Shown in pieces: positions 1-64,000 of a stretch of 64,000 bases of DNA. This stretch comes from Brachybacterium sp. EE-P12 (GTDB lineage: Bacteria > Actinomycetota > Actinomycetes > Actinomycetales > Dermabacteraceae). The stretch covers positions 1 through 64,000 of the forward strand of contig NZ_QXCP01000003.1 of NCBI RefSeq assembly GCF_003711805.1, in the 5' to 3' direction. Positions within the stretch are counted from its first letter, which is position 1. Each line of letters starts with the position of its first letter. The notes beneath the pieces were generated by a model that was not told where the DNA came from, searched no databases, and saw only the letters and a list, made by a program, of their open reading frames with translations. The translations under genes and the position numbers were made by a program.

Positions 1-68
1 CCGAGTACGGGGACGCCCCCTACGAGGGCCCGGACACGCCCCGCCTGGAGTGGCCGACCGCACGGTGA
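1..68 (+). CDS. C-terminal end of an unidentified protein (partial)
   Basis: The window opens inside a reading frame (first full codon at base 3) that ends at TGA 66-68. The readable tail is EYGDAPYEGPDTPRLEWPTAR. Codon third positions are nearly all G or C, as in the real genes here, and the frame ends 37 bases before the convergent phosphatase gene, which is a normal layout. Twenty-one residues are too few to identify a family. Confidence 0.35.
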   Translation, partial: EYGDAPYEGPDTPRLEWPTAR

Positions 69-105
69 GCAGCGGGCTGCCGGGCCCGGACGCGACGGCC
101 TCGGC

Positions 106-780
106 TCAGGCCTTCGCCTCGGCGTCGTCGTCGGCCGTGACGTCGTGCGCGGCGCCGCGCAGCAGGTGCTCCCCGCCGACGGGGCTGCTCACCCAGTCCT
201 CGAGGTGCCAGCCTGCTCCCGGGCCGCCGACCAGGGTGACGAGCCCCGTGTTGAACAGCGGTCGGTCGGACAGCGAGGCGGCGCCGAGCCCGGCGACGAC
301 CGAGGCGAACACGCGGATCGCGGCGCCGTGGCTGACCACGACCACGTTCGCGTCCTCGGCGTGCTGGGCCGCGATGCGGGCGAGCGCCGCGTTCCAGCGG
401 GCCCAGAACTCCTCGGCGCTCTCCCCGCCGGGCACGCCTGCATCCAGCTCGCCCGCGCTCCAGCGATGGTGCATGTCCTGATACGCCTCGACCGCCTCCG
501 CGTCCTGCCGGCCCTGCAGGTCGCCGGCGCGGATCTCCTCGATCCCCTCGGTCAGGCGTGGGCTGAGCCCGCGGGCGGCCGCGAGCGGGGCGGCGGTCTC
601 GTGGGTGCGCAGCAGGCGCGAGACGTGGATCCCGGCGATGTCCTCGCTCGCGAGCGCGGCCGGGACCGCGGCCGCCTGGGCGCGGCCCAGCGTGGTCAGG
701 CCCGGTCCGGGATAGGCGGCGTCGAGGACCCCCTCGACGTTGGAAGGCGTCTGACCATGGCGGAGGAGGAGAAGTCGCAT
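106..780 (-). CDS. Histidine phosphatase family protein (phosphoglycerate mutase-like)
   Basis: A 224-residue cytoplasmic protein of the histidine phosphatase superfamily, which removes phosphate through a phosphohistidine intermediate. The N-terminus MRLLLLRHGQT has the RHG signature with catalytic His8. The second core histidine is His151 in VVVVSHGAA, and the expected basic and acidic pocket residues are in SRLLRTHET (about 54-62) and the EEI segment (about 81-83). I chose ATG 780 because the RHG motif always sits within about ten residues of the start; a longer frame would add an unrelated Arg-rich leader. Length fits small phosphatases of the GpmB/CobC type. The substrate cannot be told: sugar phosphate, nucleotide or cobalamin-pathway enzymes share this fold. 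It is convergent with the partial gene at the window start and divergent from the dioxygenase-like gene. Confidence 0.88.
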   Translation of the reverse strand: MRLLLLRHGQTPSNVEGVLDAAYPGPGLTTLGRAQAAAVPAALASEDIAGIHVSRLLRTHETAAPLAAARGLSPRLTEGIEEIRAGDLQGRQDAEAVEAYQDMHHRWSAGELDAGVPGGESAEEFWARWNAALARIAAQHAEDANVVVVSHGAAIRVFASVVAGLGAASLSDRPLFNTGLVTLVGGPGAGWHLEDWVSSPVGGEHLLRGAAHDVTADDDAEAKA

Positions 781-1010
781 GCTCCGCACCGTACGAGATC
801 CGCCGGGACCGTGCACCACCGCTCAGCCGACGGCGGCGTGCGTCACACGTCCTCCCGAGCGATCCGTTCCGCCCGGCACCGACGAGAGCGACGGACGCGC
901 AGGTCAGCGAGGTGACGCCCCGACATCTCCCGGTGCAGTTCCCAGGGGGCTCCCGGCTGTCCTCCCGGAAGGTCACGGAAGGGTAACAGCAGCCCCACAG
1001 CCTGTGGTTC

Positions 1011-1046
1011 TACGTTTCCTGCTCCACCCCAGGAGACCGAGAGGAT
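1011..1046 (+). promoter_or_regulatory. Probable -10 box and ribosome binding site of the dioxygenase-like gene
   Basis: TACGTT at 1011-1016 fits the actinobacterial TANNNT -10 pattern, and a GAGAGGA Shine-Dalgarno stretch at about 1039-1045 sits 6 bases before ATG 1052. No convincing -35 box is visible 17 bases upstream. Confidence 0.35.
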
Positions 1047-1051
1047 CTGTC

Positions 1052-2194
1052 ATGGACACCACCGACCCCCGCCCCGTCGGCCGCCCCTATCCCGAGGCGC
1101 ACGAGCATGCCGGCGAGGCGCCCGCGCAGCCCGCGACCTTCGAGGGGCGTACGCTGCACCACCCGGCCGAGGACGTCGAGGACCAGGGCCTCGCCTTCGA
1201 CGTCGCCACCCTCGTCTCCCGCCGCGGCGCCCTCGGCGTGCTCGGTGCCGGGAGCGTCGCCGCCGTGCTCGCCGCCTGCAGCAGCGGCTCCGCGGGAACC
1301 TCCGGCACCACCGCGAGCGACGGGGGAGGGGCGAGCGACGGCGGCGGCACCGCCTCCGAGCTCACCGAGATGCCGGGCGAGACCGCCGGTCCCTACCCGG
1401 GCGACGGCTCCAACGGCGCCGACGTGCTCGAGACCAGCGGTGTGGAGCGCTCCGACATCCGCGCCTCCATCGACGCAGGCACCACCGCCGAGGGCGTGCC
1501 CCTCGACATCACCATGAACATCATCGACATGGCCGGCGGCGACGTGCCGATGGAGGGCGCGGCCGTGTACCTGTGGCAGTGCGATGCCGCCGGCCGGTAC
1601 TCGATGTACTCCGAGGGCGTGGAGGAGGAGACCTTCCTGCGCGGTGTGCAGATCACCGACGCGCAGGGCAAGGTCACCTTCACCTCGATCTTCCCCGGCT
1701 GCTACGCCGGCCGCTGGCCGCACCTGCACTTCGAGGTGTTCCCCGACGCGGAGTCCATCGTCGACGCGGGCAACGCGATCCTCACCTCGCAGATCGCGAT
1801 GCCCGAGGCAGAGGCGAACGACGTCTACGAGCAGGGCGAGTACGACGGCAGCGCCGAGAACCTCTCCCAGATCACCCTCGAGACCGACAACGTCTTCTCC
1901 GACGGCTACGACCAGCAGCTCGCGAGCCTCTCCGGCGATCTCGATTCCGGCTACGCCTTCTCGATCGACGTCCCGATCGACACCACCACCGAACCCGAGG
2001 CCGGCGGCATGGGCGGCGACATGGGCGGCGGCGAGCCCCCGTCGGACGGCGAGGGCGGCCCCGGCGGTGAGGGCGGCCCCGGCGGCGAGGGCGGCCCCGG
2101 CGGTGAGGGCGGCACTCCGCCCGAGGGGGCGCCCGGCGAGGGCGGGCCGGCCGATGCGCCGTCCGACGGCGGCGGGGACACCGAGCAGAGCTGA
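1052..2194 (+). CDS. Secreted intradiol ring-cleavage dioxygenase-like lipoprotein
   Basis: A 380-residue protein related to intradiol dioxygenases (protocatechuate 3,4-dioxygenase beta fold). Residues 1-50 are a hydrophilic leader. They are followed by SRRGALGVLGAGSVAAVLAAC, a twin-arginine-like export signal ending in lipobox Cys76, so the mature protein should be a lipid-anchored extracytoplasmic protein. A Ser/Gly linker leads into the dioxygenase domain (about 105-330). The four iron ligands are all present: Tyr183 (AAGRY), Tyr218 (GCY), His224 and His226 (RWPHLHFEVF). The C-terminus is a low-complexity tail built on EGGPGG repeats. Such extracellular homologues are common in actinobacteria and fungi, but their substrates are mostly unknown. 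No catechol-pathway genes are nearby, so this is likely a stand-alone secreted oxidase. ATG 1052 was chosen for its ribosome binding site; the open frame extends further upstream without one. Confidence 0.85.
   Translation: MDTTDPRPVGRPYPEAHEHAGEAPAQPATFEGRTLHHPAEDVEDQGLAFDVATLVSRRGALGVLGAGSVAAVLAACSSGSAGTSGTTASDGGGASDGGGTASELTEMPGETAGPYPGDGSNGADVLETSGVERSDIRASIDAGTTAEGVPLDITMNIIDMAGGDVPMEGAAVYLWQCDAAGRYSMYSEGVEEETFLRGVQITDAQGKVTFTSIFPGCYAGRWPHLHFEVFPDAESIVDAGNAILTSQIAMPEAEANDVYEQGEYDGSAENLSQITLETDNVFSDGYDQQLASLSGDLDSGYAFSIDVPIDTTTEPEAGGMGGDMGGGEPPSDGEGGPGGEGGPGGEGGPGGEGGTPPEGAPGEGGPADAPSDGGGDTEQS
2051..2113 (+). repeat. 18-bp tandem repeat, 3.5 copies, encoding EGGPGG
   Basis: The unit GAGGGCGGCCCCGGCGGT starts at 2051, 2069 and 2087, with a half copy at 2105. 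Copies differ only at the last base. It encodes the hexapeptide EGGPGG inside the C-terminal tail of the dioxygenase-like lipoprotein. Near-identity at silent positions suggests recent slippage expansion. Confidence 0.9.
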
Positions 2195-2202
2195 GGCGGG
2201 AC

Positions 2203-2277
2203 CTGCAGAAAGGGGCGTCCAGCGGCACGTGCTGGAGCTGAGCGTCCCGCCGGGCCGCCTGGCGCCCCTTTCTGCAG
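2203..2277. terminator. Long inverted repeat between convergent genes, probable two-way terminator
   Basis: CTGCAGAAAGGGGCG (2203-2217) is exactly the reverse complement of 2263-2277, giving a perfect 15-bp stem around a 45-base loop. Inside the loop a second small inverted repeat, TCCAGC (2218-2223) and GCTGGA (2231-2236), stacks directly on the first stem. It fills the gap between the dioxygenase-like gene (stop 2194) and the convergent DUF3592 gene (stop 2314). Run A3/T3 at the inner stem is short, so it is not a textbook U-tract terminator. Confidence 0.55.
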
Positions 2278-2313
2278 ACGGCGGGCGGCGGTGCGCCCGC
2301 CCCCGCCGCCCGC

Positions 2314-2772
2314 TCAGACCAGCACGGCGAGGAACAGCGCCGGGCCGAGGATGAACCCGCCGGTGACCAGCACGCCCACCACCGCGACGACCACCTTGAT
2401 CAGCGGACCCGTCCGGGAGACGCGCTCGCCGTTCTCCGGGGCGACGAACACCTCCGGCTGGTCGGGATCGAAGATCACCGGCACGGTCATCCCGCTGCGG
2501 TCCACCCTCCCGGTGTCGTTCAACGACGGGATCCCGCGCACGGTCCGCCCGTCGGCGACGAACTCGATCGTCTCCACGAGCCGGGAGGAGCGGTTCTCCC
2601 CCGTGCCGCTGTGGTGGAGCTTCGAGGAGATCACCCGTCCCTCGGTGCGCCGGCCGCGGGCCTCGAGCTGGGCGCCGCGGCGCATCTCGCGCAGGCCCAC
2701 GATTCCCAGCACCACCATCACGAGCATGAGGAACGCCGGCACCAGCACCTTCATCAACATCCCGGATCCCAT
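2314..2772 (-). CDS. DUF3592-like membrane protein
   Basis: A 152-residue protein with a hydrophobic N-terminal helix (about 5-27), a soluble middle of about 90 residues (RTEGRVISSKLHHSG..., FDPDQPEVFVAPENGE) and a C-terminal helix (about 122-150). This two-helix plan with a beta-rich middle ending in a D-P-x-x-P-E segment is that of DUF3592 proteins, whose role is unknown. The start ATG at 2772 is preferred over the in-frame GTG at 2778 because GAGGGG lies about 7 bases ahead of it. The gene stands alone, divergent from dhaK. No catalytic residues can be pointed out. Confidence 0.72.
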   Translation of the reverse strand: MGSGMLMKVLVPAFLMLVMVVLGIVGLREMRRGAQLEARGRRTEGRVISSKLHHSGTGENRSSRLVETIEFVADGRTVRGIPSLNDTGRVDRSGMTVPVIFDPDQPEVFVAPENGERVSRTGPLIKVVVAVVGVLVTGGFILGPALFLAVLV

Positions 2773-2863
2773 GACCACCCCTCGTCCCGGTCGCCGGCCC
2801 CCGCCGACGACCTCCCGTCGCGGCCGAGCCTATCGGCCTCGGCCCGATCGAGACGGTGCGGGT

Positions 2864-2899
2864 TAGGGTCGAGGCGGAGCATCCGCCCGTCGGAAGGAC
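2864..2899 (+). promoter_or_regulatory. Probable -10 box and ribosome binding site of dhaK
   Basis: TAGGGT at 2864-2869 matches the TANNNT -10 pattern, and GGAAGGA (about 2892-2898) is a clear Shine-Dalgarno sequence ahead of ATG 2904. Confidence 0.4.
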
Positions 2900-2903
2900 C
2901 GCC

Positions 2904-3902
2904 ATGCGGCGCAGCATCGTCAACGACCCCGACCAGCTGGTCCCCGAGGCGCTCGAGGGCTTCGTCCTCAGCCATCCGGGCCGGCTCGCCCTGGACGCCG
3001 AGCACCGCTTCGTGCGCCGGGCCGAACCCGCGAGGGACAAGGTGGGCCTGGTCTCCGGCGGCGGCTCCGGCCATGAGCCGCTGCACGCCGGCTTCGTCGG
3101 GCCCGGGATGCTCGACGTCGCGGTCGCCGGGGCCGTCTTCGCCAGCCCCACCGCGCTGCAGGTCCTCGAGGCGACGAAGGCCGCGGATTCCGGCCGCGGC
3201 GTGGTCCAGATCGTCAAGAACTACACCGGCGACGTGCTGAACTTCCGCATCGCCGGGGAGATCAGCGGCGACGACGAGGTGGAGACCGAGATCGTGCTGG
3301 TCGACGACGACCTCGCCACCGACACGGCCGACGGCGGCGGGCCGGGCCGTCGCGGCACCGCCGCCACCGTGATCGTCGAGAAGATCTGCGGGGCCGCGGC
3401 CGAGGAGGGCCAGGACCTCGCCGCGGTCGCGGACCTCGGCCGACGCGTCGCCGCCTCCGCCCGCACCATGAGCCTGGCGCTGGCCGCCGGCACCCACCCC
3501 GGCGACGAGGAGCCCCAGTTCAGCCTCGGCGACGACGAGGTCGAGCTCGGCGTGGGCATCCACGGGGAGCGCGCCGCCCGCCGCGTCCCCTTCACCACCG
3601 CCGACGGCCTCACCGACCTGCTGCTGGACCCGCTGCTGGAGGAGCTGGACCTCTCCCGCGGCGACGAGCTGCTCGCGATCGTCAACGGCCTGGGCGGCAC
3701 CTACCCGCTCGAGCTGAACCTCGTCGCCCGCCGCCTCCACCGCCGACTGGCCGACGCGGGCATGAGCGTCGGCCGCAGCCTCGTCGGCTCCTACGTGACC
3801 AGCCTGGACATGCACGGCGTCTCGCTCACGCTGATGCCGCTGGACGCGGAACTGACCCGCCTGTGGGACGCCCCCGTCGCCACCCCTGCCCTTTCCTGGT
3901 GA
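2904..3902 (+). CDS. dhaK: Dihydroxyacetone kinase subunit DhaK
   Basis: A 332-residue substrate-binding subunit of dihydroxyacetone kinase. It binds dihydroxyacetone covalently through a hemiaminal bond to a histidine, here His220 in GVGIHGE. The other signature motifs are GGGSGHEP (52-59), which lines the substrate pocket, and KNYTGDVLNF (105-114). Length matches single-subunit DhaK proteins. Start ATG 2904 follows a GGAAGGA site, and an upstream in-frame ATG has none. Eleven bases separate it from dhaL, so the pair is one operon for phosphorylating dihydroxyacetone to the glycolytic intermediate. The phosphate donor protein DhaM (PTS-linked) is not in this window, so the donor is open: a distant DhaM or ATP. 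Some actinobacterial DhaK-like proteins act on four-carbon keto sugars instead. Confidence 0.95.
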   Translation: MRRSIVNDPDQLVPEALEGFVLSHPGRLALDAEHRFVRRAEPARDKVGLVSGGGSGHEPLHAGFVGPGMLDVAVAGAVFASPTALQVLEATKAADSGRGVVQIVKNYTGDVLNFRIAGEISGDDEVETEIVLVDDDLATDTADGGGPGRRGTAATVIVEKICGAAAEEGQDLAAVADLGRRVAASARTMSLALAAGTHPGDEEPQFSLGDDEVELGVGIHGERAARRVPFTTADGLTDLLLDPLLEELDLSRGDELLAIVNGLGGTYPLELNLVARRLHRRLADAGMSVGRSLVGSYVTSLDMHGVSLTLMPLDAELTRLWDAPVATPALSW

Positions 3903-3913
3903 GGAGACCCGAG

Positions 3914-4600
3914 ATGACGCGCAGCCCCAGCACCGACACCACCCTTCCCGACGACCTCGGCCCGGCATTCGTCACCGCCCTGCAGGGCGCGCTCGAGGAC
4001 GCCGCCCCCGCCCTCGGCGACCTCGACCGCCGCGCCGGGGACGGTGACTTCGGCGACAACGTCCGCACCGCCATGAAGAACCTCGCTCGCGAGCTCGAGA
4101 GCGCCGAGCCCGAGGACTACCGCGGCTGGGTCACCGCGATGTCCCGCGCCTGGCTGGGCGTGGGTGGCACCTCCGGGCCCCTGTTCGGCATGTTCTACCG
4201 CGACCTCGCCAAGGCCGCCGGCGACGGCGAGGCCCCGGACCTCGGCGCGCTCGCCGAGGCGCTCGAGGCCGGGCAGGCCGTGATCCAGAAGTACGGCGAG
4301 GCCGAGGTGGGGGACCGCACCATGGTCGACGCGCTCGCCCCGGCCGTCGTCGCGCTGCGCGAGGCGGCGCAGGCCGGGAAGGCCCCGGCCGAGGCGCTCG
4401 CCGCCGCGGAGCAGGCCGCGATCGAGGCCGCCCGTGGCACCGCCGAGCTCACCGCCCGTCGCGGCCGCGCCAGCTACGTCGGCGAGACCGCCAAGGGCGT
4501 CATGGACCCCGGCGCCTGCGCGATGGGGCTGGTCGTCGGCGCGCTGCGCGTCGCGGTCGAGGCCGACGGGGGAGAGGTCGCGGCCGACTGGATCGAGTGA
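3914..4600 (+). CDS. dhaL: Dihydroxyacetone kinase subunit DhaL
   Basis: A 228-residue all-helical nucleotide-binding subunit that pairs with DhaK. The acidic Mg-nucleotide motif is DGDFGDN (43-49), slightly different from the common DGDHGxN, and GGTSGPLFG (84-92) is the conserved glycine-rich loop. The late GRASYVGETAKGVMDPGA segment (about 192-209) is also typical. GAGGAGACCCGAG before ATG 3914 gives a good ribosome binding site. A hairpin follows at 4611-4630. In PTS-type systems DhaL holds ADP permanently and is re-phosphorylated by DhaM; in ATP-dependent kinases the same domain is the ATP site. The sequence alone does not settle which applies here. Confidence 0.94.
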   Translation: MTRSPSTDTTLPDDLGPAFVTALQGALEDAAPALGDLDRRAGDGDFGDNVRTAMKNLARELESAEPEDYRGWVTAMSRAWLGVGGTSGPLFGMFYRDLAKAAGDGEAPDLGALAEALEAGQAVIQKYGEAEVGDRTMVDALAPAVVALREAAQAGKAPAEALAAAEQAAIEAARGTAELTARRGRASYVGETAKGVMDPGACAMGLVVGALRVAVEADGGEVAADWIE

Positions 4601-4610
4601 GCCCGGCGAG

Positions 4611-4630
4611 CGGCTCGAGTCGTCGAGCCG
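4611..4630 (+). terminator. Hairpin after dhaL
   Basis: CGGCTCGA (4611-4618) pairs perfectly with TCGAGCCG (4623-4630) around a 4-base loop, 10 bases after the dhaL stop. There is no T-run, as is usual for terminators in very GC-rich genomes. Confidence 0.5.
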
Positions 4631-4709
4631 TCGAGTTCTGAGGTCGGAGCGGAGCCGCCCTCGGACGTTCCCGACGTGAAGCGTCCACCCGCTGATAGGT
4701 TCGCTGATC

Positions 4710-5540
4710 GTGTCCGACCTCGCCGCGCTGCTCCCCGACCTCAGCACCTCCTCCTGGCTGCTGGTGGTGCTGGGAGCGCTGATCGTCGGCTTCTCCAAGA
4801 CCGCGCTGCCCGGCGCCGGGACCCTCGCCGCGGGCGCGTTCGCGCTGGCCATGCCCGCGAAGGAGTCCACCGCCGCGCTCCTGCTGCTGCTCATCCTCGG
4901 CGACATGACCGCGCTGTGGGTCTACCGGCGCGAGCCCGACTGGCGCACCCTGGTGCGCCTGCTGCCCAGCGCCATGGTCGGCGTGCTCCTCGGGGTGTTC
5001 TTCTTCGCCGCGGTCGACGACACCACCGTGCGCGTCACGATCGGCGTGATCCTGCTGGTGCTCGTCGCGCTGACCGTCGCGCGCCGGCTCCGCGCCCAGC
5101 GCCGCACCGCCGCGGAGGCCGCAGCGCCGGGCGGCGGCACCGATGCCCGCGACGGCGGGGAGGGCGGCAGCCGCAGGGGCGCCGCCGCGACCGCGCAGGG
5201 CGTCGGCTACGGGCTGCTCGGCGGCTTCACGACCATGGTCGCCAATGCCGCGGGGCCCGTGATGTCGCTGTACCTGCTGATGATGCGCATGCCGGTGATG
5301 ACCTTCCTGGGCACCTCCGCGTGGTTCTTCGCGGTGATCAACCTGTTCAAGCTGCCCTTCTCCGCAGGGCTCGGCCTGTTCACGCGCGAGACCCTCGCGA
5401 TGGACGCGCTGCTCGTGCCCGTCGTGCTCCTGGCCGCCTTCGCGGGCGCGAAGGTCGCCCGACGCATCCCGCAGTCCGTCTTCGACAAGCTCGTCCTCGC
5501 CCTGACCGTCCTCGCCGCGATCGGCTTGCTCATCCCCTGA
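4710..5540 (+). CDS. TauE/SafE family transporter (sulfite/anion exporter-like)
   Basis: A 276-residue membrane protein of the TauE/SafE family, thought to move sulfite, sulfoacetate or related anions out of the cell. Two homologous halves of about four helices each are visible, with the family's early motif VGFSKTALPGAGTLA (about 26-40) and its second-half counterpart GGFTTMVANAAGPVMSLYLL (about 171-190). They are separated by a charged Gly/Arg linker (about 132-160). Start is GTG 4710. A TAGGTT -10 box at 4696-4701 lies only 8 bases ahead, so the message is probably leaderless or nearly so. The gene is convergent with the WYL regulator. Substrate is not evident from context. Confidence 0.85.
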   Translation: MSDLAALLPDLSTSSWLLVVLGALIVGFSKTALPGAGTLAAGAFALAMPAKESTAALLLLLILGDMTALWVYRREPDWRTLVRLLPSAMVGVLLGVFFFAAVDDTTVRVTIGVILLVLVALTVARRLRAQRRTAAEAAAPGGGTDARDGGEGGSRRGAAATAQGVGYGLLGGFTTMVANAAGPVMSLYLLMMRMPVMTFLGTSAWFFAVINLFKLPFSAGLGLFTRETLAMDALLVPVVLLAAFAGAKVARRIPQSVFDKLVLALTVLAAIGLLIP

Positions 5541-5549
5541 TCGCGTGCC

Positions 5550-6503
5550 TCAGCCCGCCCGGCGCACCCCCGCGGCCCACCGCCCGAGCGCCTCGATCTC
5601 CTCGAGCAGCTCGGGCGGGTCGATGACCTCCACGGGCAGGCCCATCCCGGCCAGGTGCACGGCCACCCAGCGCAGCTGATCGGCGCCGGCGCGCAGCACG
5701 CAGGCCTCCTCCCCGTCGGCCTCGAGCGTCCCCGTGCGGGCCGAGATCATGGGGGCGACCTGCGCGTACGGCGCCAGGATCCGCACCGTGCAGGCGGCCC
5801 GATAGCCGGCCACCGTGATCGACTCCCGCACGGCGTGCTCGATGTCCGGGGTCTCCCGTGCGGCGAAGGTGAAGGTCGAGGGGTGCACCGCGTGCATGCG
5901 GTCCAGGCGGAAGGTGCGCCAGTCCTCGCGGTCCAGGTCCCAGGCGAACAGATACCAGCGCCCCTCGACGGACAGCACCCGGTAGGGCTCGATCCGACGC
6001 TCGAACCGCTCCCCGTCGGCCCGCTCGTAGTCCAGGCGCACCCGCACCCCGTCCCGCACCGCGGTCGCCAGCGCCATGAGCACCTCGGAGCGGGTCCCGG
6101 GCCCGTCGCGCGAGATCACCCCCATCGCGGCGGAGACCGCGCCGACCTCGGCGCGCACGCTCGCGGGCAGGATCCTGTCCAGCGCCGCGAGGGCCCGCAG
6201 CGCCTCCTCGTCCAGACCCTCGAGCCCGGAGGCGGCCGCGAGACGGAGCCCGACGGCGACCGCCGCCGCCTCCGTCGAGCTCAGCAGCAGCGGCGGCAGG
6301 GCGCGTCCCGCGCCGAGCTGGTAGCCGCCGCCGTGCCCGGCCGAGGTGAGCACCGGATAGCCCATCTGCCGCAGCCTGTCCACGTCCCGCCGCACGGTCC
6401 GCGTCGTCACGCCCATCTCGTGCGCGAGCTCCGGACCGGTCCACACCGTCCGCGCCTGCAGCAGCGCCAGCAGCCGCAGCGCCCTCGAGGTCACATCGCT
6501 CAT
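5550..6503 (-). CDS. WYL-domain transcriptional regulator (YafY type)
   Basis: A 317-residue regulator. Residues 1-60 form a winged helix-turn-helix of the HTH_11 type (LARTVWTGPELAHEMGVTTRTVRRDVDRLRQ region). The WYL sensor domain follows (about 138-210), with the name-giving residues at 183-185 in GRWYLFAWD, and then a WCX-type C-terminal extension. WYL domains bind small ligands or nucleic acids. Start ATG 6503 opens the HTH directly; the open frame continues far upstream but runs antisense to two real genes. It is divergent from a DinB-fold gene, and the intergene holds a clean palindrome (6544-6560) whose core recurs upstream of the second DinB gene, suggesting that this regulator controls both. 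Confidence 0.92.
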   Translation of the reverse strand: MSDVTSRALRLLALLQARTVWTGPELAHEMGVTTRTVRRDVDRLRQMGYPVLTSAGHGGGYQLGAGRALPPLLLSSTEAAAVAVGLRLAAASGLEGLDEEALRALAALDRILPASVRAEVGAVSAAMGVISRDGPGTRSEVLMALATAVRDGVRVRLDYERADGERFERRIEPYRVLSVEGRWYLFAWDLDREDWRTFRLDRMHAVHPSTFTFAARETPDIEHAVRESITVAGYRAACTVRILAPYAQVAPMISARTGTLEADGEEACVLRAGADQLRWVAVHLAGMGLPVEVIDPPELLEEIEALGRWAAGVRRAG

Positions 6504-6543
6504 GGGGCCTCCTCCCCGTCGGCCTCCAGTGTGCCCTCCTTCG

Positions 6544-6560
6544 AGGACAGGAACTGTCCT
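6544..6560. promoter_or_regulatory. Palindromic operator, likely site of the WYL regulator
   Basis: AGGACAG (6544-6550) and CTGTCCT (6554-6560) are perfect inverted arms with a 3-base spacer, placed in the gap between the WYL gene and the divergent DinB gene. The core GGACAG-N3-CTGTCC recurs at 8989-9009. Confidence 0.6.
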
Positions 6561-6650
6561 CCCACGGGTCGAAGGTGGTGCTGTTCCTGCGGGAGCGGTC
6601 GCATCCTTCGCGACCCGGACCGCCCCACCGCCCTCACCGAGGAGAGCCCC

Positions 6651-7226
6651 ATGCCGTTCCTGACCGCTGAGACCACCGACGAGCGCGACAGCCTCGCCAC
6701 CTTCTCCCAGCAGCAGATCGACCAGGTCGCCACCGCCCTCCACGGCCTGGACCGCGAGCAGCTCGCCCAGGCCCCGAGCGCCTCCGCGATGAGCCTCGGC
6801 GCGCTCGCTCGGCACGTGCTGCTCATCGCGAGCGGCGCGGAGCAGGCCATCAACGCCGCCCCAGACGCTCCTGCCCCGCCGGACCGCAGCGAGGACCAGC
6901 TCATGGCCGAGGGCACGATCGCCCCGGAGGCCCTGCGCGCCGAGGACACCGCGGAGATGCTCATCGCGCAGCTGCACCGGGCGGGGGAGCAGCTCGCCGC
7001 CGCGATCCGCGCGGCCGACCTCGATGCCCTCGCCCCCGTGCCCGACCAGCCCTGGTTCGAGGGCCGCACCCGCTGGACCCTGCGCTGGTACGCGCTGCAC
7101 CAGATCGAGGAGCATGCGCGTCACGCAGGCCATGCCGACATCCTTCGCGAGAGCATCGACGGGAAGGGCGCCTACGAGCTGAACGCCCTCGCCGCCGGCC
7201 AGGAGTGGCCGCCCGAGGGCTGGTGA
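6651..7226 (+). CDS. DinB-fold protein of the DUF664 type
   Basis: A 191-residue four-helix-bundle protein of the DinB/YfiT superfamily. The C-terminal signature HQIEEHARHAGHADILRE (about 150-167) is that of DUF664, and with His55 (ALARHVLL) it supplies the usual metal-binding histidines. Members include thiol-dependent transferases (bacillithiol or mycothiol S-transferases) and uncharacterised proteins; in an actinobacterium a mycothiol-linked role is plausible but not shown. Start ATG 6651 follows GAGGAGAG. The divergent WYL regulator and the shared palindrome suggest direct control. Confidence 0.85.
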   Translation: MPFLTAETTDERDSLATFSQQQIDQVATALHGLDREQLAQAPSASAMSLGALARHVLLIASGAEQAINAAPDAPAPPDRSEDQLMAEGTIAPEALRAEDTAEMLIAQLHRAGEQLAAAIRAADLDALAPVPDQPWFEGRTRWTLRWYALHQIEEHARHAGHADILRESIDGKGAYELNALAAGQEWPPEGW

Positions 7227-7274
7227 GCCGGTGACCGTGCGCCCGCCTCGCGGGCGACGCGGAGGAGGCGTGGC

Positions 7275-7280
7275 TACGAT
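7275..7280 (+). promoter_or_regulatory. -10 box of a leaderless transcript (ABC1 kinase gene)
   Basis: TACGAT at 7275-7280 ends 6 bases before ATG 7287, so transcription should start at or next to the start codon. No Shine-Dalgarno sequence fits in between. Confidence 0.5.
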
Positions 7281-7286
7281 GCGACC

Positions 7287-8966
7287 ATGGCTGACGACTC
7301 CCCGCGGTACCGACGCATCGCCGAGGTCCTGGCCCGCAACGGGCTCGCCGCGGTCGCCGCGCAGATCGGTCTGGGCGAGCACCTGCCGCAGGCGGTGCGC
7401 CGGCACCTGCCCGCGATCGAGCGAACCGGCGGGCCCGCGCGGCTGCGGCACGCGCTCGAGGAGCTCGGCCCCACCTTCGTCAAGCTCGGCCAGATGCTGT
7501 CCACCCGGAAGGACCTGCTGCCCGCGGAGTACACCGAGGAGCTGCGCCGCCTGCGAGACGACACCGTCACCGTCCCCTTCGCCCAGGTCTCCGCTGTCAT
7601 CGAACGGGAGCTCGGCGCGGGGCCGCAGGAGCTGTTCGCCCATTTCGACGAGACACCGCTGGCCTCCGCCTCGATCGGCCAGGCGCACCTGGGCCGGCTC
7701 CGCGACGGACGGGAGGTGGTGGTCAAGATCCGCAAGCCCGGCGTGAGCGACGTGGTCCTCGCCGACCTCGAGCTGATGCGGGTCCTCGCCGCCGCGGCCG
7801 CGCGGGAGTGGGAGACGGCTCGGGACATCGACGTGGTCTCCCTGGTCGCCGGCTTCGACCGCACCATGCGCGCCGAGCTCGACTATCGCAGCGAGGCCGC
7901 GCACGCAGCCCGGATGCGGGAGAACCTCGCCGATGATGCGTCCGTGCGGATCCCTGCCGTCCTCGAGGAGCTCACCACCGCGGAGGTGCTCACCGAGGCG
8001 CGGGTGACGGGGATGCGGATCGACGACATCCATGCCCTCGACGCGGCCGGGATCGACCGGCCCGCCCTCGCGTCCCGCGCGACCTCCACGCTGGTGCGCA
8101 TGGTGCTGGTGGACGGGTTCTTCCACGCCGACCCCCATCCCGGGAACATGTTCGTCGGCGAGGACGGCGTCATCACCCTGATCGACTTCGGGATGGTGGG
8201 CCGGCTCGGCGAGAGCGTCCGCGAGAACCTGCTGCGTCTCATGTTCGCGCTCACCCATGACGACCACGAGGCCGCCGTCTCCGCGCTGGTGCGGCTCGCC
8301 CCGCCGCAGGGGCCGCTGGACCGCCGCCGCCTGACGCGGGACGTCGGGGCTCTGCTCGAGAGCCTCTCCGCCCAGCCGCTCGGCGAGATGTCGATCGCCG
8401 CCATCGTCGAACGCCTCACCGGACTGCTGCGGCACCACCATCTCCAGCTCCCCGCCGACGTCTCCACCCTGCTGCGGGTGCTGGTGCTCACCGAGTCCGT
8501 CGCGGTGGTCCTCGACCCCGCCTTCTCACTCACCGCCGTGCTCGCGAAGGTGGCGCCGGTGGCGATGGCGGAGCTGCTCAGCCCGGAGGCGCTCGCCCGG
8601 CGCGCCCGAGACACGGGGGTGAACGCTCTGCGCCTCGGCAGCGACCTGCCCGATCGCGCCTCGCGGATGCTGGACGACTACGAGGCGCGCGGACTGCCCG
8701 TGCGCCTCCACCCCGAGGATCTCGACCGCGCGGTCGAGCGTCTCGAGGGCACCGTCGACCGGCTCATCGTGGGCATGACCATGAGCGCGCTGCTCGTCTC
8801 CATCGGCACCGTCCTGGCCGCGCAGCCCGGGCGCGCGCGTCTGCGCGACCCGCTCATGATCGCCTCCGGCGGCGCGACCGCGCTGCTGGGCACCTATCTC
8901 GCCGCCGGAGCCGGCCCCGCACGGCGGTTGGGGCGGATGGTGCGACGGGGGATCGTCGGGCGGTGA
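7287..8966 (+). CDS. ABC1/UbiB (AarF) family atypical kinase
   Basis: A 559-residue membrane-associated member of the ABC1/UbiB protein-kinase-like family. The family-specific KxGQ motif is in GPTFVKLGQM (61-70), the Ala-rich nucleotide loop is ASASIGQ (126-132), and the invariant lysine is Lys147 (VVVKIRKPG). The catalytic loop is HADPHPGN (280-287) and the metal motif is DFG (300-302). Two hydrophobic helices near residues 490-550 anchor it. UbiB homologues act as ATPases that help quinone or lipid handling; actinobacteria use menaquinone, so the exact role here is open. The start is ATG 7287, directly behind a -10 box. It lies between two DinB-fold genes but has no clear functional link to them. 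Confidence 0.92.
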   Translation: MADDSPRYRRIAEVLARNGLAAVAAQIGLGEHLPQAVRRHLPAIERTGGPARLRHALEELGPTFVKLGQMLSTRKDLLPAEYTEELRRLRDDTVTVPFAQVSAVIERELGAGPQELFAHFDETPLASASIGQAHLGRLRDGREVVVKIRKPGVSDVVLADLELMRVLAAAAAREWETARDIDVVSLVAGFDRTMRAELDYRSEAAHAARMRENLADDASVRIPAVLEELTTAEVLTEARVTGMRIDDIHALDAAGIDRPALASRATSTLVRMVLVDGFFHADPHPGNMFVGEDGVITLIDFGMVGRLGESVRENLLRLMFALTHDDHEAAVSALVRLAPPQGPLDRRRLTRDVGALLESLSAQPLGEMSIAAIVERLTGLLRHHHLQLPADVSTLLRVLVLTESVAVVLDPAFSLTAVLAKVAPVAMAELLSPEALARRARDTGVNALRLGSDLPDRASRMLDDYEARGLPVRLHPEDLDRAVERLEGTVDRLIVGMTMSALLVSIGTVLAAQPGRARLRDPLMIASGGATALLGTYLAAGAGPARRLGRMVRRGIVGR

Positions 8967-8988
8967 CCGGAGGGCACGACCGCCTCTT

Positions 8989-9009
8989 CGCGGACAGCTG
9001 CTGTCCGCG
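8989..9009. promoter_or_regulatory. Second copy of the GGACAG-N3-CTGTCC palindrome
   Basis: CGCGGACAG (8989-8997) and CTGTCCGCG (9001-9009) are perfect 9-base arms around CTG. It lies 51 bases ahead of the DinB-fold gene starting at 9061 and shares core and spacer length with the site at 6544-6560. Confidence 0.6.
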
Positions 9010-9060
9010 TGCCGCCGGAGACTGGGGCCCTCGCGAGCACCACGTCCCCAAGGAGGAGCC

Positions 9061-9702
9061 ATGACCGTCCACGAATCCCCGACCGACCGCACTCCCGAGG
9101 AGGGCGGCCCCACCCGTCCCCGCGGACGCGACGGCGATCTGCCCACCGTGCTGATCGACCAGATCGAGTTCCACATGCGCGAGTTCATGCGGCCGCGCCT
9201 GGAGGGCCTGACCGACGAGGAGTACTTCTTCGATCCCAGCGGTGACGGCGACATCTGGACCGTCCATCGGCGCACACCGGACGGCGAGACCCCGCCGACC
9301 TCGATCCAGGGCGGATCGGGGGAGATGGTCATCGACTTCGAGGTCCCCGAGCCCGACCCGGCCCCGCTCACCACGATCGCCTGGCGGCTCGGGCACGTCA
9401 TCGTGGGCGTGCTCGCCCTGCGCAGCCACTCCCACTTCGGCGGCCCGCCCGCGGACTACATGAGCTGGGACTACGCCGCGACCGCCGAGGAGGCCCTGGC
9501 CCAGTTCGATCGCGAGTACGCACGCTGGATCGAGGGCGTGCGCGCGTGGGGCGAGGAGGACCTGCAGGTCGCCGTCGGCGAGGCCGAGGGGCCCTGGGCC
9601 GAGCATTCCCGGGCCACGCTCGTCGCGCACATCCACCGCGAGCTCATCCATCACCTCGCCGAGATCGCGCTGCTGCGCGACCTGTGGGCGCATCGGGGGT
9701 GA
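9061..9702 (+). CDS. DinB superfamily protein
   Basis: A 213-residue DinB-like four-helix-bundle protein. After a charged leader (1-30) come LIDQIEFHMREFMRPRLEGLTDEEYFFDP (about 31-59), the motif TIAWRLGHVIVGVLALRSHSHFG (about 105-127) with candidate metal histidines, and IHRELIHHLAEIALLRDLW (about 191-209), the typical final helix with paired histidines. Proteins of this shape are usually annotated as DinB or mycothiol-dependent-maleylpyruvate-isomerase-like. AAGGAGG before ATG 9061 is a strong ribosome binding site. Its 3' end overlaps the convergent MFS gene by 59 bases. The palindrome at 8989-9009 suggests control by the WYL regulator 2.5 kb away. Confidence 0.82.
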   Translation: MTVHESPTDRTPEEGGPTRPRGRDGDLPTVLIDQIEFHMREFMRPRLEGLTDEEYFFDPSGDGDIWTVHRRTPDGETPPTSIQGGSGEMVIDFEVPEPDPAPLTTIAWRLGHVIVGVLALRSHSHFGGPPADYMSWDYAATAEEALAQFDREYARWIEGVRAWGEEDLQVAVGEAEGPWAEHSRATLVAHIHRELIHHLAEIALLRDLWAHRG

Positions 9703-10939
9703 GGCGGGAGGCGCTCGCGACCAGCAGATGCAGCGGGATCGTCAGCGCGAGCACCCCGGCGGCGACCAGCGGCAGCTGGGCAGGGGCGGCGCCGGCGGTC
9801 AGCACCAACCCGCCCAGCCCGCCTCCGAGCGCGCTGCCCAGGGAGACCGCGCTGGCGTTCAGCGCCATCACCACCGGCACGGAGGCCGGGGCCATCGCCG
9901 CGAGCCGCGCCTGCTGCGGCACCGCGTGCCCGCCGTTGCCGATCCCCGCCACCAGGAACCACACCAGGCTCAGCATCGCGAGCGCCGCCGGGGCGGCCAG
10001 GGCCAGGGCGAGCGCGCCGAACAGCGCGTCGGCCAGCAGCAGCGCGAGGATCACGGTCAGCACCCGCACGGGCGAGAACCGGTCCGCGAGGCGGCCGGTC
10101 ACAGCGTTGCCCGCCATGCTCGCCACCCCGTAGGCGCACATGATCACGATGATCATCCAGCTCGCCAGATGGGACGGGGAGAGGATCAGCACCGCATAGG
10201 TGAAGCAGGTGTAGCTCGCGCAGAGCACCCCGGTCGAGACCAGCAGCCCGCCCACCAGGCGCGGCTGGGCGAGCGGCCGGAGGCGCTCGGCGAGCGTGGC
10301 GGCGGGATGGCGCAGTCGGGGCAGGCGTCGCGCGATCCCCACCAGCGCCACGAGGCCGACGGCGGAGACCATCAGCAGCGGGAACCGCCAGCTCGACTGC
10401 CCCAGGATCAGGCCGACGGGGACGCCGAGCGCGGTCGCCGTCATCCACCCGCCGAGCACGATGGAGAGCGCGCGGCCGCGATGCTGCGGCCCCACCAGAT
10501 GCACCGCGTACCCGGTGACGGCGGCCCCCAGCAGGCAGCCGCCGAGCGCCGCGACCACGCGGCCGCCCATCGCGAACGCATACGTCGGAGCCAGGGCGTT
10601 CAGCAGATTGCCGAGCACGAAGGTCGCCAGCGCCGCGAGGATCGTGCCGCGCTGCTCCCAGCCGCTGGTGGCCGCGCCGAGCAGCGGGCCCGCGAGCGCG
10701 GAGGTCAGGGCGAAGACCGCCACGAGCTGCCCGGCCGCAGCGGCGCTGACCTCGAGGTCAGCGGCGATGTCCGGCAGCAGCCCGGCCAGCACGTAGCCGT
10801 CGATCCCCGTCGTGAACGTCGCGACGGCGAGCCAGAGCAGGGTGCGGTACGGGACGCCGTCGGGTCGCGAAGCAACCCCTCTCGCCTTGCCCGGTGCGCC
10901 CTCCGCGGGCGTGCCGGGTTCGGGGGATGTCGAGGTCAT
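9644..10939 (-). CDS. MFS transporter (drug/sugar efflux type)
   Basis: A 431-residue major facilitator with about 12 hydrophobic helices between residues 30 and 415. Helix 1 has the TGIDGYVLAGLLPDIAADLEVS segment typical of the DHA1/arabinose-efflux (AraJ-like) group, and the loop after helix 2 is shortened. The head is a Pro/Gly-rich cytoplasmic leader. Start ATG 10939 is the first in the frame. It diverges from a second MFS exporter gene across a 75-base gap and overlaps the convergent DinB gene by 59 bases at its 3' end. The substrate cannot be predicted. Confidence 0.85.
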   Translation of the reverse strand: MTSTSPEPGTPAEGAPGKARGVASRPDGVPYRTLLWLAVATFTTGIDGYVLAGLLPDIAADLEVSAAAAGQLVAVFALTSALAGPLLGAATSGWEQRGTILAALATFVLGNLLNALAPTYAFAMGGRVVAALGGCLLGAAVTGYAVHLVGPQHRGRALSIVLGGWMTATALGVPVGLILGQSSWRFPLLMVSAVGLVALVGIARRLPRLRHPAATLAERLRPLAQPRLVGGLLVSTGVLCASYTCFTYAVLILSPSHLASWMIIVIMCAYGVASMAGNAVTGRLADRFSPVRVLTVILALLLADALFGALALALAAPAALAMLSLVWFLVAGIGNGGHAVPQQARLAAMAPASVPVVMALNASAVSLGSALGGGLGGLVLTAGAAPAQLPLVAAGVLALTIPLHLLVASASRLTPDAPTGRAAARSRRGDG

Positions 10940-11002
10940 CGGCGGATCACGTGCGCCATGGGCACCCTTCGGACGGTCCTGTCCCGCGTCGGAAAGCGCT
11001 CA

Positions 11003-11008
11003 TAGGAT
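11003..11008 (+). promoter_or_regulatory. -10 box deciding the start of the Bcr/CflA-type gene
   Basis: TAGGAT (11003-11008) ends 6 bases before GTG 11015 but only 3 before ATG 11012. The 6-base distance matches other leaderless genes here, so GTG 11015 is the better start. Confidence 0.5.
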
Positions 11009-11014
11009 GTCATG

Positions 11015-12292
11015 GTGACCAGCGCTGCGGCGGGCCGACCCGCGACCTCCTCCTCGCCCAGGCGGCGCACGGCCGGAGCCCGCATCACCCTCACTCTCGC
11101 CGCGCTCGGCATGCTCGGCCCCTTCACGATCAACACCGTCTTCCCCGCCTTTCCGCAGATCGGCGAGGAGTTCGGCGCCTCCGACGTGGTCCTGCAGCAG
11201 CTGATCAGCGTCTACCTCGCCTCCTTCGCCGTGATGAGCGTGTTCCACGGCCCGCTCTCGGACGCCCTGGGCCGCAAGCGGGTGATGCTCACCGGCCTGG
11301 CGATCTATGTCATCGCGATGCTCGGTGCGACGCTCGCCACCGGCATGGGGGCGCTCATCGCGCTGCGGGTGCTGCAGGGCGTGAGCGCGGGCGCCGCCAC
11401 GATCGTCTCCCGCGTGGTGGTGCGCGATCTGTTCTCCGGCGCGGAGGCGCAGCGGCTCATGGCGCGGGTGATGATGATCTTCGCCCTCGCGCCCGTGATC
11501 GCGCCGGTGCTCGGCGGCTGGCTGCTGCTGCTCGGGGACTGGCGCTGGGTGTTCGCGGGCGTGGGCCTGTACGGGGTCCTCGTGATGGTGCTGACCGCGC
11601 TGATGCCCGAGTCGCTGCCGCGCGAGGCCCGGATCCCGCTGCGTCTCGGCGCCGTGCTCGGCTCGCTGTGGGAGGTGGGGCGCTCGCCGATGATGCTGCG
11701 GATCGCGCTCGCGACCGCCTTCGGCTTCGCCGCCCACTTCGTGTTCGTCGCCGCCGCGCCGATCATCGTGGTGCGCCTGCTGGGGCTCGGCGAGCAGGAC
11801 TTCTGGGTGCTCTTCGGACCGCTGATCATCGGGATGATGGCCGGCTCCCTCGTGGTGGGCCGCGCGGCCGACGTCATGGACCGCAGCCGCCTGATCACGA
11901 TCGGGTACCTCGGCACCCTCGCCACCTGCGTGCTGAACCTCGTCCTGGTCCTGCTGGCCCCGGATCCCGTCGGCGGCCTCGACGTGACCCTGCTGCCGGT
12001 GCTGATCGGGCCGGCGCTGATGTCCTTCACCGCCTCGCTGTTCTTCGCGCCGATGCAGCTGGAGATCCTCGACCTGTTCCCGCACCACCGCGGTGCCGCC
12101 GCATCCATGGGCACCTTCTTCACCCTCGTGATGAACGCGCTGCTCTCGGGGGTGATCGCTCCGCTGATCACCGGCAGCCTCGCCGTGGTCGCCGTCGCCG
12201 CCCTCGGCTACGTGATCGTCGGCGCGCTGCTGTGGGCCTGGCACCTGGCCGACCGCCGACGGCGCCAGCGGCTCGAAGCGCTGCCCGTCTGA
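11015..12292 (+). CDS. Bcr/CflA-type MFS multidrug exporter
   Basis: A 425-residue, 12-helix major facilitator of the DHA1 Bcr/CflA group. Helix 1 reads TLTLAALGMLGPFTINTVFPAFPQIGEEFG. The conserved loop between helices 2 and 3 is GPLSDALGRKRVML (about 74-87), the MFS motif A with D-x-x-G-R-K. Motif C-like APVIAPVLGGWLLL follows in helix 5 (about 157-170). These proteins export drugs or metabolites such as bicyclomycin or sulfonamides in other bacteria; the substrate here is unknown. The start is taken as GTG 11015, with ATG 11012 the alternative. It is divergent from the other MFS gene. Confidence 0.88.
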   Translation: MTSAAAGRPATSSSPRRRTAGARITLTLAALGMLGPFTINTVFPAFPQIGEEFGASDVVLQQLISVYLASFAVMSVFHGPLSDALGRKRVMLTGLAIYVIAMLGATLATGMGALIALRVLQGVSAGAATIVSRVVVRDLFSGAEAQRLMARVMMIFALAPVIAPVLGGWLLLLGDWRWVFAGVGLYGVLVMVLTALMPESLPREARIPLRLGAVLGSLWEVGRSPMMLRIALATAFGFAAHFVFVAAAPIIVVRLLGLGEQDFWVLFGPLIIGMMAGSLVVGRAADVMDRSRLITIGYLGTLATCVLNLVLVLLAPDPVGGLDVTLLPVLIGPALMSFTASLFFAPMQLEILDLFPHHRGAAASMGTFFTLVMNALLSGVIAPLITGSLAVVAVAALGYVIVGALLWAWHLADRRRRQRLEALPV

Positions 12293-12351
12293 GCGCGGCC
12301 CGGTTCGCGGACCTCCTCCCCTCAGGGCGCTCGGCGGGGGACGATGGGGCC

Positions 12352-13047
12352 ATGTCCTTCGACCTCGATCCTCTCGAGCTGCTCGTCGCGGCGCTGACGG
12401 CACTGCTGCTCGCCCTGTCCCTCGCCTTCCCGCTCGCGGCCGCGGCGATCGTCGGCCCCCGAAAGGACTGGAACCGGGCCGGGCTGGCGATGGGGCTCGG
12501 ACTGCTCCTCGGCGTGATCGGCGCCGGAGCCGTCGTGGTGACCGGGGCCGACGGGGCACCGGCGACGGCCTCCCTCCTCGGCCTGCTGCTGGGACTGGCC
12601 TGCGCCTTCGTCGCCGCGGTGCTCGTGGTCGCCCTCGAGGACGACACCGGCTGGGCGGCCGCGATCGGCGTCGTCGGCTGCCTGCTCATCGGCCTCGCCG
12701 CGCCGCTGCAGGCCGTCCCCGTCCTCGAGGCGCTGAGCAGCTCGATGCTCCCCGTGCTCGCCGGCACCGTGCTCGAGGCGGTCGCCCTGGTGCTGGTGGT
12801 CGCCTTCCTCGTCGCGGGCTCCGCCCGTGCCCGGGCGCTGCAGATCGGCATCTCGTTCGCAGGGGCCGCCGGCGCGGTCCTCGTCGGAGCCGGAGCCGTC
12901 GGCCCCGGGGCGGCGGCCGCCGCGGGACTCACGCCGCGCACCACGCTGATCGGCGTGCTCGTCGCGCTGGTGATCGGCAGCCTCGTCGGGGGCGTGCTCG
13001 AGACGGTCCGGGCCCGGCGCCGGTCCCGACGCCCGGTCGACGGCTGA
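12352..13047 (+). CDS. Hypothetical polytopic membrane protein
   Basis: A 231-residue protein made almost entirely of hydrophobic helices (about seven, from residue 9 to 218) with a basic tail RARRRSRRPVDG. No family motif is recognised. It begins ATG 12352, with GACGAT ending 6 bases upstream as a possible leaderless -10 box. Codon use is as in neighbouring genes, and the stop at 13047 is 87 bases before the SRPBCC gene. The very high Ala/Gly/Val/Leu content is typical of poorly conserved actinobacterial membrane proteins; no function is proposed. Confidence 0.65.
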   Translation: MSFDLDPLELLVAALTALLLALSLAFPLAAAAIVGPRKDWNRAGLAMGLGLLLGVIGAGAVVVTGADGAPATASLLGLLLGLACAFVAAVLVVALEDDTGWAAAIGVVGCLLIGLAAPLQAVPVLEALSSSMLPVLAGTVLEAVALVLVVAFLVAGSARARALQIGISFAGAAGAVLVGAGAVGPGAAAAAGLTPRTTLIGVLVALVIGSLVGGVLETVRARRRSRRPVDG

Positions 13048-13134
13048 GGACGCACGTCGACCCCGTGCTCGGGCCGGGCTACGGTGGTGCCGCCCACCGC
13101 GCCGGCCCCGCCGCGACCGACCCTGGGAGTGCCC

Positions 13135-13644
13135 ATGACGATCACCGGTTCCCTCGACGGCTCCGACCTCGTGCTGCGCCGCACCGTCCCCGCCTCGCGG
13201 GCACGGATCTGGCGGTACCTCGCCGAGCCCGACCGCCTCGCGACCTGGTACGGCACCTACGACGGCGACCCCGCCACCGGGGTGGTCGAGGTGACCATGA
13301 CCGCCGAACCGGGAGAGCCGGCCACCTCGCCGTTCGCGATCCACGCCTGTGAGCCCGAGCGCCTGCTGACCGTCAGCTCGTCCGTCGGCGAGCAGGTCTG
13401 GAAGCTCTCGATCGAGCTCGAAGGAGGCTCCGACGGGGCCGGCGGCGCCGCCGGCGACGTCACCCACCTCGCGCTGCGCCACCACGACCTGCCCGCCGAC
13501 ATGCTCGAGCACGTCGGCCCCGGCTGGGAGTGGTACCTCGACCGGCTCGTCGGCGCCGTGACCGGCATGGGCGTGCCCGGCATGGACGTCTGGGACGCGC
13601 AGTACATGAGCCGCGCCCCCGAGTACGCGGCCCTCGGCCGCTGA
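13135..13644 (+). CDS. SRPBCC (START/Bet v1-like) domain protein
   Basis: A 169-residue single-domain protein of the activator-of-Hsp90-ATPase-1-like (AHSA1) SRPBCC family. The opening strand and helix LVLRRTVPASRARIWRYLAEPDRLATWYG (about 12-40) and the final long helix GPGWEWYLDRLVGAVTG (about 126-142) are characteristic. These helix-grip proteins hold hydrophobic ligands or act as small modulators; the substrate is not known. ATG 13135 follows GGGAG. A TACGGT box at 13080-13085 may be its -10. It is convergent with the TauE/SafE gene. Confidence 0.82.
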   Translation: MTITGSLDGSDLVLRRTVPASRARIWRYLAEPDRLATWYGTYDGDPATGVVEVTMTAEPGEPATSPFAIHACEPERLLTVSSSVGEQVWKLSIELEGGSDGAGGAAGDVTHLALRHHDLPADMLEHVGPGWEWYLDRLVGAVTGMGVPGMDVWDAQYMSRAPEYAALGR

Positions 13645-13657
13645 GGCCCGATCCGGC

Positions 13658-14398
13658 TCACGCCAGCAGCACGAGCCCTCGCCCGAGCGCGAGAAGCGAG
13701 CCCGCGATCGCGAGCACCATCACGAGCTGCATCGCCCGCTCCGGCGGGATCCTCGGCCCCAGCCACGATCCTGCGATCGTGCCGGTGAGCAGGGCGAGGA
13801 TCAGCACCGCCCAGCTCATCGGCGGCAGCGTGGGCAGGGACCGCTTCGCGATCAGCGAGACGATGCTCAGCACCAGGAACTGCAGCTGCGCCGTCGCCGC
13901 GAACTGCCGGTGGGGCCACCCCGTCGCCCGCGCATAGATCACCACCCCGGGACCGCCCACCCCGGCGGTCACGTTCATGAACCCGGAGGCCAGGCCGCCT
14001 GCCGCGCCGAGCGCCCGCGACCGCGGCAGGGTCCGGCCGCGCAGCAGCAGCGTCAGCGCCAGACCCGTGATCACCACGGCGCTGACCGCGACCATCAGCG
14101 GCGCCTCGGGGATCAGCGTCACCGCGATCGCGCCCGGGACCACCCCCACCACGCCCATCGGCACGAGCACCGCCGCGCGCGGCCAGTCCACGTCGTACCG
14201 CTGCGCGTAGAGGTTCAGCGCCGAGGACAGCGCCCCGCACAGGTTCGTCACCAGGATCCCCTCGAAGGGGCCGAGCACCAGCACCAGGAACGGCGCGGAC
14301 AGCAGCGCGAAGCCCATCCCCGTGGACCGCTGCGCGAGCGCCCCGACCAGCACCGTCGCCGCGAGGCCGAGCAGGGGCAGCAGGACGGGGGCGGACAT
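13658..14398 (-). CDS. TauE/SafE family transporter, second copy
   Basis: A 246-residue membrane protein with about eight helices. The first half carries LVGALAQRSTGMGFALLSAPFLVLVLGPFEG (about 15-45), and the second half carries GGLASGFMNVTAGVGGPGVVIYA (about 134-156), the paired glycine-rich re-entrant segments of this exporter family. It differs clearly from the TauE/SafE protein at 4.7-5.5 kb (no central charged linker), so the two are distant paralogues. Start ATG 14398 was chosen because the frame upstream is Arg-rich and would run into the mgtE promoter. It is divergent from mgtE with only 61 bases between. Confidence 0.82.
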   Translation of the reverse strand: MSAPVLLPLLGLAATVLVGALAQRSTGMGFALLSAPFLVLVLGPFEGILVTNLCGALSSALNLYAQRYDVDWPRAAVLVPMGVVGVVPGAIAVTLIPEAPLMVAVSAVVITGLALTLLLRGRTLPRSRALGAAGGLASGFMNVTAGVGGPGVVIYARATGWPHRQFAATAQLQFLVLSIVSLIAKRSLPTLPPMSWAVLILALLTGTIAGSWLGPRIPPERAMQLVMVLAIAGSLLALGRGLVLLA

Positions 14399-14447
14399 GC
14401 CCACCAGGCTACGTGCCCGTCGGCCCGCGCTCCGTCCTCCTCTCCGC

Positions 14448-14453
14448 CACAAT
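14448..14453 (+). promoter_or_regulatory. Possible leaderless -10 box of mgtE
   Basis: CACAAT (14448-14453) ends 6 bases before GTG 14460, matching the spacing of the other leaderless genes. The first base departs from the TANNNT pattern. Confidence 0.35.
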
Positions 14454-14459
14454 GGACAG

Positions 14460-15815
14460 GTGACCTCCACCGCCTCCCTCGACGCCGTCCTCGCGCTGCT
14501 GCGCACCGACCCGCAGAGCGAGGCGGAGCTCGAGCACCTCGCGCTCGAGGCGCACGCACTGCCCGCCGGCGAGCTGGTCTATCTGGTCGGGACCCGCCCC
14601 GCGACCGAGGCCGCGCTGCTGTTCCGGGTGCTCGACAAGGAGCGGGCCCTCGCCGTCTTCGAGGCGCTCGCTCCCGAGCACCAGGCAGAGCTGATCACCG
14701 CGCTGCGCACCCCGCAGGTCGCCGAGATCATCGGCGACCTCGACCCCGACGACCGCGCCTCGCTGTTCGACGAGCTGCCCGCCTCCGTCGCCGAGCGTCT
14801 CCTGCACGGCCTGGACGCCGACGAGCGGGCCATGACCACCGCGGTGCTCGGCTACCCGCGCCACGCGATCGGCCGCTACATGTCCCCGGAGGTGCTCGCG
14901 CTGCACCCCGAGCAGACCGTCGCCGAGGCCCTCGAGCTCGTGCGCGAGCGCGGCGCGGACGCGGAGACCGTGTACCTCCTGCCCGTCGTCGACGCGTCCC
15001 GCATCCTGCTGGGCGTCGTCGGCCTGCGCCGCCTGCTGCTGACCGAGCCGGACGCGCGCGTGGGCGACATCGCCCACGAGGCCGTCCGCTCCCTCGCGAC
15101 CGACGACCGCGAGCACGCCGCCCGACGGTTCTTCGCGGCGAAGCTGCTGGCCATGCCGATCGTGGATGGGGAGGAGCGGCTGGTGGGCATCCTCACCGTC
15201 GACGACGCGGTGGACATCATCGAGCAGGAGAACGCCGAGGACTCCGCCCGCACCAGCGGCTCCGAGCCCCTGTCCCGCTCCTATCTGGCCACGCCGATCC
15301 TGCGCGTGGTGCGCAGCCGCATCGTGTGGCTGCTGGTCCTGGCGATCTCCGCGATCCTCACCGTGCAGGTGCTCGAGATCTTCGAGGACCGGCTCGATCA
15401 GGTCGTGGTGCTCGCCCTGTTCATCCCGCTGCTGACCGGCACCGGCGGGAACACCGGCAACCAGGCCGCGACCACGGTCACGCGCGCGCTCGCCGTGGGG
15501 GAGGTGCGCGTGCGGGACCTTCCGCGCGTGGTGTGGAAGGAGCTGCGCGTCGGCGCCGTGCTCGGGGCGGTGCTCGGCACGCTCGGCTTCGTGGTCTCCG
15601 GCCTCGTCTACGGCGTGTCGATCGGGCTCGTGATGGGCCTGACGCTGCTGTCGATCTGCATCATGGCCGCGATCGTCGGCGGGCTCATGCCGCTGCTGGC
15701 CAAGCGGATCGGCGCCGACCCGGCCGTGTTCTCCAACCCCTTCATCTCGACGTTCTGCGACGCGACGGGCCTGATCATCTACTTCACGATCGCGACCGTG
15801 GTGCTGGGGCTGTGA
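14460..15815 (+). CDS. mgtE: Magnesium transporter MgtE
   Basis: A 451-residue Mg2+ channel/transporter. Domain order is the usual one: an MgtE_N superhelical domain (about 10-125, with repeated LLRxxDxEExAxLL-like helices), a CBS pair (about 130-255) that senses cytosolic Mg2+, and five membrane helices (about 280-450). The pore signature GTGGNTGNQAATTVTRALA lies at about 327-345. Start GTG 14460 precedes TSTASLDAVLALL, fitting the N-terminal domain; no Shine-Dalgarno is present, and a -10-like box is 6 bases upstream. It stands alone and its stop lies 15 bases from the stop of the convergent IclR gene. Confidence 0.95.
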   Translation: MTSTASLDAVLALLRTDPQSEAELEHLALEAHALPAGELVYLVGTRPATEAALLFRVLDKERALAVFEALAPEHQAELITALRTPQVAEIIGDLDPDDRASLFDELPASVAERLLHGLDADERAMTTAVLGYPRHAIGRYMSPEVLALHPEQTVAEALELVRERGADAETVYLLPVVDASRILLGVVGLRRLLLTEPDARVGDIAHEAVRSLATDDREHAARRFFAAKLLAMPIVDGEERLVGILTVDDAVDIIEQENAEDSARTSGSEPLSRSYLATPILRVVRSRIVWLLVLAISAILTVQVLEIFEDRLDQVVVLALFIPLLTGTGGNTGNQAATTVTRALAVGEVRVRDLPRVVWKELRVGAVLGAVLGTLGFVVSGLVYGVSIGLVMGLTLLSICIMAAIVGGLMPLLAKRIGADPAVFSNPFISTFCDATGLIIYFTIATVVLGL

Positions 15816-15830
15816 GGCGGGGCAGGAGCG

Positions 15831-16628
15831 TCAGGCCGAGGGTGCGACTGTGAACCCCGCCGGCGCGAGCGCCGCGAGCTTCTCCCGCAGCAGCTCGCCG
15901 ACCTCCCCGCGCCGCTGCACGTCCATCCGCTCGACCGGGCCGGTGACGCTCACCGCGAGCGAGCGCCCGCCGGGGCGCACGAGGGCGACGCCGACGCAGG
16001 CGATGCCCGCCTCGTTCTCCTCGACCTCCGAGGCCCAGCCCCGCTGCTCCGCCTCGGTGACGACCTCGGCCAGGTGCGCGGCGCTCACTGCGAGGGCGGG
16101 GTCCTGGTCGGGGTCCTCGCTCGCCCGTGCGTAGGCGGCGAGCCCGTCCCCGCGCACCCCGTCGGCCGTGAGGATCGCGCGCCCCATCGCGGTGCGGGCG
16201 GCCGGTGCCCGGCTGCCCACTCGCGACCAGACGCGCAGCGCCCGCTCGGGTTCGACCTTGTCGAGATAGAGCACGAAGGGGCCGTCGAGCCGGCCCAGGT
16301 GCACCAGCTCCTGCACCTCGTGCGAGATCGCCGCGAGCGCCGGCGCCATGAGGACGGGCAGGTTCTCCTCGCGCTCGAAGCGGCCGGCGAGCAGGGGCAG
16401 TGCGGCGCCCAGCCGGTAGGTCTGGTCCTCGGCGGCCTGCTCGGCGAAGCCGCGATGCATCAGCGCGCGCAGCAGCCGGTGGGCCGAGGCCTTGTTCAGC
16501 CCGCTCTGGGCAGAGATGTCGCGCAGCGTCATCCCGTCCGGTCCCGCCTCGGCGAGCACCTCGAGCAGGGACAGCGCTTTGTCGACGCTGCCGACAGGGG
16601 AGGGGCTGGAGGGAGGCGTCGTCGTCAT
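15831..16628 (-). CDS. IclR family transcriptional regulator
   Basis: A 265-residue regulator. The winged helix-turn-helix is at about 14-75 (VDKALSLLEVLAEAGPDGMTLRDISAQSGLNKASAHRLLRAL), followed by the IclR effector domain (about 80-255) with the conserved RVGSRAPAARTAMGRAILT segment (about 137-155) and a GIACVGVALV strand. ATG 16628 is preferred because GGAGAG lies 10 bases upstream; ATG 16637 three codons earlier sits only 2 bases from that site. It is divergent from the symporter-manD operon, and the intergene has a strong promoter with palindromes over and beyond the start site. This is the classic layout for an IclR regulator sensing a sugar acid. Confidence 0.93.
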   Translation of the reverse strand: MTTTPPSSPSPVGSVDKALSLLEVLAEAGPDGMTLRDISAQSGLNKASAHRLLRALMHRGFAEQAAEDQTYRLGAALPLLAGRFEREENLPVLMAPALAAISHEVQELVHLGRLDGPFVLYLDKVEPERALRVWSRVGSRAPAARTAMGRAILTADGVRGDGLAAYARASEDPDQDPALAVSAAHLAEVVTEAEQRGWASEVEENEAGIACVGVALVRPGGRSLAVSVTGPVERMDVQRRGEVGELLREKLAALAPAGFTVAPSA

Positions 16629-16699
16629 GGGGTCCATTCTCTCCGGAGCCGAGCGGGGCGGGGTACGGCGACGGAGCTGGGTCCGTAGTGCGGCGATCG

Positions 16700-16728
16700 T
16701 TGCCGACGGGGTCCGCGAGGTCTATGAT
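16700..16728 (+). promoter_or_regulatory. Promoter of the symporter-manD operon
   Basis: TTGCCG (16700-16705) and TATGAT (16723-16728) are separated by 17 bases, close to the sigma-70-type consensus. The predicted start is near 16735, about 100 bases before ATG 16838. Confidence 0.65.
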
Positions 16729-16742
16729 CTGTCGCGCATCAC

Positions 16743-16780
16743 GAAACTAGCGTTTCACAAGACGGAACACAAGGGGTGTT
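16743..16780. promoter_or_regulatory. Two inverted repeats downstream of the promoter, likely IclR operators
   Basis: GAAAC (16743-16747) and GTTTC (16752-16756) flank TAGC, and AACAC (16766-16770) and GTGTT (16776-16780) flank AAGGG. Both lie just after the predicted transcription start, where a bound repressor would block the symporter-manD operon. IclR proteins commonly use short palindromes of this kind. Confidence 0.5.
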
Positions 16781-16837
16781 GCCACGCACGACACGACCGG
16801 CGGATCCGACGTTCCGCCGCCCGCGCAAAGGAGCACG

Positions 16838-18256
16838 ATGAACACCTCGCCGACCCACGTCGCCTCGACCGGGAGCCCGGGACGCCCCGAACCCTCCCCG
16901 CAGCAGCCCGCCCGTTCCGTCGGCGATCTCGTCCGCGCGGCAGTCTCCGGCTGGCTCGGCACGGCGCTGGAGTTCATGGACTTCCAGCTCTACTCGCTCG
17001 CCGCGGCGCTCGTGTTCAGCCAGCTCTTCTTCGCCGCGGACGATGCCGGCATGGCCGTGATCGGTGCGATGGCCACCTACGGCGTCGGCTACGTGGCGCG
17101 GCCCGTCGGCGCCTGGTTCTTCGGCCGCATGGGCGACAGGATCGGACGGAAGAAGGTCCTCTTCTACACCATCGTGCTGATGGGCCTCGCGACCACCCTG
17201 ATCGGCGTGCTCCCCACCTACGAGACCGCCGGCCTGCTCGCCCCCGCCCTGCTCGTCGCCCTGCGGCTCCTCCAGGGCCTCGGCGCGGGCGCGGAGATCT
17301 CGGGCGCCGGGGTGATGCTCGCCGAGTACGCGCCGACGAGGCGCCGCGGACTGATCGCCTCCCTGGTGGCGCTCGGCACCAACTGCGGCACCCTCTTCGC
17401 CTCCGCGATCTGGGCGCTGCTGCTGGTCGTGGTGACCGAGCAGCAGCTGCTGGACTGGGCCTGGCGCGTCCCCTTCATCGCCTCGGCGATCGTGATGGTC
17501 TTCGCCGTCTGGGTCCGCTTCAACCTCAAGGAGTCCCCGGTCTTCGAGGCCCGCGGGGACGTGGTCGACGGCGAGGCTGTGTCCGCCGGGGAGATCGAGG
17601 ACCACGACGCGCAGCAGGCGGAGGAGGTCGCGGAGTTCCGCCAGGCGCGCCCGCTCACCGTCAAGTCGGTCGCGGTCGCCTTCCTGCTCCGGTTCGGACA
17701 GGCCGGGAACTCCGGCATGATCCAGACCTACCTGATCTCCTTCATGACCGTCTTCCTGATGCTGGACAAGCAGCTGAGCACCGAGGTGGTCATCTTCTCC
17801 TCGCTCGCAGCGTTCGTCACCGTGCCCGTCGTAGGCCTGCTCGGCGACCGCTTCGGCCGCAAGACCATGTACACGATCATGAGCGCGATCGCCCTCGTGG
17901 TCGCGATCCCCTGCATACTGCTCATCGTCTCGGGCGTGACCTGGCAGGTCATCCTCGGCTACGTCGTCCTGCACAACCTCGCGGTGATGTCGCTGGCCTC
18001 GATGGAGAACCTGGCGCTGCCGGAGATCTTCGGCGCGCGCAACCGCTACCAGGCGACCGCCGTCGTGCGGGAGATCGCCGCGATCGTCGCCACCGGTGCG
18101 GCCCCCGTCATCGCGGCGGCCGTCGTCGCTGCCACGGGCAGCTGGATGCCCGTCGCCGTGCTCATCATGTTCTTCAGCGCCTGCGCGCTCTTCGCCGCCG
18201 TCTGGATGAAGGAGGTCGCCGGTCGCGACCTCACCGATCCGAACCCGGCGATGTGA
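16838..18256 (+). CDS. MHS-type MFS symporter (sugar acid or organic acid uptake)
   Basis: A 472-residue major facilitator of the metabolite:H+ symporter (MHS; ShiA/ProP-like) group. It shows about 12 helices from residue 35 to 460, the MHS opening GWLGTALEFMDFQLYSLAAALVF (about 42-64), the loop FGRMGDRIGRKKVLFYT (about 94-110) and the GLGAGAEISGAGVMLAEYAP segment in helix 4-5. A charged insertion (about 235-265) lies in the central loop. The ribosome binding site AAAGGAG precedes ATG 16838 by a good distance. It is co-transcribed with manD (36-base gap) behind an IclR-type operator, so its likely cargo is the sugar acid feeding the pathway, such as gulonate, mannonate or a hexuronate. Confidence 0.88.
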   Translation: MNTSPTHVASTGSPGRPEPSPQQPARSVGDLVRAAVSGWLGTALEFMDFQLYSLAAALVFSQLFFAADDAGMAVIGAMATYGVGYVARPVGAWFFGRMGDRIGRKKVLFYTIVLMGLATTLIGVLPTYETAGLLAPALLVALRLLQGLGAGAEISGAGVMLAEYAPTRRRGLIASLVALGTNCGTLFASAIWALLLVVVTEQQLLDWAWRVPFIASAIVMVFAVWVRFNLKESPVFEARGDVVDGEAVSAGEIEDHDAQQAEEVAEFRQARPLTVKSVAVAFLLRFGQAGNSGMIQTYLISFMTVFLMLDKQLSTEVVIFSSLAAFVTVPVVGLLGDRFGRKTMYTIMSAIALVVAIPCILLIVSGVTWQVILGYVVLHNLAVMSLASMENLALPEIFGARNRYQATAVVREIAAIVATGAAPVIAAAVVAATGSWMPVAVLIMFFSACALFAAVWMKEVAGRDLTDPNPAM

Positions 18257-18291
18257 CCGCCCCGCCTCTCGACCCGCACTGGAGGATCTCC

Positions 18292-19530
18292 ATGACCATC
18301 GAACGCATCGACGTCGACGTCACCAGCCCCGGACGCAACTTCGTCACCGCCGTCGTCACCACCGGCGACGGGGTCGTCGGCCTCGGCGACGGCACCCTGA
18401 ACGGGCGCGAGTTCGCCGTCGTCTCCTACCTGCGCGACCACGTCGCGCCGACCCTGATCGGCCGGGACGAGTCCCAGATCGAGTCGATCTGGCAGTACCT
18501 CTACCGCAGCCCGTACTGGCGCCGCGGACCGGTCACCATGGCCGCGGTCGCCGCCATCGACATGGCCCTGTGGGACATCGCCGCGAAGAAGGCCGGGGTC
18601 CCGCTGTACAAGCTGCTCGGCGGCGCCTCCCGCACGGGCCTGCTCAGCTACGCCCACGCCTCCGGCACCACGATCGAGAAGCTCAACGAGGCGATCCACG
18701 GCTACGTCGAGCAGGGCTTCCGCGCCGTGCGGATCCAGTCCGGGGTGCCCGGCCTCGACCAGATCTACGGCGTTCACGACTCGGCCCCCGGCGGGAAGTA
18801 CGAGTACGAGCCCGCCGGGCGCACGGAAACCGGCGCGGCGATGCGTCCGGCCGAGGAGACCTGGGACACCGCCGCCTACCTGCGGCATCTGCCCTCCGTC
18901 TTCGCCGCGGTGCGGGAGGAGTTCGGCGGCGACCTGCGCATCCTCCACGACGGGCACCACCGGATGAGCCCGATCGAGGCCGCGCGCCTGGCGAAGGACA
19001 TCGAGCCCTACGCCCCGTTCTGGCTCGAGGACTGCACCCCGGGGGAGGACCAGACCGCGCTGCGCCTGGTGCGCCACCACTCCACCACCCCGCTCGCGAT
19101 CGGAGAGGTGTTCAACTCGGTGCACGACTACCAGACGCTGATCACCGAGCGGCTCATCGACTACGTGCGCTCCTCCGCCACCCACGCCGGCGGCATCACC
19201 GGACTGCGCCAGATCATGACCTTCGCGGGCATCTACGGCATCCGCTCCGGCTTCCACGGCCCCACCGACGTCTCCCCGGTGGGCATGGCCGCGAACCTCC
19301 ACCTCGGCCTCGCGCTCCACAACTTCGGCATCCAGGAGTACATGCCGCACTCGGAGACCACCCTGTCCGTGTTCAGGACCAGCTACCGCTTCGAGGACGG
19401 ACTGCTCCACCCGGGCGAGACCCCCGGCCTCGGCGTCGGGCTCGACCGCGAGGCGGCCTCGCGCTACGAGTACCAGCCGGCCTATCTCCCCGTGAACCGG
19501 CTGCGGGACGGCTCCGTGCACGACTGGTGA
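18292..19530 (+). CDS. manD: Mannonate dehydratase of the enolase superfamily (ManD/RspA type)
   Basis: A 412-residue enolase-superfamily dehydratase of the ManD subgroup, which removes water from D-mannonate to give 2-keto-3-deoxygluconate (some members prefer D-gluconate). The family hallmark YWRRGPVTMAAVAAIDMALWDI is at 75-96. Metal ligands are Asp220 (LHDGHH), Glu246 (WLEDCTP) and Glu272 (AIGEVFN). Acid/base candidates are Tyr159, His222 and His322 (FHGPTD). A metal ligand pattern with the His two residues after Asp is specific to ManD. ATG 18292 follows GGAGGAT. It is the second gene of the IclR-flanked operon. The C-terminal Trp and length agree with the family. Some ManD enzymes are slow on mannonate and serve gulonate or idonate pathways; the companion genes at 21-25.6 kb fit that. 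Confidence 0.9.
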   Translation: MTIERIDVDVTSPGRNFVTAVVTTGDGVVGLGDGTLNGREFAVVSYLRDHVAPTLIGRDESQIESIWQYLYRSPYWRRGPVTMAAVAAIDMALWDIAAKKAGVPLYKLLGGASRTGLLSYAHASGTTIEKLNEAIHGYVEQGFRAVRIQSGVPGLDQIYGVHDSAPGGKYEYEPAGRTETGAAMRPAEETWDTAAYLRHLPSVFAAVREEFGGDLRILHDGHHRMSPIEAARLAKDIEPYAPFWLEDCTPGEDQTALRLVRHHSTTPLAIGEVFNSVHDYQTLITERLIDYVRSSATHAGGITGLRQIMTFAGIYGIRSGFHGPTDVSPVGMAANLHLGLALHNFGIQEYMPHSETTLSVFRTSYRFEDGLLHPGETPGLGVGLDREAASRYEYQPAYLPVNRLRDGSVHDW

Positions 19531-19547
19531 GGCACGACCGGCCGCCC

Positions 19548-19577
19548 CCCCGCCGCCCCGACGGACACGCGGCGGGG
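19548..19577 (+). terminator. Hairpin after manD
   Basis: CCCCGCCGC (19548-19556) pairs perfectly with GCGGCGGGG (19569-19577) around a 12-base loop, 17 bases after the manD stop. Confidence 0.55.
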
Positions 19578-19609
19578 GAGGGTGCGGGGAGGCCCGGCCC
19601 CCGGATGCC

Positions 19610-19615
19610 TAGGGT
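19610..19615 (+). promoter_or_regulatory. -10 box of a leaderless transcript (arylsulfotransferase gene)
   Basis: TAGGGT (19610-19615) ends 6 bases before ATG 19622, and no ribosome binding site lies between. Confidence 0.5.
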
Positions 19616-19621
19616 GAGGTC

Positions 19622-21379
19622 ATGTCGAACACCGCGACCGCACCTCCCGCGCCGCGCGGGACCGTCCGACGGCGCACCCTGATGACCGGTGCCGCGGGCG
19701 CATCCCTGGCCCTGCTTGGGCTCAGCGCCTGCACCGACGAGGACCCCGTGGCCGGCGCCGGCCCGCAGGAGCCCGACGAGGAGGCGGCCCGGGACCTCAC
19801 CGTCGTCTACCGCGAGGATCCGGCCTCGCGCGGGGACTGGACGGTGTGGTCGGTCGGCTACGACCTGGGCGAGGAAGAGGAGGCGCCCGCCCTGTACGAC
19901 GCCTCGACCCAGCAGGCCCGGCACGAGGCGCTCGCGGAGAAGAAGGCCGAGAAGACGTGGACGGCCGCGGACCCGCTGCTCGTGCTCGACCCCTACGGCA
20001 GCACGCTGACCGGACTGTACGTCTACTTCGAGGACGAGGCCACCGGGAGCCTCGACGTGCTCGCCCGCGCCGCCTCGACCGCCGACTTCGCCCACACCGC
20101 CGCCAACCATGCCTCCTCCGGCGGCTTCGAGGGGCTGGTGATCGGGCTGATCCCCGGCGCGCACACGGACCTGACCCTCACCTGGCGCCCCGAGGGCGGC
20201 GAGGAGGGCGCGGGCACCGTGAAGGTCAAGGCACCCGCCACCGCCTCCGGCTACGGGACCGCCGTCGCCGCCGAGATCCACGACGACGATGCCCTCACGC
20301 CGGGGCTGTTCGCGCTGAACGGCGTCACGGGGCTGAGCAACAACACCTATCTCCTCGACAACACCGGCATCATGCGTGCCGAGATCCACGCCGAGGACAC
20401 CGCCGCCCACCGCTTCCTGTCCGCAGACGGCCGCATCGTCACCACCACCGGGTCGCGGCAGCTCGGCGTGCTCGATCCCCTCGGCCACGCCTCCACCCTC
20501 GTCGACCTCGGCGAGCACAGCGTCCACCACGACCTCGCCGTCGTCGGCGACCTCGCCTACCTGCTCACCTCCAACTCCTCCTCCGAGCGGGTCGAGGACC
20601 GCGTGCTGCGCGTGGACCTCGCAAGCGGCGCGGTGGACCAGGTCGTCGATCTCCAGCAGCTGCTGCCGGACTACGAGAGCCTCGCCCACGCCCAGGAGGG
20701 CGAGGCCGGCGGGTCCGTGGTCCAGGGCAAGGACTGGATCCACATCAACTCCCTCGACATCACCGACGGCGTCATGATCCTCTCCGCCCGGGAGACCTCC
20801 ACGATCATCGCCCTCGACGACGCGCTCGAGCCCGGCGGCGAGCCCTCCGTGCGCTGGATGATCGGGGTGCCGGAGCTGTGGGAGGGCACCGGCTACGAGG
20901 AGCACTTCCTGGCCCCCGAGGGCGAGGTGCTCGGCAACGCCGGACAGCACAGCGTGCACCGCATCGACGACGACGCGCTCCCGGAGGGCCAGTACTACCT
21001 GGAGATGTTCAACAACAACTACTGGCGCGTGAGCACGCGCGAGGACGCCGACTGGCAGGACGTCGGCCCCGCGAACGCCACCACCGACGAGCACGACGGG
21101 GTCAGCCACGCCCTGCGCTACCTGGTCGACGAGACCGCCGGCACCTACTCGCAGGACGCGGCGGTCGAGCTGCCCTACTCCTCGGTGGTCTCCAACGTGC
21201 TCCGCCTCGGCGACGGCGGGACCGACCAGAACATGGTCACCAACTCCGGGCGGTCCAACGAGTTCAGCGAGCGCACGGCCGACGGGGAGGTGCTGGCCTC
21301 CTACCGCTACGACTCCGCCAGCCACGGCTATCGCGTCTACAAGGACACCTTCGAGGGCTTCTGGTTCGCCGCGCCGTGA
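19622..21379 (+). CDS. Arylsulfotransferase (ASST) family lipoprotein
   Basis: A 585-residue exported protein of the bacterial arylsulfotransferase family (AssT-like, PAPS-independent transfer of sulfate between phenols). The N-terminus has RRR (16-18), a hydrophobic stretch and lipobox LSAC with Cys37, so it is Tat- or Sec-exported and lipid-anchored. The beta-propeller core begins near residue 215. Family segments are KDWIHINSLDITDGVMILSARE (about 370-391), GQHSVHRID (about 440-448, a candidate catalytic histidine), MFNNNYWR (about 461-468) and the C-terminal SHGYRVYKDTFEGFWF. The family is well supported; whether it still transfers sulfate is not known. It has its own leaderless promoter and lies between the two halves of the sugar-acid locus, with no obvious pathway link. 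Confidence 0.82.
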   Translation: MSNTATAPPAPRGTVRRRTLMTGAAGASLALLGLSACTDEDPVAGAGPQEPDEEAARDLTVVYREDPASRGDWTVWSVGYDLGEEEEAPALYDASTQQARHEALAEKKAEKTWTAADPLLVLDPYGSTLTGLYVYFEDEATGSLDVLARAASTADFAHTAANHASSGGFEGLVIGLIPGAHTDLTLTWRPEGGEEGAGTVKVKAPATASGYGTAVAAEIHDDDALTPGLFALNGVTGLSNNTYLLDNTGIMRAEIHAEDTAAHRFLSADGRIVTTTGSRQLGVLDPLGHASTLVDLGEHSVHHDLAVVGDLAYLLTSNSSSERVEDRVLRVDLASGAVDQVVDLQQLLPDYESLAHAQEGEAGGSVVQGKDWIHINSLDITDGVMILSARETSTIIALDDALEPGGEPSVRWMIGVPELWEGTGYEEHFLAPEGEVLGNAGQHSVHRIDDDALPEGQYYLEMFNNNYWRVSTREDADWQDVGPANATTDEHDGVSHALRYLVDETAGTYSQDAAVELPYSSVVSNVLRLGDGGTDQNMVTNSGRSNEFSERTADGEVLASYRYDSASHGYRVYKDTFEGFWFAAP

Positions 21380-21402
21380 TCTCGAGGCGTGGGGCCGACG
21401 GG

Positions 21403-21420
21403 GACGCGGCGAGCCGCGTC
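21403..21420. terminator. Hairpin between convergent arylsulfotransferase and kdgK genes
   Basis: GACGCGG (21403-21409) pairs with CCGCGTC (21414-21420) around CGAG. It overlaps the last bases of kdgK and lies 24 bases after the arylsulfotransferase stop. Confidence 0.4.
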
Positions 21421-22384
21421 AGCGGCTGACGGGGTCCGAGGCACCGCCGGCGAGCAGCGCCGCGAGCTCCTCCCGCCGAGGCGCGCCCTCCCAGTCCCCG
21501 GGCGTGGTGCAGGCGAGCGCCCCGCACGCGTTCCCGCGAGCCAGGCGCGCCGGCACGTCCTCGCCGTCCAGCAGGGCGCTGAGATACCCGGCGACGAACG
21601 CATCGCCCGCCCCGACGGTGTCGACCGCGTCGACCCGGTGACCGGCCGCCTCATGCAGCTCGCCGTCCACGAGCGCCGCTGCGCCGTCGGGGCCGAGCTT
21701 CGCGACGACCTGCAGGCCGGGCCGGGCCAGCGCCTGCAGGAGCGCGCGGGGGTCGGAGTCGTCGGCCCCCGGGGCGAGCAGCGCGAGCTCCTCCGTCCCG
21801 CCGAAGAGCACGTCCACGTGCTCGAGGAACTCGCCGAGCAGCGCGGCGAGGTGCTCGCCGGTGCCCAGTCGCGAGCGGTGGTTCACGTCGAGGCTCACCG
21901 CCGTGCCCGCGACGACCGCGCGCTCGACCGCGGTGAGCACGGCGGCATGCGCGGAGGGCGACAGCAGCGAGGTGATGCCGCTGAGGTGCAGGACCTCCGC
22001 CTGCTCGATCAGGTCCTCGGGCAGGTCCGCGGGGGAGAGGGCGGAGGCGGCGGAGCCGGCGCGGTAGTAGTCCACCCGGGTGCTGGTCCCCGTCGGCCGG
22101 GACTTCAGCATCAGCCCCGTCGGCCGCTCCTCATCGACCGCGCACCGCACCTCGACCCCCTCGGCGCGGATCTCGCGCATCACGCGGGTGCCCAGCGGGT
22201 CCGCGCCCACCCGGCTGATCCAGGCCGTGTCCACGCCGAGGCGCTGCAGGCCGATCGCGAGGTTCGACTCCGCCCCGCCGAGCGAGATGTCCACCGAGGG
22301 CAGGTGGGCGAGCGAGCCGATCATGCCGCTGCGCATCATCGCCATCGTCTCGCCGAGGGTGACGACGCGGGCGGCCGCCCTCAT
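21419..22384 (-). CDS. kdgK: 2-keto-3-deoxygluconate kinase (PfkB family)
   Basis: A 321-residue PfkB/ribokinase-family sugar kinase. The N-terminal ARVVTLGETMAMM (about 5-17), the GGAESNLAIGLQRLG stretch (36-50) and the DTVGAGDAFVAGY motif with catalytic base Asp261 are standard. A PTGTSTRVDYYRAGSAAS segment (about 97-114) matches KDG kinases, which phosphorylate 2-keto-3-deoxygluconate to KDPG. ATG 22384 overlaps the stop of the aldolase gene by four bases (ATGA), so the two are translationally coupled. Context (aldolase, fructuronate reductase, dehydrogenase, ManD) supports KDG as substrate over fructose or ribose. It is the last gene of the operon starting at 25601. Confidence 0.9.
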   Translation of the reverse strand: MRAAARVVTLGETMAMMRSGMIGSLAHLPSVDISLGGAESNLAIGLQRLGVDTAWISRVGADPLGTRVMREIRAEGVEVRCAVDEERPTGLMLKSRPTGTSTRVDYYRAGSAASALSPADLPEDLIEQAEVLHLSGITSLLSPSAHAAVLTAVERAVVAGTAVSLDVNHRSRLGTGEHLAALLGEFLEHVDVLFGGTEELALLAPGADDSDPRALLQALARPGLQVVAKLGPDGAAALVDGELHEAAGHRVDAVDTVGAGDAFVAGYLSALLDGEDVPARLARGNACGALACTTPGDWEGAPRREELAALLAGGASDPVSR

Positions 22385-23034
22385 GCCCCGGCCTCGCGCG
22401 TGGTGACCGCGACGAACTGCGCCGCCCGCTCCGCGAGCGCCTCGAGGCTCCCGCCGGAGAGAGCATCGCCCAGCAGCGGGCCGCCGACGGAGACCGCGTC
22501 CGCACCGGCGCGCAGCCACGCGCCGGCCGCCTCGAGGTCCACGCCGCCGGAGGGCACCACGCGGATCCCCGGGAAGGGGCCGCGCAGGTCCTTCACGTAG
22601 CCCGGCCCCACCACGGAGGCGGGGAACACCTTCACCGCCGCGGCACCCGCCGCCCAGCCCGCGTGCAGCTCGCTGGGGGTGAGCCCGCCGGGCACGATCG
22701 AGATCCCGGCCTCGGCCGCGGCCTGGAGCAGGTCCGCCCGCGTGATCGGGGTGACGATGTAGTGGGCACCGCGCTCGGCGGCCGTGCGCAGGTCAGCGGG
22801 GTCGGTGACGGTGCCGATGCCGATGTCCAGCCGATCCCCGAACCGCTCCAGCAGCGCCGGCAGCTCCTCGAGCGTGCCGGGCGTGGACAGCGTCAGCTCG
22901 ACCGAGCGGATCCCGGCGCCGGCGAGGGTCTCGAGTACCGGGGCGTACTGGTCCGCGCGCTTCCCGCGGATCACGACGATCAGGCGGGCGGCGGCGGTGC
23001 GCTCGGGCAGCGAGGGGCGGTCGGGGACGGACAT
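22381..23034 (-). CDS. eda: KDPG aldolase (2-dehydro-3-deoxyphosphogluconate aldolase)
   Basis: A 217-residue class I aldolase of the KDPG/KHG family, splitting KDPG into pyruvate and glyceraldehyde 3-phosphate. The Schiff-base lysine is Lys135 in AAVKVFPAS, Glu46 is the general base in VELTLSTPG, and GIGTVTDP (72-79) and VPSGGV form the phosphate loop. The residue equivalent to the E. coli arginine in VTLRTP is serine here (Ser50), which could loosen specificity; phosphogalactonate-type aldolases also lack it. It ends in a four-base overlap with kdgK and follows the dehydrogenase gene after 39 bases. Start ATG 23034 is the only reasonable one. Confidence 0.9.
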   Translation of the reverse strand: MSVPDRPSLPERTAAARLIVVIRGKRADQYAPVLETLAGAGIRSVELTLSTPGTLEELPALLERFGDRLDIGIGTVTDPADLRTAAERGAHYIVTPITRADLLQAAAEAGISIVPGGLTPSELHAGWAAGAAAVKVFPASVVGPGYVKDLRGPFPGIRVVPSGGVDLEAAGAWLRAGADAVSVGGPLLGDALSGGSLEALAERAAQFVAVTTREAGA

Positions 23035-23073
23035 GGCGGGACTCCTGGATGGGGCGGGCGGGGGCCGGGCGGA

Positions 23074-24078
23074 TCAGAGCTCGAGCAGGACCTTCGCGGA
23101 GCGGGAGGCGTCCTTCGCGGTGGCGAAGGCGGTCTCCGCCTCGGCCACGGGCACCACCTGGGTGACCACCGCGTCGAAGCGCGCGTCCTGCGCGAGCAGC
23201 TCGATCGCCTCGTCGATCTCGGTGTCGAAGCGCTGGGTGCCGCGCAGCTGGACCTCCTTGGCCACGAGCGAGGCGAGGTTCACGGGGATCTCCTGGTTCG
23301 GCAGGATCGCGACCTGCACGATGATCCCCGCCGGCCGCACGGCCTGCACCGCGGAGGACAGCGAGACGGGAGCGCCGGAGCACTCCAGCACCACGTCATA
23401 GGCGTTGTCCGCGGGCGCCTCCTCGGGGACGCGGAGGGTGCGCTGCGCGCCGAGGGCCGCGGCGCGCTCGAGCGGCTCCGGCCGCACATCGGTCACGTGC
23501 ACGGAGGCCGCGCCCCGGTGCAGCAGCGCCGCCACGGCGAGCAGACCGATGGGACCCGCGCCGAGCACCAGGCAGTCCTTGCCCGCCACGTCCCCGGCGA
23601 TCGTCACCGCGTGCAGGGAGACGGCCAGCGGCTCGGCCAGCGCCCCGCGGCGCAGCGGCAGCGACTCCGGCAGCACCCGGATGTTCTCCCGGTCCATGAT
23701 GAGATGCTCGACGGCCGCGCCCTGGCGGTGCGGGATGACCGAGGCGCTGCCGAGATAGTCACCGCCCGGCCACAGGTGGGGCCGGTCCTCGATCCCCGGC
23801 GCGCTGGTGCCGTAGCGGGCAGGGTGCACGGTCACCGGGGTGCCGGGGGCGAGCTCGCCGCTGGGGTCGAGGTCCACCACGGCGGAGAGCTCGTGGCCCG
23901 GGATCAGCGGCTCGGTGATGACGAAGGCGCCGTTCGCGCCGTTGTAGTAGTAGTGCAGGTCGGAGCCGCAGATGCCGACGTACGCGACCTTCAGGCGCAC
24001 CTGGCCCTCGCCGGGCTCGACCTCGGGGACGTCCTCGAGGCGCATGTCGCCTGCGGCGTGGATGGACAGGGCCTTCAT
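23074..24078 (-). CDS. Zinc-dependent sugar-acid dehydrogenase (L-idonate/L-gulonate 5-dehydrogenase type)
   Basis: A 334-residue medium-chain dehydrogenase. The catalytic zinc ligands Cys37 and His62-Glu63 (YVGICGSDLHYYY, IPGHE) are present, and the NAD(P) Rossmann motif is VLGAGPIGLLAVAA (about 170-183). The four-cysteine structural zinc lobe is absent; the segment 82-115 is HPARYGTSAPGIEDRPHLWPGG. CGSDLHYYxxG plus the missing lobe point to the L-idonate 5-dehydrogenase (IdnD)/RspB group. In the neighbourhood of fructuronate reductase and ManD, oxidation of L-gulonate to D-fructuronate is the attractive reaction, with L-idonate to 5-ketogluconate the alternative. ATG 24078 shares one base with the preceding stop (TGATG), so the genes are coupled. 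Confidence 0.85.
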   Translation of the reverse strand: MKALSIHAAGDMRLEDVPEVEPGEGQVRLKVAYVGICGSDLHYYYNGANGAFVITEPLIPGHELSAVVDLDPSGELAPGTPVTVHPARYGTSAPGIEDRPHLWPGGDYLGSASVIPHRQGAAVEHLIMDRENIRVLPESLPLRRGALAEPLAVSLHAVTIAGDVAGKDCLVLGAGPIGLLAVAALLHRGAASVHVTDVRPEPLERAAALGAQRTLRVPEEAPADNAYDVVLECSGAPVSLSSAVQAVRPAGIIVQVAILPNQEIPVNLASLVAKEVQLRGTQRFDTEIDEAIELLAQDARFDAVVTQVVPVAEAETAFATAKDASRSAKVLLEL

Positions 24079-25601
24079 CAGCGGTTCTCCTTCATCGATG
24101 CGTCCAGCGCCTCGGCGGCCGCGGCGCGCGGCCCTGAGGTGACGAGAGCGGTGAGCAGCGCGGCGACGAGCTCGGTGAACTCCTCGTGCTCGGCGAGCTC
24201 CTCGGTGAGGCAGCCGCTCCCGAGCAGGATCCTCGCATGCTCCGCCGGGCTCGTGGCGCGGGCGGCGGCCTCCTGCAGGCGGCGCTGCGCCGGGTCGGTC
24301 ATCGCCCGGGCCTGCTCGCCGGGGTCGAACCCGCGCGGCGGGACGACGCAGGCGAACCACGCCGCGACGGTCAGGGCGAGCAGCGCCGGCGTGCGCCCCG
24401 CCGCGAGATGGGTCAGGGCGGGGACGGGGATCCGCTGCGGCAGCCGCATCGACCCGTCGGACCCCACCTGGCGGGTGCGGTGGCCCAGGTCGTGGTTGTG
24501 CCAGCGGTGGGAGAGGTCCTCGAGATAGGCGTCGGGATCGAAGCCGGAGGGCAGATCGATCGTGGGGAGCATCTCCTCGCGGATCAGGCGCATCGTCGCC
24601 TCCGCGATCCAGTCCTGGTCGAAGGCCTCGGGGATCGTCACCCGGCCGTCGAGAGCGCCGAGATAGGCGATCAGCGAGTGGGGGCCGTTGAGCAGGCGCA
24701 GCTTGACCTGCTCGTAGCGCTCGACCTCGCCCGCGTCGGGCGTGAGGATCGCGCCGCCCTTCTCCCAGGCGGGCCGGCCCGCGGCGAAGTCGTCCTCGAT
24801 CACCCACATCGAGAACCGCTCGGCCCGCACCGGCGCCTCGTCGCGCACCCCCAGCAGCGCCGCGACCTCGTCGCTCGTCGCCGTCGTGGTGGCCGGGACG
24901 ATCCGGTCCACCATCGCGTCGGGGAAGGAGACGTGATCGCGCACGTAGGCGAGCACGTCGTCGTCGGCGCCGGAGAGCTCGAGGAACTCGGTGAGCATCC
25001 GGCGCGCGGTGCGTCCTGCGGCGGAGACGTTGTCGCAGGGCAGGACCGTGAACGGCTCCCCGCCCTCGGCGCGCTGGGTGAGGCCGCGGGCGAGCAGGCC
25101 GATCACGGTGCGGGGATCGCCCGCGCCCTCGAGGTCCGCGCGCAGCTGCGGGTCATCGACGTCGAGGCGGCCCGTGCGCGGGGAGACGTGATAGCCGCCC
25201 TCGGAGACGGTGAGGGTGAGCAGACGGCGTCGCGGATCCGCGATCTCGCGCACCACCCGTCCCGGCTCCTCGGTCATGATGCCGGTGCCGCGGTGCACGT
25301 CCACCAGGTCGGCGCGGACCCCCTCGTCGGAGAGCTCGAGGACGGAGTAGATCCCGTCCTGCCGGGCCATCGGCTCGACGACGCCGCGCGAGCGGTTCGC
25401 GAAGCCGATGATGCCCCATTCCCCGCCCTCCGCGGCGAGCGCCCGGGCGGTGTGCACGGCGGCGTGCGCGCGGTGGAAGGCACCGAGGCCCAGGTGGATG
25501 ATGCCGGCGCGCGCCGGGTCCAGCGGGGCGGAGGCCCCGAGCTGCGGCAGGGAGCCGAGGCGGGATCGGTCGAGCCGGGGAGCGAGGGCGGCGTCCTGCA
25601 C
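24078..25601 (-). CDS. uxuB: Fructuronate reductase / mannitol dehydrogenase family
   Basis: A 507-residue polyol dehydrogenase of the long-chain mannitol dehydrogenase family. The N-terminal Rossmann motif is IIHLGLGAFHRAHAAVHT (about 34-51), and the catalytic lysine lies in QVKLRLLNGPHSLIAYLG (about 301-318). Length and the GLGAFHRAH and DNVSAAG motifs match UxuB-type D-mannonate oxidoreductases, which interconvert D-fructuronate and D-mannonate with NADH. Start is GTG 25601 behind a strong AGGAGG; it is the first gene of a four-gene operon with dehydrogenase, eda and kdgK. Other family members act on mannitol, arabinitol or altronate, but the adjacent KDG-pathway genes favour fructuronate. 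Confidence 0.87.
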   Translation of the reverse strand: MQDAALAPRLDRSRLGSLPQLGASAPLDPARAGIIHLGLGAFHRAHAAVHTARALAAEGGEWGIIGFANRSRGVVEPMARQDGIYSVLELSDEGVRADLVDVHRGTGIMTEEPGRVVREIADPRRRLLTLTVSEGGYHVSPRTGRLDVDDPQLRADLEGAGDPRTVIGLLARGLTQRAEGGEPFTVLPCDNVSAAGRTARRMLTEFLELSGADDDVLAYVRDHVSFPDAMVDRIVPATTTATSDEVAALLGVRDEAPVRAERFSMWVIEDDFAAGRPAWEKGGAILTPDAGEVERYEQVKLRLLNGPHSLIAYLGALDGRVTIPEAFDQDWIAEATMRLIREEMLPTIDLPSGFDPDAYLEDLSHRWHNHDLGHRTRQVGSDGSMRLPQRIPVPALTHLAAGRTPALLALTVAAWFACVVPPRGFDPGEQARAMTDPAQRRLQEAAARATSPAEHARILLGSGCLTEELAEHEEFTELVAALLTALVTSGPRAAAAEALDASMKENR

Positions 25602-25682
25602 GGGACCTCCTGGTCGATGCGTGGTCGCGGGGGCGCCGCGAGGCGATGGGTCGGGACGGCGACGGCCACCCGGGCGACATAC

Positions 25683-25710
25683 CGTTTTGTACGCCGGAAT
25701 GGACGTTTTG
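25683..25710 (-). promoter_or_regulatory. Direct repeats upstream of the uxuB operon
   Basis: CGTTTTG occurs at 25683-25689 and again at 25704-25710, exactly 21 bases apart (two helical turns), in the only AT-rich patch (about 25680-25735) of the 174-base gap before uxuB. On the minus strand TTCCAA and TACAAA 16 bases apart could be -35 and -10 boxes. A regulator binding one face of the helix is likely. Confidence 0.4.
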
Positions 25711-25775
25711 GAACTCGCAACACCTTATCAAGCCGCGACGGGGCGGGAAAGAGCGAGACGCGGTCTCAGGGGTGC

Positions 25776-26126
25776 TCAGGCGGGCGTGGGTGCGCTGCGC
25801 CGGACCCGGCGTCGCTCCCGGAGCGTCGAGACACCCAGGGTGATGCCGACCCCGACCAGCACCACCAGCAGGTTGACCAGGCCGTACGCCCAGATCTCGC
25901 CCTCGTCGAGGATCAGGGGGAGGCCGGTGGGCACCGGCCCGAAGGTGCCGTTCTCGGTCGCGCCGCCGAAGCCTCCCTCGCCCGACATCCAGGCGAGGAG
26001 CACGACGAGGGTCTGGAAGGTGAACAGGATGGCCTCGATGCCGAGGTAGAGCGCCACCGCTGTGGCGCGGGGGCGGACGAATGCGCCGAGGAGGATCGCA
26101 GCGACAGGGGTGAGCAGGATGTTCAT
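25776..26126 (-). CDS. Small hypothetical membrane protein
   Basis: A 116-residue protein with three predicted helices: about 3-18, 24-47 and 78-100, ending in a basic tail RERRRVRRSAPTPA. A Gly-rich loop (GEGGFGGATENGTFG, about 49-63) lies between helices 2 and 3. No family is recognised. Its ATG (26126) overlaps the hydrolase stop by four bases, so it is translated with the hydrolase gene and likely shares its TetR control. Confidence 0.7.
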   Translation of the reverse strand: MNILLTPVAAILLGAFVRPRATAVALYLGIEAILFTFQTLVVLLAWMSGEGGFGGATENGTFGPVPTGLPLILDEGEIWAYGLVNLLVVLVGVGITLGVSTLRERRRVRRSAPTPA

Positions 26127-27064
26127 GATCGTGCCTTGCTGGGAGAGGAGGAGTCGGGATGGGCCGTGAGGAGGAAGTCCAGGCTCCGTGCGAGGACCTC
26201 CGCCCCGGCCTCGTCGACGAGGAAATGGCCGGCACCGGGGATCGTCTCGGTGTGCAGCTCCGTCGTGCGCCCCGGGAACCGTCGCATCCGCAGCAGCAGC
26301 GCGACCGGGTCCTCGGCGCCCACCAGCTGGAGGGTCGGCACCTCCAGGCGGAGCCGGCGATAGCGGCCGACGAACAGCCCCAGCAGGGTCGGCATGACCG
26401 TGGTGCGGTAGAGCCGGCACAGGTCCCGGGCGCGCGCCGGATCGCGCAGCAGCTCGCGATCGACCCGCGCGAAGGGCAGCGGCCCGGTGGCGGCCGAGCT
26501 GGTCAGGGACTGCATGTGCCGCAGCAGGCGCTGGCGTCCGCCACGCACCGCGAGCGGACCGATCAGCGGCAGGCACAGTGCCAGCTGGAACCAGCCGGAA
26601 GCCATGAGCCGCAGGGCCCGCACGTCGGGCCGCACGAAGAGGTCGGGGACGGACAGGGTCACCAGGCGCTCCACGCGCCGGGGCTCCTGCATCGCCAGCA
26701 GCAGCGCGATGATCGCGCTCCAGTCGTGGGCGACGATCCGCACCCGCTCGATCCCCTGCGCATCGAGCAGGGCGCGCAGATCCTCGATCAGCGAGGACGG
26801 GGTGTAGCCGCGGCCCGGCGCCTCGGTCCAGCCGGCCCCGCGCAGATCCGGGCACAGCACGCGGAAGTGCTCGGCGTACCGCGGCAGCAGCTCGGACCAC
26901 AGCAGATGGCACTGCGGCGCGCCGTGCAGGAGCAGCAGCGGCGGTCCCTGGCCCGCCTCGACCAGGTGCATGCGCAGTGCGGGGGAGCCCGGGCAGGCGG
27001 GGAGGTCGAGCAGCTCGTCGGTCGTGCCGGGCAGGAGCGGGGGATCCATGGTGCGGTGCGTCAT
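26123..27064 (-). CDS. Alpha/beta hydrolase (epoxide hydrolase / haloalkane dehalogenase-like)
   Basis: A 313-residue alpha/beta-hydrolase. The oxyanion motif is LLLHGAPQ (45-51), and the nucleophile is Asp114 in IVAHDWSAI rather than serine, which is the mark of epoxide hydrolases and haloalkane dehalogenases. A lid region (about 140-215) precedes the acid strand (PTLQLVGAEDPV), and the catalytic histidine is in GAGHFLVDEAG. Start ATG 27064 is preceded by GAGGAG. It is divergent from a TetR gene with two palindromes in the 96-base gap, and coupled to a small membrane protein gene. A role in detoxifying an epoxide or ester sensed by the TetR protein is a reasonable guess. Confidence 0.85.
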   Translation of the reverse strand: MTHRTMDPPLLPGTTDELLDLPACPGSPALRMHLVEAGQGPPLLLLHGAPQCHLLWSELLPRYAEHFRVLCPDLRGAGWTEAPGRGYTPSSLIEDLRALLDAQGIERVRIVAHDWSAIIALLLAMQEPRRVERLVTLSVPDLFVRPDVRALRLMASGWFQLALCLPLIGPLAVRGGRQRLLRHMQSLTSSAATGPLPFARVDRELLRDPARARDLCRLYRTTVMPTLLGLFVGRYRRLRLEVPTLQLVGAEDPVALLLRMRRFPGRTTELHTETIPGAGHFLVDEAGAEVLARSLDFLLTAHPDSSSPSKARS

Positions 27065-27108
27065 CGCGACTCCTCGAGGAGGGATCCGCTGTGTGGATGC
27101 CCCACGAT

Positions 27109-27145
27109 ACTACGGATGTAGTGGAAAAGCACTATGGAGGTAGTG
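27109..27145. promoter_or_regulatory. Two TetR-type palindromes in the hydrolase/tetR gap
   Basis: ACTAC (27109-27113) and GTAGT (27118-27122) flank GGAT. CACTA (27130-27134) and TAGTG (27141-27145) flank TGGAGG. The shared half-site is close to ACTAC/GTAGT, and the second copy abuts the tetR -10 box, so autorepression and control of the divergent hydrolase are likely. Confidence 0.6.
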
Positions 27146-27148
27146 CCT

Positions 27149-27154
27149 TACAGT
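27149..27154 (+). promoter_or_regulatory. -10 box of leaderless tetR transcript
   Basis: TACAGT (27149-27154) ends 6 bases before ATG 27161, which selects that start over the in-frame ATG 27134 lying inside the operator. Confidence 0.55.
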
Positions 27155-27160
27155 GGCCGG

Positions 27161-27778
27161 ATGGAGCGACCGATTCCACCGGAGCCCGACGGCGGGGCCG
27201 ACGAGCGGCGCCGTCCCGGTGCGGAGCACCGCTCGCCCCGCGAGCGCGTGCTCGACGCGGCCCTCGCCGTCCTCGGCCAGCAGGGCCTGCGCGCCCTGAC
27301 CCATGCCCGCGTCGACGAGGCGGCCGGGCTGCCCCGCGGCTCCGCCTCGAACTACTTCCGCACGCGGCGCGCCCTGCTGGACGGGATGGTCGAGCACCTC
27401 GCCCGTCTCGAGCAGGCCGACTTCGCCGGCACCGCCCCGGTGCGGCGGCGCGAGGATGCGATCTCGGCCTTCGTCGGGATGCTCGAGGCGCAGGCAGGAC
27501 CGTTCCGTCATCGCACGCTCGCCCGCTACTCGCTGTTCGTCGACGCCGCGCACGACGCCGAGCTGCTGGCCCCGCTGCTGGAGAATCGTCGGGCCTTCGA
27601 GGGGTGGACCGCCGCGACGCTCGCGACGCTCGGGGCCCAGGACCCGCTCGAGGGGACGAGGTTCCTCATGGCTGCGCTCGACGGGATCCTCCTGCACCGG
27701 GTGACCGTCGATCCCGAGGTGCCCTTCGCGCCGCACGTGGCCCGTGCGCTCGAGGCCTGCCTCGGGCCGGCCGCCTGA
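27161..27778 (+). CDS. TetR family transcriptional regulator
   Basis: A 205-residue regulator. After a charged leader, the HTH is RSPRERVLDAALAVLGQQGLRALTHARVDEAAGLPRGSASNYFRTRRALLDG (about 24-74), with the recognition-helix region LPRGSASNYF. The remaining helices form the ligand domain. The start is fixed by the -10 box 6 bases upstream. It is divergent from the alpha/beta hydrolase and its stop (27776-27778) directly abuts the stop of the convergent MFS gene (27779-27781) with no gap. Confidence 0.9.
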   Translation: MERPIPPEPDGGADERRRPGAEHRSPRERVLDAALAVLGQQGLRALTHARVDEAAGLPRGSASNYFRTRRALLDGMVEHLARLEQADFAGTAPVRRREDAISAFVGMLEAQAGPFRHRTLARYSLFVDAAHDAELLAPLLENRRAFEGWTAATLATLGAQDPLEGTRFLMAALDGILLHRVTVDPEVPFAPHVARALEACLGPAA

Positions 27779-29098
27779 TCAGACCTCGTCCCCGGCGGTG
27801 ATCGCCTCGGCCTCCTCGGTCGCGCTGAGGTGGTGCTGCCGGCCCACGGCCGACAGGTGCCGTCGTCCGATCGCCAGCATCGCCATGCTGAGCACGAGCG
27901 TGAGCGCCGCGAGCAGGTACGGGGCGCCGGCGGTGGTCGCCGCGGCGAGCGGGCCGGCGAGGGCCGGGGCGATCGCGCCGCCCAGGAAGCGCACGCCCGA
28001 GTAGGCCGAGCTCGCCACGCCGCGCGGCAGATCCGTCGCCTCCATGACCGTCTCCGTCAGAGCCGTGTTCATGATCCCCAGCAGCAGGCCGCCGACGACG
28101 ATCAGGGTGATCATCGCGGCCATCGAGGTGTGCACGAGCGCGAGCGCCAGCATCAGCACGGCGAGCAGGCCCAGCGTGGTGAGCAGCGTCGGGATCAGGC
28201 CCAGGCGTCGCGTGAGCACGGGGGCGACGAACACCGAGGTGATCGCCAGCGCCACGCCCCAGCCGAAGAACACCCCGCCGATGCCCATCGCGCCGAACTC
28301 GCCGCCGCGCGCGGCCGCGGCAGCCTCGAGCGGGAAGGGGGAGTAGGCCAGCAGCGTGAAGAAGCCGAAGTTGTAGAAGATCGCGGTCAGCGCCAGGGTG
28401 CGCAGGGCCGGATTGCCCAGCGCCTTCAGGGCCGCGAGCGGGGAGACGTGCGCGGGCTTCGCCTCACGCTGCAGCAGCAGCGCGATCGCGAGCAGGCCGA
28501 TGCCCATGAGCACCGCGGTCCCGGCGAAGGGGGCGCGCCAGGAGATGGAGCCGAGCAGGCCGCCGAGCAGCGGGCCGAGCGCCATGCCGATCCCGAGCGC
28601 GGTCTCGTACAGGATGATCGCGCCGCCGCTCGGGCCCGCAGTCGCGCCGACGATGGCGGCGAGCGCGGTGGAGATGAACAGGGCGTTGCCGAGGCCCCAG
28701 CCTGCGCGCAGGCCGATGATCTCGTTCACCGAGCCGGCCCCGGAGGCCAGCGCCGCGAACAGCACCACCAGCGCGAGCCCGATCAGGAGGGTGCGCTTGA
28801 CGCCGACGGCGGAGGCGAACCAGCTGGTGAAGAACATCGCGATCGCCGTGATGAACAGGTAGCTGGTGAACAGCAGCATCGCCTGCGAGGGGGAGGCGTC
28901 CAGCTGCTCGGAGATCGCGGGGAGGATCGGGTCCACCAGGCCGATGCCCATGAACGACACCGTCGCGGCGAAGGCGATCGCCCACACCGCGCGCGGCTGA
29001 CGGAAGGCGTCGCGCAGGGTCGGGGCCGAGGAGGAGGTCGCGGCGGCGGTGGCCGCGGAGGTGCTGGACGCGGCGGCGTCCGTGGAGGTCGAGGTCAT
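27779..29098 (-). CDS. MFS transporter, drug efflux type (with MarR partner)
   Basis: A 439-residue, 12-helix major facilitator with a Ser/Ala/Thr-rich head (1-27) and a charged tail. Helix 1 segment FAATVSFMGIGLVDPILPAISEQL (about 43-66) and the helix 5 motif ETALGIGMALGPLLGGLLGSISWRAPF (about 165-191) are those of DHA1-type exporters. It follows the MarR gene after 75 bases on the same strand, an efflux pump/repressor pair. Substrate unknown. Its last codon lies head to head with the TetR stop. Confidence 0.87.
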   Translation of the reverse strand: MTSTSTDAAASSTSAATAAATSSSAPTLRDAFRQPRAVWAIAFAATVSFMGIGLVDPILPAISEQLDASPSQAMLLFTSYLFITAIAMFFTSWFASAVGVKRTLLIGLALVVLFAALASGAGSVNEIIGLRAGWGLGNALFISTALAAIVGATAGPSGGAIILYETALGIGMALGPLLGGLLGSISWRAPFAGTAVLMGIGLLAIALLLQREAKPAHVSPLAALKALGNPALRTLALTAIFYNFGFFTLLAYSPFPLEAAAAARGGEFGAMGIGGVFFGWGVALAITSVFVAPVLTRRLGLIPTLLTTLGLLAVLMLALALVHTSMAAMITLIVVGGLLLGIMNTALTETVMEATDLPRGVASSAYSGVRFLGGAIAPALAGPLAAATTAGAPYLLAALTLVLSMAMLAIGRRHLSAVGRQHHLSATEEAEAITAGDEV

Positions 29099-29173
29099 GC
29101 GGTGCTTCTTCCGGGGGTCTGCGGGGCGGTCGGGGCGGGGATGGTGCGGGTGGGCGTGGCCGGCCCGGAGGGG

Positions 29174-29686
29174 TCAGCGGTCGTGGGACTCGAGGAGCCC
29201 CCCGAGGATCTCGGAGGCGCGGGAGAGGGTCTCGAGGTCCTCGCTCGGCAGCGTCTGCAGCAGGGAGCCGACGCCCTCGGCGAGCTGGGCGCGCCAGGCG
29301 GCCAGCTGCGCGGAGCCCGCCTCGGTGGTGCTGACGAGGGAGGAGCGGGAGTCGGTCGGGTCGCTCTCGCGCCGGACCAGGCCCTCCTCCTCGAGTCGCT
29401 TGATCACGGTGGTGGCCGTGGGGCGGGAGACGCGCTCCCGCTCGGCGATCTCGCTCAGGCGCAGCGGCCCGAGCCGCTCGATCGTGGCCACGACCCGCCA
29501 CGACACCGAGCCGACGCCGACGTCCGAGCGGCGTGCGGCGAGCCGGGCGAACTGGCTGCACACCAGTGCGAGGTGGTGGGGGAGGGGGTCAGGGGCGGCG
29601 GGCCCATGAGTGGCGGCACGGAGCTCCTCGGCCTGCGCGTCGCGCGCCGGGGGCGGGGTCGGGGCGGGCTGCGGAGTTCTGGTCAC
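29174..29686 (-). CDS. MarR family transcriptional regulator
   Basis: A 170-residue regulator with the winged HTH at about 55-125: GPLRLSEIAERERVSRPTATTVIKRLEEEGLVRRESDPTDSRSSLVSTT, where DPTDSRS is the wing. Pro/Ala-rich residues 1-33 are unusual for the family. Start is GTG 29686, 8 bases after a TACTAT -10 box on the minus strand, so the message is nearly leaderless and no Shine-Dalgarno is needed. It should repress itself and the downstream MFS gene through the palindrome that overlaps this -10 box. Confidence 0.9.
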   Translation of the reverse strand: MTRTPQPAPTPPPARDAQAEELRAATHGPAAPDPLPHHLALVCSQFARLAARRSDVGVGSVSWRVVATIERLGPLRLSEIAERERVSRPTATTVIKRLEEEGLVRRESDPTDSRSSLVSTTEAGSAQLAAWRAQLAEGVGSLLQTLPSEDLETLSRASEILGGLLESHDR

Positions 29687-29694
29687 GTCGACCG

Positions 29695-29718
29695 ATAGTA
29701 GTTCGGAATGCTAACTAC
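29695..29718 (-). promoter_or_regulatory. MarR promoter with overlapping palindrome
   Basis: GTAGTT (29698-29703) and AACTAC (29713-29718) are inverted arms 9 bases apart. The minus-strand -10 box TACTAT (29695-29700) overlaps the left arm, so a bound dimer would exclude RNA polymerase. Confidence 0.55.
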
Positions 29719-29840
29719 CGCAAGCCTCTCCTCCACAACGGCACGTCCTCCACAGAACCGGTCCGAGGGGTGCGGCGGGCGCCGCGAGCGGCTGGACTGG
29801 AGGCCACATCCACGTCCACGCCAGACGGTCGGAGGCCGCC

Positions 29841-31415
29841 ATGCCCCTCATCGCCCCGCCACCCGGTCCCGGTGTCGATCTGCCGGGGCCCGTCTCGGCC
29901 CCGCACGCTCAGCTCGAACCGGTGCCCGGACCCTCGGCCGACTCCGCGTCACCGCCCGTGCTCGACCGTGCTGAGGCCGAGGAGCTCGGCCGGCGCATCC
30001 AGCAGCAAGCCGCGCTCATCGCCCAGGCCACCTGCGAGTTCCTGCTCCTGCTCGCGGACTTCGATCGACGCGAGGGATCCCGCTGGTACGTCGGCCTCAA
30101 GTCGACCGCGCACTGGCTCGGCTGGGCCTGCTCCATGGCCGCGGGCACCGCCCGCGAGCACCTGCGGGTCGCCCGGGCGCTTCCCGAGCTGCCGCTGACC
30201 GTCGCCGAGTTCCGTGCCGGGAGACTCTCCTACTCCAAGGTCCGTGAGATCACCCGGGTCGCCGACCGCGTCGACGAGGAGGTCCTGGTCGAGATGGCGC
30301 GCGCGATGACCGCCTCCCAGCTCGCCCGCACCATCTCCTCCTTCCGAGCCGTCGACGGGACACGCCTGGACCAGGACTCGCGGCGCGAGGCGCGCTGGCG
30401 CACCAGGGAGGACGGCATGGTCGAGATCCGTGCGGTCCTGCCCGCCGAGACCGGCGCCGAGCTCGTCACGGCGCTCGAGCTCGCGCTGGACCGTGACGGC
30501 AGCGAGCCGCCGAGCACGGCCGGACGGAACGGTGCCGCGCCCGTGCACGGGGCCTCCGCGGATCCCGACGTCGTCCGCGACGCAGAGATCACCACGGAGG
30601 CGACCCTCGACCAGCGTCGCGCCGACGCTCTGCACGATCTCGCCCGCAGCTATCTCTCCCACGAGCCCGCCGACCGCTCCGGTGAGGACCGTCATCTCGT
30701 GATCGTCCAGGTCAGTGCCGACGCGTTGCGCCGAGACGTTCCCGCGGGAACGTCTCGGAACGACGAGTCGCCTCGGCGCGGCGACTCCCCGCGCTGCGGG
30801 ATCCTCGACGGCGGGCCGCTCGAGCCCGCCACCGCGGAGCGCCTCGCCTGCACCGGCAAGGTCTCGCTCGCCATCGCGGACGCGGACGGGGAGATCCTCC
30901 ACCTGGGACGCTCACGGCGCCTCGCCTCCCGTGCCCAGCGCCGCGCGCTGCGCCTGCGGGACGGAACCTGCAACTTCCCCGGCTGTCACCAGCGCAAGCA
31001 CCTCGACGCCCACCACCTCGCGCCCTGGTCCGAGGGCGGGCCGACCGATCTCGACCAGCTCGCGCTGCTGTGCCGTCGCCACCATGTGATGGTCCACGAA
31101 GGCGGACTGCGGCTGCTCCGCGCCGCTCCGGTCCCGACGGGCGCCGCCGGTGGCATCGGTGCCCGCTTCCAGGTCCTGGACGCCGACGGTCACCCGGTCC
31201 AGGCGCGCTGGCCCGCGATGTTCGAGCGCCTGATCCTCCGCCCCGATCCGGGTGCCCACCCGCCCGAGCCGGTCGTGCACGGCGCGTCGGACGGGTGCGC
31301 GGAGTCGGAGGACCTGGATCCGGAGCGGATCGCGGCCACCACGGGCGGGGCAGGGTTCCGCCTCGCCGACTGCGTGCAGGTGCTGTGCGAGAACATCCTG
31401 ATCCGCGCGGCATGA
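29841..31415 (+). CDS. DUF222/HNH endonuclease family protein (13E12 repeat type)
   Basis: A 524-residue member of the actinobacterial DUF222-HNH family, present in many copies in some genomes and of unknown role. DUF222 occupies about 45-300 (QAALIAQATCEFLLLLADFDRREG, SYSKVREITRVAD, RVPSTAR-like helices). The HNH nuclease module is at about 376-420, with CNFPGC, DAHHLAPWSEGGPTDLDQLALLCRRHH and a following VHEGG, giving zinc-knuckle cysteines and the catalytic His-Asn-His-like set. GGAGG precedes ATG 29841. The linker between the domains (about 297-317) is encoded by two back-to-back DNA palindromes (30731-30787). Whether it cuts DNA, and where, is not known. Confidence 0.85.
   Translation: MPLIAPPPGPGVDLPGPVSAPHAQLEPVPGPSADSASPPVLDRAEAEELGRRIQQQAALIAQATCEFLLLLADFDRREGSRWYVGLKSTAHWLGWACSMAAGTAREHLRVARALPELPLTVAEFRAGRLSYSKVREITRVADRVDEEVLVEMARAMTASQLARTISSFRAVDGTRLDQDSRREARWRTREDGMVEIRAVLPAETGAELVTALELALDRDGSEPPSTAGRNGAAPVHGASADPDVVRDAEITTEATLDQRRADALHDLARSYLSHEPADRSGEDRHLVIVQVSADALRRDVPAGTSRNDESPRRGDSPRCGILDGGPLEPATAERLACTGKVSLAIADADGEILHLGRSRRLASRAQRRALRLRDGTCNFPGCHQRKHLDAHHLAPWSEGGPTDLDQLALLCRRHHVMVHEGGLRLLRAAPVPTGAAGGIGARFQVLDADGHPVQARWPAMFERLILRPDPGAHPPEPVVHGASDGCAESEDLDPERIAATTGGAGFRLADCVQVLCENILIRAA
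30731..30787. repeat. Perfect 28-bp palindrome plus a second hairpin inside the HNH gene
   Basis: CCGAGACGTTCCCG (30731-30744) is followed at once by its exact reverse complement (30745-30758). Seven bases later GAGTCGCC (30765-30772) pairs with GGCGACTC (30780-30787) around a 7-base loop. Both stay in frame and encode the Arg/Ser/Pro-rich linker between the DUF222 and HNH domains. Confidence 0.9.
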
Positions 31416-31425
31416 TCGCGCGACA

Positions 31426-31457
31426 GGGGCCCGACACGCCTGCGCGCATCGGGCCCC
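31426..31457. terminator. Hairpin between convergent HNH and oxidoreductase genes
   Basis: GGGGCCCGA (31426-31434) pairs perfectly with TCGGGCCCC (31449-31457) around a 14-base loop in the 54-base gap between the two stops. Confidence 0.55.
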
Positions 31458-31469
31458 GACCCCCCCGGC

Positions 31470-32552
31470 TCAGCGCCCGGTGAGCTCCCGCGCCTGCTCC
31501 TGCGCCTTCAGCGCGAGCTCGACCGCCTTGAAGGCGTGCTCCTGGGTCATCGCGTTCTCGGTGCGGTGCAGCACGTCCAGCACCAGCTCGCCGAAGAAGG
31601 GATAGCCCACCTTCCCGTCGGCCTCCAGGCGGTGCTCGCCCTCGGCGTCCACGAGGATGACCTGGTTCGGGCCGTTGTCCGTGGTGACGTCGACGTACTT
31701 GCGCAGCTCGAGATACCCCTCGGTGCCGACCACGAAGGTGCGGCCGTCGCCCCAGGTGCGCAGGCCCGACGGCGTGAACCAGTCCACGCGCACGAAGCCC
31801 GTCGCCCCCGAGGACAGCGCGATGTGCGCATCGCCGAAGTCGTCCAGCTCGGGATGCTCCGGATTGCCGAAGTTGCCGATCGAGGAGGAGAGGATCTCCG
31901 CGTCCTCCGAGCCGGTGAAGGTGAGCATCTGCTCGAAGTTGTGCGAGCCGATGTCGGTGAGGATGCCGCCGTAGCGGGCACGCTCGAAGAACCAGTCGGG
32001 CCGGGTCGAGGGATCACCCATGCGATGCGGACCCATGCCCGTGACCTGCAGGACCTTCCCGATCGCGCCCTTCTGGATGAGCTGCGTGGCCAGCACCGCG
32101 GCCTCGACGTGGATCCGCTCGGAGTAGTAGACCATGTACTTCTTCCCGGTCCGCTCCACCGCCGCCTTCGCCTCGGCGAGCTGCTCGAGCGAGATCAGCG
32201 GGGTCTTGTCGGTGAAGTAGTCCTTCCCCGCCTCCATCACACGGATGCCCAGCGGCGCCCGGTCCACCGGCACCGCGGCCGCGGCGACCAGGTGCACCTC
32301 CGGATCGGCGAGCACCTCCTCCTCGCTCGAGGCGATGGTGACCTCGGGGAACTTCTCCTTGAAGGCGGCCGCGCGCTCGGGCTGCGGGTCGTACACCCAC
32401 TTCAGCGTGCCGCCCGCACCGAGCAGGCCCTGGGTCATGCCGCCGATGTGGCCGTGGTCGAGATGCATCGCGGCGAACACGAACTCGCCGGGTTCGACCA
32501 CCGGCTTCGGCATCGCGGCGGGGGCGTAGTCGGCGCCTTCGGAGACGGCCAT
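31470..32552 (-). CDS. Gfo/Idh/MocA family oxidoreductase
   Basis: A 360-residue NAD(P)-dependent dehydrogenase of the Gfo/Idh/MocA family. The N-terminal strand FVFAAMHLDHGHIGGMTQGLLGAG replaces the usual G-x-G-x-x-G with a less standard dinucleotide loop. The family's E-K-P position reads DKTPLISLEQL (about 115-125), so the usual Glu-Lys-Pro is Asp-Lys-Thr-Pro. The C-terminal alpha/beta half includes RYGGILTDIGSHNFEQMLTFTGS (about 188-210) with the D-x-G-x-H motif. AAAGGA precedes ATG 32552. It stands alone behind a 388-base intergene. The substrate, probably a sugar or inositol derivative, cannot be told. Confidence 0.87.
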   Translation of the reverse strand: MAVSEGADYAPAAMPKPVVEPGEFVFAAMHLDHGHIGGMTQGLLGAGGTLKWVYDPQPERAAAFKEKFPEVTIASSEEEVLADPEVHLVAAAAVPVDRAPLGIRVMEAGKDYFTDKTPLISLEQLAEAKAAVERTGKKYMVYYSERIHVEAAVLATQLIQKGAIGKVLQVTGMGPHRMGDPSTRPDWFFERARYGGILTDIGSHNFEQMLTFTGSEDAEILSSSIGNFGNPEHPELDDFGDAHIALSSGATGFVRVDWFTPSGLRTWGDGRTFVVGTEGYLELRKYVDVTTDNGPNQVILVDAEGEHRLEADGKVGYPFFGELVLDVLHRTENAMTQEHAFKAVELALKAQEQARELTGR

Positions 32553-32940
32553 GGGAGGTCCTTTCGACGAACTGTGCAGGGGCGGACGGCAACTTCTGAG
32601 CAGCCGCGGCGCGGCCGATGAGTCGGCGCGGGGCCGACGGGACGCGCCGGGGCGGACGACGGCCGCGGACTGCGACCTCGCAGACGCTCCCGACGCGGGA
32701 AGCGGTTCCCCCCGAGTGTCGTGCACCACCGTACCGATCACCGCGTCGTGCCGGAGGTTGCCAGCCCGACGGCGGGCCCGGCCGTGCCCCGCGAACCGCT
32801 GTCCACCCGCGGCGTGACCTCGGACAACTCCGCCCCGCAGTGCGGCACCGCCGGGCCTATCGTGGTCCCGAACGCCACACAGCGGTGCCCGCGCACGAGC
32901 GCGCTCCGCCCGCTCGCCGACGGGCACGGGAAGGACCCCC
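32553..32940. other. 388-base intergene between divergent oxidoreductase and AspT-family genes
   Basis: No gene could be supported here. It should hold the promoters of both flanking genes. The clearest element is an inverted repeat, GGGAA (32697-32701) and TTCCC (32706-32710) around GCGG, which resembles LacI- or GntR-type half-sites. A GGAAGGA ribosome binding site precedes GTG 32941. Confidence 0.5.
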
Positions 32941-34512
32941 GTGATCGACGCCCTCGCGAGCAGCCCCCTGCTCACGCTGTTCCTGGTCGTCGCGACCGGG
33001 GCGGTGCTCGGCGCGATCCCCTTCGGCAGGGTACGCTTCGGGGCCGCCGGCGCGCTGTTCACAGGGCTGGCCCTGTCCGCCCTCGCCCCGCAGCTCGGCT
33101 CCGGGATGGAGATCGTGCAGACGCTGGGGCTGGCGCTGTTCGTCTACACCGTCGGCATCTCCGCCGGCGCCGCGTTCTTCTCCACCCTGAACCGGCAGCT
33201 GCCGCTGCTGCTGGCGGCGACCGCGGCCACCGTCGTCGCCGCGATCGCGACGATCCTGCTCGGGCATGCCCTCGGCCTCGAGAAGGACCTGGGCCTCGGC
33301 CTGTTCACCGGCGCGCTCACCGCCGCCCCGGCCCTGGACGCCGCCTCGCGCCTGACCGGCACCGCGGGCCCGTCGGTCGGCTACTCCTTCGGCTACCCGA
33401 TCGGCGTGATCGTCGGGATCGTGCTGGTCTCCACCGTCGTCACCCGCGCCTGGCCCGGCCGGCGCGACACCCCGGCGCTCGCCGGGACGAGCCTGCGCTC
33501 GACCACCGTGCTCGTGCACCGCCGGGTGAACCTGCGCGACGTCCCCCAGTGGTACGAGCAGCGGGTGCGCTTCTCCTACCTGCGCCGGGACGGGACGGTG
33601 CGGGTGATCGTGCCCGGCGAGGACCTCCTGGCCGGGGACGAGGTGGTCGCGGTCGGCATGCCGGATGCGGTCGAGGAGGTCGTCGCCGAGCTCGGGGAGA
33701 GCTCCCCGCGGCACATCGCCCACGACCGCTCCCTGGTCGAGTTCACGCGGCTGACCGTCTCGAACCCGGACCTCGCCTCGCGCTCGATCGCCGAGCTGAA
33801 CCTGCCCGTGCGCTTCGGGGCCGTGGTCACCCGGGTGCGACGCGGCGACCTCGAGCTGCTCGCCCGCGACGACCTCGTGCTCGAGCCCGGCGACCGCATC
33901 GCCGTGGTCGTGGACCGGGCCGAGCTCGACGCGGTGCACACCTTCCTCGGCGACTCCGACCGCAAGGCGAGCGAGCTGGACGTGCTCTCCCTCGGCCTCG
34001 GCCTCGTGCTCGGCGTGCTCCTGGGCCTGGTCACGGTGCCGTTCCCCGGCGGAGGCTCCTTCGCCCTCGGCCCCGCGGCAGGGCCGCTGATCGTCGGCAT
34101 GGCGCTGGGGGCGCTGCGCCGCACCGGACCGATCGTGTGGTCCCTCCCGGGCGGCGCGAACACCACCGTGCGCCAGCTCGGCCTGCTGCTCTTCCTCGCC
34201 GCGCTCGGCCTCACCGCCGGGCCCGAGATCGCCGCCGTGCTCGCCTCCCCGACCGCCTGGCGTGCCGCCCTGCTCTCCGCCGTGGTCGCGCTGCTGGGCT
34301 GCGTGGTGCTGCTGATCGGCGCGCGCTGGGTCCTGGACCTGTCGGCGCCGCGCGCGGCCGGCGCGGTCGCCGGCTTCCTCGGCCAGCCCGCGGTGCTCGA
34401 CGCCGCGAACTCGAAGAAGGCCGACGAGCGGATCGAGACCGCCTACGCGACGCTCTTCGCCTTCTCGATCGTGGTGAAGATCGTGCTGGTCCCGGTGATC
34501 TGGAACCTCTGA
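32941..34512 (+). CDS. AspT/YidE-YbjL family transporter with two TrkA-C domains
   Basis: A 523-residue membrane protein of the aspartate-alanine exchanger (AspT; AAEx) family. Two blocks of about five helices (about 5-165 and 345-523) flank a central soluble pair of TrkA-C/RCK-C domains (about 180-330, with IVPGEDLLAGDEVVAVGMPDA and VLEPGDRIAVVVDRAEL). The duplicated signature GLALFVYTVGISAG and LGLLLFLAALGLTAG occurs in the two halves. This is the standard AspT/YbjL layout; family members exchange dicarboxylates or amino acids, and many are of unknown substrate. Start GTG 32941 follows GGAAGGA. It stands alone between divergent and unrelated genes. Confidence 0.87.
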   Translation: MIDALASSPLLTLFLVVATGAVLGAIPFGRVRFGAAGALFTGLALSALAPQLGSGMEIVQTLGLALFVYTVGISAGAAFFSTLNRQLPLLLAATAATVVAAIATILLGHALGLEKDLGLGLFTGALTAAPALDAASRLTGTAGPSVGYSFGYPIGVIVGIVLVSTVVTRAWPGRRDTPALAGTSLRSTTVLVHRRVNLRDVPQWYEQRVRFSYLRRDGTVRVIVPGEDLLAGDEVVAVGMPDAVEEVVAELGESSPRHIAHDRSLVEFTRLTVSNPDLASRSIAELNLPVRFGAVVTRVRRGDLELLARDDLVLEPGDRIAVVVDRAELDAVHTFLGDSDRKASELDVLSLGLGLVLGVLLGLVTVPFPGGGSFALGPAAGPLIVGMALGALRRTGPIVWSLPGGANTTVRQLGLLLFLAALGLTAGPEIAAVLASPTAWRAALLSAVVALLGCVVLLIGARWVLDLSAPRAAGAVAGFLGQPAVLDAANSKKADERIETAYATLFAFSIVVKIVLVPVIWNL

Positions 34513-34537
34513 CGGGGCTGAAGCCGGGCGGGGGCGC

Positions 34538-34543
34538 TACCGT
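34538..34543 (+). promoter_or_regulatory. -10 box of a leaderless transcript (gene at 34550)
   Basis: TACCGT (34538-34543) ends 6 bases before ATG 34550 and no ribosome binding site is present. Confidence 0.5.
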
Positions 34544-34549
34544 CGGACC

Positions 34550-35224
34550 ATGGAGCTGTTCACCCAGGCCTGGTCCGCGCTGCGCGAGGCCGTCGCGGCT
34601 CTGCCGGATCGCGCCTTCGCAGCCCCCTCGGGCTGCGCCGGCTGGACCGTGCGCGACCTCGTCGGCCACCTGGTCATCGACGCGCAGGACGTGCTGATCA
34701 CCCTCGCGACCCCCGCGGAGGACGCGCCGACCGCCGACGCGCTGAGCTACTGGACCCCGACGCCCACCCCGCCGGGCGGCACGTCCCCGCACGACCGCCT
34801 CACCGTCCGCCTCGCCGCCGCCTACGAGGACCCTGGCCTGCTGCGCGACCATCTCGAGGACCTCGGCGCTGCCGCCGGACGCGCCGCGCTCCTCGCCCCG
34901 GCGGACCTGCCCGTCGCCACGCAGGGCATGAGCCTCACCGTGCGCGACTACCTGCACGCCTACGTGCTCGAGTGGACGCTCCACCACCTCGACCTGATCG
35001 CCCATCTCGACCCCGCAGACGCCCCGGCGGGACCGCCCGCCGAGGGGCTCGCTGAGGCGCGGGACATGGTGGAGCGCCGCCTGCGCCTGCGCCTGCCCAA
35101 GGGGTGGGCCGACGCCGACGCGCTGCGACTCGCCACCGGGCGACGCACCCCCACCGACGACGAGCGGGCCGAGCTCGAGGAGCTCGGCCCGCGCGCGGCG
35201 ATGCTGCCGCTGTCGCTGGGGTGA
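34550..35224 (+). CDS. Maleylpyruvate isomerase-fold (MDMPI/DinB_2) protein
   Basis: A 224-residue protein of the mycothiol-dependent maleylpyruvate isomerase N-terminal (DinB-related) family. The recognisable opening is AFAAPSGCAGWTVRDLVGHLVIDAQDVL (about 24-51), where WTVRDLVGHL is the hallmark and His40 a metal ligand. HHLDLIAHL (about 144-152) supplies further histidines. Many actinobacteria carry dozens of these paralogues, thought to use mycothiol; individual roles are mostly unknown. It is leaderless, judged from the box 6 bases upstream, and convergent with an oxidoreductase gene. Confidence 0.82.
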   Translation: MELFTQAWSALREAVAALPDRAFAAPSGCAGWTVRDLVGHLVIDAQDVLITLATPAEDAPTADALSYWTPTPTPPGGTSPHDRLTVRLAAAYEDPGLLRDHLEDLGAAAGRAALLAPADLPVATQGMSLTVRDYLHAYVLEWTLHHLDLIAHLDPADAPAGPPAEGLAEARDMVERRLRLRLPKGWADADALRLATGRRTPTDDERAELEELGPRAAMLPLSLG

Positions 35225-35234
35225 CCGGTCCGCC

Positions 35235-36323
35235 TCAGCCGGTGACCGCCGCCGCGTCACGAGCCGTCAGCGGCACCGCCGCCGGCCGCTCGACGGTGCT
35301 GGCGATCTCCACGCGACTCCCGCCGTGCGCGGCCTCGAGCACCCCGTTCATCACCTCGAGCACGTGCTGGCCGAGCTCGCCGGAGGCCCGCAGGCCCTCG
35401 CCGCGCACCGCCATGTCCTGCAGCCCGATCCCGCGCCCGGCCTGCTCGTAGCCGCCGGTCACCGGCAGGGTCTCCCAGCCCTCGCCGCCGAGCGCGTGCA
35501 GCTGCACGTCCCCGTCGAAGCGGTTCGGGTCCGGGACGGCGAGGGTGCCGGCGGTGCCGTGGACCTCGATCGGATGCGCCGAGGTCGCGACCGCGTCGAA
35601 GCTCATCACGAGCGTGGACAGCACCCCCGACTCGTGCACCAGCACGCCCGTGACGTGCGTGTCCGTGGTGACGGGGATCGTCTCGCCCTCCCGCGGCCCG
35701 GAGCCGATCGTCCGCTCGGTGCGCAGCCGGCTCGCCGCCCCGATCACCGCTTCGACCGGGCCGAGCAGCGTGACCAGGGCGTGGATGTAGTACGGGCCCA
35801 TGTCCAGCAGCGGACCGCCGCCGGGGACGTAGTAGAAGTCCGGCTGGGGATGCCAGCGCTCATGGCCCGGGGTGACCATGGTGGCCGTCGCCGCGATGGG
35901 GGTGCCGATCACTCCGTCGTCGATCACCGCGCGCGCCGTCTGCGTGCCGGTGCCGAGCACGGTGTCCGGGGCGGAGCCGGTGAGCACCCCCGCCTCCGCC
36001 GCCGCGGCGAGCACGCGCGCCCCCTCCTCGGTGGTGACCGCGAAGGGCTTCTCGGAGTAGACGTTCTTGCCCGCGGCGATCGCGCGCAGATCCACCTCGG
36101 CGTGCGCCGCGGGGATCGTGAGGTTCAGGACTGTGTCCACCTCCGCATCGTCGATCAGCTCGTCGACGGTGAGCACCCGCACCCCCTCGCGCCCCTCGGC
36201 CGCGGCCTCGGCGCGGGCGCGGTCGAGGTCCGCGACGGCGACCAGGTGCACGTCGGGCAGCTGGTCGAAGCTCTCCAGGTACTGCCGCGAGATGACCCCG
36301 CAGCCGATCATGCCGACCTTCAT
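35235..36323 (-). CDS. Gfo/Idh/MocA family oxidoreductase (last gene of ThuA operon)
   Basis: A 362-residue NAD(P)-dependent sugar dehydrogenase. The Rossmann motif is MIGCGVISRQYL (5-16), the hallmark EKPFAVTTEEG is at about 93-103, and the catalytic-domain segment is GGGPLLDMGPYYIHALVTLLG (about 166-186) with the D-x-G-x-x-x-H/Y-x-H motif. Its ATG overlaps the thuA stop by four bases. It is the sixth gene of the operon beginning with the substrate-binding protein. Together with ThuA and the second oxidoreductase it probably converts an imported disaccharide or glycoside through a keto intermediate. Confidence 0.9.
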   Translation of the reverse strand: MKVGMIGCGVISRQYLESFDQLPDVHLVAVADLDRARAEAAAEGREGVRVLTVDELIDDAEVDTVLNLTIPAAHAEVDLRAIAAGKNVYSEKPFAVTTEEGARVLAAAAEAGVLTGSAPDTVLGTGTQTARAVIDDGVIGTPIAATATMVTPGHERWHPQPDFYYVPGGGPLLDMGPYYIHALVTLLGPVEAVIGAASRLRTERTIGSGPREGETIPVTTDTHVTGVLVHESGVLSTLVMSFDAVATSAHPIEVHGTAGTLAVPDPNRFDGDVQLHALGGEGWETLPVTGGYEQAGRGIGLQDMAVRGEGLRASGELGQHVLEVMNGVLEAAHGGSRVEIASTVERPAAVPLTARDAAAVTG

Positions 36324-37099
36324 CGGGTCGCCTCCTTCCGGCTGGTCGCGGGGGTGCGGCCGTGCTCGCCGTAGGGCATCTCGCTGCCGCGGGCGGCCCA
36401 GAGCAGGCCGCGCTCGATGATCGTGCGGACGTTCGGGTCCTCGAGCACCTCGACGCGGTGGCCGGGGGTGGTGACGAAGATGCGCCCCTCGCCCCACAGG
36501 CGGGTCCAGAGCGCCGGGGAGGTGATCTCACGGTGCCAGGGATCCCAGGAGCGGACCTTCTGGGTGGTGGTGGCGAGCACGTCGCAGTAGTCGTCGGCCA
36601 GGACCCAGTACTGCTCGGTGACCAGGTCGAAGTCGCTGATCCCGGCGGTGATGGGGTGGTCCGCGGCCTCGGGGAGCATGTTGACGGTGTAGGGGACGTA
36701 GTTGTCGGCCTGCTCTCCCCTGCGCTCGTCGGGGTGCTTGCCGGGGTGGCAGCCGAACTGTCCCCCGATGAGGGTGAGGTAGTCGGACTCGTTGCGGTAG
36801 GAGTCGGCGATCCCGCCGTGCCAGCCGGCCATCCCGGTGCCGGCCTCGATCGCGGCGCGCAGCCCCTCGAACTGGGGCCGCTCGATGGTGTTCATGGTGT
36901 TGCACTGGAGGATCAGGTCGACGGTGGCCATGTACTCGGCGTCGGCGTAGATCGCGGGGGAGTCCTCGATGCGGACGTCGAATCCGTTCTCCTCGAGGAA
37001 GGGGATGAACAGGTTCGTCGCCTCGACGGGCTGGTGGCCGTCCCAGCCGCCGCGGACGACGAGCGCGGTCCGGCGAGTTCCGGGGGTGGGGGTGGTCAT
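36320..37099 (-). CDS. ThuA domain protein
   Basis: A 259-residue ThuA-like protein (trehalose-utilisation family, class I glutamine-amidotransferase-like fold). The start TALVVRGGWDGHQPVEATNLFIPFLEENGF (about 11-40), IYADAEYMATVDLILQCNTM (about 49-68) and AGTGMAGWHGGIADSYRNE (about 83-101) are family landmarks. The last of these contains the H-G-G element where a true amidotransferase would have its nucleophile. ThuA proteins occur with Gfo/Idh/MocA dehydrogenases in disaccharide pathways (ThuA/ThuB act on trehalose and related disaccharides in rhizobia). Four-base overlaps join it to the genes on both sides, so translation of the three is tightly coupled. Confidence 0.88.
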   Translation of the reverse strand: MTTPTPGTRRTALVVRGGWDGHQPVEATNLFIPFLEENGFDVRIEDSPAIYADAEYMATVDLILQCNTMNTIERPQFEGLRAAIEAGTGMAGWHGGIADSYRNESDYLTLIGGQFGCHPGKHPDERRGEQADNYVPYTVNMLPEAADHPITAGISDFDLVTEQYWVLADDYCDVLATTTQKVRSWDPWHREITSPALWTRLWGEGRIFVTTPGHRVEVLEDPNVRTIIERGLLWAARGSEMPYGEHGRTPATSRKEATR

Positions 37100-38310
37100 G
37101 CGGTGGTCTCCTCGGTGGTGGGGGTCTGGGGGTCGACGGGGGTCCAGCGGGAGCCGTCGGCGTCGCTGGCCTCGACGGCGGCGAGGACGCGCTGGACGTG
37201 CAGCGCCTCGGCGAAGGAGGGGGAGGGGTCGGTGCCCTCGCCGATCGCGCGGACCAGGTCGGCGATCTCGTGGGTGAAGGTGTGCTCGTAGCCGAGGCCG
37301 TGGCCGGTGGGCCACCAGGCCGCGGCGTAGGGGTGCTCCGGCTCGGTGGCCAGCACGCGGGTGAAGCCCTGCCGGCCGGCGGGCACGGTCGCGTCGTAGA
37401 TCTCCAGCTCGTTCATCCGCTCGAAGTCGAAGGCGATCGAGCCCTTCGCGCCGTTGATCTCGACGCGCATCGCGTTCTTGCGTCCCTGCGCCATTCGGGT
37501 CGCCTCGAACGCGCCGAGCACCCCGCCGGGGAAGCGGGCGGAGAACAGGGCGGTGTCGTCGACGGTGACCTGCTGGCGCTCGCCGGTGGTGTCGCCCTTC
37601 CCTCCGAGGCCCTGCGCGGTGCCGGCCGCGGGGCGGGTGGGGACGACGGTCTCGAGGGTGCCGGAGACCTGCTGGATCGGGGTGCCGGTCAGCCACTGGG
37701 TCAGGTCGATGACGTGCGCGCCGATGTCGCCGAGCGCCCCGGAGCCGGCCTTGTCTTTGTCCAGCCGCCAGGTCATGGGGGCGTCGGCGTCGGAGAGCCA
37801 GTCCTGGAGGTACTGGGCGCGGACCTGGCGGATCTCGCCCACGAACCCCTCGGCGATCAGCTGGCGCGCGTAGGCGAGGGCGGGGGTGCGGCGGTAGGAG
37901 AAGCCGCAGAGCGAACGCACGCCGCGGTCGGCGGCGTCGGCGGCAGCGGCGGCCATCTCCTCCGACTCCGCCACCGAGTTCGCCAGCGGCTTCTCGCACA
38001 GCACGTGCTTGCCGGCCGCGAGCGCGGCGAGGGCGATCTCGTGATGGGTGTCGCCCGGGGTGCAGATGTCGACGACGTCGATGCCGGGATCCTCGATCAG
38101 GTCCTGCCAGCGAGTGGTGTGGGAGGCGAAACCGTACCGTTCGGCGGCGTCGGCGACCGCGGACTCGGTGCGGCCCGCGATCGTGTGCAGCACCGGGGCG
38201 GCCGGCAGATCGAAGAAGCGATGCGCGGTGCGCCAGGCATGGGAGTGGGCGGCGCCCATGAAGCCGTAGCCGATCAGGCCGATGTTCAGTGCAGTGGGTG
38301 TCGAGGTCAC
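37096..38310 (-). CDS. Gfo/Idh/MocA family oxidoreductase (ThuB-like)
   Basis: A 404-residue NAD(P)-dependent dehydrogenase. The dinucleotide motif is IGLIGYGFMGAAHSHAW (about 9-25), the family EKP is in HVLCEKPLANSVAES (about 100-114), and the substrate-half segment SGALGDIGAHVIDLTQWLTGTPI carries the D-x-G-x-H signature (about 194-216). Its length and the SHAW and YRRTPA elements resemble disaccharide 3-dehydrogenases that work with ThuA. It is separated from the upstream permease by 28 bases and overlaps thuA by four. Confidence 0.9.
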   Translation of the reverse strand: MTSTPTALNIGLIGYGFMGAAHSHAWRTAHRFFDLPAAPVLHTIAGRTESAVADAAERYGFASHTTRWQDLIEDPGIDVVDICTPGDTHHEIALAALAAGKHVLCEKPLANSVAESEEMAAAAADAADRGVRSLCGFSYRRTPALAYARQLIAEGFVGEIRQVRAQYLQDWLSDADAPMTWRLDKDKAGSGALGDIGAHVIDLTQWLTGTPIQQVSGTLETVVPTRPAAGTAQGLGGKGDTTGERQQVTVDDTALFSARFPGGVLGAFEATRMAQGRKNAMRVEINGAKGSIAFDFERMNELEIYDATVPAGRQGFTRVLATEPEHPYAAAWWPTGHGLGYEHTFTHEIADLVRAIGEGTDPSPSFAEALHVQRVLAAVEASDADGSRWTPVDPQTPTTEETTA

Positions 38311-38338
38311 GACGGGGACGTCTCCTTCGAGGTCGGGG

Positions 38339-39151
38339 TCACTTGCCGGAGCCGGCGGTCATGCCGCTGACCAGGTAGCGGCGGCCGAAGGCGTACAGGA
38401 TCACGATCGGGATCGAGGACAGCACCACGGCGGCCATCACGACCGGCACGTTGGTGGCGTACTCGCCCTGGAAGCTCCACAGTGCCAGGGGCAGGGTGCG
38501 CTTGTCCGGGCTCTGCGTGAGGATCAGCGGGAACAGGAAGCCGTTCCAGGACATGAGCGCCTGGTACACCGCGACCGTCACGAGCGCGGGGCGCACGATC
38601 GGGAAGGCGAGGCGCCACATCTTCTGCCACTCGGTCGAGCCGTCGATGTCCATCGCCTCGAACAGCTCCCTCGGCACGTCGCGCAGGGAGTTCGAGATGA
38701 TCAGGATGCTCAGCGGCAGACCGAAGGCGATCGCGGGGATCATCAGCGCGACCAGAGAGTCGTACATGTGCATCCGGATGATCATCAGGTAGATCGGCAC
38801 GATCGTGGCCTGCACCGGGATCGCGAGCCCCAGCAGGAACAGGCTCCGCACGGGGCCGAACACCCGCCGTGTCCCGCGCACGATCGAGTACGAGGCCATG
38901 AACGCCATGAGCACCAGCGGCACCACGGTGCCGACCGCGACGAGGACGCTGTTGAGCAGGTACTGGGTGAAGTCCGCCTCGAGCACTGCGGTGACGTTCT
39001 CGACCGCGAGGGGCAGCGAGGGCAGCACGGGGTTCGAGCCGAAGTAGGTGGAGATCGACTTCAGGCTCGTGATGAGCACGAAGTACAGGGGCAGCAGCAC
39101 GACGACGAGCCACAGCCAGCCGAAGGTGCCGCCGATCCAGTTGCGCCGCAT
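38339..39151 (-). CDS. Carbohydrate ABC transporter permease (MalG type)
   Basis: A 270-residue inner-membrane subunit with six helices. The cytoplasmic EAA loop that contacts the ATPase reads ELFEAMDIDGSTEWQKMWRLAFPIVRPAL (about 156-184), here E-A-M-D rather than E-A-A. The start WLVVVLLPLYFVLITSLKS and C-terminal RRYLVSGMTAGSGK are typical of MalG-like proteins. ATG 39151 lies just past the stop of the partner permease; GGAGCC in that gene's last codons serves as ribosome binding site. No ATPase gene is present in the operon. Confidence 0.92.
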   Translation of the reverse strand: MRRNWIGGTFGWLWLVVVLLPLYFVLITSLKSISTYFGSNPVLPSLPLAVENVTAVLEADFTQYLLNSVLVAVGTVVPLVLMAFMASYSIVRGTRRVFGPVRSLFLLGLAIPVQATIVPIYLMIIRMHMYDSLVALMIPAIAFGLPLSILIISNSLRDVPRELFEAMDIDGSTEWQKMWRLAFPIVRPALVTVAVYQALMSWNGFLFPLILTQSPDKRTLPLALWSFQGEYATNVPVVMAAVVLSSIPIVILYAFGRRYLVSGMTAGSGK

Positions 39152-39152
39152 G

Positions 39153-40136
39153 TCAGGCTCCTTCCATCTGGCTCGCGGAGGCATCCTTGCCGCCGAGCCG
39201 CTGCACGCCGAGCGCGAGGCCCAGCCCGATCACCACCAGCATCACCGCGAGGGCGCTGGCCACGCCCATCTCGTTGCCGCGGAAACCGGTGAGGTACATG
39301 TCCAGCGGCAGGATCCGGGTCGCGACGCCCGGTCCGCCCTGGGTGAGGACGAAGATGATGTCGAAGTAGGTCAGCGCTCCGACCACCATCAGCGTCGAGC
39401 TGGTGATGAGGGTGTACTTCAGCTGCGGCAGGGTGATCGAGAAGAACTGCCGCACGCGGCCGGCGCCGTCGATCTGCGCCGCCTCGTACATCGACTGCGG
39501 GATCTGGCTGACCGCGCCCTGGTAGATGAGGGTGTGGAAGGGGATGAACTGCCAGGCGATGATGAACAGCAGCACGCCCCACACCAGCACCGGGTCGCCG
39601 AGCCAGTTCTGCTTGAGCAGCGGCATGTCCAGCCCGGTGGCGAGCCCGAAGTTCGGGTCCAGCAGCGACTTGAAGGTGATCGCGATCGCCGCGGAGGAGA
39701 GCAGCAGCGGAAGGAAGTACAGCACCGCGAGCACGTTGCGGTATCGCTGCTGCCCGGCGAGGAAGGTGCCCAGCAGGATGCTCAGCGGCGTCTGCAGCAG
39801 CCAGGTCGCCACGATCATGATCAGCACCAGGCCCAGGCCCTGCCAGGTGGTGGAACGGGTCAGCGTCTCCGCCCAGCTGGTCAGGCCCGTGAACTGGATC
39901 GCGCCGATGCCGTTCCAGCTCGTGAAGGACAGCACCACCACCCCCAGCAGCGGCAGCAGGGCGAAGATCGCGAAGAACGCCAGCGCCGGCAGGGCGAAGA
40001 GGACATGGGAGATGTGCACCCGCTCGCCGCGCGGGCGGCGGGAGTCGGCGGCCGACGGGGCCCGCTGCACGGGTGCGGCCTCGGCCTCGGCGCCGGTGAC
40101 GGCGAGCTGCGGCGTCGCGGGGGAGAGCGCCGTCAT
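39153..40136 (-). CDS. Carbohydrate ABC transporter permease (MalF type)
   Basis: A 327-residue permease with a cytoplasmic leader (1-40) and six helices. The EAA loop is SMYEAAQIDGAGRVRQFFSITLPQLKYTL (about 204-232). The ISHVLFALPALAFFAIFALLPLLGVVVLSFT first helix is of the MalF/UgpA class. The start ATG 40136 was chosen for the GGGGGCCTGACG spacing right after the substrate-binding protein gene, and because upstream codons run inside that gene. It pairs with the MalG-type permease next to it. Confidence 0.91.
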   Translation of the reverse strand: MTALSPATPQLAVTGAEAEAAPVQRAPSAADSRRPRGERVHISHVLFALPALAFFAIFALLPLLGVVVLSFTSWNGIGAIQFTGLTSWAETLTRSTTWQGLGLVLIMIVATWLLQTPLSILLGTFLAGQQRYRNVLAVLYFLPLLLSSAAIAITFKSLLDPNFGLATGLDMPLLKQNWLGDPVLVWGVLLFIIAWQFIPFHTLIYQGAVSQIPQSMYEAAQIDGAGRVRQFFSITLPQLKYTLITSSTLMVVGALTYFDIIFVLTQGGPGVATRILPLDMYLTGFRGNEMGVASALAVMLVVIGLGLALGVQRLGGKDASASQMEGA

Positions 40137-40138
40137 CG

Positions 40139-41461
40139 TCAGGCCCCCTTGCCGGCGGCCATGTTCTCGGCGAACTGCTCGGCCGTGAGCGTCCCGAGGA
40201 AGAGCTGCTCGATGTTGACCAGCAGGTTCTCCGCTTCCGTGGGCTGGAGCGCCTGGTCCCAGGACTGGGTGAAGGCCGGCGCCTCCTGGAGCGAGGAGTA
40301 GACCCACTGGAGGTACTCGGCGTCCTCGCTCGCCGCGAGCGCATCGTCCTGGCCCATGATCACCGGGACGGAGCCGGAGGCGATGAGGTCGGCGGCGACC
40401 TGGTCGCTCATCGCACCCTCCTTGAGGAACGCCTTGGCGACCTCCTTCTCCTCGTCGCTCGCGGCGGAGGAGAGGGAGAGGTAGTTGCAGGGGTTGCCCA
40501 CGAGGTTCGTTAGCTCGCCCTTGCCGCCCTCGATGGTGGGGAAGGGGCCGAAGCCGAGCCGTCCGGACTGGACGAAGTCACCGCCGCTGGCCTTCATGCT
40601 GCCGAAGGTCCAGCCGCCGTGGAGCATGAGCGCGGCCTGGTCGGTCCACATCAGGGCCTGGTCGGTGTTGGAGTCCGCGGCCATCGACTCGAAGCCGTCG
40701 ACGAAGGCGCTCGCCTCCAGCAGCTCCTCCACCTTCTCGCCCATCGCGATCACGGAGTCGTCCAGCCATGCCTCGGAGTCGCCGGCCGCGATGCGGGCGA
40801 AGACGTCTGGACCGCCGACGCGGTCCAGCAGGTACTCGAGCCACATCATGGAGGTCCAGCGGGACTGGCCGGCCAGGGAGATCGGGGCGACCCCGGCGGA
40901 GTTCGCCTTCTCGATCACGTCCAGCAGCTCGTCCCAGGTCTCCGGCGCCTCGGCGCCGATGTCCTCGAGCACGGTCTTGTTGTGGAAGAGGATGATCGGC
41001 TGCGTCGCACCCTGGGGGAGGGCGTAGATCTTCTCGTCCACGGTCGCGGCGTCCCACACGGACTCCACGAAGCGGTTCTTGTAGTCCGCCTCCTCCTCGA
41101 GCCAGGCGGTGACGTCCTCGACCTGGGACTCCTCGGCGTAGGTGCGCAGACCGCCGCCGCCCCAGCCGTAGATGATCGTCGGCGCCTCGCCCGCACCGAT
41201 CGCCGTGCGGATCTTCTGCTTGTACGCGTCGTTCTGGAAGAAGGTCAGCTCGATCTGGCCCTGGTCGCCCTCGTTGAAGGCGTCGACGGAATCCTCGTAG
41301 ATGGTCTCGTTGGGTTCGCCGGAGAGCGACCAGTAGCTCGCGGACCCGCCGTCGCCGCTGCTCGAGCCGGGGCCGGCGGTGCCGCAGGCGCCGAGGGTGA
41401 GGGCGGAGAGCCCGGCGGTGGCGCCGAGCATCCCCCGACGAGTGAGTGAAAAGTTTCGCAT
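40139..41461 (-). CDS. ABC transporter substrate-binding lipoprotein (sugar, family 1)
   Basis: A 440-residue extracellular sugar-binding protein. The signal LTRRGMLGATAGLSALTLGAC has twin arginines and lipobox Cys26, so it is exported and lipid-anchored. The mature part is a family-1 solute-binding protein with many Trp and Asp/Glu residues (SYWSLSGEPNETIYEDSVDAFN, IIYGWGGGGLRTYAEE, IYALPQGATQPIILFHNKTV). AGGAGCACGTC precedes ATG 41461. It is the first gene of a six-gene operon with a near-consensus promoter, divergent from a LacI regulator. The sugar is likely a disaccharide or glycoside given the ThuA/oxidoreductase set. Confidence 0.92.
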   Translation of the reverse strand: MRNFSLTRRGMLGATAGLSALTLGACGTAGPGSSSGDGGSASYWSLSGEPNETIYEDSVDAFNEGDQGQIELTFFQNDAYKQKIRTAIGAGEAPTIIYGWGGGGLRTYAEESQVEDVTAWLEEEADYKNRFVESVWDAATVDEKIYALPQGATQPIILFHNKTVLEDIGAEAPETWDELLDVIEKANSAGVAPISLAGQSRWTSMMWLEYLLDRVGGPDVFARIAAGDSEAWLDDSVIAMGEKVEELLEASAFVDGFESMAADSNTDQALMWTDQAALMLHGGWTFGSMKASGGDFVQSGRLGFGPFPTIEGGKGELTNLVGNPCNYLSLSSAASDEEKEVAKAFLKEGAMSDQVAADLIASGSVPVIMGQDDALAASEDAEYLQWVYSSLQEAPAFTQSWDQALQPTEAENLLVNIEQLFLGTLTAEQFAENMAAGKGA

Positions 41462-41522
41462 GACGTGCTCCTGGTGTCGACGTTGACGGGGCTGTCGTCG
41501 GCGTCGTCCTGGAGGTGACGCC

Positions 41523-41564
41523 GGTAAGTAAGCGCAATTTACCAACAGGGCGGGTGGGGGTCAA
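41523..41564 (-). promoter_or_regulatory. Promoter and operator of the ThuA-type sugar operon
   Basis: On the minus strand TTGACC (complement of 41559-41564) and TAAATT (complement of 41536-41541) are exactly 17 bases apart. GGTAA (41523-41527) and TTACC (41539-41543) form an inverted repeat overlapping the -10 box and start site. The leader before ATG 41461 is about 70 bases. Confidence 0.65.
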
Positions 41565-41727
41565 CAACGTGGCCGGATCGAGACCTTTCGCGAACATTGA
41601 CCGTTGTGACCTGGCAGTACGTCGATGTGCGCGGGTGGGAGGGGTGGCTTCGGCCCGGGTGTCGCTCCAGCTGCGACGCGTGGCGGGGCATGGTGGCCGA
41701 GCGGCCGGCTCGATGGCGCCGACGTAC

Positions 41728-41755
41728 AGAAAGTTTCTCTCGCGAGCGGTAGGAT
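41728..41755 (+). promoter_or_regulatory. Promoter region of the LacI gene, with small palindromes
   Basis: TAGGAT (41750-41755) ends 7 bases before ATG 41763, giving a leaderless message. AGAAA-G-TTTCT (41728-41738) and CTCGCGAG (41739-41746) are palindromes just upstream and may bind the LacI protein itself. The rest of the 301-base gap (41462-41762) holds the divergent promoter and an octamer TTCGCGAA at 41587-41594; no gene was seen in it. Confidence 0.45.
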
Positions 41756-41762
41756 GTGTGTC

Positions 41763-42794
41763 ATGGTGACGACGCGGAGAGCGAGAGGGAAGGTCACTCT
41801 CGCGCAGGTGGCGGAGGTGGCGGGGGTGTCCCTCGCGACCGCCTCCAAGGCGATGAACGGCCGGGCAGCGGTGAGTGCGAGCACGGGGGAACGGGTCGCG
41901 GAGGCGGCGCAGTCCCTCGGCTACGAGGCCCGTCCGCGCCGCTCGCACGGCCGACGCCGTATCGCCCTGCACCTCGAGGTGGCCGACAGTCCGTACGTCA
42001 TGGGCGTCCTGGCCGGTGCGGAGGCCGCGGCGCGCGGCGCCGGAGCGGATCTGCTCGTGGTCAGCTCCGAGGGGCGCGGCATCTCACGAGCCTGGATGGC
42101 GGAGACGGCGGGCGCCGGGGTCGACGGCGTCGTCGCGCTCACCGCCCCGATCGACTCCCGGCACGTGCGCTGGAGCCGCAGCCTGAACCTCCCGCTCATC
42201 GTGATCGACCCGATCCTGCGCGAGGGTGAGGTCGAGGGGCTCCTCGCCGTCTCCGCGACGAACTGGGAGGGCGGGCGCAGCGCCGTGCGCCACCTGCTCG
42301 ACCTCGGCCATCGCCGTATCGGACTGCTCAACGGCCCCGACGGCTCCGTCCCCGGTCAGCAGCGCACCGAGGGCTACCGCAGCGCGCTCGCCGCAGAGGG
42401 CATCCCCCTCGACGAGGAGCTGATCCACGGCGGTGACTTCAGCGCCGAGGTGGGGGAGGAGGGCGCCGCGCGGATGCTCGCGCTCGACGACCCGCCGACG
42501 GCGCTCTTCGCCGCCTCCGACAACCTCGCCCACGGCGCCATGCGTGCCGCCCGTGCCCGCGGGCTCGAGATCCCCGAGCAGCTCAGCGTCGTCGGCTTCG
42601 ACGACACGATGATCACCCGCTGGACCCAGCCCCAGCTCACCGCGGTCAGCCAGCCGCTGTTCGAGATGGGGCAGGTCGCGGTCGAGCGGCTCCTCGCACT
42701 GCTCGACGACCCGAGCCGTTTCGCCCATCCCTTCGAGCTGCGGACGAAGCTGGTGCTGCGGGAGTCGACGGCGCCGCCGACCGATCGAGAGTGA
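41763..42794 (+). CDS. LacI family transcriptional regulator
   Basis: A 343-residue LacI/GalR regulator. The HTH and hinge are at about 10-60 (KVTLAQVAEVAGVSLATASKAMNGRAAVSASTGERVAEAAQSLGY), with the recognition helix SLATASKAMNG. The periplasmic-binding-protein-like sensor domain follows, ending PFELRTKLVLRESTAPP. The start ATG 41763 is leaderless. It is divergent from the sugar-binding protein gene and should repress the ThuA-type operon through the palindrome at 41523-41543. Confidence 0.93.
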   Translation: MVTTRRARGKVTLAQVAEVAGVSLATASKAMNGRAAVSASTGERVAEAAQSLGYEARPRRSHGRRRIALHLEVADSPYVMGVLAGAEAAARGAGADLLVVSSEGRGISRAWMAETAGAGVDGVVALTAPIDSRHVRWSRSLNLPLIVIDPILREGEVEGLLAVSATNWEGGRSAVRHLLDLGHRRIGLLNGPDGSVPGQQRTEGYRSALAAEGIPLDEELIHGGDFSAEVGEEGAARMLALDDPPTALFAASDNLAHGAMRAARARGLEIPEQLSVVGFDDTMITRWTQPQLTAVSQPLFEMGQVAVERLLALLDDPSRFAHPFELRTKLVLRESTAPPTDRE

Positions 42795-42818
42795 AGCCCC
42801 CGGCGCGCAGGGTGAGCC

Positions 42819-43661
42819 TCAGGGCAGCCCCCGGAGCGTCCCGCGGTGCAGGATCACCGGCGTCGGACGCTGGATCCTCTCCCGCCGCGGCGGGCGGTCG
42901 ACCAGGGCGCAGAGCGCACGGCCCACGAGCGCCCCGGTCATCCGCAGCGAATGCCCGAGCACCGCGACCGGCGGGTCGTGGAGCTGGCAGGACATCGAGT
43001 CCTCCCAGCCGATGATCGAGAGCTGCTCGGGCACTCTCGCGCCGAGCGCGGGCGCGGCCTCCAGGGCCCCGATCGCCATGGCGTCGTTGTCGCACACGAG
43101 GGCGGTCGGAGGAGCTGTCCCGCCGGACCCGGCCAGCAGGGTCTCGAGGGCGAGGGCGCCGCTGCGCTCGGAGTAGTCGCCCTGCGCGGTGAGCGGCGCA
43201 TCTCCGTGGCGCGCGACATCCTCGACGTAGGCCTCGCGGCGCAGGCGGGAATGCAGGAGGTCGGCGGGACCGCCCAGATGTGCGATCCGTGCATGGCCCA
43301 GGGCGCGCAGCTCGGCGAGGACCGCGCGCATCGATGCCGCGTTGTCGACCAGGACGGCAGGCTCCTCCCCTTCCTGGGTGACGTCCCCGAGCATCACGTA
43401 TCCGATGCCCAGCTCCTCCAGCAGTCCCGGGCGAGGATCCTCCGCCCGGAGGTCCCGGAGCACGACGGCGTCCACCGTGCCGGACTCCGCCCAGCGCCGG
43501 TAGAACGCCATCTCCTCGACGGGGGAGCGGGCGGCGAGGGTCAGCACGGTGTGCCCGTCGAGCGCGACCTCGTCCTCGACCCCGGCCAGCACCTGGCTGA
43601 AGAACATCTCCGAGCGGGCGTCCCACAGGTCCTGTGGGGCGAGGAAACCGAATGTGCTCAT
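42819..43661 (-). CDS. LacI-like ligand-binding domain protein without DNA-binding head
   Basis: A 280-residue protein that matches only the sensor domain of LacI/GalR regulators. It runs from STFGFLAPQDLWDARSEMFFSQVLAGV (the usual first strand after the hinge) through ALGHARIAHLGGPADLLHSRLRREAY, TALVCDNDAMAIGALEA and LSIIGWEDSMSCQLHDPPVAVL to a normal C-terminus PTPVILHRGTL. The helix-turn-helix and hinge helix (about 55-60 residues) are missing. There is no room for them: the beta-mannosidase stop is 17 bases upstream. There is no signal peptide, so it is not a secreted binding protein. It is the last gene of the opp-like/mannosidase operon. It may be a truncated regulator, a sugar-sensing partner, or decaying. 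Confidence 0.85.
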   Translation of the reverse strand: MSTFGFLAPQDLWDARSEMFFSQVLAGVEDEVALDGHTVLTLAARSPVEEMAFYRRWAESGTVDAVVLRDLRAEDPRPGLLEELGIGYVMLGDVTQEGEEPAVLVDNAASMRAVLAELRALGHARIAHLGGPADLLHSRLRREAYVEDVARHGDAPLTAQGDYSERSGALALETLLAGSGGTAPPTALVCDNDAMAIGALEAAPALGARVPEQLSIIGWEDSMSCQLHDPPVAVLGHSLRMTGALVGRALCALVDRPPRRERIQRPTPVILHRGTLRGLP

Positions 43662-43678
43662 GAGGACATGGTCCCCCG

Positions 43679-46216
43679 TCAGCGCCGTGCCCGCGCCACC
43701 AGCTCGTTGACGCTGCGCACCACGCCGTCGGCGAGGAAGTCGGCGGGGTCCAGCACCGCTCCGGGACCGGCCGTGACCGATACGGTCGCACGCTCCCCGG
43801 GCAGCAGGTCCAGCATCTGACGGTCCGCTGACGCGCTGGGGTGGACGCGGTCGGCGACCACCACGACGTCGCGTACCAGCGAGCGCGCACGCAGAACCAC
43901 CTGCACGGCGCCCTCGATGTCCGGATCCGCGCTCGCCTCCACCTCGAGGGCCGACGGATCGAGATCGAGGTCCTTGTCCTCTGCGTACCAGTGCACGGCC
44001 CGCATCCCGGGCGCCACCAGCAGCAGCGCCTCACGGCTCGGATCCTCCGGGGACGCGACCGATTCCGGCAGCGGGATCAGCGAGGTGCTGCGCGGCGCAA
44101 CCTGCACGGTCAGGTGCTCCTCCGCGAGGGTCTCGCCGTCGCGGTGCACCCGGCGCAGGTACAGGATGCCGTCGAGCGCTTCGTCGGTGTCGTTGCCGAG
44201 CACGGCGACGGGGCCGCCTCGGCGCGGCTCGACGGTGAGCAGGCGTGGGGCGTAGAGGTCCCTCATCGCGTACCAGAGCAGCTTCCGGCGGCCGTCCCCG
44301 TCGACCGCCGCCCACGAGGTCACGGGCCAGCAGTCGTTGAGCTGCCAGATGATCGTGCCCGTGCAGTGCGGCCACAGGGAGCGGTAGTGCCCGATCCCCA
44401 CCCGCAGCGCCCGTGCCTGGTTCAGCGCAGTGGTGAGGTGGAAGTCCGCGAAGCTCGCGGGGTCCGGGTCGGGGAAGTGCGGCCGGTACCCGGCCACGAG
44501 CTTCTCCTGCCCGCGCACCGCCTTCTGGTGCGAGAGCATCGTGGGGGAGTCGGCGCGCAGCGGGCGCTCCGAGATCGCGCGCTCCACCGTCGCCCATGTA
44601 GCGGGGCCCTGGAAGCCGAACTCGGCCGCGAAGCGGGGGTCGGTGTCGCGGTAGTGGACGTAGTCGTTGTCCTCCTCGCTCGCCCACACCACCCAGTTGT
44701 GCACCGTGCCGTGATCAGGGTGCCGGGGCTGTTCGAGGACTCCGCGGGAATAGGGGCTCGACGGCGTGTAGGAGCGGGTGGGGTCGAGCTCCGAGAGGAT
44801 CGCCGGAAAGATCTCCGTGTAGTAGCGGTTCCCCCAGCCCACGCCCTCCTCGATCACGTCCTTCCAGCCCCAGTGGAAGTATCCCTCCACGTTCTCGTTC
44901 GAGCCGTTCCAGTGCACGAGAGAGGGATGCCAGGCCAGGCGCACCGCGTGCTCCCGCAGCTCCTCCTCGATCTCGCCGCGCAGCGGCTCCTCCTCGCTGT
45001 ACGCGGCGCAGGCCATCGCGACGTCCTGCCAGACCATCACACCCAGCTCATCGCACAGGTCGTACAGCTCCTCGGCGGCGTAGAGCCCGCCGCCCCAGAT
45101 CCGCAGCATGTTCATCCCGGCGTCGACGACATGGCCCACGCCGCGGGCGTAATCCTCCGCGGTCAGGCGAGTCGGGAAGCAGTCGTCGGGGATCCAGTTC
45201 GCGCCCTTGACCAGTACGGGGCGGTCGTTGACCACCACGGTGAAGGAGGTGCCCACCTCGTCGGGCTCCTCGACGACGCCCGCGGTGCGGAAGGCGATCC
45301 GGTGGGAGACCGCGTCCAGCGGCGCTGCGGCCGACGGGTCGCCCCCGCCCGCCGCGTCCTCGAGCACCACCCGTGCCGTGTACAGCGGCTGCTCCCCGTG
45401 GCCGCGCGGCCACCAGAGCTCCACGCTCTCCAGGTGCAGCGAGACCTCCGCCTGCGAGGCGCCGGCCGGGACCACGGCCTCGGCCGTACCGGCGAGGTCG
45501 CCGCCCGGTCCCGTCACCTCCAGCCGGAGGTGCAGCGGCCCGTCGGCCCCGTGCTCGCGTTCGACCGGCACGGTCAGTGCGACCGTGCCGCCAGGCCCGT
45601 CGGCGTCGGGGACGACCAGGGGCCTCACTCGGTCCAGCCGCGCGCCCGACCAGCTCTCCAGCGCGATCGGACCGGCGATGCCGCTGGTCACGAGGACCGG
45701 ACCCCAGTCCCAGCCGAAGTTGCACGCCATCTTCCGGATCGCGTTGTACGGCAGGTCGTTGCCGACGACGGGGAGATCCCCCTGCGCGGCGGCGTTCTCC
45801 CGGGCGGTGCGCAGCGGGGAGGCGAAGCGGATCTCGAGGGTGTTCGCCCCGGTGCGCAGCAGCGACTCGACGGGGAACCGCCAGGAGCGGTGCTGGTTCT
45901 GCACGGTCGCCACCTCGGCGCCGTTCAGCATCACGGTCGCCGCGGTGTCCAGGCTCCCCGCCACCAGATCGGTGCGCCCCGAGGGCAGCTCGTCGATCTG
46001 GAACACGGTGCGATAGAGCAGGTCGCACTCTCCGCTCCACGCCAGCTCGTGCTCGTTGCGGTCCAGGTACGGGTCGGGGATCAGCCCGGCGTCCAGCAGA
46101 TCGGTGAGGAAGGTGCCCGGCACCGTCGCCGGGAGGTCTCGCACCGGGAAGGGGATCGGCCCGTCGGTGACGGTGAGGGTCCAGCCCTCGTGCAGCTCAC
46201 GGCGCGAGACGGTCAT
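43679..46216 (-). CDS. Beta-mannosidase (GH2)
   Basis: An 845-residue cytoplasmic glycoside hydrolase family 2 enzyme releasing mannose from the non-reducing end of beta-mannosides. The sugar-binding domain (about 1-185) has NAIRKMACNFGWDWGPVLVTSG, a beta-mannosidase hallmark. The TIM barrel (about 300-650) has KGANWIPDDCF, RIWGGGLYAAEELYDLCDELGVMVWQD and the acid/base Glu441 in WNGSNEN. The nucleophile is Glu532 in AAEFGFQ. C-terminal beta-domains complete the fold. There is no signal peptide, so substrates must be imported. It overlaps the ABC ATPase gene by four bases, tying it to the peptide-type importer upstream. Length and motifs are complete. Confidence 0.94.
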   Translation of the reverse strand: MTVSRRELHEGWTLTVTDGPIPFPVRDLPATVPGTFLTDLLDAGLIPDPYLDRNEHELAWSGECDLLYRTVFQIDELPSGRTDLVAGSLDTAATVMLNGAEVATVQNQHRSWRFPVESLLRTGANTLEIRFASPLRTARENAAAQGDLPVVGNDLPYNAIRKMACNFGWDWGPVLVTSGIAGPIALESWSGARLDRVRPLVVPDADGPGGTVALTVPVEREHGADGPLHLRLEVTGPGGDLAGTAEAVVPAGASQAEVSLHLESVELWWPRGHGEQPLYTARVVLEDAAGGGDPSAAAPLDAVSHRIAFRTAGVVEEPDEVGTSFTVVVNDRPVLVKGANWIPDDCFPTRLTAEDYARGVGHVVDAGMNMLRIWGGGLYAAEELYDLCDELGVMVWQDVAMACAAYSEEEPLRGEIEEELREHAVRLAWHPSLVHWNGSNENVEGYFHWGWKDVIEEGVGWGNRYYTEIFPAILSELDPTRSYTPSSPYSRGVLEQPRHPDHGTVHNWVVWASEEDNDYVHYRDTDPRFAAEFGFQGPATWATVERAISERPLRADSPTMLSHQKAVRGQEKLVAGYRPHFPDPDPASFADFHLTTALNQARALRVGIGHYRSLWPHCTGTIIWQLNDCWPVTSWAAVDGDGRRKLLWYAMRDLYAPRLLTVEPRRGGPVAVLGNDTDEALDGILYLRRVHRDGETLAEEHLTVQVAPRSTSLIPLPESVASPEDPSREALLLVAPGMRAVHWYAEDKDLDLDPSALEVEASADPDIEGAVQVVLRARSLVRDVVVVADRVHPSASADRQMLDLLPGERATVSVTAGPGAVLDPADFLADGVVRSVNELVARARR

Positions 46217-47069
46217 CCGAGGTCCTCCTGATGGGCGAGATGGTCGGGCATCGGCACGCCCCGACGCTGTGCTTCGGCGAGGAAGCGCTGGTTGGTGGCG
46301 GGCTCGGGGGCGGCGGCGAGGAGCCGACGCGTGAACTCCTCGCGCGGGGAGAGGATGACCTCGTCAGCCGGACCGTGCTCGATGACCCGACCCCGGAGCA
46401 TCACCATGATCTCGTCGGAGAAGTGCCGGGCCGTGGCCAGGTCGTGGGTAATGTAGAGCATCGCCAGGTCCTCCTCCTGCTGGAGCCGGGCCAGCAGGTT
46501 CAGCACCCCCAGGCGCACCGAGACGTCCAGCATCGAGACGGGCTCGTCGGCCACGAGCACGCTCGGCCCGGGGGCGAGGGCGCGGGCGATCGCGACGCGC
46601 TGGCGCTGCCCGCCGGACAGCTCGTGAGGTCGCCGCTCCATGAACGCGTCGTCGGCCGGGAGGTTAACCCGCTCCAGCAGCTCCTTCGCTGCCCCGGGGG
46701 CTGTGCGTGCCGTGGCCCGGCCGTGCAGCAGCAGGGGCCGGAGGAGGTGGTGGCCGATCGAGTGGTACGGGTTCAGCGAGGCGAAGGGATCCTGGAACAC
46801 CATCTGCACCTCGTGGCGGTAGTCCGCCAGCGCGCGGCCCCGTCGGCCGATGGGCGCCCCGTCCAGCAGCAGGGTCCCCGAGGTGGGGCGCTCCAGCTGC
46901 ATCAGCAGCTTCGCGATGGTGGATTTGCCGGAGCCGGACTGGCCCACCAGCGCCAGCGTGCGGCCCGGCGACAGCTCGAAGGACACCTCCTGCACCGCCT
47001 GCAGGCGGGAGAAGCGCAGACCGCTCCGCAGCAGGTAGGTCTTCGAGAGGTCCGTGGCGGTCAAGGTGG

Positions 47070-47073
<4 letters not shown>
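46213..47073 (-). CDS. Oligopeptide/oligosaccharide ABC transporter ATPase (DppF/OppF type)
   Basis: A 286-residue ATPase. Walker A is GQSGSGKST (about 39-47), the signature is LSGGQRQRVAIARAL (about 152-166), Walker B is VLVADEP, and the H-loop is YITHD. The C-terminal oligopeptide-transporter extension is short (about 250-286). It overlaps the DppD-type gene by four bases upstream and the beta-mannosidase gene by four bases downstream. This class is used by many bacteria for beta-manno- and cello-oligosaccharides, so the cargo here is probably manno-oligosaccharide. Confidence 0.93.
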
Positions 47074-47986
<913 letters not shown>

Positions 47987-47990
<4 letters not shown>

Positions 47991-48916
47991 GCCCCCGCCT
48001 CCTTCTCGGCCTTCTGCACGCGGCGGACGTTCGCCGGCGCGTTGCGCAGGCGCGGGTTGATGATCGCGTCGATCGAGAAGTTGATCAGCGACAGGCCGCC
48101 GCCGAGCACGGCGATCATGAAGCCCGGCGGGACGAACCACCACCAGCCGCCGAGGGTCAGGGCCTGGCCGTTCTGGGCGTAGAACAGCATCGATCCCCAG
48201 GTCTGGGTGCCCACCACGCCGAGCCCGATGAAGCTCAGCCCCGCCTCGCCGAGGATCGCGGTGATCAGGGCGAACACGAAGCCGCTGGACATCACCGGGA
48301 GCAGGTTGGGCAGGATCTCGACGGAGATGATCCGCCACGGCTTCTCGCCGGCGATCCGGGCGGCGTGGACGTAGTCGCGGCTGCGGATCGAGAGGGTCTG
48401 CGAGCGCAGCACCCGGGCGGAGGCCGCCCAGGAGGTGATCGCGAGGACGAAGGCGATCAGCAGCAGGCCCCGCTGCTCCACGTAGGAGCCGATCACGATC
48501 ATGAGCGGCAGCCCCGGGAGGATCAGCACCACGTTCGTGAACAGGGAGAACACCTCGTCGAGCCAGCCTCCGAGGTAGCCGCCGAGGATCCCGAAGAACG
48601 CGGAGAGGAGCAGGGCCAGCACGGCCACGATCACGCCCACCATCAGAGAGCCGCGGGTGGCGTGGGCGAGCTGTGCGAGGACGTCCTGCCCGGTCTGGGT
48701 GGTTCCCAGCAGGTGGGCGGCGCTCGGTCCCTGCATCCCGTCGTTGGAGACCGCGAGCGGATCCTGCGTGAAGAAGGGGGCGACCAGCCCGAACAGGACG
48801 ATCGCGACGACGATCCCGAGGCCGACGACGAGCGTCGTGGCGGGACGCCGTCTGCGCGGCGCGGTGGTCTTCTCGGTCTCGTCGATCTGGGCCGATTCCT
48901 CGGTGATGGTGGTCAT
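47987..48916 (-). CDS. ABC transporter permease (DppC type)
   Basis: A 309-residue permease with an N-terminal cytoplasmic stretch (1-25) and six helices. VGLVAPFFTQDPLAVSNDGMQGPSAAHLLGTTQTGQDVLAQLAHATRGSLMVG (about 41-95) contains the D-x-x-G-x-D-V-L motif of DppC/OppC, and the EAA loop is YVHAARIAGEKPWRIISVEILPNLLPVMSS. It overlaps the ATPase gene by four bases and follows the DppB-type permease by ten bases. Confidence 0.92.
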
Positions 48917-48926
48917 GGCCTCCTCC

Positions 48927-49913
48927 TCAGCCCCGCGCCCTGGTGCGCGGATCGATGACGCCGTACAGCAGGTCGACGGCGAGGTTCGCCGCCAGCACGG
49001 AGACCGTGATGATGAGGAACAGCCCCTGCATGAGCGAGTAGTCGTTGTTCTGGACGGACTGGAGCATGGTGAAGCCGATGCCGGGATAGGAGAACACCGA
49101 CTCCACCACGATCGATCCCGAGACGACGAAGCCGAGCGAGATCGCGAAGCCGGAGACGCTGGGCAGGACGGCGTTCCGGGCGGCGTAGGTGAGCATGATG
49201 CGGCGCGGGTGGAGGCCCTTCGCCTCCGCGGTGAGGATGTAGTCCTCGCTCAGCGTCGAGACCATCATGTTGCGCATCCCCAGCAGCCACCCGCCCAGCG
49301 AGCTCAGCACGATCGTGAGCGCGGGCAGGAAGGCGTAGTACATCGCGTTCGACACGAACGGGTAGTCCAGCGCCGGGCGCACGAGCGTCACGTCGTAGCC
49401 GCCTGAGATCGGGAACAGACCCAGGTTCACGCTGAGCGCGTAGACGAACAGCAGTGCGAGCCAGAAGTAGGGCACGGACTGCATGATCGTGGTGGCGGGG
49501 ATGAGCGAGTCCAGCCAGGTGCCGCGCTTCCAGCCGGCGAGAGTGCCGAGGGTGATGCCGATGAGGAAGGTGATCACCGTGGAGACGCCCACGAGCACCA
49601 GGGTCCAGGGCAGGGACTGGCCGATCACCTGGGAGACCGGGGTCGGGAAGTAGGTCACCGAGATGCCGAGGTCACCGCCCAGCAGGTTCGCGAGGTACTG
49701 GACGTACTGCTGCAGGAGGGAGCCCTGGTCATCGGCACCGAGCATCACCTCGATGGCCTCCCGGGTCGCGGGATCCACGGGGCCGCGCAGGGCGAGCTTC
49801 GAGAGCACCGCGTCGACCGGGCTTCCCGGCAGCGCGCGGGGGATGAAGAAGTTGAGGGTCACGGCAGCCCAGAGGGCGACCAGGTAGAAGCCGAGCTTCC
49901 GGAGAACGTGCAC
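48927..49913 (-). CDS. ABC transporter permease (DppB type)
   Basis: A 328-residue permease starting MHVLRKLGFYLVALWAAVTLNFFIPRALPGSPVD (1-34), the standard DppB/OppB entry. It has six helices and the EAA loop DYILTAEAKGLHPRRIMLTYAARNAVLPSVSG (about 226-257). RBS GAAAGGACC precedes ATG 49913. It is separated from the binding-protein gene by 65 bases containing a stable hairpin, a common device for making more binding protein than permease. Confidence 0.92.
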   Translation of the reverse strand: MHVLRKLGFYLVALWAAVTLNFFIPRALPGSPVDAVLSKLALRGPVDPATREAIEVMLGADDQGSLLQQYVQYLANLLGGDLGISVTYFPTPVSQVIGQSLPWTLVLVGVSTVITFLIGITLGTLAGWKRGTWLDSLIPATTIMQSVPYFWLALLFVYALSVNLGLFPISGGYDVTLVRPALDYPFVSNAMYYAFLPALTIVLSSLGGWLLGMRNMMVSTLSEDYILTAEAKGLHPRRIMLTYAARNAVLPSVSGFAISLGFVVSGSIVVESVFSYPGIGFTMLQSVQNNDYSLMQGLFLIITVSVLAANLAVDLLYGVIDPRTRARG

Positions 49914-49945
49914 CGCGGTCCTTTCGTCGACGATGGGCGGGGCAG

Positions 49946-49971
49946 GGGCGCCGCCGACCTCGGCGGCGCCC
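49946..49971 (-). promoter_or_regulatory. Intercistronic hairpin between binding-protein and permease genes
   Basis: GGGCGCCGCCGA (49946-49957) pairs perfectly with TCGGCGGCGCCC (49960-49971), leaving CC in the centre (in practice a slightly larger loop). It follows the binding-protein stop by 8 bases and has no T-run, so it more likely stabilises the upstream message or attenuates than ends transcription. Confidence 0.55.
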
Positions 49972-49978
49972 GGCTCCC

Positions 49979-51670
49979 TCAGACGGGGACGACGGTCTTG
50001 AGGACCTGGGCGTTGTCCGGGGCGGACCAGGACATCGGATAGCAGTACAGGTCCTCCTGCGTGGGCCAGCCGGTCACGCGGGAGTTGTTGTACTCGGTGA
50101 GGCTCGAGCCGATCAGCACAGGGATGTAGGGCAGCTGCTCGCTGACGATCTGCTGGATGATCGCGTACTGCTCCTTCTTCACCTCCGGGTCGTCGGTGCC
50201 GGCGGCGACGGCGAGAGCGGCGTCGACGTCGGGGTCGGAGAAGCGCGCCGAGTTCTGGTACGGGTCACCGTTCTCGCCGACGGGAACAGTCGACTCGGTG
50301 CTGAAGAACGTGTGGTAGAGGTAGTACGGATCCGGTGCCGGACCCTGGCCGAGCGAGTCGATGACCAGCTGGAACGTGCCGGTCGACTTCGCGTCGTTCC
50401 ACTCGTTCACGGAGACCTGCTGGGGCACCAGCTCGATGCCGACGGACCGGTACTGCTCGGCGAGGGTGTCCAGGGCGGTGACGAAGTCGGACCACCCGGT
50501 GGGGCAGCTGACCGTCATCGACAGCCGCTCGCCGTCCTTCGCATAGATCCCGTCGGGGCCCTCCTCGTAGCCGGCCTCCTCGAGCACGGCGCGGGCTGCG
50601 TCGACGTCCGCGTTCCACGGGGCGACGTCGATCGAGGGATCGATGAAGTCGGCGTCGCGCTCGGGCAGGGCGAAGGCAGGGGAGATGTCGGTGCCCATGT
50701 CGTAGAAGGCGAGCTTCGAGAGCTGCTCGCGATCCATCCCGAGATAGAGGGCGCGCCGCACGGCCGGATCCGTCTGCGGCCCCTCGCAGCCGAGGTCCGG
50801 ATTGCTCGCGGCGAACAGGGCGCACTGCGAGGTGGGGGAGTTCGTGTAGCTGAGATCGGGATTGTTCGCCACGTGCTCGTCGAGATTCGGCATGGAGGTG
50901 GAGGTGTAGTCGATCTCGCCGGCCAGCCACTTGTCGGTGGCGGACTGGTTGCCGGACAGGGACTGCACGCGCACTCCGCCGATCGCGGGCTTCCCCTCCT
51001 CCCAGTACTCGCCGTTCGCGTTCAGGAGATAGGACTCCGGGGTGAAGTCGCCGAGGGCGAAGGGGCCGGTTCCGACCGGCTCCTCGTTGGTGTAGGTCGC
51101 GAGGTCCTCGACCTCGCCCCAGAGGTGCTCGGGGATGATCCAGGTGCGGCCCAGCGCATTGGGCCCCTCGACGAAGGAGGGCGCCGGGTAGGTGAGCACG
51201 ACGGTCGTGTCGTCGCTCGCCTCTGCTCCTGGGGCGGTGCCGGCGGGGTTCAGGGTCTCGTTGTCCTTGATCGCGTTGAAGGTGAAGGCGACGTCGCCCG
51301 CGGTGAAGGGGGTGCCGTCCGTCCAGCTCACCCCGGAGCGCACGGCCACGGTGAGCACCGTGCCGTCCTCGTTCCACTCGAAGCTCTCGCCGAGCTGGGG
51401 CACGGGGTCCACGTCGATCGCGGCGAGCGGGTTGTAGTAGAAGAGCGGCTCGTAGATCAGGCCCTGCACCATGGACAGCACGGTCGGGGAGTGGGGGTTG
51501 AAGTTCTTGGTGAAGCCGGCTCCGGCTCCGTTGTAGCAGTTGACGATCGGCAGGTCGGCGCCGTCGCCGCTGCCGTCGTCGAGGTTGGACTGCCCGCCGC
51601 AGGCGGCCAGGGCGACGGGGACTGCGGTGGCGAGGGACAGGGTGCCGAAGGTCCGACGGGTGAGGTGCAT
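49979..51670 (-). CDS. ABC transporter substrate-binding lipoprotein (family 5, oligopeptide/oligosaccharide type)
   Basis: A 563-residue extracellular binding protein. LTRRTFGTLSLATAVPVALAAC is a twin-arginine-like signal with lipobox Cys24. The mature protein is a family-5 (DppA/OppA-like) binding protein: FNPHSPTVLSMVQGLIYEPLFYYNP, FTAGDVAFTFNAIKDN, TNEEPVGTGPFAL and WNADVDAARAVLEEAGYEEGPDGIY are landmarks. Related proteins in Thermotoga and actinobacteria bind beta-mannosides, cellobiose or other glycans as well as peptides. The downstream GH2 beta-mannosidase makes manno-oligosaccharides the leading candidate. GGAGAG precedes ATG 51670. It is divergent from the ROK gene. Confidence 0.92.
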   Translation of the reverse strand: MHLTRRTFGTLSLATAVPVALAACGGQSNLDDGSGDGADLPIVNCYNGAGAGFTKNFNPHSPTVLSMVQGLIYEPLFYYNPLAAIDVDPVPQLGESFEWNEDGTVLTVAVRSGVSWTDGTPFTAGDVAFTFNAIKDNETLNPAGTAPGAEASDDTTVVLTYPAPSFVEGPNALGRTWIIPEHLWGEVEDLATYTNEEPVGTGPFALGDFTPESYLLNANGEYWEEGKPAIGGVRVQSLSGNQSATDKWLAGEIDYTSTSMPNLDEHVANNPDLSYTNSPTSQCALFAASNPDLGCEGPQTDPAVRRALYLGMDREQLSKLAFYDMGTDISPAFALPERDADFIDPSIDVAPWNADVDAARAVLEEAGYEEGPDGIYAKDGERLSMTVSCPTGWSDFVTALDTLAEQYRSVGIELVPQQVSVNEWNDAKSTGTFQLVIDSLGQGPAPDPYYLYHTFFSTESTVPVGENGDPYQNSARFSDPDVDAALAVAAGTDDPEVKKEQYAIIQQIVSEQLPYIPVLIGSSLTEYNNSRVTGWPTQEDLYCYPMSWSAPDNAQVLKTVVPV

Positions 51671-51766
51671 CGTTGCTCTCCAGGTGACGCGGCGGTGCGT
51701 AGGGGCGGTGAGTGCGGAGCGGCGGCCGACTCCGGCCGTCGTGCGGGGGTCACTGCGATGTGACTA

Positions 51767-51787
51767 ACTTCAGTAACTTAATGAAGT
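51767..51787. promoter_or_regulatory. Palindromic operator in the ROK/binding-protein gap
   Basis: ACTTCA (51767-51772) and TGAAGT (51782-51787) are perfect arms around 9 bases, inside the only AT-rich patch of the 230-base gap (51671-51900). It is well placed for a ROK repressor controlling the mannoside operon and itself. Exact -35/-10 boxes are not clear. Confidence 0.55.
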
Positions 51788-51900
51788 GATTGGAGTATGC
51801 GACCATCTTCACGTCGCGTCAACACCGAAGCCGCTCCCGCGATCGTCACGAAGACGTCACGATCGGAGCGCACCACCGATCCGCCACAGACAGGGGTCCC

Positions 51901-52965
51901 ATGCCCGCGCTCATCTCCCGCAGCGGCGCCGCGACGGACGCCGCGATCCTCGACGCCATCCGTCGTGAACCCGACACGACCCGCATCGCGATCGCCCGCG
52001 CGCTCGGGGTCACGCCCGCGACCGTCACGAACTCGGTGAAGCGGCTGCTCGCCGACGGGCTCGTGGTCGAGAGCGGACGCGCCCGCTCCACCGGCGGGAA
52101 GCCCGCCTCCCTCCTGCGGGTCTCCACCACCTCCCGCTGGGCCATCGGCTGCACCGTCGAGAGCGACCGGATCGCACTGGTCGCCATGGGGATCGGCGGG
52201 GCCCTGCGCGGGCGGGTCATGATGCCGTTGCGGCCCGCAGCCAGAGCCGAGGAGATCCTCGACGAGCTCGAGCGGGCCCTGCGATCACTGGGTGCGCTCG
52301 AGAGGACCGAGCGAGCCGCTTTCCGGGGCATCGGGCTGGCCGATCTCCGTCCCGGGTCCGAGGGGATCTCGGCGCTCATCACGCATCTCGAGGAGCTCAC
52401 CGATCGCCCCGTCGTGCGCGGCACCCCTGCCGTGTGCGCCGGCCTGGGAAGCGAATGGGTGGGCGAGCAGCCTGGCGGTGAGCCCTGGCTGACGGTCCAC
52501 CTCGGCCCCACCGTCGGCATCGCGCTGCTGATCGACGGCCGGCCCCTGCTGCCGTGGGGTGGGGCGAGCGGCGAGCTGGCGGTCGACGGCGGCGGCATCG
52601 CCGCCGACGTGGACCGGGCGCTCGCCGCCGGGCTCGCCTCCCGGATCCACCTCGACGCCGCCGAGCAACGGGTGATCACCGCCCATGCCCGGCTCACCGA
52701 GGCCGCCGCGCACGGGGACTCCGATGCGACGACGATCGTCACCGAGGGGGCGACGTGCATAGCCCGCGCCGTGGCCGGGCTGATCGCGCCGCTCGGGGTG
52801 CGTCGGGTGATGGTCAGCGGGACCAGCGTGGCGATGGCCCCGCGGCTCTATCTCGAGGCGATGACGGCCGTGCTGCCCGACGAGACCCGGCTGCGGGTCT
52901 CGACCGTGCAGCCCCATCCCTGCGCGGTGGGGGCGGCGGCACTGGCCCTTGCGCACCAGGACTGA
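51901..52965 (+). CDS. ROK-family-like transcriptional regulator with degenerate sugar-kinase domain
   Basis: A 354-residue regulator. The MarR/ROK-type winged HTH is at about 12-65 (AILDAIRREPDTTRIAIARALGVTPATVTNSVKRLLADGLVVESG). The rest follows the ROK fold (WAIGCTVESDRIALVAMGIGG, GIGLADLRPG, GAASGELAVDG-like segment), but two ROK hallmarks are missing. The ATP-binding D-x-G-x-T is degenerate, and the zinc motif C-x-C-G-x-x-G-C is absent, so it is a sensor rather than a kinase. ATG 51901 follows AGGGG; an upstream ATG at 51790 lies in the operator region and lacks a site. It is divergent from the oligosaccharide-binding protein gene and convergent with the GH42 gene. Confidence 0.82.
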   Translation: MPALISRSGAATDAAILDAIRREPDTTRIAIARALGVTPATVTNSVKRLLADGLVVESGRARSTGGKPASLLRVSTTSRWAIGCTVESDRIALVAMGIGGALRGRVMMPLRPAARAEEILDELERALRSLGALERTERAAFRGIGLADLRPGSEGISALITHLEELTDRPVVRGTPAVCAGLGSEWVGEQPGGEPWLTVHLGPTVGIALLIDGRPLLPWGGASGELAVDGGGIAADVDRALAAGLASRIHLDAAEQRVITAHARLTEAAAHGDSDATTIVTEGATCIARAVAGLIAPLGVRRVMVSGTSVAMAPRLYLEAMTAVLPDETRLRVSTVQPHPCAVGAAALALAHQD

Positions 52966-53027
52966 GCGACGCCGCGACCGGGCGACACGGGTGAAGGTCC
53001 GGAAGGGGCAGGTCGAACTGTGCTGTG

Positions 53028-55073
53028 TCAGTCCTCCACGAGCTCGACCGGGGCATCCGGAGCGAGGGTCAGCACCGCCGCTCCGCCTTGTGCGAGACGC
53101 AGCCCGTCCCGGGCCGAGGCACCGGTGATCAGGTCGTCCCCGACGGCGCGCACCGTGAGCGGGCGCTCTCCGTGATGCAGCAGGAACAGGAAGTCCATAC
53201 CGTCCCCGCGCCGACGCACAGCCTCCAGCCCGGCCTCCGCAGCGCCGGGCAGGGTCGGACCGATGCCGAGCTCCGCGGCGATCTCTGCGAGACGGCGGTC
53301 CCGGGCCTCCTGGGTCCACCCCGCAGAGACGTAGACGGCTCTGCCCTCGCCGCGACGGGCGCGGGTGACGGCGGGCAGCCCGGCGAGGTCGCCGTGGGTG
53401 TAGCGCGCGAGCACCTCGGCGTCCTCGACCCCGAGCAGCTCCGTCCATCCCTCGACCTCGCTGCCGTCGGAGAGCGCGACCCGTTCCCCGGCGGGCAGCG
53501 GCAGCAGCTCCTGGCCGCGCACCCCGAGCAGGCGCCGCAGCCGGCCCGGGTAGCCGCCGGTCGCGATGCGGAGGTGCTCGTCGGCCAGGCCGCTCAGGTA
53601 GGTGACCACGAGCTCCCCGCCGCCCTCGACGTACTCCTCGAACCAGCTCACCTGGTCGTCGCTCAGCGGGTACTGGGCCGGGACCACCAGGAGGCGGTGC
53701 GCGGAGAGGTCAGCGAGCGGCCGGACGAAGTCCACCGGGATCCCGGCCCGCCAGAAGGAGCGGTGCGTCGCGCGCACCTCCGCGGAGTAGGTGAGGTGGG
53801 AGGAGGGGAGGTCCGGCGTCTCCAGCGCCCACCACCCGTCGGCGTGCCAGAGGATCCCGACCTCCGCCCGCACCAGCGGGCCGTCGGCCGGAAGCGCCGC
53901 GACCGGCGCGAGGCGCTCCAGGATCCCGCCGAGCCGCGCGATGGAGGCGAACACCCGCGAGCGACCTCCCGCGTGCGGGACCAGCGCACCGTGCCACTGC
54001 TCCGCTCCTCCCGCGCTCTGGCGCCATTGGAAGAACAGCGAGGACTGCGAGCCGCGGGCGATATAGCCCAGGCTGTGCCGGATCATGCGGTCCGCGCCCT
54101 TGGCCAGGGTGCGGCCGTCCACGCGGATGCCCGTCGCGTTCTGCTCCATGAGCACCCATGGCCCGCCTGACCAGGAGCGCGCCAGGTCGGAGCCGTAGGC
54201 GACGTGCGCCTCCGCATCGGGGCCGGCGGTGTCCAGGTAGTGGTCCAGCGAGACCACGTCCTCCCGCTCGGCCCAGGACCACTGCTCGAGATGGTTCCAG
54301 GTGGGCAGCATGAAGTTCGTGGTCACCGGTGCGGTCGACCCTGCGGCGCGGATCTCCTCGCGCTGCTCGACCATCGCCGCGAGCATCTCGTCGGAGCTGA
54401 AGCGGCGGAAGTCGATCGCCTGGGAGGGATTGGGCAGGTACTGGGTGGTGCGCGGCGGCGTGATCTCCTCGAAGGAGGCGTAGCCCTGGGACCAGAACGC
54501 CGTGCACCAGGCGGCGTTCAGCGCCTCGATCGTGCCGTACCGGTCCTCCAGCCACGCCTGGAAGGCGTGCTCGGCGTGCGGGCCGTGGTCGAGGGTGCCG
54601 TACTCGTTGTGCAGGTGCCAGCCGCGCAGCCCCGGATGGTGCCCGTAGCGGTCGGCGAGACGGCGGGTGATCCGTCGGGCGGCCTCCCGGTAGGCGGGGG
54701 CGCTGATCGCGTAGGTGTCCCGGGAGCCGTGGGTGAGGCGGACGCCGTCGGGGCGCACCGGCAGCGCATCGGGATGGGCGCGGGTGAACCAGGGCGGCGG
54801 CGAGGCGGTGGGGGTGGCCAGGAAGAAGCCGATGCCCGCGTCGGCGAGGCGCTCGAGGATCTCGTCGAGCCAGTCGGTGACGAACGCTCCCTCCGTCGGC
54901 TCGAGAGCCGACCAGGAGAACACCCCGAGGGTCACCGTGTTCACCCTCGCCTCCTGCATCAGGGCGAGGTCCTCCTCCCACGTGGCCCGGTCCCACTGCT
55001 CCGGGCTCCAGTCCCCGCCGAAGAGGATCTGCCCGGGGGCGAAGCCGCGGCGGTGGGCCTGCTCGACGCTCAT
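53028..55073 (-). CDS. Beta-galactosidase (GH42)
   Basis: A 681-residue glycoside hydrolase family 42 enzyme cleaving terminal beta-galactosides. The barrel begins ILFGGDWSPEQWDRATWEEDLALMQEARVNTVTLG (16-50). The acid/base is Glu157 in HLHNEYG and the nucleophile is Glu310 in VLMEQNATG. The trimerisation domain (about 395-600) and a small C-terminal beta-domain follow. No signal peptide is present. Its ATG overlaps the alpha-xylosidase stop by four bases. As the last gene of the GH3-GH31-GH42 operon it would remove galactose, for example from galactosylated xyloglucan oligosaccharides. Confidence 0.93.
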   Translation of the reverse strand: MSVEQAHRRGFAPGQILFGGDWSPEQWDRATWEEDLALMQEARVNTVTLGVFSWSALEPTEGAFVTDWLDEILERLADAGIGFFLATPTASPPPWFTRAHPDALPVRPDGVRLTHGSRDTYAISAPAYREAARRITRRLADRYGHHPGLRGWHLHNEYGTLDHGPHAEHAFQAWLEDRYGTIEALNAAWCTAFWSQGYASFEEITPPRTTQYLPNPSQAIDFRRFSSDEMLAAMVEQREEIRAAGSTAPVTTNFMLPTWNHLEQWSWAEREDVVSLDHYLDTAGPDAEAHVAYGSDLARSWSGGPWVLMEQNATGIRVDGRTLAKGADRMIRHSLGYIARGSQSSLFFQWRQSAGGAEQWHGALVPHAGGRSRVFASIARLGGILERLAPVAALPADGPLVRAEVGILWHADGWWALETPDLPSSHLTYSAEVRATHRSFWRAGIPVDFVRPLADLSAHRLLVVPAQYPLSDDQVSWFEEYVEGGGELVVTYLSGLADEHLRIATGGYPGRLRRLLGVRGQELLPLPAGERVALSDGSEVEGWTELLGVEDAEVLARYTHGDLAGLPAVTRARRGEGRAVYVSAGWTQEARDRRLAEIAAELGIGPTLPGAAEAGLEAVRRRGDGMDFLFLLHHGERPLTVRAVGDDLITGASARDGLRLAQGGAAVLTLAPDAPVELVED

Positions 55074-57124
55074 GACTCGCCCCTGACCAGACGCAGCGGC
55101 GCGGAGCCGGCGCGCGCGAACAGGCCCAGCGAATGCACGTCGTAGCGGCGGCGCAGGAAACGGCCGCCGTCTCCGGTATCGACCTCCTCGCCGTCCAGCA
55201 GGTGCACCCAGCGTCCGGCGGGCAGGTACACGTCCACCTCCCCGGTCCCGGTGAAGACCGGGGCGACCAGGAGGTCCTCGCCCAGCATGTACTGGGTGTC
55301 CAGGGTGCGGCAGGCGGGATCCTCGGGGAACTGCAGCACCATCGAGCGCATGAGCGGCGCGCCCGTGCGGGTGGTCCGGTCAGCGGTCTCCAGGAGGTAG
55401 GGCATGAGCGTCTGCTTGAGCGTGGTGAACTCGCGCATGACCTCGACGGCCTCCTCGTCGAACAGCCACGGCACGCGGTACGAGTTCGAGCCGTGCAGGC
55501 GGGAGTGGGAGCTGAGCATCCCGAAGGCGACCCAGCGCTTGAACACCGTCGGGTCCGGGGTGCCCTCGAAGCCGCCGATGTCATGGCTCCAGTAGCCGAA
55601 TCCGGAGGAGGTCAGCGACAGCCCGCCGCGCAGAGACTGCGCCATCGCCACATAGGTCGACTCGCAGTCCCCGCCCCAGTGGATCGGGAACCGCTGCCCA
55701 CCGGCCGTGGCCGAGCGGGCGAAGACGACTGCCTCCCCCGTCCCGAAGCGCCGCTCGAGCAGTTCGAACACCGCCTGGTTGAACCGGGAGGTGTAGTAGT
55801 TGTGCTCCCGCAACGGGTCCGAGCCGTCGTGCCAGCGCACCCCGTCCACCGGGATGCGTTCGCCGAAGTCGGTCTTGAAGCTGTCCACGCCGTCATCGAG
55901 GAGCTTCTCGAGCGCGCTCGTGTACCAGGCGGTGGCCTCGGGGTTCGTGAAGTCGACGAGCGCCATCCCGGCCTGCCACAGGTCGCTCTGCCAGATCGAC
56001 GGCTCGGGTCCGTCGTCCTTCAGGAGCAGGTAGCCCTTCTCCGCGCCCTCGGCGAACAGGCGGGAGCGCTGCGCGATGTACGGGTTGATCCACACGCTCA
56101 CGTGCAGGCCGCGATCGTGGAGCTTGCGCAGCAGCCCGCGCGGGTCCGGGAAGGTCGCGGGATCCCAGACGAAGTCGGACCAGTGGAAGCCGCGCATCCA
56201 GAAGCAGTCGAAGTGGAACACGCTCAGCGGGATACCGCGCTCGGCCATGCCGTCCACGAAGGACAGCACCGTCGCCTCGTCGTACTCGGTGGTGAACGAG
56301 GTCGACAGCCACAGACCGTAGGACCAGTCGGGGACGGCGGGCGGGCGGCCGGAGCGGGCGGTGTAGCGGTCGAGGACCTCGAGCGGGGTGCCGCCGCCGT
56401 AGACCTCGTACCGCAGTCGCTCTCCGGGCACGGAGAACTGGGTGGCGGAGACGTTCTCGGAGCCCACCTCGAAGGACACCGGGCCGGCATCGTCCACGAG
56501 CACGCCGTAGCCCCGAGAGGACAGGTAGAAGGGCACGTTCTTGTAGGCCTGCTCGGAGTTGGTGCCGCCGTCGGCGTTCCAGATGTCGATGCTCTGCCCG
56601 TTCTTCACGAAGGCGCCGAAGCGCTCTCCGAGTCCGTACACGTGCTCGCCGACGTCCAGGGACAGCTGCTCGTGGACGAAGGGGCCCTCGCCCTCGACCT
56701 GTGCGTACCCGATCGAGCGCTCGGTCGAGGAGGTGAGGACCTCCCCGTCCCACAGGTAGTCGACATGCCACGGCCCGGACAGGGCGATCCGGGCTGTCAG
56801 GCGTCCCGAGGAGAACTCGACGACCTCCCGCTCGTCATCGCGATGGATCCGCGGGGTCACCGGGGCGTCCTCGAGGACGAAGCGGGGGCGGGACTGGCGG
56901 TGCCCCGCGAAATGCTCGATCTCCACGGCGATGACGTCCTCCCGCGGGGCGGCGAAGCTGACCGTGATGACCGGGGTGTTCAGGGTGTCCCCGCGCGTGA
57001 GGATCCGTGTGACCGGTGCGTGCACGCGCAGCTCGTCGCCGCGCTGCTCGACGTCGTGCACGCCTGCAGGTCGCTGCAGCGTCACCCCGTCGCGGATCAG
57101 CCAGTAGCCATTGGTGAATTTCAT
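55070..57124 (-). CDS. yicI: Alpha-xylosidase (GH31, YicI type)
   Basis: A 684-residue glycoside hydrolase family 31 enzyme. The nucleophile is Asp419 in SFKTDFGERIP, the motif specific to alpha-xylosidases, and the acid/base is Asp486 in IHWGGDCEST. Both positions agree closely with E. coli YicI. The N-terminal beta-domain (about 1-230, including FHGLGERFG-like VYGLGERFGAFVKNGQ) and C-terminal beta-domains are present. There is no signal peptide. GAGGAG precedes ATG 57124. It removes alpha-xylose from the non-reducing end of isoprimeverose-like units, fitting xyloglucan oligosaccharide breakdown with the adjacent beta-galactosidase and GH3 enzyme. Confidence 0.94.
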   Translation of the reverse strand: MKFTNGYWLIRDGVTLQRPAGVHDVEQRGDELRVHAPVTRILTRGDTLNTPVITVSFAAPREDVIAVEIEHFAGHRQSRPRFVLEDAPVTPRIHRDDEREVVEFSSGRLTARIALSGPWHVDYLWDGEVLTSSTERSIGYAQVEGEGPFVHEQLSLDVGEHVYGLGERFGAFVKNGQSIDIWNADGGTNSEQAYKNVPFYLSSRGYGVLVDDAGPVSFEVGSENVSATQFSVPGERLRYEVYGGGTPLEVLDRYTARSGRPPAVPDWSYGLWLSTSFTTEYDEATVLSFVDGMAERGIPLSVFHFDCFWMRGFHWSDFVWDPATFPDPRGLLRKLHDRGLHVSVWINPYIAQRSRLFAEGAEKGYLLLKDDGPEPSIWQSDLWQAGMALVDFTNPEATAWYTSALEKLLDDGVDSFKTDFGERIPVDGVRWHDGSDPLREHNYYTSRFNQAVFELLERRFGTGEAVVFARSATAGGQRFPIHWGGDCESTYVAMAQSLRGGLSLTSSGFGYWSHDIGGFEGTPDPTVFKRWVAFGMLSSHSRLHGSNSYRVPWLFDEEAVEVMREFTTLKQTLMPYLLETADRTTRTGAPLMRSMVLQFPEDPACRTLDTQYMLGEDLLVAPVFTGTGEVDVYLPAGRWVHLLDGEEVDTGDGGRFLRRRYDVHSLGLFARAGSAPLRLVRGES

Positions 57125-57194
57125 CGGAGTACTCCTCGGAGGTGGACTGCTCGGGCGTCCAGGTGTCCTGGTGCGCGGGGTGAGGGGGCGGTGT

Positions 57195-57211
57195 CCCGGC
57201 GATCGGCCGGG
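57195..57211 (-). promoter_or_regulatory. Small hairpin between GH3 and GH31 genes
   Basis: CCCGGC (57195-57200) pairs with GCCGGG (57206-57211) around GATCG, in the 94-base gap directly after the GH3 stop. It is a weak candidate for message processing or partial termination. Confidence 0.3.
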
Positions 57212-57218
57212 TCGGTGA

Positions 57219-60116
57219 TCAGCGCTGCTGCGTCACGAGGCCGGTCATGGCGAGCGGGCCGACGAGTCGTGCGCGGACCCGCCCGGTGGGCCGTCCCCGT
57301 TCGGAGGGCACGGTGTGCGGCAGCGACAGGCTCGGCGTGGTCGCGGGGTCTGCGGCGGCGGGGTCGATCAGCTCGACGCGGGAGGCGGGCTCGTCCTCGG
57401 CGCCCAGCGGGCGGCTCTCCAGCGAGGTGACGACGGTGCCGGCGTCGAGCACGAAGTCCGCCCAGCCCGGCGCGGTCCCGGTGGGGCGCAGGTCGGTGCC
57501 GGCCAGGAGCGTGAGCGCGCCGCGGGCGAGCCCCGAGGTCTCCTCGGCCCGCTCCGCGGGGACGCGGCCGGGGCGGGCGAGCGGCACCGGGGCCTCCTCC
57601 CGCACGACGGCGGGGACGCGCACCTCGTGGGAGGAGACGGCATCGGTGCTGGAACGGGCGACCCGGATGGTCACCGGTCCGTCCGGCAGCTCCCAGCCCT
57701 CGCGGTCCGGGGCGAACAGGGCCAGGCGGTCGAACGGGACCAGGAGCCGGACGGTCGTCGTCCCCTGCTCGGCGACCTCGCTGGTCGCGAAGCCGACGAG
57801 CCGGGTGCGGGGGGCCGCGTAGCGGCGCCGGGAGAAGGAGTCGACCGGGACGTCGGCATAGACCTGGACGATCTCGTGGAGCGGGCCCGCGGTATGCCGC
57901 GAGGGCGGCGGGGAGAGTGTGACCTCGACCTGCAGGCCGTCTGCCGTGGCCGTGACCTCGCTCCGCTCCCATCGCGGGCGGTCGATCGCGAGGCCGTGGC
58001 CGAAGGCGAAGCGTGCCTCCTGGCCGTACAGGTAGGTCGACGAGGTGGTGATGACGTCGTAGTCCAGGACGGACGGCAGCGGCGCGGAGCCGGGCCAGGT
58101 CTGCGCGAGCCGCCCCGAGAAGCTGCGGCGCCCCGTCAGCAGGTCGGCGAGGGCGGTGCCCTCCGCCTCCCCGGCATGGCTGGACCACACCACGGCCCCC
58201 ACCCGGTCCTCGAGCCCCTCGAGGTCGTAGGGGTAGGAGGAGATGAGGACGAGGACGGTGGCGACGTCATCGGGGAGCGCGGCGAGCCGCTCGGCCGCGG
58301 CGCGGGCGGGGGCGGGCAGGCGCACGTCCGGACGGTCCTCGGTCTCCCGGCCGTGGACGTGGGGGTCGTTGCCGAGCACGAGCACGACGGTCTCGGCGCC
58401 GCGCGCGGCCGCGTCGAACGCCTCGCGCCCGGAGTGATGCTCAGCGACCGTGAAGGGGACGGCGGAGCCCGGCCGGTGGTCACGCAGCACGAGGGCGCCG
58501 CTTCGGTGCTCGACCCCGACCGACCGGCCGGAGCCGAGGTGCTGCAGGCGCCAGGTGCCGCCCGGCTCCCTCGTGCGGCGGAAGGTCTCCTGGGCGACCC
58601 AGCCGCCGATCCGGTCGGCGCACGCGGCCAGGCGTCCTCGCTCGTCGGGGGCGACCAGGCGCTGCGTGGAGGTCTCGCGCAGCGCGATCACGTCGTCGTC
58701 CAGCTCGAGCACCTCGAGGCGCGCGGCCTCGTGCGAGAGCGGGGCGGGGCCGTCCGCGGCCGGCCGCTTGCAGCGCAGCGAGGAGTCGGCGGCCAGGAGC
58801 ACCGGGTCGGCAGAGACGGCGTCGGGGCAGACGCCCCCGGGGGCCGGTGGGAGCGGCGCGGACAGCGAGATCCGGTCCAGCGCCCGTGACGTGACGACGT
58901 CATGGCCCTCGGAGCGGCTCCGCAGCGCGTCGGCCAGGGGCGTGGCGTCGTGGAAGTCCCCGCTGTACCAGTCGCGCAGGACGGTGTGCGCCCGCTCGCC
59001 GAGCACCGCGGTGCGGCCCGGCCTCAGGGGCAGCGCCTGCGGGTCGCGTCGTGCCAGGAGCACTGCCGAGCGGGTGGCGACCTCGCGCGCCAGGGCGTGC
59101 GCGGCCACCCGGTCCACGGGCGCGGACGGCGCCGGGGAGTCGTCGAACTCCCCGGTGCGGGCGCGGGCCACGAGCTGGCGCACCACGGCGCGATCGAGGT
59201 GGGACTCCTCGATCAGCCCCTGCTCGAGCGCGTCGGTGAGCGCGGCGACGGTCTCGGTGGGATCGGCGTCGTTGTCGGTGAAGGAGTCCACGCCCGCGCG
59301 AAGCATCGCGGCGTACGCCTCGGGGGCGCCCGGGACGACCCCCTGGGTGCGGAACAGGTTCGAGGGAGCGCCCGCGTCCGAGACCACGAAGAGCAGATCG
59401 GGGTCCGGCAGCCGGGAGCGCAGCTGCGACTCCAGCAGGTCGGTGAGGTGGGCCGGTCGCCCGTTGACGAGGTTGTAGGAGAGCATCACGGAGGCGGCCA
59501 GGCCGCGCACCAGCGGTTCGAGGTGCCCGGGCAGCTCGTACTCGTGGAGCACCCGCGGGGAGAGGTCGGAGCTCGTCGCGTCCCGGTCGGTCTCGTTCGA
59601 GTAGGCCAGGAAGTGCTTGAGGGTCGGGAGGGTCGTCCACGTGTCTCCCTCGCCGCGCAGCCCGCCCGAGAAGCCGCAGGCCAGTTCCGCGTTCAGGAGC
59701 GGATCCTCCGAATAACCCTCCTCCGTGCGGCCCCACAGCGGATGGCGAAGCGGATTCACCACGGGCGCCCACACATCCAGGCTGGTGCGGGGATCTGCCG
59801 CGTGCAACGCGCGCACCTCGGAAGCGATCGCGGCGCCGACCTCTGACAGGAGCTCCGGGTCCCAGGACGCGGCCATCCCGACCGGTTGGGGGAACTGGGT
59901 CGCCGGCCCCCTCCAGGCCACGCCGTGCAGGGCCTCGGTACCGGTGACGAAGGGGGCGATGCCGAGCCGGGCGACCCCGGGGGAGTGCTGGTGCAGCTGG
60001 GCGATCCTCTCCCGGACCGTCATGGCGGCGACCGTGCGGCGCGCCCATTCCAGGCGTGACAGGTCCTGCGGGGAGACCTCGGCGACGGGGCGGGGACGGG
60101 ACGAGGAGGAGGGCAT
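57219..60116 (-). CDS. GH3 beta-glucosidase/beta-glycosidase with inserted beta-trefoil-like domain
   Basis: A 965-residue glycoside hydrolase family 3 enzyme. The N-terminal barrel (about 15-325) has GTEALHGVAWRGPATQFPQ, GRTEEGYSEDPLLNAELACGF, LKHFLAYSNE and the nucleophile Asp247 in VVSDAGAPS (usually SDW). The second domain (from about 340) is interrupted at about 440-558 by a repeat-rich beta insert (DSSLRCKRP, LVAPDERGRLAAC, GTWRLQHLGSGRSVGVEHRSGALVLR) that reads like a fascin-type beta-trefoil. After it come the acid/base region GRETEDRPD (about 590) and a fibronectin-III-like domain, plus about 150 extra C-terminal residues. No signal peptide. GAAGG precedes ATG 60116. First gene of the GH3-GH31-GH42 operon. 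Confidence 0.88.
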   Translation of the reverse strand: MPSSSSRPRPVAEVSPQDLSRLEWARRTVAAMTVRERIAQLHQHSPGVARLGIAPFVTGTEALHGVAWRGPATQFPQPVGMAASWDPELLSEVGAAIASEVRALHAADPRTSLDVWAPVVNPLRHPLWGRTEEGYSEDPLLNAELACGFSGGLRGEGDTWTTLPTLKHFLAYSNETDRDATSSDLSPRVLHEYELPGHLEPLVRGLAASVMLSYNLVNGRPAHLTDLLESQLRSRLPDPDLLFVVSDAGAPSNLFRTQGVVPGAPEAYAAMLRAGVDSFTDNDADPTETVAALTDALEQGLIEESHLDRAVVRQLVARARTGEFDDSPAPSAPVDRVAAHALAREVATRSAVLLARRDPQALPLRPGRTAVLGERAHTVLRDWYSGDFHDATPLADALRSRSEGHDVVTSRALDRISLSAPLPPAPGGVCPDAVSADPVLLAADSSLRCKRPAADGPAPLSHEAARLEVLELDDDVIALRETSTQRLVAPDERGRLAACADRIGGWVAQETFRRTREPGGTWRLQHLGSGRSVGVEHRSGALVLRDHRPGSAVPFTVAEHHSGREAFDAAARGAETVVLVLGNDPHVHGRETEDRPDVRLPAPARAAAERLAALPDDVATVLVLISSYPYDLEGLEDRVGAVVWSSHAGEAEGTALADLLTGRRSFSGRLAQTWPGSAPLPSVLDYDVITTSSTYLYGQEARFAFGHGLAIDRPRWERSEVTATADGLQVEVTLSPPPSRHTAGPLHEIVQVYADVPVDSFSRRRYAAPRTRLVGFATSEVAEQGTTTVRLLVPFDRLALFAPDREGWELPDGPVTIRVARSSTDAVSSHEVRVPAVVREEAPVPLARPGRVPAERAEETSGLARGALTLLAGTDLRPTGTAPGWADFVLDAGTVVTSLESRPLGAEDEPASRVELIDPAAADPATTPSLSLPHTVPSERGRPTGRVRARLVGPLAMTGLVTQQR

Positions 60117-60167
60117 GGCACCTTCTGACTGTCAGGACGGGAACGGGCGTCGGTGTCGGCGAGCGTC

Positions 60168-60229
60168 TTGCGAGCGTTCCTGGAGCGGAGTTAAGATCCA
60201 CCCTATCGAAACGCTTCGATGGTCGACAA
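60168..60229. promoter_or_regulatory. Divergent promoter pair sharing one LacI-type operator
   Basis: Plus strand: TTGCGA (60168-60173) and TAAGAT (60192-60197), 18 bases apart. Minus strand: TTGTCG (complement of 60224-60229) and TAGGGT (complement of 60200-60205), also 18 bases apart. The palindrome ATCGAA-ACGC-TTCGAT (60205-60220) covers the start site of the plus promoter and fills the spacer of the minus promoter. One repressor dimer would shut both operons. Confidence 0.7.
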
Positions 60230-60328
60230 GTCCCCTCAGGATCCGGGTCGAGCCGTCCCCCGGAGCTCGTCGATCCCCTGTGCGCCGAACGGCGGCGCAG
60301 CGTCCCCCACGAGGAAGTGAGCGCATCC

Positions 60329-62008
60329 ATGAACGTCCGACCGAACAGCCCTCAGAGCACCCGCAGCCTCCCGATGTCCCGCCGGAACGCCCTCGGCCTC
60401 GCCGGCCTCGGCGCCGGCTTCGCGCTGACCACCTCGGCCTGCGGTTCCGGAGGCTCCGGCGCAGGCGGGTCCGGGGGCTCGGCTGGAGGAGTCCTCACCG
60501 GCGCCGACCTCGCCGAGCAGGTGCAGGCGAACACCCCCTCCAGCGAGCTGTCCTTCCTGGTCGAGCCCGACTACCCGAGCGTGAACGGCTCGACCCCCGG
60601 CTATGCGGCGATGCCCTCCGAGTTCGAGACCTCCGTCCCCGACACGCCGGGCGCGGGCAGCACCTTCACCGTCATGAGCCCCGCCTGGTGGACCACGCCG
60701 CCGTCCCTGGGCGACAACGCCTACTACGACGCGGTGAACGAGGCGCTGGGGGCGACGCTCGACTTCCAGCCCTCCGACGGCAATGCCTACGCGGACAAGA
60801 TCCAGACCGTGCTCGCCTCCCCGCGGAGCATGCCGGACTGGATCGTGCTGCCCTCCTGGAACATCCCGCCGCGCTTCATCGAGGGCGTGGAGAACATGTT
60901 CTCGGACCTCACCGAGCACCTGCAGGGCGATGGCATCAAGGACTATCCGAACCTCGCCCGCCTCGACCCCGCCACCTGGCAGTACTGCATGTTCAACGGC
61001 CGGATCTTCGGCCTGCCCTATCCGTCCGAGCTCATCACCGACGCCCTCTTCTACCGGCGCGATCTCTTCGACGAGCTCGGCCTCGACGTGCCCACCAGCG
61101 CTGACGAGCTGCTCGCCGTCCTCGCCGAGGCGACGGACGCGAGCGCCAACCGCTGGGGATGCGAGGACATCTGGACCGGCATCCAGCTGCTCCACGGTCT
61201 CCCGCCGACCTTCCGCGAGGAGGGCGGGGCGCTCGTCCACCGGTTCGAGACGCCGGAGTTCAAGGAGGCGATCGCGCTGCTCACCGAGATCATCGCGCAG
61301 GGGTCGATGCATCCCGACGCCGTCGCCGGCACGGGCAACGCCAAGGACCGCTTCGAGGCGGGGCAGACGCTCGTCATGAACGACGGCGTCGGCGGCTGGC
61401 ACGAGGGCCTTGCCCGCGTGAGGCCGGGCAACCCCGACTACGACCCGATGGCCATGGACTTCTTCGCGCCGGACGGCGGCGACCCCGTCCTCTTCCGCAG
61501 CCACCCCGTCAACATCTTCTCCTTCCTGAAGAAGTCCGAGGACGAGGAGCGCGTCAAGGAGGCCCTGCGCATCGCCGACTTCTGCGCAGCCCAGTTCGGG
61601 ACCACGGAGAACACCCTCCTCAGCTACGGGGAGGAGGGCGTGCACCACACCCTCGACGACGACGGCGTCCCGCAGCTGACCGACCAGGGCAGCCGCGAGA
61701 TCACCTCCACCTACGAGTTCCTCGCGCAGCCCGCGATCTCCAACTCGGTCGTCCAGTTCCCGGAATACGTCCGCGACTCCTCCGAGTGGATGGCGCGGCA
61801 GTCCGAGTTCGTGCAGGAGCCGCTCTTCTTCGGGATCCAGATCCAGGAGCCCGCGAAGTTCGGCTCGCTCGGGCAGCCGATCGACGACCTCGTCGTCGAC
61901 ATCTCCCGCGGCCGCGCGAGCATCGACACCCTCGACGCCGCCGTCGAGAAGTGGCGCACGGACGGCGGCGACGAGCTGCGCGAGTTCTACGCCGAGTTCC
62001 TCGACTGA
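60329..62008 (+). CDS. ABC transporter substrate-binding lipoprotein (LplA/LipO type)
   Basis: A 559-residue exported binding protein. SRRNALGLAGLGAGFALTTSAC gives a twin-arginine-like signal and lipobox Cys38, followed by a Gly/Ser linker. The mature region (FTVMSPAWWTTPPSLGDNAYYDAVNEALG, DWIVLPSWNIPPRFIEGVENMF, NGRIFGLPYPSELITDALFYRRDLFDELG) is of the large LplA-type binding proteins that serve plant-polysaccharide oligosaccharides. GAGGAAG lies about 13 bases before ATG 60329. It is followed by two matching permeases and is divergent from the GH3-GH31-GH42 operon, sharing its operator. Xyloglucan-derived oligosaccharides are the likely cargo. Confidence 0.92.
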   Translation: MNVRPNSPQSTRSLPMSRRNALGLAGLGAGFALTTSACGSGGSGAGGSGGSAGGVLTGADLAEQVQANTPSSELSFLVEPDYPSVNGSTPGYAAMPSEFETSVPDTPGAGSTFTVMSPAWWTTPPSLGDNAYYDAVNEALGATLDFQPSDGNAYADKIQTVLASPRSMPDWIVLPSWNIPPRFIEGVENMFSDLTEHLQGDGIKDYPNLARLDPATWQYCMFNGRIFGLPYPSELITDALFYRRDLFDELGLDVPTSADELLAVLAEATDASANRWGCEDIWTGIQLLHGLPPTFREEGGALVHRFETPEFKEAIALLTEIIAQGSMHPDAVAGTGNAKDRFEAGQTLVMNDGVGGWHEGLARVRPGNPDYDPMAMDFFAPDGGDPVLFRSHPVNIFSFLKKSEDEERVKEALRIADFCAAQFGTTENTLLSYGEEGVHHTLDDDGVPQLTDQGSREITSTYEFLAQPAISNSVVQFPEYVRDSSEWMARQSEFVQEPLFFGIQIQEPAKFGSLGQPIDDLVVDISRGRASIDTLDAAVEKWRTDGGDELREFYAEFLD

Positions 62009-62049
62009 GCGTCGAGCGAGGTCATGAACAACCGAGGAACGGAGAGAGC

Positions 62050-63048
62050 ATGAGCACCGCGCCGACCGTGCAGGAGAAGGCAGATAGGGGCGGCCCCTCC
62101 GGGGGCCGCGCCCCCGCATCCCGTCCGCCCTCCCGCTCTGCGCCCTGGAGGACCCGCCTGCGCCGTGACCGGTCCCTGCTGCTGATGACGCTGCCGCTGG
62201 TCGTGCTGCTGCTGGTGTTCGCCTATGTGCCGATCCTCGGCAACGTGATCGCGTTCCAGGACTACTCGCCCTTCGTCGGGATCCGCAGCAGCGAGTTCGT
62301 CGGGCTCGAGAACTTCCAGCGGGTCATCGCCGATTCGGCGTTCTGGAACGCCGTGACGAACACGCTGATCATCACCGCGTTCCAGCTGGTGTTCTTCTTC
62401 CCCATCCCGATCGCGCTCGCGATCCTGCTGAACTCGATCCTGTCGGTGCGGATCCGCACCGTCATCCAGTCGATCGTCTATCTGCCCCACTTCTTCTCGT
62501 GGGTGGTCGTGGTCTCGGTCTTCTACCAGATCTTCGGCGGGGCGGGGATAGTCAACCAGTTCCTGCGCGGCATCGGTGCGCCGCCGTGGGACTTCGTGAC
62601 GAACCCGGACACCTTCCTGATCCTCATCACCTCGCAGATCATCTGGAAGGACGCGGGCTGGGGCATCATCGTCTTCCTCGCCGCGCTGAACGCGATCGAT
62701 CCGGGCCTGTACGAGGCCGCCGCGATCGACGGAGCCGGCAAGTGGAAGCGCATCTGGCACGTCACCCTGCCGGGGATGCGCTCGGTGATCGTGCTGCTGC
62801 TGATCCTCCAGCTCGGCAACGCCCTGTCCGTCGGCTTCGAGCAGCTCATCCTGCAGCGGGACGCGGTCGGTGCCGGGGCGGCGGAGGTGCTCGACACCTT
62901 CGTCTACTACACCGGCATCCAGAACGGCGACTGGAGCTATGCGGCGGCCGCCGGACTCATCAAGGGGGTGGTCAGCACCGTGCTGATCATCGCAGCGAAC
63001 AAGGTCGCCCACCTGCTGGGCGAAGCGGGGGTGTACCAGAAGGCATGA
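62050..63048 (+). CDS. ABC transporter permease (LplB type)
   Basis: A 332-residue permease with a Pro/Arg-rich cytoplasmic leader (1-40) and six helices. MTLPLVVLLLVFAYVPILGNVIAFQDYSPFVGI (about 46-78) is the hallmark first-helix region of LplB proteins, and the EAA loop is GLYEAAAIDGAGKWKRIWHVTLPGMRSVIV. GGAGAG precedes ATG 62050, 41 bases after the binding-protein stop. Its stop overlaps the next permease ATG (ATGA at 63045-63048). No ATPase gene is nearby. Confidence 0.93.
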   Translation: MSTAPTVQEKADRGGPSGGRAPASRPPSRSAPWRTRLRRDRSLLLMTLPLVVLLLVFAYVPILGNVIAFQDYSPFVGIRSSEFVGLENFQRVIADSAFWNAVTNTLIITAFQLVFFFPIPIALAILLNSILSVRIRTVIQSIVYLPHFFSWVVVVSVFYQIFGGAGIVNQFLRGIGAPPWDFVTNPDTFLILITSQIIWKDAGWGIIVFLAALNAIDPGLYEAAAIDGAGKWKRIWHVTLPGMRSVIVLLLILQLGNALSVGFEQLILQRDAVGAGAAEVLDTFVYYTGIQNGDWSYAAAAGLIKGVVSTVLIIAANKVAHLLGEAGVYQKA

Positions 63049-64000
63049 AGACCTCGACCGACCACGAACCCGACATCGCCCCGGCGATCGCGACGATCGA
63101 CGAGGGGCTCCCTCGGGCGCGCCGCCGCGCCGGCGGCCAGCGCCCCGCGTGGGACGAGGAGCCCGGCCTCGTCGTCAAGAGCGGCAAGGGGACCGTGCTG
63201 GTCCTCATCTGCCTGGTCATCCTGGGGCCGCTCTACACGATCATCCTCACGAGCCTGTCGCCGCAGTCCGCGATCACCGCCGCCGGCGGGCTCGTCATCA
63301 TCCCCGACGGGATCACGCTCGACGCGTACCGGCAGGTCCTCTCCGGCGGCGTGGTCACGCGGGCCGTGCTGGTCAGCATCGGCGTGACCGCCGTGGGGAC
63401 CTTCCTCTCCGTGCTGGTGTCCGTCCTGGCCGCCTACGGCCTCTCCCGACCGGGGACCTTCGCGCACCGGCCGATCCTGTTCCTGCTGCTGGGGACGATG
63501 TTCTTCGGCGCCGGGATGATCCCCACGTACCTGCTGGTCGACGCGCTGCACATGATCGACACCTACTGGGCGCTGATCCTGCCCACGGCGGTCAACGCGT
63601 TCAACATCATCATCATGCGCGGCTTCTTCCAGGGCATCGACCAGGGGATCCTCGAGTCCGCGCGCATCGACGGGGCCTCCGACTGGCGGATCCTGTTCCA
63701 GATGGTGCTGCCGATGTCCAAGGCGGTCGTCGCGGTGGTCTCCCTGTTCTACGCGGTGGGCTACTGGAACGCCTTCTTCAACGCGGTGCTCTACATCAAC
63801 ACCCCGGAGAAGCTCCCTCTGCAGGTGGTGCTGCGCTCCTTCGTGCTGCAGGGGGTCTCGGTGCCCGGGCAGGTGGACGTGGGCTCCGGCCAGGTGGCGA
63901 CGCTCGCGGTGCAGATGGCCGTCATGGTCATCGCACTGGTCCCGGTGCTCCTGGTGTACCCGTTCGTGCAGCGCCACTTCACCTCTGGCGTCATGATCGG
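63045..64000 (+). CDS. ABC transporter permease (LplC type), cut by the window end
   Basis: About 318 residues are visible with no stop before base 64000. The frame starts at ATG 63045, overlapping the previous stop by four bases. After a cytoplasmic leader (about 1-48), helix 1 is VLVLICLVILGPLYTIILTSLSPQSAIT. The gap GGLVIIPDGITLDAYRQVL is the LplC signature, and the EAA loop reads ILESARIDGASDWRILFQMVLPMSKAVV. The last visible residues HFTSGVMIG normally precede only a few more, so perhaps 5-10 codons are missing. It pairs with the LplB-type permease. Confidence 0.92.
   Translation, partial: MKTSTDHEPDIAPAIATIDEGLPRARRRAGGQRPAWDEEPGLVVKSGKGTVLVLICLVILGPLYTIILTSLSPQSAITAAGGLVIIPDGITLDAYRQVLSGGVVTRAVLVSIGVTAVGTFLSVLVSVLAAYGLSRPGTFAHRPILFLLLGTMFFGAGMIPTYLLVDALHMIDTYWALILPTAVNAFNIIIMRGFFQGIDQGILESARIDGASDWRILFQMVLPMSKAVVAVVSLFYAVGYWNAFFNAVLYINTPEKLPLQVVLRSFVLQGVSVPGQVDVGSGQVATLAVQMAVMVIALVPVLLVYPFVQRHFTSGVMI

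Follow-up and report, generated by a model that had tools for sequence, protein, structure and literature searches.

The general scheme of importing xyloglucan oligosaccharides and degrading them inside the cell is known from other bacteria, and published descriptions outline the systems closest to the one reported here. The Ruminiclostridium cellulolyticum cluster Ccel_2451-2458, which was proven on xyloglucan, encodes Gal42A, Glu3A, Xyl31A, the solute-binding protein (SBP) SBP2458, and two TMDs; GH42 is reported to act first, followed by GH31 and GH3 in alternation, and SBP2458 binds XXXG and not isoprimeverose (PMC4780118). In Anaerocellum (Caldicellulosiruptor) bescii, Athe_2052-2057 provides an XXXG importer whose 551-aa SBP binds this ligand with a Kd of 14 nM and has AlgQ1/2, FusA, and 5GX8 as its nearest folds (PMC12710961, PMC8579813). 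GH31 is combined with GH95 both in the Xanthomonas XyGUL (PMC8245568) and, as an alpha-xylosidase, in PUL-XylL of Bacteroides ovatus and the strain LL1355 enzymes (PMC4491172, PMC7176698).

Here, we describe an actinobacterial version of this scheme with its own switch. The window we analyzed is a 64,000-bp stretch of DNA from Brachybacterium sp. EE-P12 (NCBI RefSeq GCF_003711805.1, contig NZ_QXCP01000003.1, positions 1-64,000, forward strand), and its right end probably belongs to a xyloglucan-oligosaccharide utilization locus in which cytoplasmic breakdown follows import and a LacI protein represses from one operator. A first-pass annotation had named GH3, GH31, and GH42 enzymes opposite a divergent importer, and these genes are real, each enzyme exceeding its Pfam cut-off. 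The minus strand carries a GH3 glycosidase (57219-60116; 965 aa; PF00933, PF01915, and PF14310, each above cut-off), a GH31 alpha-xylosidase of the YicI type (55070-57124), and a GH42 beta-galactosidase (53028-55073; PF02449 and PF08532; PDB beta-galactosidase 9ta3 at E 4.6e-130) that overlaps the end of the GH31 gene by 4 bp. Diverging from them on the plus strand are a family 1 solute-binding lipoprotein (60329-62008; PF01547) with a lipobox-like LTTSAC at residue 33 and two ABC permeases (62050-63048 and 63045-64016, both PF00528), the second extending 16 bp outside the window. The annotation had also held that the matching LacI gene was absent from the region and had proposed a search for it; the gene lies 50 bp beyond the window's right end (contig 64050-65096, minus strand), out of view of that annotation, where it faces the importer 33 bp past the importer's end and encodes a helix-turn-helix (HTH, PF00356) and a sugar-binding domain (PF13377), and we therefore reject the idea of a missing regulator. 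Farther out on the contig lie a GH95 gene of the alpha-L-fucosidase family (65107-67422, minus; PF22124, PF14498, and PF21307), a ROK regulator (67464-68693, minus; ROK profile matches below cut-off), xylA (68807-70000, plus; TIGR02631 at 621 bits, cut-off 447), and a xylulokinase-like gene named by reading its sequence (70214-71623, plus).

In composition the locus resembles the R. cellulolyticum cluster, which likewise combines GH31, GH3, and GH42 enzymes lacking signal sequences with a divergent importer made of a family 1 SBP and two permeases and no ATPase gene (PMC4780118); GH95 is an addition here, and the likeness refers to gene composition. Because the R. cellulolyticum cluster handles xyloglucan oligosaccharides with this composition (PMC4780118), the annotation's proposal of an importer serving cytoplasmic enzymes of a xyloglucan type gains support. 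The A. bescii locus shares the importer and a GH31 gene, whereas Athe_1927, its GH42, and Athe_2072, a putative fucosidase, are encoded apart from the transporter locus (PMC12710961, PMC8579813). The Xanthomonas XyGUL also adjoins xylose isomerase and xylulokinase genes, but it is a Gram-negative system with TonB-dependent transporters, GH35 in place of GH42, and its own GH74 and esterase (PMC8245568). What sets the present locus apart is its regulator: for a seemingly identical set of enzymes and importer, the Firmicutes use, within the R. cellulolyticum cluster itself, a two-component system whose regulator is AraC-like (PMC4780118; XygS/XygR, PMC12710961) and, in A. bescii, predicted AraC-type regulators (PMC12710961, PMC8579813), in contrast to the LacI-family gene and the operator on both promoters found here. 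Our literature search, whose coverage left subscription papers and RegPrecise outside, recognized no actinobacterial LacI-controlled xyloglucan locus among the matches listed.

The predicted LacI operator is a palindrome, ATCGAAACGCTTCGAT, with an exact copy at 60205-60220 (no strand) in which seven of eight base pairs are symmetric, pair 7/10 being the exception. It is even, has a central CG, and overlaps the promoters of neighboring genes, as described for LacI-family operators in PMC4052901. The predicted importer promoter (TTGCGA-18-TAAGAT, 60168-60197, plus strand) has its -10 at 60192-60197, which places the start of the operator at about +1, as had been claimed. The predicted enzyme promoter (TTGTCG-18-TAGGGT, 60200-60229, minus strand) has its -35 at 60229-60224 and its -10 at 60205-60200; 15 of the 16 operator bases fall within its 18-base spacer and one lies on the -10, so the operator was rightly assigned to the spacer but does not fit it exactly, and the proposed geometry holds to within a base for promoters that are themselves consensus matches. 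Within the window, the palindrome would be moderate evidence only, because 0.19 matches with up to three mismatches are expected in 64 kb and 4 of 100 shuffled sequences reached two matches, and we rejected it as sufficient proof on the latter count.

It is conservation across loci that lifts the operator above chance. Four further families of the order contain the full locus. Of the 33 loci counted, 32 carry a matching site no more than 500 bp ahead of GH3, or 30 of 31 once two duplicate records are removed (L030, a second copy of L014, and L029, a second copy of L015); the count covers stretches with GH3 and thus leaves out L138 and L141. Further duplicates are L127 of L018, which was uncounted, L019 of L028, and L070 of L016, and two distant matches, L020 and L021, were dropped (E 9e-7 and 4e-5). 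There were 44 sites in 16,295 bp upstream of GH3 versus 9 in 608,939 bp elsewhere, a comparison in which the consensus came from our own site and the DNA elsewhere is mostly coding; the control palindromes, made by hand with another base composition, are a weak control. Promoters also tend to recur with the site: of 12 other loci sharing this importer, 7 have a TTG..A-17-TAC..T promoter at almost the same position as one of their two top predictions, and of 11 other Brachybacterium loci, 7 have a top-two prediction whose TA...T -10 directly adjoins the operator. The notion of a single operator serving two divergent promoters thus has strong backing from the order-wide comparison.

Site and regulator are conserved together, and in other genera a LacI gene occupies the same place. 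The site could instead belong to another LacI-family protein than the neighboring one, since further Brachybacterium genomes encode a LacI paralog (HTH STVSYMLSGDKP) preceded by the same core site, in two of three cases at the head of a permease-GH31 operon. We consider this extremely improbable: ATCGAANNNNTTCGAT occurs in a single place in the whole EE-P12 genome, where the palindrome site is unique, and the one siteless locus among 31 distinct loci (L146) also has no LacI gene, while the loci with a site and no LacI in view lie on short contigs (L016 and L069). With the neighboring LacI as the preferred regulator, adjacency, palindrome, and joint conservation together indicate a local repressor regulon of the LacI family, for which binding is predicted. 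The regulator also tracks GH31. Of 47 family genomes, 10 contain LacI (E<=1e-60), and GH31 (E<=1e-150) occurs in these ten and in one more, so that YicI-type GH31 accompanies this LacI in 10 of 10 genomes and occurs in 1 of 37 without it (Fisher p 2e-9, kinship ignored). In genome G014, GH31 lies elsewhere on the contig and a site stands about 50 bp upstream of it.

Isoprimeverose is a substrate of YicI-type enzymes, and the GH31 protein is firmly of this type: its score with the NF007940 alpha-xylosidase model is 1101 bits (cut-off 606), the top four PDB hits are all YicI (818-823 bits) ahead of a fifth at 331 bits, and it carries WGGDC at residue 483 as well as the previously noted FKTDFGE at residue 416. 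GH95 has the domains of its family and the Asn-x-Asn pair (TNINLEMN at residue 356). Its PDB scores include 2rdy at 415 bits, the xyloglucan fucosidase 7kmq at 343, and the L-galactosidase 4ufc at 286, the latter two differing weakly. A Thr occupies the second position ahead of the pair's first Asn; we rejected this Thr/His position as a specificity marker, as the Thr type occurs with both fucose and L-galactose specificities (PMC8245568). GH95 beside LacI, together with the xylose genes beyond it, would widen the substrate prediction to include fucosylated xyloglucan, whose side chain GH95, GH42, GH31, and GH3 match bond by bond.

We single out GH3 because its assumed role conflicts with an active-site residue. 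The enzyme has a nucleophile at Asp247 and an acid/base at Glu591 by alignment, no signal peptide seen by eye, and an AlphaFold2 model (pLDDT 88.5) whose second domain contains an all-beta insert (model residues 437-544) and which ends in an additional C-terminal beta domain. All 28 aligned homologues have Glu61, and the table of enzymes in PMC6987092 shows this position as Glu in beta-xylosidases and as Asp in beta-glucosidases. In NCBIfam, a beta-xylosidase model ranks first at 240 bits (cut-off 1250). Fold comparison lists beta-glucosidases and beta-xylosidases intermixed, and PDB searches do not separate the two. Glucose removal by GH3 is accordingly a weak and unproven step of the predicted pathway. 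It is conceivable, though we judge it unlikely, that GH3 combines a beta-xylosidase-type -1 subsite with a beta-trefoil-like insert and is not a beta-glucosidase, and that the locus degrades an alpha-xylosylated glycan other than ordinary xyloglucan by steps unassigned to any bacterial import pathway. Beta-xylosylated xyloglucan or a maize-type arabinoxylan side chain would be examples of such glycans.

Because the invariant Glu is typical of beta-xylosidases, arabinoxylan side chains stay a rival substrate. The locus would then import fragments of complex, maize-type glucuronoarabinoxylan, with GH31 removing alpha-xylose, GH95 acting as an alpha-L-galactosidase (an activity known for the family; PMC4491172), GH3 as a beta-xylosidase, GH42 releasing galactose, and xylose passing to XylAB. 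GH31 alpha-xylosidases and GH95 alpha-L-galactosidases do act on such xylans in B. ovatus and strain LL1355 (PMC4491172, PMC7176698), and the EE-P12 genome has six GH43 matches above cut-off and two GH51-type matches on other contigs. In the B. ovatus and LL1355 systems, however, xylanases and arabinofuranosidases stand alongside (PMC4491172, PMC7176698), and we recognized neither among our own genes read nor among the recurring locus families listed, which are those in at least three loci; ten of the proteins were searched in Pfam. These families are the importer, GH3, LacI, GH31, and GH42, with GH95, GH1, or an AXE1 esterase in some loci. A GH1 gene follows GH31 in 6 of 20 distant stretches (Pfam was run on one); GH1 enzymes are usually beta-glucosidases, and their presence fits a glucan backbone. 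The YicI type of GH31, the lack of GH10 in the genome, and, weakly, the higher GH95 score against 7kmq also speak against arabinoxylan, which we regard as quite unlikely. GH95 itself occurs in no more than 5 of the 20 distant stretches, and our genome and G020 are the only ones with it in a Brachybacterium locus; this counts against the xyloglucan reading, as does the L-galactosidase activity known for the family. The 20 stretches derive from 38 matches including our own genome and G008, of which the next 19 by score and G109 were taken and 16 left out.

The importer bears on a third reading, in which the locus serves only small alpha-xylosides such as isoprimeverose and its other enzymes handle unrelated beta-galactosides or beta-glucosides entering through the same importer. 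R. cellulolyticum Xyl31A acts on isoprimeverose (PMC4780118), and a genome profile search confined to GH5, GH9, and GH10 found no GH9 or GH10 and no GH5 above cut-off; the want of an endo-enzyme among these families also counts against the xyloglucan reading. We nevertheless hold this third reading very improbable, as the whole enzyme set is kept under one operator across families and the SBP model (AlphaFold2, pLDDT 85.0) groups with the large-oligosaccharide binders 5gub, AlgQ1/2, and FusA; it shares its nearest structures with the xyloglucan binder Athe_2052 (PMC12710961). PDB sequence and fold searches named no ligand for the SBP, and the matches listed did not include the xyloglucan SBP 9PMY.

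For the favored xyloglucan pathway, we propose that the polymer is cut extracellularly, perhaps by other organisms, and that the lipoprotein and two permeases import the branched oligosaccharides. The importer genes include no ATPase, and a shared MsiK-type ATPase encoded elsewhere would energize them; the genome has one OB_MalK ATPase match, on contig C18. In the cytoplasm, GH95 would act on fucose and GH42 on galactose, GH31 would release the non-reducing-end alpha-1,6-xylose, and GH3 would then take off the exposed backbone residue so that GH31 could act again, and the xylose would enter XylA/XylB. Without inducer, the LacI encoded beside the importer would bind the one operator and block the importer's +1 region and the enzyme promoter's spacer together. 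Such a pathway would offer this group of actinobacteria a testable means of living on a widespread polymer of plant walls that they scavenge, and it names the likely switch.

We also considered and rejected gain of the importer by our own genome: identities fit replacement in sister lineages better, because it is our importer type that occurs across the order.

The core of the locus stands as the first-pass annotation had described it: genes for GH3, GH31 and GH42 run leftward (GH3 and GH31 are separated by 94 bp, and GH31 and GH42 overlap by 4 bp), genes for a family-1 binding lipoprotein (SBP) and then two permeases run rightward, and the 212-bp divergent gap between GH3 and SBP contains the palindrome ATCGAAACGCTTCGAT at 60205-60220, the predicted promoters having been described correctly to within one base. 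The window is the initial 64,000 bases of a contig of 383,807 bp in a 3.96-Mb genome. Just beyond its end, at 64050-65096 on the minus strand, a LacI-family gene faces the importer 33 bp past the importer's stop, so the annotation's claim that the matching LacI gene is absent from the region is not supported. A GH95 gene (65107-67422) ends 10 bp before the LacI gene and is a fourth debranching enzyme belonging to the GH3/GH31/GH42 set; further on, a ROK regulator gene (67464-68693) is divergent from a xylose isomerase gene running in the opposite direction (68807-70000), which is followed by a xylulokinase-like gene (70214-71623). A heparinase-like gene, read by eye (L002:13059-14912), and another importer come after xylB, and homologues of the former lie near the locus in genomes G010, G022 and G025.

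Of the order's 396 genomes and 110 genera, 34 genomes and 16 genera have a match to the binding protein (E<=1e-150), and loci with both LacI and GH31 occur in four families besides that of our genome (f6, f9, f13 and f14). Among 20 distant stretches (out of 38 SBP matches, the 19 next in score after our genome and G008, and G109), LacI is present in 18, GH31 in 17, GH42 in 16 and GH95 in five, and a GH1 gene follows GH31 in six (Pfam was run on one). The usual layout places the operator or operators between GH3 and a divergent SBP-permease-permease set, with LacI facing the importer and then GH42-GH31. A site was scored where at least 12 of 14 positions match, and 32 of 33 GH3-bearing loci (30 of 31 without two duplicates) have one in the 500 bp immediately upstream of GH3; the sole exception, L146, also lacks LacI. 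Upstream of GH3 there are 44 sites in 16,295 bp versus 9 in 608,939 bp elsewhere, a comparison in which the latter DNA is mostly coding and the consensus derives from the site in our genome; four made-up control palindromes gave 0, 0, 2 and 0 sites in total. The LacI helix-turn-helix reads STVSY.[LM]SGKR.IS in all 29 sequences compared. Two sites, 115-269 bp apart, occupy the divergent gap in 12 of the 20 distant stretches, whereas in the window and in most Brachybacterium loci a single site is shared by both promoters (G010 has two). Ten distant loci (L134-L140 and L142-L144) have a pair of operators in this gap, separated by 142-195 bp, an arrangement that would allow one operator per promoter or a DNA loop.

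Within the family, LacI matches (E<=1e-60) occur in 10 of 47 genomes, all of them among the 11 with a GH31 match (E<=1e-150; Fisher's p = 2e-9, uncorrected for kinship), and the eleventh, G029, is 74% complete. A whole-genome search of the organism itself returned one place with ATCGAANNNNTTCGAT and one with TCGAANCGNTTCGA, so there is no exact core site on the LacI-GH95 side. The core TCGAANCGNTTCGA occurs at 27 sites in 16 of the 47 genomes, including all 11 with GH31, against 1 of 47 for the reversed control pattern. Thirteen of these sites lie upstream of GH3 at the locus, and nine precede either a second GH31 gene or a LacI paralogue: the paralogue heads an operon with a permease and GH31 in G008 and G016, it alone is visible after the site on a short contig of G026 (C426), and in G014 and G027 the sites directly precede GH31, the G014 gene being far off on the same contig with the site about 50 bp in front. 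One more lies at another LacI/permease operon of G008, and four (in G003, G017 and two in G044) have no reference gene within the 20 kb examined. In three stretches (L067, L120 and L125), a LacI paralogue whose helix-turn-helix has SGDKP rather than SGKRP is preceded by two operator-core copies; permeases and a GH31 gene come after it in L067 and L120, and in L125 the contig ends there. In G027 (L028/L068), GH3, SBP, GH42 and GH31 are each split into several tblastn pieces, as in a frameshifted assembly or a decaying pathway.

The side chain of fucosylated xyloglucan is Fuc-alpha-1,2-Gal-beta-1,2-Xyl-alpha-1,6 on a beta-1,4-glucan, and GH95, GH42, GH31 (of YicI type by sequence comparison) and GH3 would act on its bonds in turn. 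The predicted SBP structure (pLDDT 85.0) has large-oligosaccharide binders as its nearest folds (5gub, Z 20.7; AlgQ2, 20.5; AlgQ1, 20.3; FusA, 19.8; rmsd 4.4-5.1 A over 416-436 residues), and AlgQ1, AlgQ2, FusA and 5GX8 are reported as structural neighbours of the xyloglucan binder Athe_2052 (PMC12710961). R. cellulolyticum is described as combining GH42, GH3 and GH31 genes and a divergent importer without an ATPase gene; its SBP binds the xyloglucan oligosaccharide XXXG at 3.65 nM, and its purified enzymes dismantle XXXG with GH31 acting before GH3 (PMC4780118). The importer here likewise has no ATPase gene of its own, and the genome has one OB_MalK match. The locus probably works like known Gram-positive xyloglucan-oligosaccharide systems; in the literature searched, we came across no actinobacterial form under LacI control. 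Among the endo-enzyme families covered by profile searches (GH5, GH9 and GH10), GH9 and GH10 gave no match in the genome and GH5 none above the cut-off, which suggests that the organism may be a scavenger.

The annotation's main interpretation, a xyloglucan-oligosaccharide locus under one repressor, is partly supported, in its enzyme and importer set and its operator but not in the absence of LacI, and its weak step is the assignment of glucose removal to GH3. Position 61 of GH3 is Glu (TEALHG, aligned with GEALHG of the beta-xylosidase XlnD) and invariant in 28 of 28 aligned homologues; we infer that it corresponds to the residue that is Asp in the beta-glucosidases and Glu in the beta-xylosidases listed in Table 6 of PMC6987092, and to Glu89 of TrXyl3A, reported near O4 of bound xylose (PMC8913315). 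The nucleophile is followed by Ala, where Trp is reported for B. ovatus BoGH3B (PMC4967831). Since bifunctional GH3 enzymes with Glu are known (PMC6987092), Glu61 does not refute a glucose-removing role, and the enzyme may be either a glucosidase specific for xyloglucan or a beta-xylosidase. Its model (pLDDT 88.5) has an all-beta insert at 437-544, whose strand pattern, taken by itself, suggests a beta-trefoil. If GH3 is a beta-xylosidase, maize-type arabinoxylan side chains, on which GH31 and GH95 are also reported to act (PMC4491172, PMC7176698), become a serious rival substrate; however, we recognised no arabinofuranosidase or xylanase among the recurring genes of the loci, and the genome's matches to GH43 and GH51 sit on other contigs.

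By sequence identity, the enzymes and LacI of our locus have their nearest counterparts in G010, G019, G020, G022 and G025 (GH3 62-68%, GH31 83-86% and LacI 64-70% identity), and its importer is closest to those of G008, G014, G015, G026 and G027 (SBP 69-72%, permeases 75-86%). The former five carry other importers beside the same enzymes, with permeases at 32-52% where found. These pairwise identities suggest that one importer module has been swapped for another beneath a conserved operator, probably in the sister lineages.

On the GH42 side, four Brachybacterium genomes (L025, L056, L058 and L059) have an acetyl-esterase gene 3' of GH42, identified as AXE1 by Pfam in L059 and by similarity in the others; none was seen after GH42 in the window. 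A separate block at 41808-52965 adjoins GH42 there, with a ROK-type regulator and a family-5 binding protein first and then, read by eye, two permeases and two ATPases; it includes a LacI-type gene at 41808-42794 and a gene at 43679-46216 that resembles GH2 at the corresponding place in G019. This ROK/family-5 block is retained beside GH42 in G019 and G020.
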